A DNA stretch of 27,033 bases. It comes from a virus. Each line of letters opens with the position of its first letter. Positions within the stretch are counted from its first letter, which is position 1. Shown here piece by piece: positions 1 through 27,033 of this stretch. The notes under the pieces are model-generated. The model had not been told where the DNA came from, ran no database searches, and was given only the letters and a program-made list of their open reading frames with translations. The stretch lies in IMG/VR virus record IMGVR_UViG_3300017697_003622, positions 1-27,033 of that record; one strand, given 5' to 3'. The position numbers and the translations under genes are program-made.

Positions 1-1
1 A

Positions 2-520
2 AGTGCCGCACAGAAACTGTTCAGCAGAGACTCACACACAGTTGTGTACTCGAACAGCCTGGGTGCAATCCAGTTCGACAACTTGGTAAAAGTTGACGGT
101 TCAACTGGTAAATCAGGTGTTGATGTGTACGAAACTGCGGCTTCTATGGACTTGGGCGACAAACTTAACATCGGTGTTGCATACACAGATGACAAAGTGA
201 ACGCAGTAGAGTACATGGGTGCGGGTTTAACATTCGACCTTTCTGATGCTACAACAATCGGTTACAACCACACAATCAAAGAAGTGGAGTCTACTAAAGT
301 GGAAACCACTGCTAATGAAGTAGTTGCTTCACACCTAATGGGTGAGACAACTGTCTCAGTTGGTTATGGTGAGATCGAAGACGGTAACAAATACACTACA
401 GTTGGTGCTGAAAAGAAATTCGGCGACAACTTCAGCATGTACGGTGCTTTCCAACAAACGGACGTTGTTTCGGGCGTGGACACACAAGACATGGCGGCTG
501 GAATCAAGTTTACATTCTAG
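2..520 (+). CDS. Porin-like outer-membrane beta-barrel protein, C-terminal part (5' truncated by window)
   Basis: The reading frame is open to the left edge, so only about 172 C-terminal residues are visible. They consist of short alternating polar/hydrophobic strands separated by Gly/Asn/Asp turns (GVAYTDDK, TTIGYNHTIK, TTVSVGYGEIED, FSMYGAFQQT), as in Gram-negative porins. The chain ends AAGIKFTF with a terminal Phe, the classical signal read by the Bam complex for insertion into the outer membrane. An internal GTG at 44 is unlikely to be the true start because coding pattern continues upstream. In a phage context this could be a host-derived porin that remodels outer-membrane permeability or receptor display; that role is inference. 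The alternative is a beta-rich virion protein that happens to end in Phe. The gene is convergent with the minus-strand operon to its right. Confidence 0.7.
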   Translation, partial: SAAQKLFSRDSHTVVYSNSLGAIQFDNLVKVDGSTGKSGVDVYETAASMDLGDKLNIGVAYTDDKVNAVEYMGAGLTFDLSDATTIGYNHTIKEVESTKVETTANEVVASHLMGETTVSVGYGEIEDGNKYTTVGAEKKFGDNFSMYGAFQQTDVVSGVDTQDMAAGIKFTF

Positions 521-576
521 TTCCGTAACACTGTGGAGTCGGTCAGCTCAAAAGGGCAGGCCGGCTTTACGCTTTT

Positions 577-591
577 TAACGCTTCGCGTTA
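577..591. terminator. Small hairpin in convergent 3' gap, possible bidirectional terminator
   Basis: TAACGC-TTC-GCGTTA forms a 6-bp stem with a 3-nt loop, midway between the plus-strand porin-like gene and the minus-strand glycosyltransferase gene. There is no clean U-tract on either side (TTTCT on plus). The surrounding 521-624 gap is rich in ACGC words and contains the direct repeat TTTACGCTTT at 566-575 and 617-626. Position favours a terminator; the structure itself is weak. Confidence 0.35.
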
Positions 592-624
592 TTTCTAAAA
601 AACGCATTTTTGGTAATTTACGCT

Positions 625-1326
625 TTACGCCTTCTTGGTAATTGCCCCACGCAACTTTTCTACATCTGTTGGGAAGTATATCTCTTTGAATCTATCATAG
701 ATCCATTGATCTCTGATGAATATGCCTTGACTTCTATTACGCTGTCCGGTGCTGTCTTTTTTAATTTTTTTAATACGTACAGTGATATCTGATCTATATT
801 CGAACCTGTCTATTGCTTTGGCCAGATCTCCACTCCATTGATCCACGCACCAATGCCAGAACATAGGTCCCCAAAAGTATCCAAGTGCTTGTCTCCACTG
901 TTTAGTGACAACCGGAGTAACATTTTCGTTTAGTCTACTTTCACCTCTACCACAGTACATCGACATACAAAATATTCCGTCTGGATATTTTTGTTTAGTC
1001 TCATTAAACTTTTGATCCCACCCTTGTGTTTCAAAAACAACTTCATCACCGGCCAGCATATAGTAGTCTGCATCAAATGAATCACAAATTTGTTCCCAAC
1101 TTAAAACTGTGTTTTGGTCCGGCCCAACTTTCCACTGCACACTATCGCCGTGAGCCTGCCCTAAATGTTTCAATGTATCAATATAATTTTGTAGTTCCGG
1201 ATCATCGTCGTTTAAATAATATCTGATCACAACATTGTTTGGTTTACGTGCAGTAGATAATGCTGACGAAACTAGTTGCCTCAGGAACTGTGGTCTGCCT
1301 CTAGATGGAATAGCAATACAAATCAT
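625..1326 (-). CDS. GT-A fold glycosyltransferase-like protein (GT2-like), copy 1
   Basis: The 233-aa protein starts with a hydrophobic strand and PSRGRP (residues 7-12), as in GT2-type nucleotide-sugar transferases. It then has YLNDDDP near residue 37 and a metal-site-like acidic motif GDE at 93-95 after a hydrophobic strand. An FWHWCVD motif lies near 156-162. The order and wording of these motifs match the gene at 24104-24817 (PSRGRP, YLNEDDE, GDD, FWHWHVD), so the two are paralogs. The likely role is sugar transfer in the cytoplasm; donor and acceptor cannot be read. It is the last gene of the leftward operon and overlaps the nucleoside phosphorylase gene by 4 nt (ATGA). The DxD motif is only approximated by GDE, so catalytic competence is probable but not certain. 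Confidence 0.7.
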   Translation of the reverse strand: MICIAIPSRGRPQFLRQLVSSALSTARKPNNVVIRYYLNDDDPELQNYIDTLKHLGQAHGDSVQWKVGPDQNTVLSWEQICDSFDADYYMLAGDEVVFETQGWDQKFNETKQKYPDGIFCMSMYCGRGESRLNENVTPVVTKQWRQALGYFWGPMFWHWCVDQWSGDLAKAIDRFEYRSDITVRIKKIKKDSTGQRNRSQGIFIRDQWIYDRFKEIYFPTDVEKLRGAITKKA

Positions 1327-2009
1327 ATTTTTAACACCGCCTCAATCATTTGAGAGAAGCCTGTTTCTCTTTCTTTTGGAGTCATGTTTTTATCTGTGTG
1401 TTCAAAATGATCAGACACTGTGTTTACTGACAGTGCTTTCCTATTAAATTGTGCCGCTAGTAGATACAAAATATATGTCTCCATCTCTACTGCTAATGTA
1501 CCATGTGCTTGTAGTTCTCTCCACCAATGTTCGTTTGGTTGATAGAAATAATCATTAGATACTATGCTTCCAACGTGCGCCATGGGACAATGTGTCAAGA
1601 AGTTAGATAGTAATTTGTGATCAACACTAGGACTAATTTGATAATGATCGACTGCTTGTTTGCCCATTGCACTGTCCGTACTTGCTGTTGTGGCCGCAAC
1701 TATATCTCCTACTTGAACGTGTTTGGCTATTCCTCCACAACTGCCTACTCTTATGATTGTTTGTACATTGTAGACTTTAAAAAGTTCTGTGATGTAAATT
1801 GCGTTGCTTGGCATTCCCATGCCGCCCGCTTGTACAGATATTTGTTTCCCATTGTATGTGCCTGTGTAACCCAAACAGTTTCTTACTCCGTTAACCTGTT
1901 GTGGATTATCAAAATAAGTTTCAGCAATCCATTTTGCTCTTAAAGGATCACCTGGTAATAAAACTGTCTCAGCATAGTCACCTGGCTTTGCCTCAATGTG
2001 TGGCGTCAT
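1323..2009 (-). CDS. deoD: Purine nucleoside phosphorylase, DeoD type
   Basis: The 228-aa protein is close to the length of bacterial hexameric PNP (about 239 aa). DeoD enzymes split purine (deoxy)nucleosides with phosphate into base and (deoxy)ribose-1-phosphate. Active-site residues known from the E. coli enzyme are all present: His4 in TPHI, Gly20 and Arg24 in LPGDPLRAK, Arg43, Arg87 in RVGSCG, the EMET ribose-binding motif at 175-178, the catalytic Asp of TVSDH (Asp200), and the downstream Arg of KERE (Arg214). It looks fully functional. It lies between a HAD phosphatase gene and a glycosyltransferase gene, overlapping both. Together with a 5'-nucleotidase-like HAD enzyme it could recycle host purines for phage DNA synthesis (inference). 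Confidence 0.93.
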   Translation of the reverse strand: MTPHIEAKPGDYAETVLLPGDPLRAKWIAETYFDNPQQVNGVRNCLGYTGTYNGKQISVQAGGMGMPSNAIYITELFKVYNVQTIIRVGSCGGIAKHVQVGDIVAATTASTDSAMGKQAVDHYQISPSVDHKLLSNFLTHCPMAHVGSIVSNDYFYQPNEHWWRELQAHGTLAVEMETYILYLLAAQFNRKALSVNTVSDHFEHTDKNMTPKERETGFSQMIEAVLKI

Positions 2010-2556
2010 ATATTTCCTTCCAAGAACTTATACGCCTGCCTTTGTATTCTCTGTTGTATGGCCAGTCCATTACATAAGTCTTCAGTCCCATGTCGTCTCC
2101 GTCCTTCGCATAATCAACTCTATCCTCTATCCACATCAGGTTGCTGTCTTTGTATTGTTCCAACACACCTTTTTTAGATTCTGTGAACTCTCCTGAGCAG
2201 TAGATATTATCAAATACGTCACCAAAAAGATGTTGTAAGTTTATCTTACGTAATCTATGTGCGTATTTGTCCTTGCCTATCATTGTTATAACATCGAATC
2301 GCCAACCTTCTCTTGCTAGTTTAGTAACATACTCGACACTGTCTTTGTAGGCAGGTATAAAACCTAACGCTCCTGTTTGATTGAAAAGATTTATTTGGCC
2401 AAACGCTTCTTCTTCATCTATGCCATATCTTTTTGCCTGTGAGAAATAATGATCGGTGTTGGGCAGTCGAAAGTAACCTTGCTCTCTCATCCATACATCA
2501 AAAGCAAATGCCCAGTCTAATAATACACCATCACAATCAGTTATTATTTTCTTCAT
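1993..2556 (-). CDS. HAD-superfamily phosphatase / 5'-nucleotidase-like protein, copy 1
   Basis: The 187-aa protein carries the HAD catalytic motif I DCDGVLLDW, with nucleophile Asp7 and acid/base Asp9. Motif II is ITMIG (Thr), a motif III Lys sits in SKKGVL, and motif IV is WIEDRVDYAKD. Length and a small helical cap after motif I resemble NT5C-type deoxynucleotidases and other small phage HAD enzymes. It is a paralog of the gene at 25474-26103: both share the WxED motif, a PYN(R/Q) motif and a C-terminal S(S/N)WK(E/D)I. The start overlaps the nucleotidyltransferase 3' end by 20 nt, so they are co-translated. Substrate is unknown. Its neighbour PNP suggests a nucleoside monophosphate, while the neighbouring sugar nucleotidyltransferase suggests a sugar phosphate. 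Confidence 0.8.
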   Translation of the reverse strand: MKKIITDCDGVLLDWAFAFDVWMREQGYFRLPNTDHYFSQAKRYGIDEEEAFGQINLFNQTGALGFIPAYKDSVEYVTKLAREGWRFDVITMIGKDKYAHRLRKINLQHLFGDVFDNIYCSGEFTESKKGVLEQYKDSNLMWIEDRVDYAKDGDDMGLKTYVMDWPYNREYKGRRISSWKEIYDATH

Positions 2557-3274
2557 TTAACAGCATCCTTCTTATTTCTTTCCATGTACCCAGATCCCTG
2601 TAATCCTGTACGGGTATTCCCTTTGATTGGTATATTGGTGTGTTTTTTATTTCTTCGTTGTCTACTTTTTGTTTCAGAGTTGACTTCTCCATGAATGCAA
2701 TACATTGATTGAACGTTCTTCTTCTGAATGCAAAAGCACACCAGAAAGCGTTGAATCTCTCTAAATCTGTTTGTGGTTTATCTTCGTACGCAGTGATTAA
2801 ATCGTTTTGATCAACAGTCAATGCACCTTTTGTTTTTAAAATTTCAGGATTGTTTTCTTTCTTGTACATGAACGTAAATCCTGTTTCGGTCAAAGATGAA
2901 TTAGTCAAGTCGTACAAATCTGAACTGGGAGCCAATGTCATTATTGTGTCAGGCAATAATACCAGATTGTGTTCACCAAAAAGATGGCTTGCACTTTTTA
3001 TTGCACCTGTATACTCGTGTTCATTTGGATTTTGATATGTAAATGTTATGTTGTATCTTTCTTTGTACTTTGCTAGATATGATAATAGTTCTGGTTTATC
3101 CTCATTGACTACTACAACAAACTCCACATTTTTTCTTCCGTAGTCTCGGAAAAAGTTGAAAGAATGATCTATCAAGGCCTCTTCGTTATTGAGTCTTAGT
3201 ATTTCTTTTGGATATGGTAAGTTTAACCTAGTACCCTTACCGGCCGCCGGTAATATTACTGTAAGGTTGCTCAT
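2537..3274 (-). CDS. Sugar-1-phosphate nucleotidyltransferase (RmlA/GlmU-type NTP transferase)
   Basis: The 245-aa protein opens with the nucleotidyltransferase signature PAAGKGTRL (9-17), followed by PYPKE with the catalytic Lys at 23. A hydrophobic strand ending LLPDT is where the family binds Mg2+. Near the C-terminus comes DLGTW, resembling the sugar-binding D(I/L)GTW of this family. The family couples a sugar-1-phosphate to an NTP to make the NDP-sugar that glycosyltransferases use. There is no left-handed beta-helix acyltransferase domain as in GlmU, so it is the bare catalytic domain. It is downstream of helicase with a 1-nt overlap. It could feed the glycosyltransferases of the window; the sugar is not readable. 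A MobA- or CTP-dependent relative is less likely. Confidence 0.83.
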   Translation of the reverse strand: MSNLTVILPAAGKGTRLNLPYPKEILRLNNEEALIDHSFNFFRDYGRKNVEFVVVVNEDKPELLSYLAKYKERYNITFTYQNPNEHEYTGAIKSASHLFGEHNLVLLPDTIMTLAPSSDLYDLTNSSLTETGFTFMYKKENNPEILKTKGALTVDQNDLITAYEDKPQTDLERFNAFWCAFAFRRRTFNQCIAFMEKSTLKQKVDNEEIKNTPIYQSKGIPVQDYRDLGTWKEIRRMLLNEENNN

Positions 3275-4749
3275 TATTGTTCTTCATCTGAGTGTAATTC
3301 ATTAAGCAACTGTCTCAGTTTACCACCCTCAACTGTGGCCTTTACTTTGGTACCCATATTGTCTCCTTTACGCGGATCAGGAACTTCCGATCTTGCATCA
3401 TCTGTTTTATCACTACCGGTTACTTTAGATGTTTGTTTCAGCGAGTCGTATATTTTATTCTTGCCTTGTTGATTGTAGCTCTGTGATTCGTCTTCGTCCA
3501 GGCTTCTAATTCTTAGACTATCAACATCAAATTCTAGATCAACTTTCTGTCCAACACCACTAGATGATCTAGTCTTCATGAACTGTATCTGATATCTACC
3601 ACGCTCTTTCATTGCTCTCGATGTGAATATACCTATCACATTGTCTGCTGTCTGTATCTTAGATAGTCCGCCTGAGATATGGCTGTGATCAAATTCTATC
3701 TCCTCCACACTAGCCCTATTCAACTGTGATGCTGTTGCCAACACACACTGTTTCTCAACAACCAAGTTTCTAAGTTCCTCTGAAACATATTTGTCTTTGA
3801 TAAACAAGTCTGCTGGTGATATCCTTTTACTCTTTGGCATCATGAGATCCAAGTAGTCAATCAGTATGCAGTCTATTTTTTTCTTGTTCTTAAGTTCAAG
3901 TTCTTTGAGATATGTTCTTACATCTAGCACATTACTACCACTTGGCAAGTATTTGATCTGCAAGTTACCTGACTTCTTCTTCAACATTTTGACTTTCATT
4001 TCTACATTATCTATTTCAGGAAATACTTTCCTTGTTGGAATGTTTGTCATCATGGCATCCAGTCTCATGGCAGTAAGTTGTTCACTCAATTCAAAAGATA
4101 TGTAACAAACATTTAATCCGGCCTGTGCCCAATTGACTGCAAGATTCTGCAAGAACAAACTTTTACCTGCACCCGATCCTCCAGCAAAGATGTTTAGTTC
4201 CCCTCGGTTGAACCCTCCGAACAGTTTCTTGTCTAGGTTGGCCCATCCTGTGCTGATCTGTCCGTTGTTGTCCTTGAGTGCCTCTAGTCTACCTTTCGGG
4301 TCTTCAAAGTAATCTGTACCTAGATCTCTTGTGAGTCCAACTTGCACTGCTTCCTTGACCATGTCCTCAACAGGACCATAGTCCCCTTTTTCTAATAGAT
4401 CAGCAGATGATAGTATTGCTTGTTCAAGTGCTTTATGTCTACAAAATGTTTCAAACTCATCTAGCAACCAGTTGAAGTGGCTCGGGTCTAGGTCCTTAGC
4501 CGTCTTTAATTTTATATCGTGTGATGCATTGACTATTTCGACTTCCGGCATGACCTTGTACTCGTCCATGTAGTCCTTGACGAACTTGGCAATAGGTTGC
4601 AGTTTACGATCAAACGAGGCGGGATTGAATATGTTCTGTGCTCTAGCAAATGATTCGGCATCGGCCAGTAACATCTCTATGTACAGTTTCTGCACATCAA
4701 ACGAATAGTTCTTAGCCTGGTGTTGTTCGTTGTTATTATAATCAGCCAT
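3274..4749 (-). CDS. 41: Replicative DNA helicase, T4 gp41 / DnaB type
   Basis: The 491-aa protein is near T4 gp41 in length (475 aa). The N-terminal 150 residues are a helical DnaB-like domain. The RecA-fold ATPase follows: Walker A GGSGAGKS (190-197), catalytic Glu220 in ISFE, Walker B CILIDYLDL (294-302), and the Gln-containing motif ATASQLNR (338-345). An unusual Lys/Ser/Asp-rich tail ends the chain. The enzyme unwinds the fork 5'->3' as a hexamer and recruits primase. The gene overlaps the primase gene by 8 nt, the same 61-41 pairing as in T4-like phages but with primase upstream. Identification is secure. Confidence 0.95.
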   Translation of the reverse strand: MADYNNNEQHQAKNYSFDVQKLYIEMLLADAESFARAQNIFNPASFDRKLQPIAKFVKDYMDEYKVMPEVEIVNASHDIKLKTAKDLDPSHFNWLLDEFETFCRHKALEQAILSSADLLEKGDYGPVEDMVKEAVQVGLTRDLGTDYFEDPKGRLEALKDNNGQISTGWANLDKKLFGGFNRGELNIFAGGSGAGKSLFLQNLAVNWAQAGLNVCYISFELSEQLTAMRLDAMMTNIPTRKVFPEIDNVEMKVKMLKKKSGNLQIKYLPSGSNVLDVRTYLKELELKNKKKIDCILIDYLDLMMPKSKRISPADLFIKDKYVSEELRNLVVEKQCVLATASQLNRASVEEIEFDHSHISGGLSKIQTADNVIGIFTSRAMKERGRYQIQFMKTRSSSGVGQKVDLEFDVDSLRIRSLDEDESQSYNQQGKNKIYDSLKQTSKVTGSDKTDDARSEVPDPRKGDNMGTKVKATVEGGKLRQLLNELHSDEEQ

Positions 4750-5755
4750 ACATCTTTCTTTTTAAATCTATTTTTAGTTTACTGGACTCTGTTGTTTTCA
4801 GTATCGATTGTATAGTAAACAGTCTACCATATTTTAACACAGCATCCGCCACATCGCCAACCGTTTTGTCCCACTCTGGAAAAGCAACGCTCCATCCAAA
4901 TTCTGTTGCTTGGTCTACCAATTTCTGTCCTGGAGCATCTCTGTCTGGTACCACAATTATCTTTCTGCCAAGTCCATCTATCAACTCTCTTTGTGTGTCA
5001 TTTATCTCTGATCCCAGTATGCTCACACCAGAAACGGATATGGCATCAAACGGCCCTTCTGTTACTATCACAAACTTTCTTGACCAATCCTGTACATCCA
5101 TATTGAACACATATCCTGGCTGTACGTCTGTGTAATATTTTACTTTGTCTGATTGCTCAAACATCCTTCCTGTGAATCCAACAACGTCACCACGCCAGTA
5201 AAATGGTATTAGCAATCTCTGATGCACGTCCCATACCTGATCAGGTGAGTACATGAAGTCATACCAGTCAGCACCCATGCCCCTACTTTCCAAATACTTT
5301 AACAAGCCGTCTATTTTCTTCCATTGTGGTTCTGTGAGATCGTTTCCTACATACTTCTCTAGCCACACATCCAGTTTGTGTGCGTTCTTGGGCAAGGTCT
5401 TGTTCTTGAATGATACGAATTTCTTCTTCTCATATTTCACATCACCTTCCTCCTCACGCATGGCCTCTATGGCCAACTTGCGTATGGTGTCATCGGGTAT
5501 GCCTATGTATCCCATGAATTGCCTCATCTTGTAGGTCAGTTTACGTCCTATCACGTAACTGGTCTTGAAGCCACAGTTGAAACAATGATAACTGACTGTG
5601 CCATCCGCACTGGTCATCAGTCCTCCACGTTTCTTCTTGTCTGCGGTCTCTCCGTTGTACACACAACAAGGTGCATTGAAACTGATCCAGCCGCTTGGGG
5701 TTTTCTTTCTGTTCGCAGGTAGACTGGTCAGAATTGTATTCTGTATAACATTCAT
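4742..5755 (-). CDS. 61: DNA primase, T4 gp61 type
   Basis: The 337-aa protein matches T4 gp61 in length (342 aa). A zinc-ribbon is visible at the N-terminus: Cys30/Cys31 and CFNC at 58-61. The TOPRIM domain follows: VTEGPFDAIS with Glu233, then VPDRDAPG with Asp271 and Asp273. The enzyme makes the RNA primers for lagging-strand synthesis together with gp41, whose gene follows with an 8-nt overlap. A TTGACA-17-TAAAAT promoter at 5794-5766 lies just upstream. If transcription starts at the usual distance, the leader would be only a few nucleotides long, so translation may be nearly leaderless. Confidence 0.93.
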   Translation of the reverse strand: MNVIQNTILTSLPANRKKTPSGWISFNAPCCVYNGETADKKKRGGLMTSADGTVSYHCFNCGFKTSYVIGRKLTYKMRQFMGYIGIPDDTIRKLAIEAMREEEGDVKYEKKKFVSFKNKTLPKNAHKLDVWLEKYVGNDLTEPQWKKIDGLLKYLESRGMGADWYDFMYSPDQVWDVHQRLLIPFYWRGDVVGFTGRMFEQSDKVKYYTDVQPGYVFNMDVQDWSRKFVIVTEGPFDAISVSGVSILGSEINDTQRELIDGLGRKIIVVPDRDAPGQKLVDQATEFGWSVAFPEWDKTVGDVADAVLKYGRLFTIQSILKTTESSKLKIDLKRKMYG

Positions 5756-5765
5756 TATCTATACT

Positions 5766-5794
5766 ATTTTACTGTCTATATAGGATTTTGTCAA
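5766..5794 (-). promoter_or_regulatory. Sigma70-type promoter for the primase-helicase operon
   Basis: On the minus strand TTGACA (5794-5789) is followed by 17 nt and TAAAAT (5771-5766). This is a perfect -35 and a 5-of-6 -10 with optimal spacing. It overlaps the last codons of the upstream virion-type gene and points at the primase ATG at 5755. The expected start near 5759 would leave an extremely short leader. Confidence 0.7.
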
Positions 5795-6572
5795 TCACAC
5801 CAGTGTTCCCGGTGCTGTTGCCCCAACTGAATCTCACACTGTGGTAAACGCCCGTGAAGTTGAAGTTGGTAACTGTGGTTGAGTCGGTAAAAGAGTTTGC
5901 AGTAGATCCTGCACCTTCCATGGTAATGTCAAAGTAATCTGCGTTGCTGGGTGAAGCACTCATTGTGCCCTGTACTCTCAATGCTCCTGAAAAGTTTTTT
6001 GTGTACACTGCGATCGTGTGTAATGCTTTATTGTTGTTTATTCCGGGCCTAGCATCTATGGATCCTGATGTGTAGCCTAATGGACCTCCTGATGCTGTGA
6101 AACTTGAAACACTCGTGCTTGGTAGGAATTCTGGATATGCACCATCTAGCAGTTCAACTGTTCCCGCCGCCGCGTATCCTGTGTCTGCATAGGTGACTTC
6201 TCTGCTACCATCTGACTTCACTTCACGCACAGCGAAGTTGTAGAACTTGGCATCCAATGGTAATAGATCTCCTTCTGTGATTGTGCAACTAGCGTCTCCC
6301 TTTGTGCTCACTGTTGAACCGTCATCCAGTATGCTCAATGTCTTAGTCAAAACCGCTTTCTTGCTCTCGGAATCGATCATGTTGAACTCGTAGGTCTTGG
6401 CAGTGATGTCCTGTGCTTTCTGATCCTCGTTCTTGAACGTGAATGAGACTGGGTTTGATACCCCTCTGTGCAATGTTAGGCGTCTATCGTACACTTTTGA
6501 GTTCCTCCCGTGATAACCACTTATGTAGGCTATTACCAACTGATTTATTAAATACCTTTGTACTGTTTGCAT
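5769..6572 (-). CDS. Putative virion structural / tail-associated protein (beta-rich)
   Basis: The 267-aa protein has no enzyme motif. It has an N-terminal segment (about 25-110) of predicted beta-strands resembling an Ig-like or baseplate-type sandwich (RLTLHRGVSNPVSFTF, AKTYEFNMID). A Gly/Ser/Thr-rich linker follows at about 135-185. The C-terminal sandwich ends in NFTGVYHSVRF and VIDKILYRQ; such endings are familiar in tail and fibre proteins of marine T4-like phages (recollection, not a search). A TATAAATA box of the T4 late-promoter type sits 17 nt upstream of the ATG. That supports late, virion-associated expression even though the gene is embedded among replication genes. Exact location on the virion is unknown. 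An adhesin or decoration protein is equally possible. Confidence 0.6.
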   Translation of the reverse strand: MQTVQRYLINQLVIAYISGYHGRNSKVYDRRLTLHRGVSNPVSFTFKNEDQKAQDITAKTYEFNMIDSESKKAVLTKTLSILDDGSTVSTKGDASCTITEGDLLPLDAKFYNFAVREVKSDGSREVTYADTGYAAAGTVELLDGAYPEFLPSTSVSSFTASGGPLGYTSGSIDARPGINNNKALHTIAVYTKNFSGALRVQGTMSASPSNADYFDITMEGAGSTANSFTDSTTVTNFNFTGVYHSVRFSWGNSTGNTGVIDKILYRQ

Positions 6573-6588
6573 AATACATATTTAACAG

Positions 6589-6596
6589 TATTTATA
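6589..6596 (-). promoter_or_regulatory. T4-type late promoter box TATAAATA
   Basis: The minus strand reads TATAAATA, an exact match to the T4 late-promoter -10 element recognised by the phage gp55 sigma factor. No -35 is needed for such promoters. It lies 17 nt before the ATG of the virion-type gene (5769-6572), leaving a leader of roughly 10 nt. It was the only exact copy of this octamer found directly upstream of a gene in a by-eye reading of the window. Confidence 0.65.
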
Positions 6597-6604
6597 GATA
6601 TAGA

Positions 6605-6979
6605 ATGAACGAAATTTTTAACACACTGAGAGACAAATTCCCGTTCCTAAGCCTTATTAGAAAGGGAGACCTGGAGTATGTGGGCATAGTGCAGAACGAG
6701 GACGTCAACGTTATCAGTTTCTATGATTATGGTAGATTGATGATGCCACAGGACAAGATGAAGTTCTTGAAATGCGGTGAAACTTGGTGGCACGAGTCCA
6801 ATCGTAAATTACCAATCAACATATTCCTCAAGGGTGAATTTAGATATTTCCGATCAACGTTGATCACACTCAACTCCAAGGATGTTGAGATTGTTCATGG
6901 ACCTACAGTGAAACTTTCTGAAATTTCAAAGAAACGGGTAAAAAGAAGAACTATCCAATTGGTAAGAAGACCTACTTAA
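6605..6979 (+). CDS. Conserved-looking hypothetical protein, 124 aa
   Basis: I do not recognise a family. The protein is basic, with a helical start (NEIFNTLRDKF), several beta-strand-like stretches (EYVGIVQNEDVNVISFYDYG, LITLNSKDVEIVHG) and a strongly basic tail with repeated Lys/Arg pairs (residues about 108-122) that could bind nucleic acid. No signal peptide or membrane segment is visible. It is transcribed divergently from the virion-type gene, sharing a 32-nt gap, and ends 4 nt into the next convergent minus-strand ORF. No clear sigma70 promoter is visible in the gap, although an AT-rich stretch before the ATG could hold a -10. Coding status is supported by length, compact packing and codon pattern. 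Confidence 0.65.
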   Translation: MNEIFNTLRDKFPFLSLIRKGDLEYVGIVQNEDVNVISFYDYGRLMMPQDKMKFLKCGETWWHESNRKLPINIFLKGEFRYFRSTLITLNSKDVEIVHGPTVKLSEISKKRVKRRTIQLVRRPT

Positions 6980-7140
6980 TCTTTAGTACGTGATGTACTA
7001 TTAATTCCACAAACTCTTTCAACATATTTGGTCAAAGGATTATTTGCTTGATAAGAATCAAGTTCTGATGTCAATGATGAAGTAGTGTTGGATTTCTTAC
7101 GTTTTTTAGAGATTATTTTTTTACGTTTCTGATGGTGCAT
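6976..7140 (-). CDS. Small basic protein, 54 aa, uncertain
   Basis: The ORF between the DnaE-like gene and the convergent plus-strand gene would encode 54 residues from the ATG at 7140. A GTG at 7158 in frame would add 6. The N-terminal third is very basic (HHQKRKKIISKKRKK); the remainder is a plausible folded segment ending NPLTKYVERVCGIN and a Ser/Thr/Lys tail. It overlaps the upstream stop by 20 nt and the convergent stop by 4 nt, as do accepted genes here. Without it the gap would be about 140 nt, long for this genome. No Shine-Dalgarno sequence is visible. If real, a small nucleic-acid-binding protein is the obvious guess. The gene could also be spurious. Confidence 0.45.
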   Translation of the reverse strand: MHHQKRKKIISKKRKKSNTTSSLTSELDSYQANNPLTKYVERVCGINSTSRTKD

Positions 7141-7711
7141 CAAAACTATATTTAGCACTGCTTATCAGATTCATCTGCACTACTATGGCCTGTGCATATG
7201 CCACAGCATGTGATTTCTTGAAGAAGTAACTGCCGTCTGTGGGTTTGGTCCATACCTCTTTTATTATGTCAGTCCAGTCCTTGTACATCAGTCCTCGTTT
7301 AGCAGGACGGATGATTGCTAGTACAGCCGCAAGTTGTTCTATGGTACGTGGTTCCAACTTGGACACTATGTTGAAATGGCCATTCAGGTGGAAAAGATTT
7401 TCCACTATCTTTGGATCTTTCAACATGTCCCAGTCAGGTTCCTGTATCATCAGTTCTACTAGTTCTTGTTCTGATTTAACATCTTTGTATATGTTTACAT
7501 TTAGGCAATCTATTTTAAAGTATCCTCTGTCCTCTGCATTCTTGTAATCTAGTGAAGCATGTCCTGTTACAGGATGTTCGGGAACAGCGTGGAAGTAGAC
7601 TCCTGTTTTGTGTTTTTCGCTTTTGCCATCTTTGATCATGGAAGCAGGTGTGTGCTTGAAAAGTTTTAGTGTGTTGTCTCTGTCAAAGAAGTCTATGTCT
7701 ACATCAGGCAT
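7121..7711 (-). CDS. Miniature DnaE (DNA polymerase III alpha)-like protein
   Basis: The 196-aa protein begins exactly at the C-family polymerase active-site motif: PDVDIDF (2-8). Next, GYFKIDCL (63-70) aligns with the family's KFDFLGL segment that holds the third catalytic Asp (here Asp68). NLFHLNG (105-111) and LAAVLAIIRPAKRG (127-140) match the DnaE VFQLES and ALxALxRPGP region. FFKKSHAVAYA (163-173) matches the FNKSHAxAYA motif. Order is preserved but the protein is about one sixth the length of DnaE. It lacks the PHP, thumb, beta-binding and OB regions. All three active-site Asp positions appear kept, so a residual nucleotidyl-transfer, binding or regulatory role is possible. Function unknown. 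It shares a 1-nt stop/start overlap with its upstream neighbour. Confidence 0.75.
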   Translation of the reverse strand: MPDVDIDFFDRDNTLKLFKHTPASMIKDGKSEKHKTGVYFHAVPEHPVTGHASLDYKNAEDRGYFKIDCLNVNIYKDVKSEQELVELMIQEPDWDMLKDPKIVENLFHLNGHFNIVSKLEPRTIEQLAAVLAIIRPAKRGLMYKDWTDIIKEVWTKPTDGSYFFKKSHAVAYAQAIVVQMNLISSAKYSFDAPSET

Positions 7712-7944
7712 TAGTGCATACTCCCTTTGCCTTTTTGGGCATAGTTTATCATTTTATCACGTGCACCTGGTTGCAATACTTCTAGAACATCTAACAGTTT
7801 CCTGTATCCTTCCGATGCTATCATTTTCCTATTCACATCTGGCATGACTACTCTTCCTATGGATCCATCCTCTTTGATTATCACGGCACAGTCACCATCA
7901 TCAAATTGTAAGTTGTCAGACACTTCTAAATCGATCTTAGACAA
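7711..7944 (-). CDS. Hypothetical protein, 77 aa
   Basis: No family recognised. The N-terminal half is beta-like and acidic (DDGDCAVIIKEDGSIGRVVMP). The C-terminal half is a predicted helix pair (YRKLLDVLEVLQPGARDKMINYAQK). There is no membrane segment. The gene is translationally coupled: its start overlaps the zinc-finger gene by 8 nt and its stop shares 1 nt with the DnaE-like start. A role alongside the DnaE-like protein is suggested only by this coupling. Confidence 0.7.
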   Translation of the reverse strand: MSKIDLEVSDNLQFDDGDCAVIIKEDGSIGRVVMPDVNRKMIASEGYRKLLDVLEVLQPGARDKMINYAQKGKGSMH

Positions 7945-8620
7945 TCTTGGCCTCCTTTGCTGTGTCCTGTACTAGCATGTGATCAGCAGGATAGCTCTTT
8001 AATTTGCTAGGCCAGAAACTAGTATTAATAAATTTTTCAATCATTTGTAATTGTTCGTCGTTAAATGATTTTAACATCCTTTTGCCTGCACCGCAACCTA
8101 ACAATAGCCACGGACTTATCTTTCCCTGTTGTATGTGTTGCACTGCCCTGTTGGTGTTGACCAATCGGAAGTAGTCACTCCATTGTGCGTTTTGTTCTGT
8201 TGCCCAGTCCATCATTGTTGCAATACTCCTCTGTAGTGCGGCCTCAACGGGTTCCGACTTCAATGCTTCGATCAAATATGTTTCGTAAAGATCATCTCTG
8301 GCCCAGTGGTCTAGTTTTATTTTTGATCTCAACACAAACTCGATGTACTTCTCTGGATACAACGGATTCACATGCATTATAAATCTACCAAACTTAACGA
8401 ATGCGTTGTAATAAGAACTTTTTACGAAGTCGTCATATGTTTTTGTTTTTGAGTTGTGTTGGTGTATCTGATAGAATCTTTGGAACACCATGAATGCATT
8501 TACTACCCATTTCTCATCTTTTTGTAGATACCTTCTCTTAGGTTCGCATAGGTGTACTTGCAAAGTTCTTTCCTTTGCAAACTCCTTGCCACAGTATGTG
8601 CATTTATTTGTCGATGCCAT
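7937..8620 (-). CDS. Protein with N-terminal zinc-finger, 227 aa
   Basis: The N-terminus carries CTYCGKEF followed by LQVHLCEPKRR: Cys7, Cys10, His23 and Cys25. This resembles a C2H2/C2HC zinc finger with unusually short spacing between the last two ligands, followed by a basic patch. The remaining 190 residues are helical and Trp/Tyr/Phe-rich (FRIMHV-like and WLLLGCGAGKRML segments) with no enzyme signature recognised. GCGAGKRM is not a Walker A, because it lacks GK(S/T). The gene lies between the gp62-like gene (17-nt overlap) and a small gene in a replication/recombination operon, so a DNA-associated or late-transcription role is plausible but unproven. Confidence 0.7.
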   Translation of the reverse strand: MASTNKCTYCGKEFAKERTLQVHLCEPKRRYLQKDEKWVVNAFMVFQRFYQIHQHNSKTKTYDDFVKSSYYNAFVKFGRFIMHVNPLYPEKYIEFVLRSKIKLDHWARDDLYETYLIEALKSEPVEAALQRSIATMMDWATEQNAQWSDYFRLVNTNRAVQHIQQGKISPWLLLGCGAGKRMLKSFNDEQLQMIEKFINTSFWPSKLKSYPADHMLVQDTAKEAKIV

Positions 8621-9056
8621 GTGCTTCTAGTAAATCCTCTAGTTCTCTATCTGTAATCACTTTGTCCAGTGTCTCTAGATCTGCTTCCTTCCATGTTGGA
8701 TATATCTGTTGTAATTTCTTTAGACTCTTGTTTGGTACACGCTTCATGGGTTTGATCCATTGATGGAACTGTTGTGTCTCCGCACCACACATAGCAGTCA
8801 GTATCCATAAAAGTTTCTTATGCTTGCCTAGGGTGAAACAGTGCTTGTTCACACACTCGTTGACCATCTCTATGTAGTGTTCTATGTAGAACGGATCCTT
8901 TGACGACACGTTGGAAACGTATCTCATCAGCATATAGGGAGAGTATAATGATTTCTCTTTATCATCTATCCTGTCAAAGTAATCTTTGTTTCTGAAGTCA
9001 ACGGCTTTTAATCCGTTCCTTAAATCAAAAAATTTTCTATTTTTTTCTACTGGCAT
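8604..9056 (-). CDS. 62: Clamp-loader small subunit-like protein (T4 gp62 type)
   Basis: The 150-aa, all-helical protein has the layout I associate with gp62 of marine T4-like phages: a SPYMLMRYVS segment (39-48), a following helix with VNE, a central hydrophobic helix, a basic KPMKR stretch, and a C-terminal region ETLDKVITDRELEDLLEAHGID. gp62 forms a 4:1 complex with gp44 that loads the gp45 sliding clamp. T4 gp62 itself is 187 aa, so this is on the short side. The genes for gp44 and gp45 are not in the window, which is atypical for T4 order. The assignment rests on pattern memory rather than an alignment, so it is moderate. The fallback is a conserved helical replication-operon protein. 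Confidence 0.55.
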   Translation of the reverse strand: MPVEKNRKFFDLRNGLKAVDFRNKDYFDRIDDKEKSLYSPYMLMRYVSNVSSKDPFYIEHYIEMVNECVNKHCFTLGKHKKLLWILTAMCGAETQQFHQWIKPMKRVPNKSLKKLQQIYPTWKEADLETLDKVITDRELEDLLEAHGIDK

Positions 9057-9270
9057 ATTTTAGTGCAAACATTGTGCATTCTTTTGCTGTTACAAATGTT
9101 AATTTTATTTTATTGTGTTTGTGTTGTAAACCTGAAAATTGGAATTTGTTGTTCTTAATAAAATCAAAGAACTTGTGCATCCAGTTCTCATCCAACCACA
9201 CAGCAATCTTGTTGTTGGTTATTATGACCGGTGCGTCGATTGTAATTGATTTCCTACCAGACTGATCCAT
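9037..9270 (-). CDS. Hypothetical protein, 77 aa (start placed at 9270)
   Basis: A longer reading from 9336 would overlap the upstream gene by 83 nt. The ATG at 9270 is preceded by AGGTGG three nt upstream and overlaps the upstream stop by only 17 nt, so it is preferred. The product (MDQSGRKSITIDAP...) is small and basic, with alternating strands and helices (KIAVWLDENWMHKFFDFIKNNKF) and a Lys/Arg end. Family not recognised. Located between a 167-aa unknown gene and the gp62-like gene within the UvsW operon. Confidence 0.65.
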   Translation of the reverse strand: MDQSGRKSITIDAPVIITNNKIAVWLDENWMHKFFDFIKNNKFQFSGLQHKHNKIKLTFVTAKECTMFALKYASRKK

Positions 9271-9757
9271 AGTCCACCTGTTCGCATTGTCTCGAAATGT
9301 CTTTGACGAAGTAGGCACACATAGGATTTTTTCCATTGCTCAATGGAACGGCCAACATCTGTCCTGATTTAATCTTTGGAAAGTACCATTTCACTTCTGT
9401 GTAGATGTCTACAATATCTATTGGATAAAAGTCTGGTTTAGGACTTGATAGAGGGTTGAATGTGAAAGCATCAAAACCACGGTCGTTCAAACTTGTGATT
9501 GGTAATACATGCATTTCTTGTTGTCCTGCTTCTCCAATCAACATTTTCCAGTCTAGTGGCATCTTTATCTTATACGGTCCTATTTCTAATACTGCCGCTG
9601 GAGCATTGAAGCTCTCAAGGAATATCAAAGGTATGTAAAAGAAGTCTGGTTCCTCCGGATTAGAATTATCCAGCACTGCGAATCTAAGATTCTCATCTAC
9701 CCATTCAGGGATCTTTTCTAATTTGTACGTTCTGTTATCAAGTGTAAGGATTTTCAT
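9254..9757 (-). CDS. Hypothetical protein, 167 aa
   Basis: Family not recognised. The protein is acidic to neutral, beta-rich with many Pro residues (MKILTLDNRTYKLEKIPEW at the start, FFYIPLIFLESFNAP, KPDFYPIDIVDIY). No catalytic motif, signal peptide or transmembrane helix is evident. Its start overlaps the UvsW 3' end by 20 nt, and the 77-aa gene follows. Position between uvsW and gp62-like genes suggests a role in DNA metabolism or its regulation; nothing in the sequence confirms this. Confidence 0.72.
   Translation of the reverse strand: MKILTLDNRTYKLEKIPEWVDENLRFAVLDNSNPEEPDFFYIPLIFLESFNAPAAVLEIGPYKIKMPLDWKMLIGEAGQQEMHVLPITSLNDRGFDAFTFNPLSSPKPDFYPIDIVDIYTEVKWYFPKIKSGQMLAVPLSNGKNPMCAYFVKDISRQCEQVDYGSVW
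9274..9279 (-). promoter_or_regulatory. Ribosome-binding site that decides the 9270 start
   Basis: AGGTGG on the minus strand lies 3 nt before the ATG at 9270. Most other genes in this window lack so clear a Shine-Dalgarno sequence. It argues against the upstream in-frame ATG at 9336. Confidence 0.55.
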
Positions 9758-11201
9758 AATTTATCTTTTCTATATTATACGGGTAATTGGCCTCTTTGTA
9801 AAACTTTTTCCTTGCTCCCAGGTGTCTTTTCGCAAACTTGCAACTACTAGTAATATCCCAAATTTGTACATTATCCTTGTCTTCTGCTTTACGAATACCT
9901 CTTCCTATGCTCTGTATGACCCTTACAAAAGACTTACCAGGTTCAATAAGAACAAGATTGAATATCCTAGGAATATTGATACCAACACTAGCCACTCCAT
10001 ATGTGGCAATAATAATTTTATTTGTCGCTGTAGACACTTCATCGTATTGTTCCTTTCTGTCTGTGTTTTTAGTTGATCCAGATACGAAAACTGAATCTTC
10101 TAGTTGCTCTTGTAGTATTTCACCTGCAGATATTCTGTCTACAAGTATTAATGTGTTTCCTGATGAGGATATATCTTTGATGGTGCTAGCCACCCATTTC
10201 ATTCTGACTTTATCCGTAGTTAGCCATTTGAGTTCTTCTGCATATGTTTTGAACTGTGGATGATCCTGTGTCTGCAGAACATTCACATGACAGTTTGCCA
10301 ACACACCCTTGTCTTGCAATTCGCTTGCCTGTATTCTATTTGATACATCACCTATGCTACATTTCAAACCCATGAATTCATAATCCGCTTTTGGTACAGT
10401 ACCGGTTAGTCCCCAACGTATGCCACAATGTGCAAATGGTCCTGTTAGTAATCTTTTCAGTACATCCGCTTTGGCCATGTGCACCTCATCGATTATCACA
10501 GTGTTGATACCTTGTATTGCTTCCAAGAAATCTGTTGTGTGTTCGTCCTTGCTTTTTTTTTCTAACACATTTAGTGATTGCCATGTTGCTATCGTGTTGA
10601 ACCTGCCCAGTTCTTTCCTGTCACCGTAGTACACACCAACATCTAAGTTACAAGCAAGGAAGTCCTCTTCTGTCTGTGTCACAAGACTCTTGTTTGGAAC
10701 AATGGTCAGTGTACGACCATACGGTTCAACAAGTTGGCATAATGCCGCTGTAATGATTGTCTTGCCTGCTCCAGTGGCTATCTCTTGTATGCTTTGTGGA
10801 TGTTCTATGAACTTGTTAATTGTTTCCACTTGATAGTCTCTCAACACTATTGGCTGGCCTGCCGCTGGATGATTTTCTGGCCACATTATGTGTGATAGAT
10901 AATTTTTGTCTACTTGTTTGAATTCAAAGTTGTGTTGCTCTCTTTTATCCTCAACATCTATGTACACACCGCCCTCGTCTAGTATGGGAAGTATTTGGTC
11001 AACTAGGTTTAGATATGTGGTTCCTCCGAGTCCGAAGAAACTTACTTTGCCATCCCATCTACCTAACTTGACTGCTGGCAGATGTCTTGCATATGGTATC
11101 TCGTATTTGAATTTGTTTGATAATCTCTTGCGCCATTCGAGACTTAGGTTCTCAAACTTTACATTTACTTCATCTTTTATTACTAATTTACAACTGCTCA
11201 T
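9738..11201 (-). CDS. uvsW: UvsW-like SF2 helicase
   Basis: The 487-aa protein has the T4 UvsW length and layout. An N-terminal dsDNA-binding region (1-110) precedes the SF2 core: motif I ATGAGKT (142-148), motif II DEVH (238-241), motif III GLTGT (264-268), motif IV ILVDR, and motif VI QSIGRGIR (430-437). UvsW unwinds branched DNA and R-loops, switches T4 from origin- to recombination-dependent replication, and helps replication restart. All core residues are intact. It is preceded by the HARP-like gene with a 2-nt gap, under the sigma70-type promoter at 12612-12585. Confidence 0.94.
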   Translation of the reverse strand: MSSCKLVIKDEVNVKFENLSLEWRKRLSNKFKYEIPYARHLPAVKLGRWDGKVSFFGLGGTTYLNLVDQILPILDEGGVYIDVEDKREQHNFEFKQVDKNYLSHIMWPENHPAAGQPIVLRDYQVETINKFIEHPQSIQEIATGAGKTIITAALCQLVEPYGRTLTIVPNKSLVTQTEEDFLACNLDVGVYYGDRKELGRFNTIATWQSLNVLEKKSKDEHTTDFLEAIQGINTVIIDEVHMAKADVLKRLLTGPFAHCGIRWGLTGTVPKADYEFMGLKCSIGDVSNRIQASELQDKGVLANCHVNVLQTQDHPQFKTYAEELKWLTTDKVRMKWVASTIKDISSSGNTLILVDRISAGEILQEQLEDSVFVSGSTKNTDRKEQYDEVSTATNKIIIATYGVASVGINIPRIFNLVLIEPGKSFVRVIQSIGRGIRKAEDKDNVQIWDITSSCKFAKRHLGARKKFYKEANYPYNIEKINYENPYT

Positions 11202-11203
11202 AT

Positions 11204-12550
11204 TTAAAGTTTTACTATAACGTGATCATGCCAATCCCAATTACTTGGTTGGTGATCACTATAATACAACTTTTTTGGAAGATTTTCAAGCATTCTTTTC
11301 AGGTTATCTGTGCCAGTAGCATAATAACCACCGCCCAATGCGACCAACGATGTTTTTGGTTTTACTTTGCTCTTTATCAATGCCCTTGGTATTCTGTTCC
11401 TAACAAATATAATTTTTGTTTGTTTGTTGATCAATTTGAACTGTTTGCTCATCTGATGTAACTCGTATAGGTTCTCAAAGAACTCTTTTGATTTTTGGTT
11501 GTCTAAAAGATAGGTCCTCTCACTGTTGAAACGTTCTAGATCCTTCTTGTAGATGGGTTCTTTGACATCGAATCCCCAACTGCATTCATTTAATAGGTCG
11601 ATACCATGGGTCTTGAACGCATTCATCCATTCCCAGAATTCTTTGACGTCATCCTCCATGTGTATGTCACCACTTACCGGCATTACCAACGGGAAACAGT
11701 CTAATTCAATAAGACCCTTTACCACCTCGTTCTTGCTGAATCCTTTGGAGTCAATCCATAACTTGTGGTAATTGTTATGTGCTATCTTGTGACCTATCAT
11801 GGTCTCCGCTGGCACATTGATCCCTTTGGTTGATATGTTGAAGTTCTTCAACGAGTCCACTTGTGCCAGTGCTGTTTTGTTTTTAATATTCTCATTCCAA
11901 TATTCCTGTAGTGAGTCAGGAGCATTATCTAACACAACCTCACCTGCTATCAACCTTGCTGAGGGTTTACGATGTCCCATAATTTGTTTTTTTATCCCTT
12001 CGTAATCGTCAAGTAGACTTTCGTCCATGAATTTAAAATCATATCTCACAGCAATCAATGTTAGGTAGTAGGCAGTGACGTCACTGTGTTGGAAAGTCCA
12101 CTTCTTTTTCTCACCGTCATACAGTGCATACATTCCAGGCAAGTCACGTTTGTCTTTCATGCAACGTATCAGTTGTATCACTTTCTTGTTGTAAGGGAAT
12201 CTCATTTCTATCCTGTCAACATTATCCTCATCTGTGTACTTCTCTATGACCTTGTCAAAACTGATTACCCGGAAGTCGTCATCATACACAGGCCTGTCCA
12301 ATAACTTCTTGATGTCCATGCCGTGTGCTTGGAATTTGGTCAGGTATCTTTTTAGAATTACCAGTGCTAGTCTGGCCTGTTTTTCAGTCCATGCATACTG
12401 TGATTCTGCCAGTGATCTCACTGTCTCGTAATCCTTTGGGTGTGGTTTGATATGGGTCTTTTGCGTCGATAGGGGATCTGTCCAAAAATAATCATTATAT
12501 GCTAGTATTTTAAGTGCTTCGTTAATTGTTTTTGGTAAATCTGTGTGCAT
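11204..12550 (-). CDS. Unknown 448-aa protein with a HARP-like segment
   Basis: No complete family match is recognised. Residues about 112-175 (RIEMRFPYNKKVIQLI ... KKKWTFQHSDVTAYY) resemble the HARP motif found N-terminal to annealing helicases of the SMARCAL1 type: a strand with FPYN, a helix, then KKWTF. No Walker A or DExH motif follows. The C-terminus has a Gly-rich LVALGGGYYATG stretch (about 400-411) after a strand reading KIIFVRN, which could be a decayed nucleotide-binding or helicase-like fold. It is the first gene of the UvsW operon, 2 nt upstream of uvsW, so a partner of UvsW in fork remodelling is a reasonable hypothesis. Coding status is certain from length and context. Confidence 0.75.
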   Translation of the reverse strand: MHTDLPKTINEALKILAYNDYFWTDPLSTQKTHIKPHPKDYETVRSLAESQYAWTEKQARLALVILKRYLTKFQAHGMDIKKLLDRPVYDDDFRVISFDKVIEKYTDEDNVDRIEMRFPYNKKVIQLIRCMKDKRDLPGMYALYDGEKKKWTFQHSDVTAYYLTLIAVRYDFKFMDESLLDDYEGIKKQIMGHRKPSARLIAGEVVLDNAPDSLQEYWNENIKNKTALAQVDSLKNFNISTKGINVPAETMIGHKIAHNNYHKLWIDSKGFSKNEVVKGLIELDCFPLVMPVSGDIHMEDDVKEFWEWMNAFKTHGIDLLNECSWGFDVKEPIYKKDLERFNSERTYLLDNQKSKEFFENLYELHQMSKQFKLINKQTKIIFVRNRIPRALIKSKVKPKTSLVALGGGYYATGTDNLKRMLENLPKKLYYSDHQPSNWDWHDHVIVKL

Positions 12551-12584
12551 TTTTATACCTGGTAATTTAGATAATTATTAGTAT

Positions 12585-12612
12585 ATTATAGCACAATTGG
12601 TAATGTAGTCAA
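12585..12612 (-). promoter_or_regulatory. Near-consensus sigma70 promoter for the UvsW operon
   Basis: On the minus strand TTGACT (12612-12607), 16 nt, TATAAT (12590-12585): 5 of 6 and 6 of 6 consensus bases with near-optimal spacing. The predicted start near 12578 gives a leader of about 28 nt to the ATG at 12550. It lies in the 64-nt gap shared with the divergent SprT-like gene. Confidence 0.78.
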
Positions 12613-12614
12613 CC

Positions 12615-13097
12615 ATGAAAAAAACAAGTAAAAAAACAGTTACAGCCCGGAAACAATTGAAGATCAGATTGGAAAATACTCTGACTAAAAGAAAAAATAT
12701 CCGAGGATTTAGGCCCTCACAATCTTTGATGGCGTCTTGGTTCAAGCATCTCAACCAAGGATTGTTTGAAAACAAGTTGCCTACTGTGCCGTTACATCTT
12801 ATAAGGATGACAGACGACTGGGGCAGATGCTGGGCACACTGGGATAACAGGAAATGCAGGAAAGGAACATACGACCAAAGTATTATTCCTTATGACAAAA
12901 CAGAAGTGACCTTTGCCATAGAATTACACACAAGGTATCCAACGTTCAAAGATTTTATTGATACCTTAGCACACGAGATGGTACATCTATACCAGATGAC
13001 CGTATTAAAAGATCCTTACAGCAACCATAACAAAAACTTTTATTCGTTCAGAAATAAGTTTAAAAGTGCCGGCTTGGATCTATCAAGAACTGGCTAA
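12615..13097 (+). CDS. SprT-like zinc metalloprotease
   Basis: The 160-aa protein has the gluzincin motif HEMVH (about 124-128, in LAHEMVHLYQ) in a helix, preceded by a SprT-like N-terminal region (SWFKHLNQGLFENKLP) and followed by a His/Asn stretch (NHNKNFYSFRNKF) that could give the third ligand. The domain is shared with SprT and Spartan, which in eukaryotes cleaves DNA-protein crosslinks; the phage role is unknown. The N-terminus is very basic (KKTSKKTVTARKQ), compatible with DNA binding. It is a single-gene plus-strand unit between two minus-strand operons, sharing a 64-nt divergent promoter region on its left and overlapping the convergent gene by 15 nt on its right. Confidence 0.85.
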   Translation: MKKTSKKTVTARKQLKIRLENTLTKRKNIRGFRPSQSLMASWFKHLNQGLFENKLPTVPLHLIRMTDDWGRCWAHWDNRKCRKGTYDQSIIPYDKTEVTFAIELHTRYPTFKDFIDTLAHEMVHLYQMTVLKDPYSNHNKNFYSFRNKFKSAGLDLSRTG

Positions 13098-13832
13098 CAC
13101 AGTATCTTCAAATTCTTTGTAAGTTATGATTTTAGAATTCCCATGATCAGTGCCTGTCTGCAGGTAGTTCATATACTCCGGAGGATCGTCATGTACTACG
13201 GTGTAGTTCACATAAGGCCTCATTTTCAGCATGTCTCGGAAATGTTTTAACCACCCCTCGAATATCTTGTCATCATTACGTTCACCATAGTTTTCCGTGC
13301 CTTGGTATATGTTATTCAGTTCTCCCTTGCCGTATTCTCTAAAGTCATAACCTATCAGGTATATGTTTTTGTGTCCGTGTACACCTGCTGTCCAGAACGC
13401 CGCGTTGCCTGATATCCAGTGTGGGTTATTGGGTATTAAGTTTATCATGCCCTTGCTCTGTTTCCTGTTCACTTCCAGCGCCGGCCCATAGTGTACGGTC
13501 TTCAACCCAACTGTGTCCTCCACCATCTTCATTGTCATCTTGGTATCTACGGAGAATATGAAGTCGGGCATAAAGTCTCTGTACAATGCATTACAACCAT
13601 ATGTCTGTCCTGTCGCTTTAAGTTTGTTGAGATTAAAATCTTTACGGGAAGGACCATTACCTATGCAGTAAGCATTACCTCGAGGAACTGCTTTGACCGT
13701 ATCCTCGAAAAATTTCATATCTCGTATGCGTTCGCCTTTCCTGATAGTCATGTTTATGCAAACTTCTTCTCCCTCATAGGGTTTCCATTTGATGGGTTCA
13801 ATTTCCTTCTTGCCGATGTTAATAGTTTGCAT
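13083..13832 (-). CDS. GT42 / DUF115-like putative glycosyltransferase
   Basis: The 249-aa protein has AYCIGNGPSRKDF (54-66), matching the GNGPS nucleotide-binding motif of GT42 sialyltransferases and of the DUF115 domain in flagellin glycosylation (Maf) proteins. CNALYRD and FIFSVD follow. Then come SGNAAFWTAGVHGHKNIYLIGYDF-type elements (about 141-164), equivalent to the GT42 segment that ends in a GxDF motif. This points to a CMP- or NDP-sugar transferase fold, but donor specificity cannot be assigned. It is the last gene of the leftward half of the glycan island, with a 1-nt stop/start overlap with the GT-B gene. A GGAGGAG sequence lies about 11 nt upstream of its ATG. Confidence 0.62.
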   Translation of the reverse strand: MQTINIGKKEIEPIKWKPYEGEEVCINMTIRKGERIRDMKFFEDTVKAVPRGNAYCIGNGPSRKDFNLNKLKATGQTYGCNALYRDFMPDFIFSVDTKMTMKMVEDTVGLKTVHYGPALEVNRKQSKGMINLIPNNPHWISGNAAFWTAGVHGHKNIYLIGYDFREYGKGELNNIYQGTENYGERNDDKIFEGWLKHFRDMLKMRPYVNYTVVHDDPPEYMNYLQTGTDHGNSKIITYKEFEDTVLASS

Positions 13833-14701
13833 TATAGATATTTCTCCTCCAGTCTCTTTTTAATTCTCTTCCATGGCAGTCCCTGCTCTATCTCGTCTTC
13901 AAACCATTCTGTGTATGCCAGTTTGTCTGCCCAGGTCAGTCTATTGGGCATGGCCGGTGTGTTTATATCTGTTAATTTTATGTTACCCACATCGTGGCAT
14001 AGGCTGGATTCAGATACGAACACAGGTATGCCCTTGATCACTGCCTCCATGGCCGGGTTGCTGGAATGATTTATTACTGCCCAGGTCCTCTCAAGTGTTG
14101 CTTTGAAATCTGTGTCATCGTATGTCCTGAAATCTCTTTTGGGCAATCTTACTTTAACATTTTTAAATTTGTCCTCTACAAATGATATCGTGTTACGAGG
14201 ATGTGGCCTTACTAAAATAGGTCTTGTAGTGTATTTTCGTATTTCCGTTATCTGTTCTTCTATCCACTGTGACATCCTTGGAAGTCCTTTCCACTGTTCG
14301 GATGCATCGTGCTGTCCGCAAATCACTATAAGGTCACCGGTGGGATTCCATGGTCGTAGCTCGTGTTTGAACAACGGCCACCGTTTATTGTCAAACCCCT
14401 GATTGGCAAAATCTGCATCTCTATTAATCCCATTGATTCCTATCTTGAAACTGAGGTTCCTACGTAGTCCTCCTACTTCCAGAACAATTACAGGCTTACC
14501 TTGACTCCTATATCTATCCCAGACACTTTTGTAATTCTGCATCCGACCCTTCCAAAGTACACTCCATATTACTGCTACGTCTCCGTTGGTCTCTTTATTA
14601 ATGATTACGTTATCTCCAGTCTTTTGGATTGATTCTATAAATTTTTTAAAGATCGGTTTACTGTTTTGTGGGCCATGCTCTGGCCATGCTTCTATCCTCA
14701 T
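13832..14701 (-). CDS. Capsule-type GT-B glycosyltransferase-like protein, paralog A1
   Basis: The 289-aa protein has the marks of capsule-synthesis (KpsS/KpsC-like) or CDP-glycerol-transferase-like GT-B proteins: VRPHPRN (RPHP 165-168), and NHSSNPAMEAVIKGIPVFV beginning at 211, the nucleotide-sugar-binding Ser/Glu region. The end has LTWADKLAYTEWFEDEIEQG followed by KRIKKRLEEKYL. Motifs, spacing and C-terminal wording match the gene at 18074-19057 closely (RPHP; HNSTASVDSCVRGIPTFV; TQWVHDIGYKLWSTDEIRNG), and more distantly those at 19047 and 21648. It probably transfers a sugar or polyol phosphate in the cytoplasm. It overlaps GT-A by 4 nt upstream. Confidence 0.72.
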   Translation of the reverse strand: MRIEAWPEHGPQNSKPIFKKFIESIQKTGDNVIINKETNGDVAVIWSVLWKGRMQNYKSVWDRYRSQGKPVIVLEVGGLRRNLSFKIGINGINRDADFANQGFDNKRWPLFKHELRPWNPTGDLIVICGQHDASEQWKGLPRMSQWIEEQITEIRKYTTRPILVRPHPRNTISFVEDKFKNVKVRLPKRDFRTYDDTDFKATLERTWAVINHSSNPAMEAVIKGIPVFVSESSLCHDVGNIKLTDINTPAMPNRLTWADKLAYTEWFEDEIEQGLPWKRIKKRLEEKYL

Positions 14702-15579
14702 AATGACGGTGGTACTTTCTTCCAGTAATCTACTGTAGGCTCTTTACGCAAATCATTTCGTGCTGACGTTCCGATTTTCTTACGTTTGCCTTTCATGTGG
14801 TCCATGTAATCACCAAGTTCACTATTAACAAACACATGGTGTCCTTTTACACCTTTCCAGTAACCTATATCGTTTACTTGTATGTTTTTTTCTTTTCTGT
14901 ATATTTTTGACAAATGCCAAAACACATACGAGTCGTGCCATTCCAACAATTTAAACACCTCGTCTGTAACATAAAGTTTTTCCCAGTCATTTACAAAGTT
15001 TTGTATCTCAGGATGTTTCATATTGTATCCAACGAATCCACATTCTGGATATTTGCCACCGTCGTTGAGGTTTGGATTTTCTCGACCTAGGTATGTCAAC
15101 ATTGTGTCTTGTGGTAGTAATTTTTCAAAGAAGTCCATAGGGGCGGGCCTAAACGAAAATGTGTCTCCGTCAATCCACACCACATAGTCATACTCTTTTG
15201 AATTACGCACAGCATTCACAACACAGAATACTTTGTTAGCAAATCTCACAGCGGCCCAGAGGAATGATCCTTTATTTTTGTCGTTGCCACCTTTGATTTG
15301 TAGTTCCGCCGGACGTCTAACGCCACCTTCGATTTCTTCTAACTCTCCGTTTGCAACAGGATCGTTTTTGTGTTTGTTCTTAAATTTGAATAATTCTGGC
15401 TCTGCAGTATTAAGGTCTATCCATTGTATTCTGTCATACTTGCATTCAGGTTTAGGTTCTTCTGCGTACACAACTATATCAACTTCTTTTGGAAATTGTT
15501 CAGCCATGGACTCGATACCTTTTTTGCCGTACTGTTCCCAACAGCCAGGCTTGTATGATGTGATAACTTTAATTTTCAT
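14698..15579 (-). CDS. GT-A glycosyltransferase with DGD metal site
   Basis: The 293-aa protein has an N-terminal nucleotide-binding half and a hydrophobic strand ending in WIDGDTF: DxD at Asp137-Asp139, the metal and nucleotide-sugar site of GT-A enzymes. A following ECGFVGYNMKHP and WHDSYVFWHL are typical of retaining GT8-like or related phage glycosyltransferases, where a conserved Gly-x-x-Gly strand and an Asp line the acceptor site. A Gly/Arg-rich segment (about 85-95) interrupts the domain. Donor unknown. It sits between the sulfotransferase (11-nt overlap) and GT-B paralog A1 (4-nt overlap), so sugar transfer and sulfation are likely coordinated. Confidence 0.78.
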   Translation of the reverse strand: MKIKVITSYKPGCWEQYGKKGIESMAEQFPKEVDIVVYAEEPKPECKYDRIQWIDLNTAEPELFKFKNKHKNDPVANGELEEIEGGVRRPAELQIKGGNDKNKGSFLWAAVRFANKVFCVVNAVRNSKEYDYVVWIDGDTFSFRPAPMDFFEKLLPQDTMLTYLGRENPNLNDGGKYPECGFVGYNMKHPEIQNFVNDWEKLYVTDEVFKLLEWHDSYVFWHLSKIYRKEKNIQVNDIGYWKGVKGHHVFVNSELGDYMDHMKGKRKKIGTSARNDLRKEPTVDYWKKVPPSL

Positions 15580-16351
15580 TTATTCTCTTATTTAAATCTT
15601 GCAGTCCTGGCCAGTTCAATAAAACATCTTGTTGTTCTTTTGGTAAATCAGCGATGTAGTTTGATCCGCCCCTTCTATAAAATTTTAATTCGTCTGGTGC
15701 TTCTTTGTTATTTTTTTCTTTCATTTTTTCCCAAGTAGTTTGTTCTTTTGCATATGCGAATGAATCTTTATCGCAATTTTTGAACACAAATGTTAAAAGT
15801 TTTTCCCAAGCACTATCTTCTTTTTTTAGGTCTTCATACTTGATAAACAACTTTCGACCTTGGTGTTGAGCCATGTGATCCAGTTGTAAGTTCATGAAGT
15901 TTATAATGATATCTAGTCCCCATTGTTTGTTTTTTGCAAAATCTATTATGTCTGTGTGTTGTGGACAAGTAAACTCTTTGTATGGTATGCTTTGCAAATA
16001 AGGCCAATAACTGAACAACACATCAAGCGGATCTCTCACAAGATATACAATGTTTTGTAATTTCATTTCAGGTTCGAAATAAAATTGTTTGCTGTCCTGC
16101 ATATTAAAATATTCGTCCCATGGTATGTGTCCGGTCATGCTCATGAAGTCATGTCTAAATAATATTTTAGGTATGCCAGGCATTCCAGGCCGAGGCCTAT
16201 CCACCCATTTGCTAAACGCAACGTTCCATTGTCTAGCAATATAGTGTGCAAAAAAATGTTTCATCCATGTACGACCGCAACGAGGAAAACTTAATATCAA
16301 GGTAGGACAGTTGTTATATTGGTTACGTAAAACGTTTATTCTATGATGCAT
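15569..16351 (-). CDS. PAPS-dependent sulfotransferase
   Basis: The 260-aa protein has the 5'-phosphosulfate loop SFPRCGRTWMK (21-31; consensus YPKSGTTW). A likely catalytic His67 lies in FRHDFM. The 3'-phosphate motif has Arg106 and Ser114 (VRDPLDVLFSYW) at the canonical spacing, and YRRGGSNY is near the C-terminus, like the RKG motif that contacts PAPS. The family moves sulfate from PAPS to hydroxyl or amino groups of sugars and small molecules. Within a glycosyltransferase island, a sulfated glycan product is likely. No PAPS-synthesising gene is visible, so PAPS would come from the host or genes outside the window. The start overlaps AsnB-like by 11 nt. Confidence 0.88.
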   Translation of the reverse strand: MHHRINVLRNQYNNCPTLILSFPRCGRTWMKHFFAHYIARQWNVAFSKWVDRPRPGMPGIPKILFRHDFMSMTGHIPWDEYFNMQDSKQFYFEPEMKLQNIVYLVRDPLDVLFSYWPYLQSIPYKEFTCPQHTDIIDFAKNKQWGLDIIINFMNLQLDHMAQHQGRKLFIKYEDLKKEDSAWEKLLTFVFKNCDKDSFAYAKEQTTWEKMKEKNNKEAPDELKFYRRGGSNYIADLPKEQQDVLLNWPGLQDLNKRINEN

Positions 16352-18074
16352 CTGTTACCTTGTATGTTTCTTTCCAATGTTTCAATATCAAATCTGGTAT
16401 AAGCATTTTAGCAGATTTTTGGCTAGAAGTCACTGTTTTCAATTTTTCGTGTCCTAACTCTTTGGTATAAAAGTCCTCAAGGTCTTTGTCCATTTTATTT
16501 GTAAGCCATAAGCCTACAGGAACAGTCCAGCCTGTTTTTGGTTTATGAATGATGTCATTTGGTAATATTTCGTTGTATGCTGATCTTATCATAATTTTAG
16601 TTTCTGATTGATTCAGTTTGTATTTTGTATGAATATTCAAACAGTATTGCATAAACGTTTTACTTGCCAATGGAAAACGTCCTTCCATGCTGTATGCCAT
16701 TCCATATGTATCGTTTCTGCTAAAAAATTCTGCAGGACATTGTGTGACACAGTCTAAAGCCATATATGAGCCAACAGGATCATCTGGATTCCACAACTTG
16801 TCTGAATAGCAACGCTCTAGTTCGTCTAGTAGTTGTTCGTCTGCAACAATATCTTTTGCAAAACTCTTAGGTCTTTTCAAACGTTGTAACCATAAAGTGA
16901 GTAACTCTCTCCAAGTTTTAGGAAGTACACCATAAAACATTTTTTGATATTTTGGGTATCCGCCTAATAATTCATCACCCATATCGCCTGCCATTGTAAC
17001 AACTATATCTTTGTCTGCCATAAATTTATTTGTATGACAATACATTGCCATACTAGGATTAAAGTTAACTTGTTCCATGTAATAAATGGATTGATCCCAT
17101 GCTGTCATATATTCTCTTGGTGTAATTACTACCTCGTGGTGTGTGTATCCTTCTCTGTCTGCTAAAACTTTTGCCGCATTGGCATCGCTGTTGTAGTCTT
17201 CATCTGCTGTTACTTCTGGGTGTATACGATTTGTAAATGTATTGATGTCTTGAACCTGGCCAAGTTCATATGCTACAACACTCGAGTCTAAACCTCCACT
17301 TAAGAATACACCTATTTTTCTTTGTCCAATAGCACATCGTTTTACAGTGTCGCTTATTTGTTTTCTAAATTCTTTTGGCTTAAATTTATTATTACTGTTA
17401 GGGATTATATAGATTCTTTTACTATCAATAAATTTTTTATCTTTCAAACAGTATACTAATGTTTCTCCAGGCAGTAGTTGTTTAATACCTGAGAATATAG
17501 AATTGCGTAATGGATTGCATCCTGTTCTACTTTGAAAACTTGCCGCTAGTTTGTCTAACTTTCTTGCACCCGGGACTACATCCAACATGCCTTTAACCTC
17601 AGAACCAAACACAAGACCTCTATCTATCTCAGCATAGTATAACGGTTTTATACCAGCATGATCTCTGCTTATGGTAATCCTGTCCTTGTCGACTTCGTAG
17701 TAGGCAAAGCCATGCATTGAATCTATCTCATCAATAAATGACAGGCCAAATTTGTCTAATCCCCATGCAAGTAGTTCTGTGTCACACCCTGTTGTATCTG
17801 TAAAGTCTTTATACTTTTCTTTTAGTTCGTAATAATTAAATATTTCACCGTTGTACACTAGGTGGTTATACTTGGGAGTTCTCCACGGCTGTCGTGAGTT
17901 TTTTGGTTCTGACATTATACTCAAAAGATTATGTCCTAAGGTAACACCGTTGCCTGACTCTTTGTTTACAATCTCAATTTTTAGGCCTCCATCTGGGCCT
18001 CTGTGTTTACAGAGATGCATGTAATCATTGATAAATTTTTGATCGGCCGCAGTTATACCGTATATGCCACACAT
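16341..18074 (-). CDS. asnB: Asparagine synthetase-like glutamine amidotransferase
   Basis: The 577-aa protein is full length for AsnB. Cys2 is the class II amidotransferase nucleophile. NGEIFN (75-80) and GCDTE (Asp98) are glutaminase-site residues. SGGLDSS (259-265) is the ATP PP-loop of the synthetase domain. One difference stands out: where family members have a HxRLS segment with an Arg holding the glutamine carboxylate, this protein reads HNLLS (48-52), so that Arg appears to be Leu. In glycan clusters AsnB-like enzymes often amidate uronic-acid sugars rather than aspartate. The island context supports that, but plain asparagine synthesis is not excluded. It overlaps GT-B A2 by 1 nt. 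Confidence 0.88.
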   Translation of the reverse strand: MCGIYGITAADQKFINDYMHLCKHRGPDGGLKIEIVNKESGNGVTLGHNLLSIMSEPKNSRQPWRTPKYNHLVYNGEIFNYYELKEKYKDFTDTTGCDTELLAWGLDKFGLSFIDEIDSMHGFAYYEVDKDRITISRDHAGIKPLYYAEIDRGLVFGSEVKGMLDVVPGARKLDKLAASFQSRTGCNPLRNSIFSGIKQLLPGETLVYCLKDKKFIDSKRIYIIPNSNNKFKPKEFRKQISDTVKRCAIGQRKIGVFLSGGLDSSVVAYELGQVQDINTFTNRIHPEVTADEDYNSDANAAKVLADREGYTHHEVVITPREYMTAWDQSIYYMEQVNFNPSMAMYCHTNKFMADKDIVVTMAGDMGDELLGGYPKYQKMFYGVLPKTWRELLTLWLQRLKRPKSFAKDIVADEQLLDELERCYSDKLWNPDDPVGSYMALDCVTQCPAEFFSRNDTYGMAYSMEGRFPLASKTFMQYCLNIHTKYKLNQSETKIMIRSAYNEILPNDIIHKPKTGWTVPVGLWLTNKMDKDLEDFYTKELGHEKLKTVTSSQKSAKMLIPDLILKHWKETYKVTDAS

Positions 18075-19057
18075 TACAATCCCAACCTTTCTTTGAATCT
18101 TTTGAACACTACACCATTACGTATCTCGTCGGTGCTCCACAGTTTATATCCTATGTCATGAACCCATTGTGTCCTGTCTGGACGGTCGGGTGTTTCTATA
18201 CTGTTTAGATTTTTATTTGCTACTGGCCAACAAAGTGCAAGATCTGAGGTAACAAAGGTAGGGATTCCACGAACGCAGGAATCGACACTGGCAGTAGAAT
18301 TGTGAGTAACAAAAGCATGGCAATTACTTAATGCTTCTTGGAAGTTGAATCTATAGTACTTTTTCTCATCTCCCACAAAGTGTGCAGGTCCTTCTAACAG
18401 TTCACAGTCCTCTGGAAACTCTTCTTTTCTGTTTATCATTTGTGCCATATGGTTTGGGTGTGGACGTATTAAAAATTTACGATCAGTGATAGGTCTTAAT
18501 TTTTCATACACACCATGAAACCAATCGATCGGATCAAGTTCGTCCATGCTCCAGTTGTCTTTAGGCTGTAATCCAAACAGTATAGGATCGTTTTGATCCG
18601 ACTTACGCCATGGCTCATACTTTATGTTCCATAAGTCTTTCATCATATCCCAACGATCATTTGGACTGTTGTCGCTTAAAAAGTTTCCGTTGTTCATGGG
18701 AGAATATAAACTTACTCGCCAATGATGTTTAGGGTGTGTGATTGTATTGCCAAAACTAGACAGTATGCCACCGTCGAATGTAATAATGTAAATGCCTTTT
18801 TTCTTTGCACGTTCCACAAGGTCTCGCCTACGTCCTTTAGTATGGTGTGGTTGGTTCTTCCCTCCGTAGCCAAACATACATCCTATCGGTGCGGTTGGTT
18901 CCATCTCGTCCTGTCGCCATTCACCAGTTAATTTCTCATTGACCATTATTGGTTCATCGCCACATGCTTTTATGCCTTCGGCCATGTGTTGTAGTAGTTG
19001 AAAACTTGCTCCTTGTTTCCGGTCTTTCACAGTCCTTCTAAATATTTCAACTTTCAT
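18074..19057 (-). CDS. Capsule-type GT-B glycosyltransferase-like protein, paralog A2
   Basis: The 327-aa protein has RPHP (198-201) and THNSTASVDSCVRGIPTF beginning at 251, then a C-terminal block of WVHDIGYKLWSTDEIRNG and FKRFKERLGL. This block matches paralog A1 (13832-14701) position by position. The N-terminal third includes Gly-rich FGYGGKNQP and FDGGILSSFG loops, as expected for a GT-B first domain. The family includes KpsS/KpsC-like capsule enzymes. It is sandwiched between AsnB-like (1-nt overlap) and paralog B1 (11-nt overlap). Expected role: sugar transfer during assembly of the island's glycan. Substrate is not readable. Confidence 0.72.
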   Translation of the reverse strand: MKVEIFRRTVKDRKQGASFQLLQHMAEGIKACGDEPIMVNEKLTGEWRQDEMEPTAPIGCMFGYGGKNQPHHTKGRRRDLVERAKKKGIYIITFDGGILSSFGNTITHPKHHWRVSLYSPMNNGNFLSDNSPNDRWDMMKDLWNIKYEPWRKSDQNDPILFGLQPKDNWSMDELDPIDWFHGVYEKLRPITDRKFLIRPHPNHMAQMINRKEEFPEDCELLEGPAHFVGDEKKYYRFNFQEALSNCHAFVTHNSTASVDSCVRGIPTFVTSDLALCWPVANKNLNSIETPDRPDRTQWVHDIGYKLWSTDEIRNGVVFKRFKERLGL

Positions 19058-19862
19058 CTAATATCCTTAATGCTGTACCATCACTCATTTCATTTGATGT
19101 AAATTGACCATATGCTAAACTATAAAACAACGGTCTAGGGTCTTCGTATACAGGTTGTTCAATACGAGCTAGACTCTTACCTGCAATAGGGAACGCACAA
19201 TTATTACTATCAGCAAATACAGGTACACCACTTGCTAATGCTTTAATTGTAATAGAACTGTTGTTGGTTACAACAGCGTGTAGGTCATTCCAGTCGATTT
19301 TTTCTTTTGGTGTCTTGTTACTGTTTTCTCCTGTGTGGATTTTTCCATCCGCACCTATTTGTGCTTCTGGGTTATAGGGTTTCTCTCTTACAACTATTTC
19401 TCTATCAGTATATTTCCTTAATTCAGTTAGTGTGTTTTCTAGCCAGTTCTCACACTTAAAGAAAGTACTAATAGAATTTGTTGGTGGACAAACTAATATT
19501 TTCCTACCGTTCTTGTGATAAGGCTTTATGTCATACGGAAACGTTGCTTTGAATCTATCATCCGGACGTTCGTCAATAAAGTTTTTGACATGGTCATTTT
19601 TAACTATCCTTAAGAAATAAGGTTGTTGCCTGCTGATGCCCCAATACGGTCTATCCATGTAGTAAAAATCTATATTATTTTTTTGGCAATATTCATACAC
19701 TAAATTTGTTCCTCTTAATATTCCAAAGAGCCAGATTTTTGTTGCATCTGTTTTTGCTAATACCTGTTCGTAAGGTAGTATCTGTGATCCCGGAAGTCCT
19801 TCATGTGCAAACTGTATGTACTTTTCAGTCACTTGTCTAGAAGTTTTACTTAGGTATATCAT
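19047..19862 (-). CDS. GT-B glycosyltransferase-like protein, paralog B1
   Basis: This shorter protein (271 aa) is related to A1 and A2 but of another subfamily. It has FYYMDRPYWG (66-75) in the N-terminal half, VREKPYN (158-164) where A-type members carry RPHP, and TNNSSITIKALASGVPVFA beginning at 199. It ends in FYSLAYGQFTSNEMSDGTA, the same layout as the gene at 21648-22460 (WFTDTPYFG; RHKPRG; TSCSIAAVEAICEGIPVFC; LYSLAYQQFTPEEIENGTA). Loss of RPHP in both may mean a different acceptor or donor. Divergent members of the same GT-B fold are the simplest reading. It is coupled to GT61 by a 1-nt overlap. Confidence 0.7.
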   Translation of the reverse strand: MIYLSKTSRQVTEKYIQFAHEGLPGSQILPYEQVLAKTDATKIWLFGILRGTNLVYEYCQKNNIDFYYMDRPYWGISRQQPYFLRIVKNDHVKNFIDERPDDRFKATFPYDIKPYHKNGRKILVCPPTNSISTFFKCENWLENTLTELRKYTDREIVVREKPYNPEAQIGADGKIHTGENSNKTPKEKIDWNDLHAVVTNNSSITIKALASGVPVFADSNNCAFPIAGKSLARIEQPVYEDPRPLFYSLAYGQFTSNEMSDGTALRILDES

Positions 19863-20944
19863 TAGTCTATGTGTTTCATCAAGTCTGCAATATCAATTTT
19901 AAAATTAATAAGATCTGTCAGTCTCTTTATGCCTTTTGGTTTTTTATCTTTTTCTAGAGGAATAGGTACAGTATCTGTGAGATATAATTTATGTTCCAGA
20001 CCTAAGTGATGAGATAACACAGGATAAACTTTCTTATGTATCATTTTAGGATCTTGTATTTCTATCACTTTTGTTCCCGGGGTGCACCATAATAAATTTA
20101 CTAGGCCTGCACCGTGTGCCGCAACAATGTGTGTGGCCTCAGCAAACGTTTTCATTTGTTCTCGTATGGTCATCTTTGCTAGGTCTACAGTCTCCCATCC
20201 TTTCAATGCTAACAATAATTCGTCTGAGTTTGTGATCCTTCTCGTTTTCGCGCCTGGACGTAGCACAACTATTTTTCTATGAGGCTTCACGTCTTTCAAC
20301 TCCGGACGACCTTTGAAATGTCTTAACCATGGAGCAAGGTGCGGAGTAATCACTCCGTCTTTTGAATTACTTGCACTTGGAACTAATAGATGTTTAAATT
20401 GCCATGTTTCGTTTTTTGGCATCACAAGAACTTTAACTTCGGGAAAGAGTTCTTTGATACATTTTTCTAAATATTTACTCTCATTGGCCAACACATAACA
20501 ATACTTTGTAAAGTCTGTAGACCATCTCTTTTCTATTAATCTAAATTTTGATATTACATCAATCCATATATGCCATGGATTGCCTACACTGTCCTCATCT
20601 ATAGGTAACCATACATAGTGATATTTCTCATGGAAGTGATTGCTGACCCGTGGTAGATCAACATCTACATTGTCACCCCAATCACTCCACAGACCGTGTG
20701 CCTTCTGAGGTTTAAATTTACTTTTATGAGTTAGTCCCCAGATGTAACTGGTAATTAGTTTGTTGTGCATGGTCGCAAGTAGTGGACAACTATGAACTCT
20801 ACAATCATGAAATTCAGCAACAAATGTTGGTAAACTTGTGAAATGTGCATCAACATCTTTGTGATACGGTACTGTGTAATCGTAACTGGTGTCCACAGTT
20901 TCCCATTTATCCAGGAAGTATTTGATTGAATCTATGTTCTTCAT
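19862..20944 (-). CDS. GT61 (DUF563)-type glycosyltransferase
   Basis: The 360-aa protein carries the GT61 hallmark in its C-terminal half: VLRPGAKTRRITNSDELL (227-244), then THIVAAHGAGLVNLLWCTPG (271-290) with the conserved AHGAGL(V/T)N, and KVIEI. In other organisms GT61 members transfer xylose or other sugars in N-glycan and polysaccharide synthesis, and bacterial members occur in capsule clusters. The N-terminal half is Trp/His-rich and unassigned. It is the first gene of the leftward half of the island, starting 39 nt from the divergent SGNH gene. A weak minus-strand promoter (TTGGTA-16-TATAGT) precedes it. Confidence 0.85.
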   Translation of the reverse strand: MKNIDSIKYFLDKWETVDTSYDYTVPYHKDVDAHFTSLPTFVAEFHDCRVHSCPLLATMHNKLITSYIWGLTHKSKFKPQKAHGLWSDWGDNVDVDLPRVSNHFHEKYHYVWLPIDEDSVGNPWHIWIDVISKFRLIEKRWSTDFTKYCYVLANESKYLEKCIKELFPEVKVLVMPKNETWQFKHLLVPSASNSKDGVITPHLAPWLRHFKGRPELKDVKPHRKIVVLRPGAKTRRITNSDELLLALKGWETVDLAKMTIREQMKTFAEATHIVAAHGAGLVNLLWCTPGTKVIEIQDPKMIHKKVYPVLSHHLGLEHKLYLTDTVPIPLEKDKKPKGIKRLTDLINFKIDIADLMKHID

Positions 20945-20945
20945 G

Positions 20946-20974
20946 TTGCTATTTGCCTATAATTATACTATAAT
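20946..20974 (+). promoter_or_regulatory. Candidate divergent promoter region driving both halves of the glycan island
   Basis: In the 39-nt gap 20945-20983, the plus strand reads TTGCTA, 17 nt, TATAAT (20969-20974), aimed at the SGNH gene ATG at 20984 with almost no leader. The minus strand has a weaker TTGGTA-16-TATAGT and a TATAAT at 20967-20962 toward the GT61 gene. The opposing promoters overlap, so the two arms may compete or be co-regulated. Confidence 0.5.
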
Positions 20975-20983
20975 TATTGAGCT

Positions 20984-21673
20984 ATGCCTACCAAACTATT
21001 CATTAATGGATGTTCGTTCCTAACATACAGACCTAAAGACAATGTGAACACCCACTGTGGTCTCGAATTGGCGAAACTTTTAGACTATGCCGTTGAAGTA
21101 AATTTAGCCAATGGCGGAAGAGGGTCGAAAAGATTGATGTGGACCACTAGAGTTTGGTGTGAGAAATTTCCAGACCTTGCGGAAAAATGTTTTTTCCTTA
21201 TTGGATCTAGTGGCGGAAATAGGTTCGACTACCCAACATCTGATGGGTACAAGGCACACAAATTTCCTACAATGAAGACAACTTGGAAAACATGGGATCC
21301 AAACAGAGACAAACACACAACTAGTTTTGTAAAATATCTTTTCAGTCTAGGGGCAGACCTAGACCAAATGACACAAGTTGAATCTATATTAGGCCTATTA
21401 GATCTACAAGACTATTTTGAAAATAAAAAATTTCCTTATGTGTTTTACAATACACTGTCAGATAACAAAATAGAAAATCCAGATATACAATTACTATTTG
21501 ATAAAATTAAAAAAGAAAGATTTTTCAAACCAGAAACTAGTCATTTGGATTACACAGTTGCAAACAATCAGCAGTGCAAACCAAATGATCCACATCCTAA
21601 CGAAGAAGGTCATAAGCAATGGGCTAAACAATTACACGAATTTATAAATGTTAACAATTTACTCACCAACTAA
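20984..21673 (+). CDS. SGNH-hydrolase-like protein
   Basis: The 229-aa protein has SGNH block I as FINGCSF with nucleophile Ser11, a block II Gly loop GGRGSK (44-49), a Gly/Asn block III-like LIGSSGGN, and block V DPHPNEEGH with Asp202 and His204. The family contains esterases and O-acetyl transferases or deacetylases acting on glycans. Beside glycosyltransferases, trimming or adding acyl groups on a sugar is a plausible role. The order of catalytic blocks is complete, so activity is likely; substrate unknown. No signal peptide is visible, so it acts in the cytoplasm. It is the first gene of the rightward half of the island and overlaps the next by 26 nt. Confidence 0.75.
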   Translation: MPTKLFINGCSFLTYRPKDNVNTHCGLELAKLLDYAVEVNLANGGRGSKRLMWTTRVWCEKFPDLAEKCFFLIGSSGGNRFDYPTSDGYKAHKFPTMKTTWKTWDPNRDKHTTSFVKYLFSLGADLDQMTQVESILGLLDLQDYFENKKFPYVFYNTLSDNKIENPDIQLLFDKIKKERFFKPETSHLDYTVANNQQCKPNDPHPNEEGHKQWAKQLHEFINVNNLLTN

Positions 21674-22460
21674 TAATCCAAATAGCAAGGCCTGGGAAGT
21701 TTTCAATGGGGTTGACAAGTCCTGGCCTGATCAGATTACAAAGTTAAACAACGCAGTAGAAACAGATCCAGTCCCCAATTCAATGTTCTGGGGATTCGTT
21801 GGCAACAACAGGGAAATGGTCAAGAAACTAGAAGCACGTAATCACAACTACTGGTTCACTGACACTCCATATTTTGGCAGGTTTGACAACACAAATCTAA
21901 AACCAGATAATCACTACTGGCGAATATGTAAGAATGCTATACACGTGCCGTACATCAAAGGATGCAAGTCAGATAGATTTGAAAAGTTTGGAATGAACAT
22001 AAAGGCACCAAACTTCGCCGGCAAATATGTTTTAGTGTGTCCTAGCAGTGCAGGAATACACAGTTACTTGGACAGACCTAATTGGACAAACGAGACTGTA
22101 GAACAGATCAAGAGATACACAGACAGACCAATCAGACTTCGACACAAGCCTAGGGGCAGGGGTACGTCAGGACCGAGTGAGGCAAAGGTACCCCTATCCG
22201 AGGACCTCAAGGAGGCTTGGTGTGTTGTCACCAGTTGTTCTATCGCGGCAGTGGAGGCAATATGTGAAGGTATACCTGTGTTTTGTGATGACAAAAGTTT
22301 TGCAGTTGACGTGGGGAATGTTGAACTGTCAGACATTGAAAATCCCTACTACGGTGGCCCGGAGCCTTGGTTATATAGTTTGGCCTATCAACAGTTCACA
22401 CCAGAAGAGATTGAAAACGGTACAGCAGTAGAGATATTGATGGACAAAGGAATACTATGA
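21648..22460 (+). CDS. GT-B glycosyltransferase-like protein, paralog B2
   Basis: The 270-aa protein is the closest relative of the gene at 19047-19862. It has YWFTDTPYFG (68-77), LRHKPRG (164-170), TSCSIAAVEA (195-204) followed by GIPVFC, and the ending LYSLAYQQFTPEEIENGTA. In A1 and A2 the middle motif is RPHP; here it is HKP, as in B1. Two B-type copies therefore lie on opposite sides of the divergent promoter. The start at 21648 overlaps the SGNH 3' end. An upstream TTATAA makes the ATG resemble a late-promoter box, but this is AT-rich coincidence. It is coupled to the methyltransferase by an ATGA overlap. Confidence 0.72.
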   Translation: MLTIYSPTNNPNSKAWEVFNGVDKSWPDQITKLNNAVETDPVPNSMFWGFVGNNREMVKKLEARNHNYWFTDTPYFGRFDNTNLKPDNHYWRICKNAIHVPYIKGCKSDRFEKFGMNIKAPNFAGKYVLVCPSSAGIHSYLDRPNWTNETVEQIKRYTDRPIRLRHKPRGRGTSGPSEAKVPLSEDLKEAWCVVTSCSIAAVEAICEGIPVFCDDKSFAVDVGNVELSDIENPYYGGPEPWLYSLAYQQFTPEEIENGTAVEILMDKGIL

Positions 22461-23083
22461 ATATAGAAAAGGTAAACAATTTTTGGGTTCCTAGCAACGA
22501 CATACACATAGAAGAATGGAAGTCTGGCAAACCTTTTACTCAAAATAAATGTTTGAACAAATTTTTAAAGTACTGTCAAATACAGAGTAAAAAAATGAAA
22601 ACTGTAATAGATGTAGGTGCATGGTGCGGTACATGGGCAAAAGCAATCGAGCCTTATGCTAGGAAAGTGATTGCATTTGAGCCTGACCAAACACATTTTA
22701 CATGTTTACAACGTAATTGTACTATTAATTGTGATCCGAGAATGGAAGCAGTTGGATCAGAAATAAAAAATATTTCGTTGACCGATGATGACTTCACCCA
22801 GGCAAAAAGGATAGACAAACAAGGTAGCATAAGGATGACTACTTTGGACCATATGAATTATCTAGATGTAGACATGATAAAGATTGATGTAGAAGGATAT
22901 GAAATGGAAGTACTTAAAGGTGCAACAAAAACCTTAGAGGGCATTGATTATCTAATGATAGAATTAAACAACAATACAAAAAAATACGGTAGTAGTAATG
23001 TTGAAATTGAAAAATACATAAGTTCGTTAGGATTCAAGGTGCTCATGGAACACTGGCCGGACAAAGTTTTCTACCGTGCATAA
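22457..23083 (+). CDS. FkbM-family methyltransferase
   Basis: The 208-aa protein has the SAM-binding motif I VIDVGAWCGTW (50-60) and a second strand-end FEPDQTH (acidic residue for the SAM ribose). The FkbM hallmark IKIDVEGYEMEVLKG lies near 141-155, followed by DYLMIELN. FkbM enzymes O-methylate hydroxyls in antibiotics, glycolipids and polysaccharides. In the island it would cap or decorate a sugar by O-methylation. It starts with an ATGA overlap after GT-B B2 and is followed 19 nt later by the epimerase gene. No odd residues noted. Confidence 0.87.
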   Translation: MNIEKVNNFWVPSNDIHIEEWKSGKPFTQNKCLNKFLKYCQIQSKKMKTVIDVGAWCGTWAKAIEPYARKVIAFEPDQTHFTCLQRNCTINCDPRMEAVGSEIKNISLTDDDFTQAKRIDKQGSIRMTTLDHMNYLDVDMIKIDVEGYEMEVLKGATKTLEGIDYLMIELNNNTKKYGSSNVEIEKYISSLGFKVLMEHWPDKVFYRA

Positions 23084-23102
23084 CTGAAATTAAATACTCT
23101 GA

Positions 23103-24107
23103 ATGAAAATTTTTATAACAGGCGTCGCAGGTTTTTTAGGTTCACACCTAGCAGACTTAATGATCGCCCAAGGCCATAAAGTTGCTGGCAATGACAACAT
23201 GATCGGCGGGTATGCAGATAATGTGCCACAAGGTGTAGAGTTTCATCAGGTAGATTGTTGTGATTTAGAAAACTTAACCAAAGCAATGGAAGGCTGTGAC
23301 ATTGTGTATCACACCGCCGCCACTGCTTACGAAGGACTGTCTGTTTTTTCTCCTGTGCTTGTCACAAGGAATATATTTGAAGCGTCAGTTACAACTATTA
23401 CAGCGGCAATAAGAAACAACGTAAAACGTATAGTGTACTGTTCAAGCATGGCAAGATATGGCCATCATGATAAAATGCCATACAGAGAAGATTACGAATG
23501 CCGTCCTCAAGATCCATATGGTATTGCTAAAAAAGCCGGTGAGGATGTTCTAAAAAATTTATGTGAAACACACGGAGTTGAGTATGTGATTGCTGTTCCA
23601 CACAACATAGTTGGCCCAAGACAGAAGTATGACGATCCATTTAGGAACGTTATGTCCATTATGCTTAACAGAATGTTACAAGGAAAACAACCTATCATAT
23701 ACGGCGACGGCGAGCAACAGAGATGTTTTAGTTACATTGATGACTGTTTGTATTGTCTAAACGCTCTTGCTTTTCAAGAAGACGTAGTTGGGGAAGTTGT
23801 CAACATTGGCCCTGATGAGGAATCTTGCACAATCAATGATTTAGCCGAAATGTGTGCCAACGAAACAGGACTAAATTTAGATGTGTTATATCATAAGGAT
23901 AGACCACAAGAAGTCAAGATCGCAGTTTGTTCATCAGACAAAGCAAGAAAGTTATTAGGTTATAAAACGTCTACAAATGTAAGACAATCGGTGCAAAAAA
24001 CTGCCGAGTATATCAGGACTAGAGGAACAAAGAAGTTTCAATACCATTTGCCTTTAGAAATTGTAAACGATAAAACACCAGACACCTGGAAGAATAAATT
24101 GATATGA
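23103..24107 (+). CDS. NAD-dependent epimerase/dehydratase (extended SDR)
   Basis: The 334-aa protein has the Rossmann motif GVAGFLGS (7-14), catalytic SSMARYG (114-120) and YGIAK (Tyr139, Lys143), and FSYIDD and VVNIGPDE further on, as in UDP-glucose 4-epimerase and related NDP-sugar enzymes. A C-terminal extension of about 25 residues follows the last conserved block. It interconverts or modifies an NDP-sugar; the exact substrate (4-epimerase, dehydratase or decarboxylase) is not readable. With the nucleotidyltransferase at 2537-3274 it could supply a modified donor. Its stop overlaps the GT-A copy 2 start by 4 nt. Confidence 0.9.
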   Translation: MKIFITGVAGFLGSHLADLMIAQGHKVAGNDNMIGGYADNVPQGVEFHQVDCCDLENLTKAMEGCDIVYHTAATAYEGLSVFSPVLVTRNIFEASVTTITAAIRNNVKRIVYCSSMARYGHHDKMPYREDYECRPQDPYGIAKKAGEDVLKNLCETHGVEYVIAVPHNIVGPRQKYDDPFRNVMSIMLNRMLQGKQPIIYGDGEQQRCFSYIDDCLYCLNALAFQEDVVGEVVNIGPDEESCTINDLAEMCANETGLNLDVLYHKDRPQEVKIAVCSSDKARKLLGYKTSTNVRQSVQKTAEYIRTRGTKKFQYHLPLEIVNDKTPDTWKNKLI

Positions 24108-24817
24108 TATCGTTTTGTTGCCCATCTAGGGGCAGGCCAAAACTTGCTAAAAGACTTGTAGATACCGCTATCAGTACACAAAAAGGAGACACAGAATTTT
24201 TGTTTTACCTCAACGAAGATGATGAGAAATTAGAAGAATACAAAGACTTGTTAGACGAAAAACATTATACAGTTGGGCCAAATCAATCAACTTGTTACAG
24301 TTGGAATTTAATGTGCGATAAAGCATCACATGACGTAGTAATGCTAATGGGTGATGATGTGCAAGTAAAAACAAAGGACTGGGATCAACTGATTACAGAC
24401 GAAATTAACAGGTACGATGACAAGATATTAATGGTTGTACCTTCTGATGGCAAACCAAAAAACAAACATTTAGGCAATGAACCTATGCTGTGGCCAGATG
24501 AAAAATTACCTGCGGCACATTTTGCTGTTCATAAAAATTGGACAAACACATTAGGTTACCTTGCTCCGGTTTTCTTTTGGCACTGGCATGTTGATTCTTA
24601 CACACAAAAAGTTGCACGGAAACTAAACAGGTGCATGTACATACCCACAGTAGAATTCAAAACGAAAAAAATACTAGACGATGATGCTGGCAAACAGATA
24701 CGAAAAAATTTAAATATCGCTCAAAGAGATGAATTTGTTTGGACAAAGGTAAGATCTAGACATATGCTCGGAGATGTTACAGCATTAAAAAACTTTATTG
24801 AATCACGAACTGAATAA
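24104..24817 (+). CDS. GT-A fold glycosyltransferase-like protein (GT2-like), copy 2
   Basis: The 237-aa protein is a paralog of the gene at 625-1326: PSRGRP (7-12), YLNEDDE (35-41), VGPNQSTCYSW, MGDD with acidic Asp84-Asp85, KDWDQ, and FFWHWHVDSY (157-166). The GDD here is a better match to the DxD metal site than the GDE of copy 1. GT2-like sugar transfer is the likely activity. It is the last gene of the rightward half, overlapping the epimerase start region by 4 nt and the convergent GT8-like gene by 15 nt at the 3' ends. Confidence 0.75.
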   Translation: MISFCCPSRGRPKLAKRLVDTAISTQKGDTEFLFYLNEDDEKLEEYKDLLDEKHYTVGPNQSTCYSWNLMCDKASHDVVMLMGDDVQVKTKDWDQLITDEINRYDDKILMVVPSDGKPKNKHLGNEPMLWPDEKLPAAHFAVHKNWTNTLGYLAPVFFWHWHVDSYTQKVARKLNRCMYIPTVEFKTKKILDDDAGKQIRKNLNIAQRDEFVWTKVRSRHMLGDVTALKNFIESRTE

Positions 24818-25477
24818 ATTTATAAGTTCTTTTTTCCAGTCATCGCTATACTCACAATCTCGGTAACCATCAAACCATGGGCCACCTTCTGTGTAGTGTA
24901 ATATTTTTGGTGTGCCGTTTCTTGGTTCTTTGTACCAACCTACTAACCAATTATATTCTAAAGGTAATGATCCTATTTCGTTATCATCTAGCCAACTGAA
25001 CCTGTGCAGGAACTTTGGTGATTCTTCATTGAGAAGTTCTGGTGTTAATATTTTGTTTTTTGGATGTTCACAGTTCCACAAAACCATGCTTGACCAGTTC
25101 TTCCTGGGATATGATGTTTGCACCTGTCCATCCATTTTTGTTGTCTCTTTTGGAGTGTAGTCGTGTTGTACTACAACAACTGCTTTCGAGTTATCACAAT
25201 ATTTCACGAGCTCGTGGCTTGGTATCTTCCAAAGGAAATCACAGTCACAGAACACTGCCCACCCTTTGAAATCATTCATGTAAGGCACGAAGAATCTAGT
25301 GAACGTGAATTCAGTTGATGCCAACTTGTCCACTGGCCTAGTGTAAAGTCCTTGATCTCGCATCTGTTTTTGCTTTAGGGGAATAACTTCTGCTGATGCA
25401 TCTCTACGCTTGATACTATGCTCACACACTTGGTATGCTATATCTTCTCTGCTGTCATGCCCTACGTAAATTTTCAT
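24803..25477 (-). CDS. GT8-like glycosyltransferase (start at 25477)
   Basis: An in-frame ATG 36 nt upstream exists, but the ATG at 25477 gives the 4-nt ATGA overlap with the HAD gene seen elsewhere here. It also starts the protein at the expected beta-strand (MKIYVGHDSRE). The 224-aa product has AVFCDCD with Asp78-x-Asp80 as the metal site, TEFTFTRFFVP upstream as in GT8 LPS galactosyl/glucosyltransferases, then SSMVLWNCEHP and LHYTEGGPWFDGY (the GT8 H-x-x-G-x-KPW-like end). Likely role: sugar transfer to a lipid- or protein-linked acceptor. It closes the island on the right. Confidence 0.8.
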   Translation of the reverse strand: MKIYVGHDSREDIAYQVCEHSIKRRDASAEVIPLKQKQMRDQGLYTRPVDKLASTEFTFTRFFVPYMNDFKGWAVFCDCDFLWKIPSHELVKYCDNSKAVVVVQHDYTPKETTKMDGQVQTSYPRKNWSSMVLWNCEHPKNKILTPELLNEESPKFLHRFSWLDDNEIGSLPLEYNWLVGWYKEPRNGTPKILHYTEGGPWFDGYRDCEYSDDWKKELINLFSS

Positions 25478-26103
25478 TTTCTTCCTGAGACTATTTGGTG
25501 TATGTCTTTCCAATTACTTACACGGATAATGTCAGGATGATTAAAGTCTTGATTATATGGTTGGCTCATTAATATAGGCTTTAAACCGTATTTGAGCCCG
25601 GCTACAGCGTTGGCAGGCTTGTCCTCGACCCAATACAGTCCGGTATTGTGGAACTCCGCTAATGCACTGTCTTTGTCTGCTCCTGTGCCCAGTATATGGT
25701 AATTTGTGAACACATGATCACCAAACAGTTCGCCCAATCTTCGTTTACGTAATTCCTGTGCCGGTATGTCTGATGTTTGAGATGTTATTGGTATGAATGT
25801 CCAACCCTCTGCCGCTAACAGTTTTACCCATGTCTGTGATTCCAACATTGGACGCTGTGTGCCCATCCATGCACTCCTATTAAACTCTCTTATACATATT
25901 CTTATTTCGTTTTTTGTTAATCCAAATCTTTCTTCCATCCAATATGTGTTTTGTTTGTCTGGTAGTAGTCTATAAGGGTGATATCTTGCACCTCTCTCAT
26001 CAAACAGTGTTTTTTGTAACATCCATTTTGTGAAATGGTATTCCCATTCCAACAGCACACCGTCTACATCTGTGAGTATTATTCTATTATTTGATATCGG
26101 CAT
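25474..26103 (-). CDS. HAD-superfamily phosphatase-like protein, copy 2
   Basis: The 209-aa protein has TDVDGVLLEW with Asp12 and Asp14, motif II PITSQ, a Lys-containing KDSALAEF, and motif IV YWVEDKPANA. The end SNWKDIHQI and the SQPYNQDF segment match the HAD protein at 1993-2556, so they are paralogs. Here too the HAD gene is directly followed by a glycosyltransferase gene. Substrate is unknown; a sugar phosphate or nucleotide phosphate is likely. The start overlaps the UvsY-like gene by 17 nt. It contains a longer cap (residues about 25-75) than copy 1. Confidence 0.8.
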   Translation of the reverse strand: MPISNNRIILTDVDGVLLEWEYHFTKWMLQKTLFDERGARYHPYRLLPDKQNTYWMEERFGLTKNEIRICIREFNRSAWMGTQRPMLESQTWVKLLAAEGWTFIPITSQTSDIPAQELRKRRLGELFGDHVFTNYHILGTGADKDSALAEFHNTGLYWVEDKPANAVAGLKYGLKPILMSQPYNQDFNHPDIIRVSNWKDIHQIVSGRK

Positions 26104-26548
26104 CTTCCATTCCTGCTACTCTCAATTTAACAATGTTTGTTATCTGCCATTGTTTTTGATCTAAACCTTTGGTGATGCCTAACCATTGATTCCTTATCAA
26201 TGCAAAGTCATTTATAATTTTATCCATGTCAACGACATCGTCTTCACCGTCCACATACTTCTCTGCATCTCTACTTGATAACGCTCTGTTATAATTTTCT
26301 AGGTATTTTCTGAAGGTCTTTGATCTTAACCTTCGTAATTCTATGTTTAGATATTCTAGTATTGCTTCTAATTGTTGTAGTTGACTGAATCTTTCTTCGA
26401 CTATTCCAGGTAATGATGCACTAGCTCTTTCCAGATTACCGTATATCTTGCACTGCTTTTTGGCTTCTAGTAATTCCTTATCAAAGTATGCTACACAGTC
26501 TGGTATCTTGTCTAGGTTCCTGCTAACTTCGTTGTACCAGTTTATCAT
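26087..26548 (-). CDS. UvsY-like recombination mediator candidate / conserved helical protein
   Basis: The 153-aa protein is all helical with a coiled-coil-like centre (EERFSQLQQLEAILEYLNIE) and a second half reading YLENYNRAL, KYVDGEDDVVDM, GLDQKQWQI and VKLRVAGMED. The last part resembles the T4 UvsY C-terminal region (a D-V pair, LD.I..R...I, then R...AG). UvsY loads the UvsX recombinase on gp32-coated ssDNA. The gene lies two genes downstream of a UvsX/RecA-like C-terminus, which supports the idea. UvsY of T4 is 137 aa. The similarity is judged by eye and is weak, so a conserved phage protein of unknown role is the fallback. Confidence 0.45.
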   Translation of the reverse strand: MINWYNEVSRNLDKIPDCVAYFDKELLEAKKQCKIYGNLERASASLPGIVEERFSQLQQLEAILEYLNIELRRLRSKTFRKYLENYNRALSSRDAEKYVDGEDDVVDMDKIINDFALIRNQWLGITKGLDQKQWQITNIVKLRVAGMEDADIK

Positions 26549-26784
26549 TCATCAGCATCGCCGTAGCCCATGTCATCGGAATCTTCTTCCTCAAACACAG
26601 TATTAACGGCTTCCTCTAGTTTTGGATCAAGCTCTGCAGATCCTCTGAGTACATCATGCTCCACTCCTATATCTTCTAGGCTTTTAATGAAATCAATAGC
26701 ACAGTCTAATTTCTGTCTTTCAGGAATATAATGTATAATGGAGTTCCACAATCGTTCAATATCGGCGTGATCAAAGTCTATCAT
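26545..26784 (-). CDS. Small acidic protein, 79 aa
   Basis: Family not recognised. The first 45 residues look helical (DIERLWNSIIHYIPERQKLDCAIDF). The rest is highly acidic (FEEEDSDDMGYGDADE). It is coupled to both neighbours: a 1-nt overlap with the UvsX-like stop and a 4-nt overlap with the UvsY-like start. The acidic tail could mimic DNA or bind a basic partner, but nothing confirms it. Confidence 0.7.
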   Translation of the reverse strand: MIDFDHADIERLWNSIIHYIPERQKLDCAIDFIKSLEDIGVEHDVLRGSAELDPKLEEAVNTVFEEEDSDDMGYGDADE

Positions 26785-27032
26785 TATTTTTCTTTTTTAG
26801 TTTTTGTTTTAGGTGCTACATCAACTTCGATAGGAGCATCAGTGTCTTCTTTGTCAGCGAAGTCTGTTTCTTCTTCGAAGTCTGCCATTAGCATATCTAA
26901 TTTATCACCGATCCATTGTTTTCTAAAGTCGATATGTTCTTTACCTGCTTTATCAATGTATTTCAGTCTGTTTCCTTGTTGCACTAGTACACCTTTCTTC
27001 TCAAATAGGTCAACTAGTCCACTGTATGGGTT
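26784..27032 (-). CDS. uvsX: UvsX/RecA-like recombinase, C-terminal end (5' truncated by window)
   Basis: The reading frame is open to the right edge. A GTG at 26984 is inside coding sequence, so the start lies outside the window. The visible start NPYSGLVDLFEKKGVL, followed by GNRLKYIDKAGKEH, resembles the RecA C-terminal domain (E. coli: INFYGELVDL... with Y.YKGEK). It ends with an acidic stretch and a Lys-rich tail, as RecA-type recombinases end in acidic tails. UvsX is the T4 strand-exchange protein for recombination-dependent replication. The downstream UvsY-like candidate fits. Only about 82 residues are visible and no Walker motif is in view, so this is moderate. Confidence 0.58.
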   Translation of the reverse strand, partial: NPYSGLVDLFEKKGVLVQQGNRLKYIDKAGKEHIDFRKQWIGDKLDMLMADFEEETDFADKEDTDAPIEVDVAPKTKTKKEK

Positions 27033-27033
27033 C

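Follow-up and report, generated by a model that had tools for sequence, protein, structure and literature searches.

One of the described systems closest to the locus analysed here makes the aminoribose of nucleoside antibiotics of the muraymycin and A-90289 types: in this LipP/LipM/LipN pathway, phosphorolysis of a nucleoside gives a ribose-1-phosphate, which is converted to an NDP-pentose and transferred by a glycosyltransferase (GT; PMC4902027). Among phages, TH1_063 of Shewanella phage Thanatos forms UDP-xylose from xylose-1-phosphate and UTP, and deoxyribose-1-phosphate has been suggested by its authors as a possible substrate (PMC12838424). The ribofuranose of bacterial polysaccharides is derived from PRPP and involves a gPRT and a HAD-family phosphoribose phosphatase (PMC11127046). 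In the GmhB/HddC and AcbJ/AcbR pairs, a HAD phosphatase acts first and the resulting 1-phosphate is then nucleotidylated; the acarbose study also names a 'purine nucleoside phosphorylase', as a reagent of its assay and not as an enzyme of the pathway (PMC9200736).

Organization of the locus

The window (the whole stretch of viral DNA analysed, 27,033 nt) contains a trio of overlapping genes with the following features.

625–1326, minus strand: glycosyltransferase (phrog_14945, 7e-23), ATGA overlap with the PNP gene; accessory
1323–2009, minus strand: DeoD-type purine nucleoside phosphorylase (PNP), 228 aa (NF004489, TIGR00107 and PDB matches)
Close 5' of the PNP start, near the HAD/PNP overlap, minus strand: AAGGA-type ribosome site, read by eye
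1993–2009, minus strand: HAD/PNP overlap, 17 nt (17–26 nt is commonest among relatives)
1993–2556, minus strand: HAD-family phosphatase with a deoxyribonucleotidase-like fold, 187 aa (phrog_420, 8.8e-28, and structural model)
2537–2556, minus strand: NTase/HAD overlap, 20 nt (the commonest overlap among relatives, 38/65)
2537–3274, minus strand: putative sugar-1-phosphate nucleotidylyltransferase (NTase), 245 aa, first gene of the trio (PF00483, 3.2e-7, and AlphaFold model)
3274–4749, minus strand: DnaB-type helicase (PF03796, 6.6e-22), TAATG overlap with the NTase gene; context, outside the unit

The three reading frames and both overlaps within the trio agree with the original prediction of a translationally coupled set, and dnaB and a primase gene (profile matches) precede the trio in the window. 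As in the LipP/LipM/LipN system, a phosphorylase, a nucleotidyltransferase and a glycosyltransferase are encoded together (625–3274), with the GT family varying between phages. That system, however, starts from 5'-amino-5'-deoxyuridine and releases uracil, whereas the phosphorylase here is a purine-type DeoD; the passage on it names no nucleotidase partner, whereas the trio includes a HAD phosphatase; and the pathway belongs to an actinomycete and builds a small molecule, whereas the trio lies in a phage glycan island (PMC4902027). TH1_060 and TH1_063 of Thanatos (and ORF052_053c of RB69) are likewise phage genes for an activated pentose, but the TH1_058–065 region contains neither a PNP nor a HAD phosphatase of the trio type, and its target is cytosine in DNA. 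TH1_060 and TH1_063 were rejected as homologues of the trio NTase, TH1_063 being not detectably related and TH1_060 marginal (~10 bits). In PRPP-dependent ribofuranosylation, glycans likewise receive ribose and a HAD phosphatase takes part, but PRPP or a polyprenyl-phosphate sugar serves as donor instead of a nucleotide sugar, and neither a phosphorylase nor a nucleotidyltransferase is involved. The GmhB/HddC and AcbJ/AcbR pairs lack a nucleoside phosphorylase and act on a heptose or cyclitol bisphosphate.

Conservation of the trio

The trio is a conserved cassette, carried by dozens of otherwise differing uncultured phages, mostly aquatic, with flanks that vary between loci. Where the original prediction asked whether these genes rarely occur together in other phages, the opposite was found: HAD and PNP adjoin the NTase in the same order in 63 of the 69 distinct NTase loci whose downstream DNA is long enough, and a search seeded with PNP placed NTase and HAD upstream in 68 of 70 distinct loci. 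In comparison with locus L017, dN of the trio is 0.04–0.08 and dS is saturated, and the three genes are under strong purifying selection; together with the order shared by the 63 loci, this places the arrangement far beyond chance. The pairwise distances of each of the three proteins correlate with those of the other two (r 0.73–0.79; permutations ≤0.17), although shared phage ancestry would also yield such a correlation.

Partial sets comprise the NTase alone (L091, L149 and L150) or NTase plus HAD (L038, L058 and L074), and HAD plus PNP without NTase was found in none of the loci with room for an NTase. DeoD and phosphatases are commonly present in hosts, and genome G001, for instance, carries a DeoD (1.8e-77); the feeding steps (HAD and PNP) would thus be replaceable and the activating step (NTase) would not, and the nested series of NTase, NTase plus HAD and full trio is as expected if host enzymes substitute for the former only. 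Locus L139 has a PNP of the trio clade next to DHFR- and thymidylate-synthase-like genes, and its 109 kb contain no NTase. Locus L143, which encodes a PNP, a divergent NTase and then another gene, was considered as an independent second pairing and rejected, as the NTase relatives in L178 and L179 have no adjoining PNP and it counts as one case.

Purine nucleoside phosphorylase

The PNP matches PF01048 (1e-32), NF004489 (275 bits against a cut-off of 230; 3.9e-82), TIGR00107 (245.6 bits against a cut-off of 232.25; 4.4e-73) and DeoD structures in the PDB (down to 1.7e-83). All 18 positions checked are identical to Salmonella DeoD, which bears out the predicted DeoD-type enzyme with every active-site residue intact, and 53 phage homologues all retain His4, Arg24, Arg43, Met64, Arg87, Met180, Glu181, Asp204 and Arg217, while position 90 is Ser in 49 of them, as in DeoD and the window, and Thr in 4. 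Phosphorolysis of purine nucleosides is inferred from this intact active site. The enzyme agrees with bacterial DeoD in sequence family, in length and in every active-site residue compared; the bacterial enzyme, however, is encoded in a deo operon and not in a phage glycan operon with an NTase and a HAD phosphatase. Matches in the GenBank phage collection (≤47% identical, many of them short unannotated records and some bacterial chromosome contigs) were read as host DNA and left out as cultured-phage relatives.

DeoD reactions are reversible, and the PNP could run in reverse, using (deoxy)ribose-1-phosphate for the synthesis of an unusual nucleoside while NTase and HAD tune the substrate pools. 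This is considered highly improbable, as a base-modifying enzyme is never a constant neighbour and the sugar NTase would be left without a clear role.

Nucleotidyltransferase

The NTase is put among the sugar-1-phosphate nucleotidylyltransferases, as originally predicted, by a PF00483 match above the cut-off (30.6 bits against 21.2), by the fold of its AlphaFold model (pLDDT 90.6) and by its signature motifs. The best Foldseek/VIA matches of the model are UGPase and RmlA (Z 19–21, maximum 21.2, over 210–230 residues). The protein contains the signature G12-x-G14-T-R (GxGTRL), K23 and D109, the latter two conserved in all members of a 57-sequence alignment, where K23 corresponds to the catalytic-type lysine and D109 to the metal-binding aspartate; residues were equated with RmlA positions by motif and not by superposed ligand. 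D165-K166-P167, matching the E/D-K-P motif of the substrate lobe, is conserved in 56 of the 57 sequences, and P9, G12, L17, K23, D109, T110, D227 and G229–W231 are invariant. Sequence matches to known families are weak, the best being of the hexose, IspD and GlmU types with HddC as a weak match, and no characterised close homologue was found in sequence-profile searches.

Among 50,697 GenBank phage records none matched the family, and bacterial members are very rare: three relatives were detected in the GTDB scan, and no further ones around G001 among 296 genomes of the family and 385 of the class.

HAD phosphatase

The HAD protein contains the DxD nucleophile/acid pair (D7 and D9, 53/53 sequences), the Ser/Thr of motif II (T/S91, 53/53), the Lys of motif III (K128, 52/53) and the acidic pair of motif IV (E144, or D, plus D145; 53/53). 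The top fold match of its model (pLDDT 93.7) is the deoxyribonucleotidase-like 3bwv (Z 17.9, 160 residues), and human mdN/cdN align at Z 15.6–16.3 over ~174 of 187 residues (mdN 1mh9/4mwo, Z 16), while the GmhB-type heptose-bisphosphate phosphatase 3l8h is almost level with the deoxyribonucleotidases (Z 16.2, 146 residues). No Pfam (E ≤ 0.01) or NCBIfam family and no nucleotidase model was reached, and because of this the enzyme is named deoxyribonucleotidase-like, after the folds to which its model is nearest, and not assigned as a member of that family. The predicted 5'-nucleotidase-like character is thus retained at the level of the modelled fold, where 5'(3')-deoxyribonucleotidases are nearest, but not at that of a sequence profile.

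The near tie with GmhB raises the alternative that HAD and NTase form a sugar-bisphosphate phosphatase/sugar-1-phosphate nucleotidyltransferase pair of the GmhB/HddC or AcbJ/AcbR type, acting on a heptose, a hexose or another sugar, with PNP separate. The fold neighbours of the NTase are hexose-1-phosphate enzymes, the weak HddC match points the same way, three loci carry NTase and HAD without PNP, and AcbJ/AcbR follows the same logic (PMC9200736). Such a pair nevertheless leaves the close PNP linkage (68/70) unexplained, and deoxyribonucleotidases cover more of the HAD protein than GmhB (174 against 146 residues); the alternative is regarded as rather improbable.

Genomic neighbourhood

The trio lies in a glycan-synthesis neighbourhood, its neighbours across loci including GTs, epimerases, FkbM methyltransferases and DegT aminotransferases. 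The GT that follows PNP had been predicted to use the product, but a GT of the window's family stands directly after PNP in only 11 of 66 loci, so that it is a variable accessory and not a fixed part of the set. Family A9 occupies this place in 29 loci; sub-threshold Pfam GT matches occur in a few of its members, and an assignment as a GT-B enzyme was dropped in favour of 'possibly GT', as neither a PHROG or PDB match nor a profile match to the cluster-41 GT was obtained. Family A10, with no PDB match, precedes the NTase in 33 loci.

In plain purine salvage, HAD and PNP would take NMPs to bases and (deoxy)ribose-1-phosphate for the nucleotide and energy pool, and the NTase would be an unrelated glycan gene sharing the operon by chance. 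Salvage is the textbook role of DeoD and of nucleotidase-like folds, the cassette in the window comes after dnaB and the primase gene, and the PNP of L139 lies near nucleotide-metabolism-like genes (DHFR and thymidylate synthase) without an NTase. Salvage is none the less judged unlikely: the NTase accompanies HAD and PNP in >90% of loci, and where genes of the trio are missing it is the one retained, the opposite of what salvage predicts; the gene upstream of the NTase differs in most relatives and is replication-related in few; and no deo-operon partner (phosphopentomutase, deoxyribose-phosphate aldolase, thymidine phosphorylase or phosphoribosyltransferase) is evident among the neighbour families listed, the contigs being fragments.

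An activated pentose might also serve hypermodification of phage DNA instead of a surface or virion glycan, as cytosine carrying a pentosyl or deoxypentosyl group is known from Thanatos and the RB69-like phages (PMC12838424). No homologue of thymidylate synthase/dCMP hydroxymethylase was found in ten long trio-bearing records (64–144 kb, possibly incomplete), with a positive control search, and the Thanatos sugar genes are non-homologous save for one very weak NTase-domain match; with the glycan-like neighbourhood of the trio, these results make this use very unlikely.

Predicted pathway

The trio may well be a phage cassette making a nucleotide-activated pentose, a reading held with middling confidence. 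HAD would take the 5'-phosphate off a purine (deoxy)ribonucleotide; PNP, given its intact DeoD active site, would split the purine nucleoside into free base and alpha-D-(2-deoxy)ribose-1-phosphate; NTase would couple this sugar-1-phosphate with an NTP, giving NDP-(deoxy)ribose and pyrophosphate; and glycosyltransferases of the phage glycan island would consume the product. The sugar would be ribose or 2-deoxyribose, with a leaning to the latter because the nearest folds of the HAD model are deoxyribonucleotidases. Two features favour this NDP-pentose route, originally proposed from gene order, over plain salvage: the pattern of gene loss and a neighbourhood rich in GTs. The conserved trio agrees with it, although the GT following PNP is not conserved. 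The catalytic residues preserved in all three proteins, the modelled folds of NTase and HAD, the LipP/LipM/LipN and Thanatos precedents and a bacterial relative of the NTase beside a likely protein-glycosylation enzyme also speak for the route. The hexose-type fold neighbours of the NTase, the closeness of GmhB to HAD and the PNP of L139 without NTase speak against it, as does the PRPP origin of known bacterial ribofuranose (PMC11127046).

The proposed 'new way' from nucleosides to glycan donors would be new in its phage setting and in its purine-type, nucleotidase-fed version, but the chemistry would be a variant and not a new kind, because LipP/LipM/LipN already combines phosphorylase, NTase and GT (PMC4902027). 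A link between phage DeoD and NDP-sugars was found in none of the literature searched. If the reading is correct, nucleotide turnover in infection would be linked to glycan building, and (deoxy)ribose would gain a nucleotide-sugar origin besides the PRPP origin known for bacterial polysaccharides; a nucleotide-activated (2-deoxy)ribose is not a known donor of bacterial glycan synthesis. As the cassette recurs in uncultured phages and its NTase family is unmatched in the GenBank phage collection searched, current annotation displays only a 'nucleotide metabolism' PNP and a generic NTase. The trio proteins are small and probably soluble.

More tentatively, and with considerable doubt, infection would involve the recycling of purine (deoxy)nucleotides, perhaps those of degraded host DNA, into NDP-(2-deoxy)ribose for the decoration of a glycan or a virion protein, and the same donor would serve a rare bacterial NTase copy in modifying flagellin. 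The copy in question, in a Rhodobacteraceae MAG, is 57% identical to the NTase and is flanked by a TPR-GT41 protein, likely a protein-glycosylation enzyme, and by flagellin.

Trio locus and its products

The window, a virus record of 27,033 bases, encodes a DnaB-type helicase, a primase, a UvsW-type helicase and polymerase-related genes together with a large glycan island, and on its minus strand five consecutive genes overlap at all four junctions:

3274-4749, minus strand, dnaB, first of the five genes
2537-3274, minus strand, sugar nucleotidyltransferase (NTase), directly after dnaB
1993-2556, minus strand, HAD phosphatase (HAD), directly after NTase
1323-2009, minus strand, DeoD-type purine nucleoside phosphorylase (PNP), directly after HAD
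625-1326, minus strand, glycosyltransferase (GT), directly after PNP

The trio coordinates and protein identifications of the original prediction were borne out. PNP exceeds the curated DeoD cut-offs, matches DeoD structures in the PDB (E down to 1.7e-83) and shares every one of the 18 active-site residues examined with Salmonella DeoD. Without exception, 53 phage homologues keep the catalytic residues Asp204 and Arg217 and almost every residue that binds ribose or phosphate. NTase scores above the PF00483 cut-off, and its AlphaFold model (pLDDT 90.6) aligns over nearly its full length with UDP-glucose pyrophosphorylases and RmlA (Z 19-21); its sugar and nucleotide are not readable from homology, as sequence comparison yields no close characterised relative. 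HAD belongs to phrog_420, a PHROG family common in T4-like phages. Its model (pLDDT 93.7) has 5'(3')-deoxyribonucleotidases as nearest folds, and GmhB scores almost as well over a shorter alignment; no nucleotidase model is reached by sequence, and the enzyme is thus termed deoxyribonucleotidase-like. A second phrog_420 HAD (25474-26103, minus strand) is 33% identical to that of the trio, and its homologue lies directly upstream of the trio in two other loci (L023 and L025).

Elsewhere in the window, a 196-aa protein (7121-7711, minus strand) matches the DNA-polymerase family phrog_11778; a far larger polymerase-like ORF directly precedes NTase in L017, L030 and L032. A 158-aa ORF near the window end (44-520, plus strand), porin-like or a repeat-rich beta-protein, has no match in Pfam or PHROG.

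Conservation of the trio

An initial PNP search gave 15 viral loci, all with the order NTase-HAD-PNP (15/15). In later, larger searches with alignments, loci with identical NTase or PNP were collapsed, leaving 69 NTase-seeded loci whose downstream DNA reaches 1.4 kb or more and 70 PNP-seeded loci whose upstream DNA reaches 1.5 kb or more. The three genes do co-occur elsewhere, as the original prediction had proposed to check: HAD and PNP stand beside NTase in 63/69 loci, and NTase and HAD beside PNP in 68/70, these being proportions among the relatives found on fragmentary records, not a census. The NTase/HAD overlap is 20 nt in 38 of 65 loci and the HAD/PNP overlap 17-26 nt in most, while the genes before NTase and after PNP vary from phage to phage. 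One gene is inserted between NTase and HAD in L117 (3983-6602) and between HAD and PNP in L113 (1605-4720), so strict adjacency is not required. Pairwise distances are correlated among the trio proteins (r 0.73-0.79), which fits joint inheritance but is also expected from shared phage ancestry; dN to the nearest relative is 0.04-0.08, with dS saturated.

Proposed pathway and alternatives

Protein families and gene context point, with about even confidence, to a route from nucleotides to glycans as the most likely role, where HAD would convert (d)NMP to nucleoside, PNP would cleave this to purine and (deoxy)ribose-1-phosphate, NTase would form NDP-(deoxy)ribose and a GT would transfer it to a glycan. 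It is most improbable that PNP runs in the synthetic direction. Phosphorylase-nucleotidyltransferase-glycosyltransferase chemistry is already known: LipP frees uracil to give 5-amino-5-deoxyribose-1-phosphate, and LipM makes the NDP-aminoribose that LipN transfers (PMC4902027). The trio would be a phage form of this chemistry that employs a purine PNP and a nucleotidase-like HAD. A Shewanella phage Thanatos protein converts xylose-1-P to UDP-xylose, with deoxyribose-1-P raised by the authors as a possible substrate (PMC12838424); it has no detectable sequence relationship to the trio NTase. Ribofuranose of bacterial polysaccharides is reported to derive from PRPP via a phosphoribosyltransferase and a HAD phosphatase (PMC11127046). 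No published description of the trio was found in the literature searched.

The exceptions line up as NTase, NTase + HAD and trio. NTase occurs without HAD and PNP in L091 and two bacterial loci (L149 and L150), and NTase + HAD without PNP in L038, L058 and L074, whose entire records (21-25 kb) lack PNP. That HAD and NTase act on another sugar, PNP having a separate job, is rather improbable. Purine salvage with an unrelated NTase, which is unlikely, would predict PNP kept and NTase lost, the reverse of this series. Some support for salvage comes from L139 (8001-10301), where a trio-clade PNP adjoins DHFR- and thymidylate-synthase-like genes and the trio NTase is absent from the 109-kb virus record; PNP of this clade can therefore also sit in a nucleotide-metabolism setting. 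The other PNP locus without the trio NTase, L143, has a divergent one. If PNP and HAD feed NTase, as in the preferred glycan route, hosts bearing DeoD and a phosphatase could replace both, which would leave NTase as the irreplaceable step; one bacterial genome (G001) carries its own DeoD. A donor for DNA modification is a very unlikely product, and a T4-style sugar modification is the less likely destination, as ten long trio records, which may be incomplete, contain no thymidylate synthase or hydroxymethylase homologue.

Glycan context

The large glycan island of the window (13083-25513) also contains DUF6716-like putative GTs and includes:

15569-16351, sulfotransferase
16341-18074, Asn-synthase/amidotransferase
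19862-20944, GT61
22457-23083, FkbM-like methyltransferase
23103-24107, NDP-sugar epimerase
24104-24817, phrog_14945 GT

Neighbour families of the trio across loci include NDP-sugar epimerases, FkbM methyltransferases, DegT aminotransferases, amidotransferases and GTs. The gene directly after PNP (66 cases) belongs to an unassigned family in 29 and to the window's GT family in 11, the rest being other putative GTs or unknowns. This unassigned family directly 3' of PNP (L047:9940-10908 and 28 more loci) has only sub-threshold GT matches; another unassigned family, directly before NTase (L026:7373-8008 and 32 more loci), is well conserved and has no match in the PDB. In L150 (5493-11399; Rhodobacteraceae MAG AG-319-F15), an NTase 57% identical to that of the window, with neither HAD nor PNP beside it, overlaps the end of a TPR-GT41 gene and is followed by a flagellin gene on the opposite strand. 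GT41 is the O-GlcNAc-transferase family, and L150 thus places a bacterial member of the NTase family beside a likely protein-glycosylation enzyme.

Follow-up and report, generated by a model that had tools for sequence, protein, structure and literature searches.

Phage genes that alter the surface glycan of the host are known from the serotype-converting Gtr/Oac modules, which encode membrane proteins. Chloroviruses and some mycobacteriophages glycosylate their virions with virus-encoded soluble glycosyltransferases, and to our knowledge neither sulfation nor amidation is known in these systems. Virion glycosylation in mycobacteriophages is also mentioned in the main text of PMC12619734. In the pelagimyophages, glycan genes in a hypervariable region have already been reported, and in the main text the authors propose that this host recognition cluster changes the O-chain and avoids superinfection (PMC7029224). 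Phage glycan genes are usually reported as miscellaneous cargo; one syntenic locus in many related phages makes the variable part separable from the fixed part. Such a locus was analysed in a window of 27,033 nucleotides, positions 1 to 27,033 of IMG/VR record IMGVR_UViG_3300017697_003622. It looks as if large phages carry a fixed core of sugar-building genes with one variable slot, in the manner of a virus-borne serotype locus.

The island spans 13083-25477, where an earlier note on this DNA had placed 14 consecutive genes; an ORF check of the window found all 14, real and head to tail, nearly all overlapping or lying at most 40 bases from the next. Eight ORFs form a minus-strand unit (13083-20944) and five a plus-strand unit (20984-24817), and the two diverge from a 39-base gap. 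The note's two divergent operons were slightly off, as the fourteenth ORF (24803-25477, minus strand), which a TTG start would lengthen to 25513, belongs, together with 25474-26103 and 26087-26548, to a third unit. GT-B2, one of the island's glycosyltransferases, was the query used to find 80 loci (L001-L080), and core conservation was counted in the 45 IMG/VR loci that span the island, a set defined by the two end genes. Outside the island, a satellite slot (625-3274, minus) holds a glycosyltransferase paralogue, a nucleoside phosphorylase, a HAD protein and a sugar-nucleotidyltransferase-like protein. The same four genes occupy this slot in the relative L099 and different genes in L100; family and solved-structure comparison identify the 2537-3274 protein only as nucleotidyltransferase-like.

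Pfam matches of the window proteins were split by family cut-off. The GT61 glycosyltransferase (19862-20944, minus; 44/45 loci) belongs to its family by PF04577 (3.8e-24, 85.9 bits vs a cut-off of 27). Four GT-B proteins resemble one another: GT-B1 (13832-14701, minus), homologous to GT-B2 (18074-19057, minus), together with GT-B3 (19047-19862, minus), which is highly divergent among phages, and GT-B4 (21648-22460, plus), both assigned by similarity to the other GT-Bs. GT-B2 is the one that was modelled (AlphaFold2, pLDDT 86). Its model matched KpsC in Foldseek (5e-8) and gave Z 13.5-14.6 in VIA for 15 Kdo-transferase rows, the next row standing at 11.1. These values support a predicted fold nearest to the KpsC/KrkA/WbbB Kdo transferases, of which we take the KpsC/WbbB type to be families GT99/GT107. 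They are the closest solved folds of GT-B2, at 9-14% identity; sequence-profile searches of solved structures with GT-B2 and with the combined GT-Bs gave no convincing match and none to Kdo transferases. In alignment, Q-P-K/S-D is present in 8/8 GT-B2 sequences and Q-H-D in 5/8 of GT-B1, which retains RPHP and whose window copy also has the Q-H-D motif; the catalytic Asp motif of the Kdo transferases is absent from GT-B3 and GT-B4 in 16 of 16 aligned sequences. DUF6716 matched two of the GT-Bs (0.0028 and 0.034), both under the Pfam cut-off.

The protein at 14698-15579 (minus) gave no Pfam match and nothing convincing in a sequence-profile search of solved structures. Its AlphaFold2 model (pLDDT 88) has a predicted retaining-type GT-A fold of the GT6/PBCV-1 A64R group, with GT6 in the leading Foldseek rows (5e-8) and a VIA Z of 13.5 for BoGT6a and equally for A64R; it lies near several GT-A families (GT6, GlyE, glycogenin and LgtC at Z 12-13.5). 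The putative GT42/DUF115-like transferase (13083-13832, minus) keeps the label of the earlier note through a profile match to CstII sialyltransferases (2.7e-5) that covers residues 57-87 only, its MptE-like match (0.0064) falling below the Pfam cut-off. The putative glycosyltransferase at 24104-24817 (plus; 20/45 loci) matches PHROG 14945 'glycosyltransferase' (5.6e-27), with Glycos_transf_2 (0.0051) under the Pfam cut-off, and is 34% identical to its paralogue at 625-1326. At 24803-25477 (45/45 loci, by selection), a DxD-like CDCD motif suggests a possible GT-A, a motif guess that is unproven; PHROG 28018 (6.8e-57) has no assigned function, and the protein gave no Pfam match and no solved relative by sequence-profile search. 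Profile comparison of 24803-25477 and of 24104-24817 with the 14698-15579 GT-A found no relation. The enzyme set is for the most part as the earlier note had it: seven proteins count as glycosyltransferases by family, profile, fold or paralogy to a modelled member (GT61, four GT-Bs, 14698 and 13083) and an eighth, 24104, by PHROG; a ninth, 24803, is unproven.

Tailoring and sugar-supply enzymes accompany the transferases. The protein at 15569-16351 (minus; 17/45 loci) matches PF00685 (1e-11, 45.2 bits vs a cut-off of 22) and has SFPRCGRTW at residue 21 and RDPLDVLFSYW at residue 106, regions that we take to be the two PAPS-binding motifs; Pfam match and motifs together place it among the PAPS-type sulfotransferases. 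The adjacent AsnB-like glutamine amidotransferase (16341-18074, minus; 27/45 loci) is placed in its family by PF00733 Asn_synthase (4e-52), by TIGR01536 (280.9 bits, above the cut-off of 267.1) and by its start, MCGIYG, with an N-terminal Cys glutaminase and a synthetase domain. On the plus strand, the FkbM methyltransferase (22457-23083; 35/45 loci) is assigned by PF05050 (1.3e-12) and TIGR01444 (3.7e-19). The NAD-dependent nucleotide-sugar epimerase/dehydratase (23103-24107, plus; PF01370, 6.6e-48; 20/45 loci) matches many SDR families below cut-off and many solved epimerases, which name no single sugar. These four enzymes and GT61 had all been named in the earlier note, and all lie above Pfam cut-offs. 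The SGNH hydrolase that it also named is taken here as an SGNH-like protein, a putative acyl esterase/transferase (20984-21673, plus; 42/45 loci): NGCSF (S11), GGRG, D202 and H204 are invariant, but PF19547 (DUF6071; 3.2e-5, 24.1 bits) is below its cut-off of 27, and a sequence-profile search of solved structures gave nothing convincing.

The four GT-Bs, the 14698-15579 GT-A and the GT42-like protein are present in 45/45 spanning loci, and seven genes persist in order in all 45, the two end genes among the nine compared being there by selection. This recurrence indicates that the gene grouping is not due to chance. The sulfotransferase and AsnB genes occupy a swappable slot. Among 52 loci with distinct GT-B2, 33 have AsnB by itself in this slot, 12 the sulfotransferase by itself, 2 both genes and 5 neither. 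The sulfated glycan proposed earlier thus fits the sulfotransferase of this window, but sulfation is not constant. Of 159 non-independent pairs whose UvsW is 95-99.9% identical, 63 differ in slot contents; in the same pairs median identity is 53% for GT-B3, 56% for FkbM and 61% for the SGNH-like protein, and 92-95% for the adjoining gp59-like, 9254 and 8604 proteins. An AsnB gene with an internal deletion is retained in one contig (L011 = L081), possibly an assembly artefact. Accessory ORFs also differ between loci; those annotated are mostly glycan enzymes, and radical SAM and ferredoxin-like proteins are found among them.

The description of the phage as T4-like holds broadly, but the window helicase and a relative's terminase are closest, at 50-56% among the matches listed, to the PA5oct/Paride jumbo phages, with no pelagimyophage among those listed. 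The epimerase was scanned with exact peptide patterns that kept 80 of 115 relatives, so that a SAR11 bias may be partly methodical; 79 of these 80 retained cellular matches are from SAR11, at 59-64% identity. Of the island genes, the flanks show the epimerase alone, joined in 10/80 loci by a weak GT61 match; one of the 10 is phage contig L102. From the SAR11 relation and the title of L102 (TMED, presumably marine), the phage group is probably of marine origin. Relatives also encode an outer-membrane porin, with which envelope remodelling fits; the porin found no match in three SAR11 genomes and, at phylum level, weak matches in 17/398 genomes (best 4e-10). TctA gave 22-28% matches in 24/41 SAR11-family genomes and a best match of 29% in the class (99/289). 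Neither search singled out SAR11 or pointed to any one host. Membership in the published moraphage lineage was set aside, as it was supported by no test and the main text of PMC12619734 contains no mention of sulfotransferase, PA5oct or epimerase.

The reading that we favour, with about even confidence, is a phage-borne serotype-like glycan locus that remodels the host surface glycan early and through host export. In its favour are the fixed core with its variable slot, the allele divergence between close relatives, the AsnB deletion in one contig, the SAR11 homologues nearest to the epimerase, and the fold of GT-B2, nearest to Kdo transferases that act on bacterial surface glycans. Enzymes of the GT61, GT42-like and AsnB types are commonly seen in gene clusters for envelope glycans. 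The divergent gap (20945-20983) carries a conserved TATAAT-type sequence, by alignment of 40/49 regions, and TATAAT is present in 56 of 69 divergent gaps vs 16% in shuffles. The late-type motif TATAAATA occurs only 4 times in the 575,597 bases of 45 islands and lies upstream of 9/13 copies of one nearby gene; in its control it was distinct by proportion (7/9 near starts) and not by count, same-letter permutations reaching 7-12. Promoter-like matches over the whole region (47 vs 45.9 expected) and terminators (11 vs 9.0 expected) showed no excess. Judged by consensus motifs, the promoter evidence leans towards early expression of the island.

Neither a flippase nor a polymerase had been visible in the 27 kb, and this absence extends to a 196-kb relative, possibly an incomplete contig, in which a hydropathy scan of 215 ORFs found no membrane protein resembling either. 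The most-segmented protein there, a Vut_1 transporter, has 4 segments, compared with 9-10 for the positive control TctA, and no window protein looks polytopic by hydropathy. A complete Wzx/Wzy polysaccharide cluster and Gtr-type serotype conversion were rejected on these results. What the island glycan is attached to, that it is made early, how it leaves the cell and what it brings the phage, we infer as follows. The soluble enzymes would act inside the infected cell, where the glycosyltransferases would extend a host acceptor at the inner membrane face, either a lipo-oligosaccharide core or a lipid-linked capsule or O-chain intermediate, and the tailoring enzymes would attach groups such as sulfate, amide or methyl. 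The altered glycan would be carried outward by host exporters, assumed because phage export machinery was not found, and would change the receptor, so that competing phages may be excluded or evaded. Recombination would swap tailoring genes and transferase alleles among close relatives.

Recoating of the virion is less likely than recoating of the infected cell, and we hold it tentatively as the leading alternative. In the cytoplasm, the soluble enzymes would assemble a decorated oligosaccharide straight onto proteins of the capsid or tail, and allele swapping would reflect selection on the particle surface. That nothing in the 196-kb relative is polytopic beyond the Vut_1 transporter is consistent with it, but lipo-oligosaccharide cores likewise require no phage flippase. 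The tie of the 14698-15579 model with A64R, whose structure title names involvement in capsid glycosylation, also favours it, yet the tie is spread over GT6, GlyE, glycogenin and LgtC and does not single out this function. Also in its favour, the tail/baseplate region is followed by another operon for sugars, with a carbamoyltransferase, an SDR, a DegT aminotransferase and Gfo/Idh, and the contig that has it carries a second GT42-like gene in its structural half; against the virion reading, the divergent promoter is of TATAAT type and the late-type motif is nearly missing from the islands. Still more doubtful is the extension in which natural recombination would change the chemistry of one class of glycan position on virion proteins from sulfate to amide or back, giving the first sulfated phage particle and one that is itself serotyped. 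In the literature searched, no report of sulfated or amidated phage protein glycosylation was found.

A mixed or supply role is improbable; here several genes would supply sugars or small molecules to unrelated processes and would share the site only because it tolerates insertions. The variable accessory ORFs, radical SAM and ferredoxin-like proteins among them, would suit it, but seven genes keep their order in every spanning locus and the annotated accessory genes are largely glycan enzymes. The earlier note had listed host LPS or capsule, virion or DNA as acceptor; the host surface is the likelier of the first two, and DNA is disfavoured for the 5-hydroxymethylcytosine route. Hypermodification of DNA, in which the transferases would glycosylate modified bases, is very improbable. 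There are known cases of phage glycosyltransferases that hypermodify DNA, as the main text of PMC12619734 cites, but the thymidylate-synthase family, to which the dCMP hydroxymethylase of T4-style glucosylation belongs, had no match in 5/5 contigs, possibly incomplete, with the control found in 9/14 genomes. The 196-kb relative shows no enzyme of this family. T4-style glucosylation was rejected on this result, and the sulfotransferase, AsnB, FkbM and SGNH-like proteins suit polysaccharide better.

If the product coats the host, as in the favoured reading, phages would bring their own surface serotypes, and competition among phages could be a force that alters the surface of abundant bacteria; a virion coat would mean sulfated or amidated phage protein glycosylation. 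The sulfotransferase/amidotransferase swap offers a chemical marker to distinguish the two. Like the Gtr/Oac modules, the island would consist of phage genes that alter the host surface glycan, but those modules encode membrane proteins and the window proteins have no polytopic member. With the chloroviruses and mycobacteriophages it shares virus-encoded soluble glycosyltransferases; their acceptor is the virion, whereas that of the island would more probably belong to the host. With the pelagimyophage cluster it shares many glycosyltransferases in a hypervariable region of large T4-related phages, as the main text of PMC7029224 describes, and the word sulfotransferase is absent from that main text. 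The island phages are of a different lineage, nearest to PA5oct/Paride among the matches listed, and in their island, set between uvsW/sprT and the structural genes, the core is fixed and one defined slot is swappable.

The 27,033 bases of the IMG/VR virus record include 14 ORFs filling 13083-25477, in agreement with the fourteen-gene island proposed in an earlier note. Eight ORFs run leftward (GT42-like, 13083..13832; GT-B1, 13832..14701; GT-A, 14698..15579; sulfotransferase, 15569..16351; AsnB, 16341..18074; GT-B2, 18074..19057; GT-B3, 19047..19862; and GT61) and five rightward (SGNH-like; GT-B4, 21648..22460; FkbM; epimerase; and a GT paralogue). The two divergent operons claimed there hold for these genes and not for the 14th, leftward ORF (24803-25477), a member of a third unit. 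The flanks are phage genes encoding a UvsW-like helicase, an SprT-like protein, a primase and a replicative helicase, the last nearest to those of the jumbo phages PA5oct and Paride (50-54% over 86-96%).

A second variable glycan slot (625-3274) lies between this helicase and a porin gene. Contig L099 carries the window's four genes there, and L100 carries GT42-like, FkbM-like and radical-SAM-like genes. The C-terminal part of the outer-membrane porin gene occupies 1-520; L100:12192-13130 is a full version with signal peptide (Porin_1, 1.7e-9; 75% identical to the window part). L100:3841-6392 encodes a TctA-type transporter (PF01970, 7.1e-64) followed by a TctC-like protein with no Pfam match, and L098 encodes two TctA-like polytopic proteins (4482-5813 and 8543-9922).

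The claimed GT61, sulfotransferase, AsnB-like, FkbM and epimerase assignments were borne out, each passing its Pfam cut-off (GT61, Sulfotransfer_1, Asn_synthase, FkbM, Epimerase); AsnB also passed that of TIGR01536. The GT42-like profile matched CstII at 2.7e-5 over a span of only 31 residues. For the predicted GT-B2 structure (pLDDT 86), the top nine Foldseek rows were all KpsC or KrkA, and the best 15 VIA rows were WbbB, KpsC and KrkA (Z 13.5-14.6; following row, 11.1). The GT-A model (pLDDT 88) was nearest to GT6 and PBCV-1 A64R. In an alignment of 32 sequences of the four GT-Bs, 13 columns are invariant; because GT-B3 and GT-B4 lack the Q..D motif aligned to that of GT-B2, the four may use different donors.

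A GT-B2 pattern search matched 112 stretches. A relative is encoded by 110 of these, and the set retained comprised 80 loci (69-96% identity). Searching with the sulfotransferase returned three loci, one of them new (L083). Among isolates' records, GT-B2 matched 2 of 50,697 (24 and 31%), AsnB gave 13 matches, all at or below 31%, and the sulfotransferase had no match. Genes were counted in the 45 of 81 loci running from the 24803-like gene to SprT, a selection that makes GT-B2 and the end genes universal. GT-B1 to GT-B4, GT-A and the GT42-like gene occur in all 45 (GT-B2 by selection), GT61 in 44, SGNH in 42, FkbM in 35, AsnB in 27, the epimerase and the 24104 paralogue in 20 each, and the sulfotransferase in 17. 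One island (L102; epimerase 91%) comes from a MAG that bears the name Verrucomicrobia bacterium TMED56, and this contig is therefore probably misbinned phage.

Within this core, the sulfotransferase/AsnB position acts as a slot. Of 70 loci reaching the GT42-like gene, 45 had AsnB alone in it, 17 the sulfotransferase alone, 2 both and 6 neither (33, 12, 2 and 5 after collapse to 52 distinct GT-B2 sequences). The order GT-B2, slot, (GT-A,) GT-B1, GT42-like was kept in 51, and GT-A precedes GT-B2 in 14 AsnB-type loci. An internally shortened AsnB (L011:10984-11151, on the contig shared with L081) retains just its first codons and its last 47, in frame. Extra genes of other islands encode GDP-mannose dehydratase, Sulfotransfer_2, LicD, radical SAM and a second FkbM; of 10 accessory-cluster members scanned, four had no match.

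Exchange was measured in 159 non-independent pairs with 95-99.9% identical UvsW, drawn from 54 loci and the window. Slot content differed in 63 pairs. Median identities were 53% for GT-B3, 56% for FkbM, 61% for SGNH, 76% for GT-A, 79% for GT42-like, 80% for GT61, 84% for GT-B2, 85% for GT-B1, 87% for GT-B4, and 94% for the epimerase and 24803. Three nearby core proteins gave medians of 92-95%, and the core neighbour 11204 was variable too (82%).

A 196,581-base contig (G001, the source of L076) carries terminase, tail tube and baseplate genes, the glycan island at about 10-28 kb, a second GT42-like gene outside it, and an operon for carbamoyltransferase, SDR, DegT aminotransferase and Gfo/Idh oxidoreductase. 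In a hydropathy scan covering its 215 ORFs, the highest count was 4 segments, reached by a single protein; TctA proteins of other contigs, as control, gave 9-10. PF00303 had no match in five contigs. The 196,581-base contig also encodes a 4,579-residue protein following the baseplate genes (87534-101273), a number of proteins that resemble radical-SAM/SPASM enzymes (with matches for two of those scanned), and a Vut_1 transporter close to a phosphoribosyltransferase and a QueE-like protein.

The motif TATAAATA, the T4 late promoter core, has 9 copies in G001, 7 of them within 60 bases upstream of a start, including that of the tail-tube gene; same-letter permutations average 3.8 and reach 12. 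Across 45 islands it has 4 copies, every one ahead of an accessory gene; for one gene close to the island but outside it, 9 of 13 loci have the motif upstream. TATAAT is present in the divergent gap (20945..20983) in 56 of 69.

The soluble, surface-glycan-type enzymes, the early-looking promoter, the allele exchange and the lack of a dedicated export system are together consistent with the phage modifying a host glycan whose assembly takes place at the cytoplasmic face of the membrane. The island enzymes would alter the glycan there, and host exporters would then take it outside. Glycosylation of the virion by these enzymes would explain the absence of membrane proteins equally well.

A literature search found no description of a fixed core with a sulfate/amide slot, or of its exchange. 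The hypervariable glycan region of pelagimyophages (PMC7029224) is comparable, and the island is to that extent already known in kind; what is new is a sulfate/amide slot set in a fixed core and exchanged among near-identical phages.

Follow-up and report, generated by a model that had tools for sequence, protein, structure and literature searches.

A marine bacterial virus record (IMG/VR IMGVR_UViG_3300017697_003622, positions 1 to 27,033; the whole 27,033-nucleotide stretch is referred to as the window) carries four glycosyltransferase genes, here named A1, A2, B1 and B2, in a phage setting and not in a bacterial capsule locus. All four open reading frames were found intact at the coordinates given in the initial annotation, and they are accompanied by other sugar-transfer and sugar-modifying genes (Table 1). 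In the clade of the window, the cluster adjoins the core gene UvsW and does not lie among tail genes.

Table 1. Genes and active-site motifs of the glycosyltransferase cluster (positions in the window; residues numbered by protein).
Feature	Position	Strand	Description
GT42/MptE-like protein (GNGPS motif)	13083..13832	-	Adjoins A1
A1	13832..14701	-	GT-B, beta-Kdo-transferase-like, A class; fixed, vertically inherited member
A1 RPHP 165-168	14198..14209	-	(K/R)xHP CMP-binding motif; R, H and P168 100% conserved
A1 QHDAS, Q130-S134	14300..14314	-	QxxxD site; Q130 and S134 100% in 107 orthologs
A1 E75 (LEVGG)	14477..14479	-	Candidate general base (putative role); 100% conserved
GTA	14698..15579	-	Conserved, glycosyltransferase-like, GT-A predicted from sequence; cassette start
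Sulfotransferase (PF00685)	15569..16351	-	Variable cassette gene
Asparagine-synthase-like amidotransferase (AsnB)	16341..18074	-	Variable cassette gene
A2	18074..19057	-	GT-B, A class; in exchangeable cassette
A2 RPHP 198-201	18455..18466	-	(K/R)xHP motif, 100% in orthologs
A2 QPKDNWS 164-170	18548..18568	-	Ungapped equivalent of KpsC QVEDDAS
B1	19047..19862	-	GT-B, B class; in exchangeable cassette; 11-base overlap with A2
B1 REKP 159-162	19377..19388	-	Invariant K161 for HP histidine
B1 PPTN 126-129	19476..19487	-	At QxxxD site; P126 and P127 100% conserved
GT61 glycosyltransferase (PF04577)	19862..20944	-	
SGNH-hydrolase-like/DUF6071 protein	20984..21673	+	Variable in sequence; SGNH predicted from motifs
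B2	21648..22460	+	GT-B, B class; fixed member
B2 CPSSAG 131-136	22038..22055	+	At QxxxD site
B2 RHKP 165-168	22140..22151	+	Invariant K167 for HP histidine
FkbM methyltransferase	22457..23083	+	
NAD-dependent sugar epimerase/dehydratase	23103..24107	+	
GT2-like glycosyltransferase	24104..24817	+	
GT8-like protein	24803..25513	-	Homologs adjoin A/B genes in Mosig, Caulobacter phages and G161 prophage

The four proteins had been proposed from their motifs to be homologous and to form two subfamilies, and both proposals were borne out. Local alignment scores of all six pairs were 17-45 SD over shuffled controls (blastp E 1e-8 to 5e-34), compared with Z <= 4.1 for a control set of six other window genes, and the A/B split was recovered as a supported branch (98/97). 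The RPHP motif of the A class was located in A1 and A2, and the B class carries EKP (B1 160-162) or HKP (B2 166-168) together with the N-terminal (D/T)xPY(W/F)G motif (DRPYWG at B1 70-75, DTPYFG at B2 72-77). Among orthologs of B1, the most variable of the four, the N-terminal motif is DRPYWG in 61% and DHGYF in 39%. Two further motifs that had been described as shared are common to all four in a looser form: the N/H-x-S...GIPVF block as xxS...G(I/V)P(V/T)F, with S-C-S in B2, and the W/F-x-x-(D/N)E(I/M)...G ending as [WF]xx[DNE]E[IM]...G, with E-E in B2.

No Pfam, PHROGs or NCBIfam family matched any of the four over cut-off, the Capsule_synth family (PF05159) had no match in the window at E<=10, the four proteins included, and sequence and profile searches of the PDB returned no relative. 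A match to DUF6716 (PF20471), a putative glycosyltransferase, covered about 35 residues at the S motif in 36 of 102 members and lay under the curated cut-off in the members listed. The sole match in an alignment scan of genome contigs was a phage contig binned in a Rickettsiales MAG.

Structural comparison was performed with AlphaFold models of A1 and B2 (pLDDT 94.4 and 92.3), A2 and B1 being placed in the fold class by homology. Using Foldseek against the PDB, the best 24 matches of A1 were all retaining beta-Kdo transferases, as were 20 of the 21 B2 matches with E <= 0.001. KpsC, WbbB and KrkA led, KpsC foremost (best E 7e-9 for A1 and 5e-8 for B2), and the designation 'capsule-type GT-B' therefore holds at the fold level. 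TM-scores to KpsC were modest (0.44-0.56 by query) because the domain packing differs. Kinship to the CDP-glycerol transferase TagF was rejected, as it appeared at rank 38 (E 2.7e-3), and no sialyltransferase was among the 50 PDB fold matches listed for A1 or for B2. In direct profile comparison with KpsC the four families matched weakly (P 0.004-0.25); the connection therefore depends on the fold and on phage homologs of the MW202713 type. These carry GQVPxDAS and RPHP where KpsC has GQVEDDAS and KPHP, matched the KpsC modules in hhalign at P 3e-6 to 7e-5 (P >= 0.04 for ten unrelated island families used as a control), and in turn matched the A1, A2, B1 and B2 families at E 4e-27 to 2e-41. 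The best explanation is that the four proteins belong to the retaining beta-Kdo transferase superfamily (GT107, GT99, GT140 and probably KpsS1, GT118) as a branch found in phages.

Residue conservation was counted over 107-127 orthologs for each family. Not one of the four has the nucleophile Asp that is invariant in the QxxxD motif of beta-Kdo transferases: the site reads QHxxS in A1 (no conserved Asp among 107 orthologs), QPKDN in A2, where Asn168 takes the place of Asp in 111/111 orthologs (100%), PP[ST]x in B1 and CPSSxG in B2. The full QxxxD is kept only in some phage relatives, namely the MW202713 type, L275_p2 and L275_p4. The S-motif Ser, which contacts the CMP phosphate in the superfamily, is 100% conserved (A1 S214, A2 S254, B1 S202, B2 S198), and in RxKP both Arg and Pro are 100% conserved in B2 orthologs, compared with Arg in 79% (rest Lys) and Pro in 75% (rest Gly) in B1. 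Judged by these residues, the four appear to keep most superfamily CMP-binding contacts, namely R and P of RxHP/RxKP and the S-motif Ser; the donor of B1 is the least certain, since it has no conserved acid at the ribose-contact position.

KpsC-type enzymes initiate bacterial capsules, and the KpsC modules (GT107, group 2 capsule beta-Kdo transferase) share the Gln, (K/R)xHP and the S motif with A1 and A2. KpsC is dual-module, whereas the phage proteins are one module each (about 270-330 aa), and it keeps the nucleophile Asp that all four replace; B1 and B2 additionally lack the Gln and the HP His. WbbB (GT99) and KrkA (GT140), retaining Kdo transferases of the same fold class, keep both QxxxD and HP, unlike the phage proteins; KrkA is likewise related by structure but deeply diverged, and its general base sits elsewhere (PMC12887879). 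With the nucleophile Asp missing throughout, the four probably do without the covalent double displacement that KpsC uses, and retaining Kdo transfer through a covalent Asp-Kdo adduct is predicted to be absent. The simplest alternative would be single displacement (inverting, sialyltransferase-like) with the conserved E/D-x-G acid as base. The inverting CMP-sialic acid transferases (GT38/42/52/80) have (K/R)xHP and no QxxxD nucleophile, as in A1 and A2, where their HP and S motifs are present and the acid is a putative base; a GT42-like gene adjoins A1.

The GTA-[sulfotransferase/AsnB]-A2-B1 segment moves between phages as one cassette, uncoupled from A1, B2 and UvsW. Mantel correlations among GTA, A2 and B1 were high (rho 0.78-0.87), and those with UvsW were near zero (0.04-0.08), compared with 0.72 between UvsW and B2. 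The window and contig L010 are 98% identical in UvsW, 88% in A1 and 93% in B2, versus 49% in GTA, 69% in A2 and 42% in B1. GTA was found in 175/175 full-cluster loci. A1 and B2 would build an invariant part of a glycan, and the cassette, swapped between phages as a block, would set a variable, serotype-like part.

Evidence on the donor comes from contigs in which a CMP-Kdo synthetase gene (KdsB) overlaps the end of B1, once in L267/L268 and, as an independent case (68% identity), in L270. Contig L030 carries a fusion of CTP_transf_3 and an RraA-like aldolase. KdsB was absent in most contigs, one of 196 kb included, and KdsA was found in 0/12 records. We expect the four enzymes to extend a glycan with Kdo or a related ulosonic acid supplied in CMP-activated form.

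In a prophage and in Caulobacter phages the A+B module was found in or beside tail genes. In the G161 prophage, where a GT42/MptE-like equivalent adjoins the pair, the module is flanked by the tail terminator and the major tail protein; in the Caulobacter phages CcrSC and CcrColossus it comes after a tail protein, and in the latter a gene annotated as sialyltransferase-like is beside it. A virion protein, probably of the tail, would be the likeliest acceptor. In Pelagibacter phage Mosig, a single B1-like gene and a single B2-like gene occur together with GT8, a sulfotransferase and a homolog of GTA, and no A-class gene was found in the stretch examined. Glycosyltransferases are also described from the hypervariable islands of pelagimyophages, a marine phage setting as here, and the available passages of that work leave the A/B family and the Kdo-transferase fold unnamed (PMC7029224). 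A literature search turned up nothing on Kdo transferases of phages. Moraphages were set aside as the lineage of this virus, their predicted hosts being mostly Bacteroidota, with no tie to this clade in the part of the source available (PMC12619734).

The initial annotation had suggested repeated duplication within the island. As a recent event this did not hold up, and we regard it as extremely improbable, even though A2 and B1 are adjacent and tandem duplication does happen in the family, as is shown by the related L275 cluster, which has three A-type copies in tandem. Identity among the four is 20-31%, versus 40-95% for same-position orthologs of each gene in 104 distinct marine phage clusters, all of which have the four genes in constant order. 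In the tree, B2 groups with Mosig_2 (98/94), B1 with Mosig_1 (98/96) and A1 with an L275 copy (100/100). A single clade of the four was rejected by the AU test (p 1e-43), as was A1+A2 (p 2e-4) and, weakly, B1+B2 (p 0.025). Duplications did occur, before the origin of this phage clade. Ancestrally, the unit seems to have held one A and one B gene beside GT42-like and GT8-like genes, and old duplications of this module would have given the obligate set of four. Given the fixed set and the paralog-specific catalytic residues, it is plausible that the four enzymes are specialised for successive sugars, as had been proposed.

That the B class, or all four, are catalytically dead and serve as acceptor-binding or scaffold subunits is suggested by the lack of Q, D and the HP histidine in B1 and B2 and of the nucleophile in A1 and A2. 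We consider this improbable: A1 S134, A2 N168, the Lys of B1 and B2, the E/D acid and the S-motif Ser are almost invariant in the ortholog sets, and because the replaced positions are almost invariant the proteins are constrained, not decayed. A stronger competitor, though still unlikely, is that the cluster remodels host LPS or capsule during infection and so keeps competing phages from adsorbing (serotype conversion or superinfection exclusion). The glycosyltransferases of the pelagimyophage hypervariable island have been read in this way (PMC7029224), bacterial KpsC-like enzymes work on capsule and LPS glycans, and serotype-like cassette exchange suits a surface polysaccharide; against it stand the tail-operon placement in the G161 prophage and the Caulobacter phages and the window genes, among which no polysaccharide export or polymerase gene was noticed in passing. 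Hypermodification of phage DNA against restriction, as in T4 and in metagenomic phages cited in PMC12619734, would fit the DNA-replication genes neighbouring the cluster and the many phage glycosyltransferases that target DNA. This is very improbable, as thymidylate synthase/hydroxymethylase (PF00303) was detected in 0/12 records, one of 196 kb, while controls were detected, and the sulfotransferase, GT61, FkbM and GT8 partners suit a protein or surface glycan.

Our preferred reading, to which we assign a probability of roughly 0.6 as a whole, is that the four proteins form a phage branch of the beta-Kdo transferases that uses a CMP-ulosonic acid donor and a virion acceptor, works without double displacement and has part of its set on a swapped cassette. 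The homology, the match in fold, the residues conserved and replaced, the constant co-occurrence of the four, the exchange of the cassette and the position by tail genes in relatives are observed here; the donor, acceptor, stereochemistry and biological role of A1, A2, B1 and B2 are what we infer. More tentatively, and with the odds somewhat against it, the four-enzyme set may have given up the covalent Kdo-Asp mechanism, perhaps in a return to inversion, and may build a virion glycan of CMP-ulosonic-acid origin that is switched by the cassette in a serotype-like manner.

Retaining beta-Kdo transferases are the known case of retaining glycosyltransferases that work by double displacement, an unusual mechanism whose evolutionary origin has been called unclear (PMC10148158). 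In the phage family, close relatives differ in whether the nucleophile is present, and A2 shows a clean exchange of Asp for Asn within an otherwise ungapped motif; the family therefore offers a natural series in which gain or loss of the mechanism can be tested. As culturable Caulobacter phages carry a minimal A+B module, virion glycosylation is directly testable. The exchange of the cassette is evidence that marine phages switch glycan type as bacteria switch serotype.

The four ORFs and their motifs were found as the initial annotation had described them. All six pairwise comparisons scored far above chance, while other window genes failed the same comparison, and the proposed split into A and B subfamilies was recovered as a supported branch (98/97*). 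IMG/VR scans yielded 259 loci, and an iterated HMM search over these and the window sorted 888 member ORFs into four orthologous groups and allelic classes of B1. The order A1-, A2-, B1-, B2+ (signs give strands) was complete in 176 loci, corresponding to 104 distinct clusters; in the remaining patterns members were missing only from one or other end, as expected where contigs or loci stop short. Exactly four copies were present on contigs of 196, 122, 87, 66 and 61 kb, and a fifth, distant copy on contigs of 91 and 46 kb.

The suggestion of repeated duplication within the island had to be abandoned as a recent event: AU tests rejected a single clade of all four (p 1e-43) and A1 with A2 (p 2e-4), and weakly rejected B1 with B2 (p 0.025), and gene order was fixed in the 104 distinct clusters. 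In the trees, B2 and B1 grouped with Mosig_2 and Mosig_1, their respective counterparts in Pelagibacter phage Mosig, and A1 with a copy of the L275 cluster. The counter-scenario of four unrelated families, each closer to distant homologs than to the others, was found in its second half only, as all four belong to a single superfamily, yet within each class the paralogs had their nearer relatives among distant phage homologs rather than in one another. The four genes are thus homologous, in two classes, and anciently diverged (probability about 0.97). One A and one B gene stand in tandem in Caulobacter jumbo phages and in the prophage of bacterial genome G161, which suggests that this was the ancestral state.

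Coordinates of features in the window and in related loci (L)
Feature	Position	Remarks
Porin-like outer-membrane beta-barrel protein, C-terminal part	2-520	On phage contig
GT2-like proteins	625-1326; 24104-24817	Second paralogous pair, 30% identical (E 1e-38)
Nucleotidyltransferase	2537-3274	
DnaB-like helicase	3274-4749	Phage replication gene
Primase	4742-5755	Phage replication gene
Mini-DnaE fragment	7121-7711	196 aa, weak resemblance to a region of DNA polymerase III alpha (PF17657, E 0.06); conserved across clade
UvsW-like helicase	9738-11201	Phage replication gene
Glycan cluster	about 13083 to 25513	
A1	13832-14701 (-)	A class (RPHP)
GTA	14698-15579 (-)	Glycosyltransferase-like, opens cassette
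A2	18074-19057 (-)	A class (RPHP)
B1	19047-19862 (-)	B class (EKP/HKP)
GT61	19862-20944 (-)	
SGNH-like	20984-21673	
B2	21648-22460 (+)	B class (EKP/HKP)
FkbM	22457-23083	
Podovirus family member	L265:4716-5537	MW202713; intact ORF, unannotated in record
KdsB (CMP-Kdo synthetase)	L267:9561-10268; L270:8001-8708	Directly after B1, overlap about 26-29 bases
Cluster adjoining UvsW	L275:4947-10335	Holds five members of the family, among them a tandem array of three A-type copies, of which two retain QxxxD
CMP-sugar cytidylyltransferase (PF02348) + RraA-like aldolase (PF03737) fusion	L308:607-1896	Contig of L030
Glycosylation module of G161 prophage	L321:4713-13728	Insertion flanked by the genes for tail terminator and major tail protein
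Lone B-type gene	L322:6339-7100	Small bacterial genome G174; near tyrosine recombinase and FkbM methyltransferase, probably a mobile element

The capsule-type GT-B assignment was upheld at fold level by predicted structures: confident AlphaFold2 models of A1 and B2 matched the retaining beta-Kdo transferases KpsC, WbbB and KrkA above all else in the PDB (Foldseek), with TM-scores of 0.4-0.56 indicating a shared fold class in which the domains are packed differently. The sequence link to KpsC passes through podovirus-type homologs (MW202713, L272-L274; "MW type"), in which QVPxDAS and R[PT]HP stand at the positions of the GQVEDDAS or QTRGDAS and the KxHP of alphaproteobacterial KpsC-like proteins. 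Profile comparison of MW type with KpsC gave P 3e-6 to 7e-5, against P of at least 0.04 for ten control families; the four window families gave E 4e-27 to 2e-41 against MW type but a weak match to KpsC itself. Membership in the beta-Kdo-transferase superfamily is highly probable.

Catalysis in this superfamily depends on a Glu base, on the Asp of QxxxD as nucleophile and on the His of (K/R)xHP (PMC10148158, PMC9587256, PMC12887879). In A1, Q130 and S134 are invariant and there is no conserved Asp, whether the loop is gapped or ungapped (D132 is D in 70% and H in 16%). In A2, QPKDNWS aligns ungapped with QVEDDAS, and all 111 sequences (100%) have Asn at the nucleophile position. B1 and B2 are without the Q and D, and the HP His is an invariant Lys. 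All four families invariably have the S-motif Ser and, close to where the third N-terminal strand ends, an E/D acid. As QxxxD is kept in MW type, L275_p2 and L275_p4, the nucleophile was almost certainly replaced in the four window families, not family-wide. The retained putative base, S motif and, in A1/A2 only, HP resemble those of inverting sialyltransferases, and the window enzymes may, tentatively, catalyse an inverting reaction.

In known enzymes, cytosine is contacted by the Arg and Pro of RxHP. A1, A2 and B2 retain both residues fully, whereas B1 retains them mostly, with Lys for the Arg in 21% and Gly for the Pro in 25%. A CMP-Kdo synthetase gene overlaps the end of B1 in two independent relatives (L267/L268 and L270), an arrangement rare within the clade. 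L267 (NZHE01000029.1), a contig of 60 kb assigned to a 'Rickettsiales' MAG and the same contig as IMG/VR record L268, is phage DNA of the window's clade. On a third contig, away from B1, a cytidylyltransferase-aldolase fusion adjoins the DnaB gene at the place of the window's nucleotidyltransferase; it could both make and activate an ulosonic acid. KdsA was sought in 12 records and not found. The donor is likely a CMP-ulosonic acid, and Kdo itself is a good guess for the predicted sugar.

The 27,033-base virus record carries replication genes, and its UvsW is nearest to those of jumbo phages Phosso, PA5oct and Atu_ph07 (52-54% identity); its glycan cluster is that of a phage, not a capsule locus of a bacterium. 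The G161 prophage carries, in this order, genes for tail terminator, GT42-like, A, B, methyltransferase, GT9-like, GT8-like, major tail protein and tape measure; in Caulobacter phages CcrSC and CcrColossus a tail protein is followed by the module and then lysis genes, and in podovirus MW202713 the genes immediately downstream of the family member encode a PLP-dependent aminotransferase and the terminase. These placements favour a glycan on the virion, which is plausibly the target, over remodelling of the host surface, a serious rival that PMC7029224 proposes for pelagimyophages. Modification of phage DNA by the glycosyltransferases is unlikely.

GTA, A2 and B1 covaried in their pairwise protein distances (rho 0.78-0.87), versus rho 0.04-0.08 with UvsW; B2 (rho 0.72), the GT42-like gene (0.59) and A1 (0.46) tracked UvsW. 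Beyond the main cassette, the genes for the SGNH-like and FkbM proteins likewise varied strongly, and independently of both blocks. Between the window and L010, UvsW (over the part present), A1 and B2 were 98%, 88% and 93% identical, whereas the cassettes differed (GTA 49%, A2 69%, B1 42%). The cassettes differ in their accessory gene as well: among the 104 clusters, DRPYWG-type B1 was accompanied by AsnB in 46, a sulfotransferase in 16 and both in 3, and DHGYF-type B1 co-occurred with a sulfotransferase in none. The GTA-A2-B1 cassette is thus very probably exchanged between the A1/GTA and B1/GT61 boundaries, the same pattern as in serotype switching.
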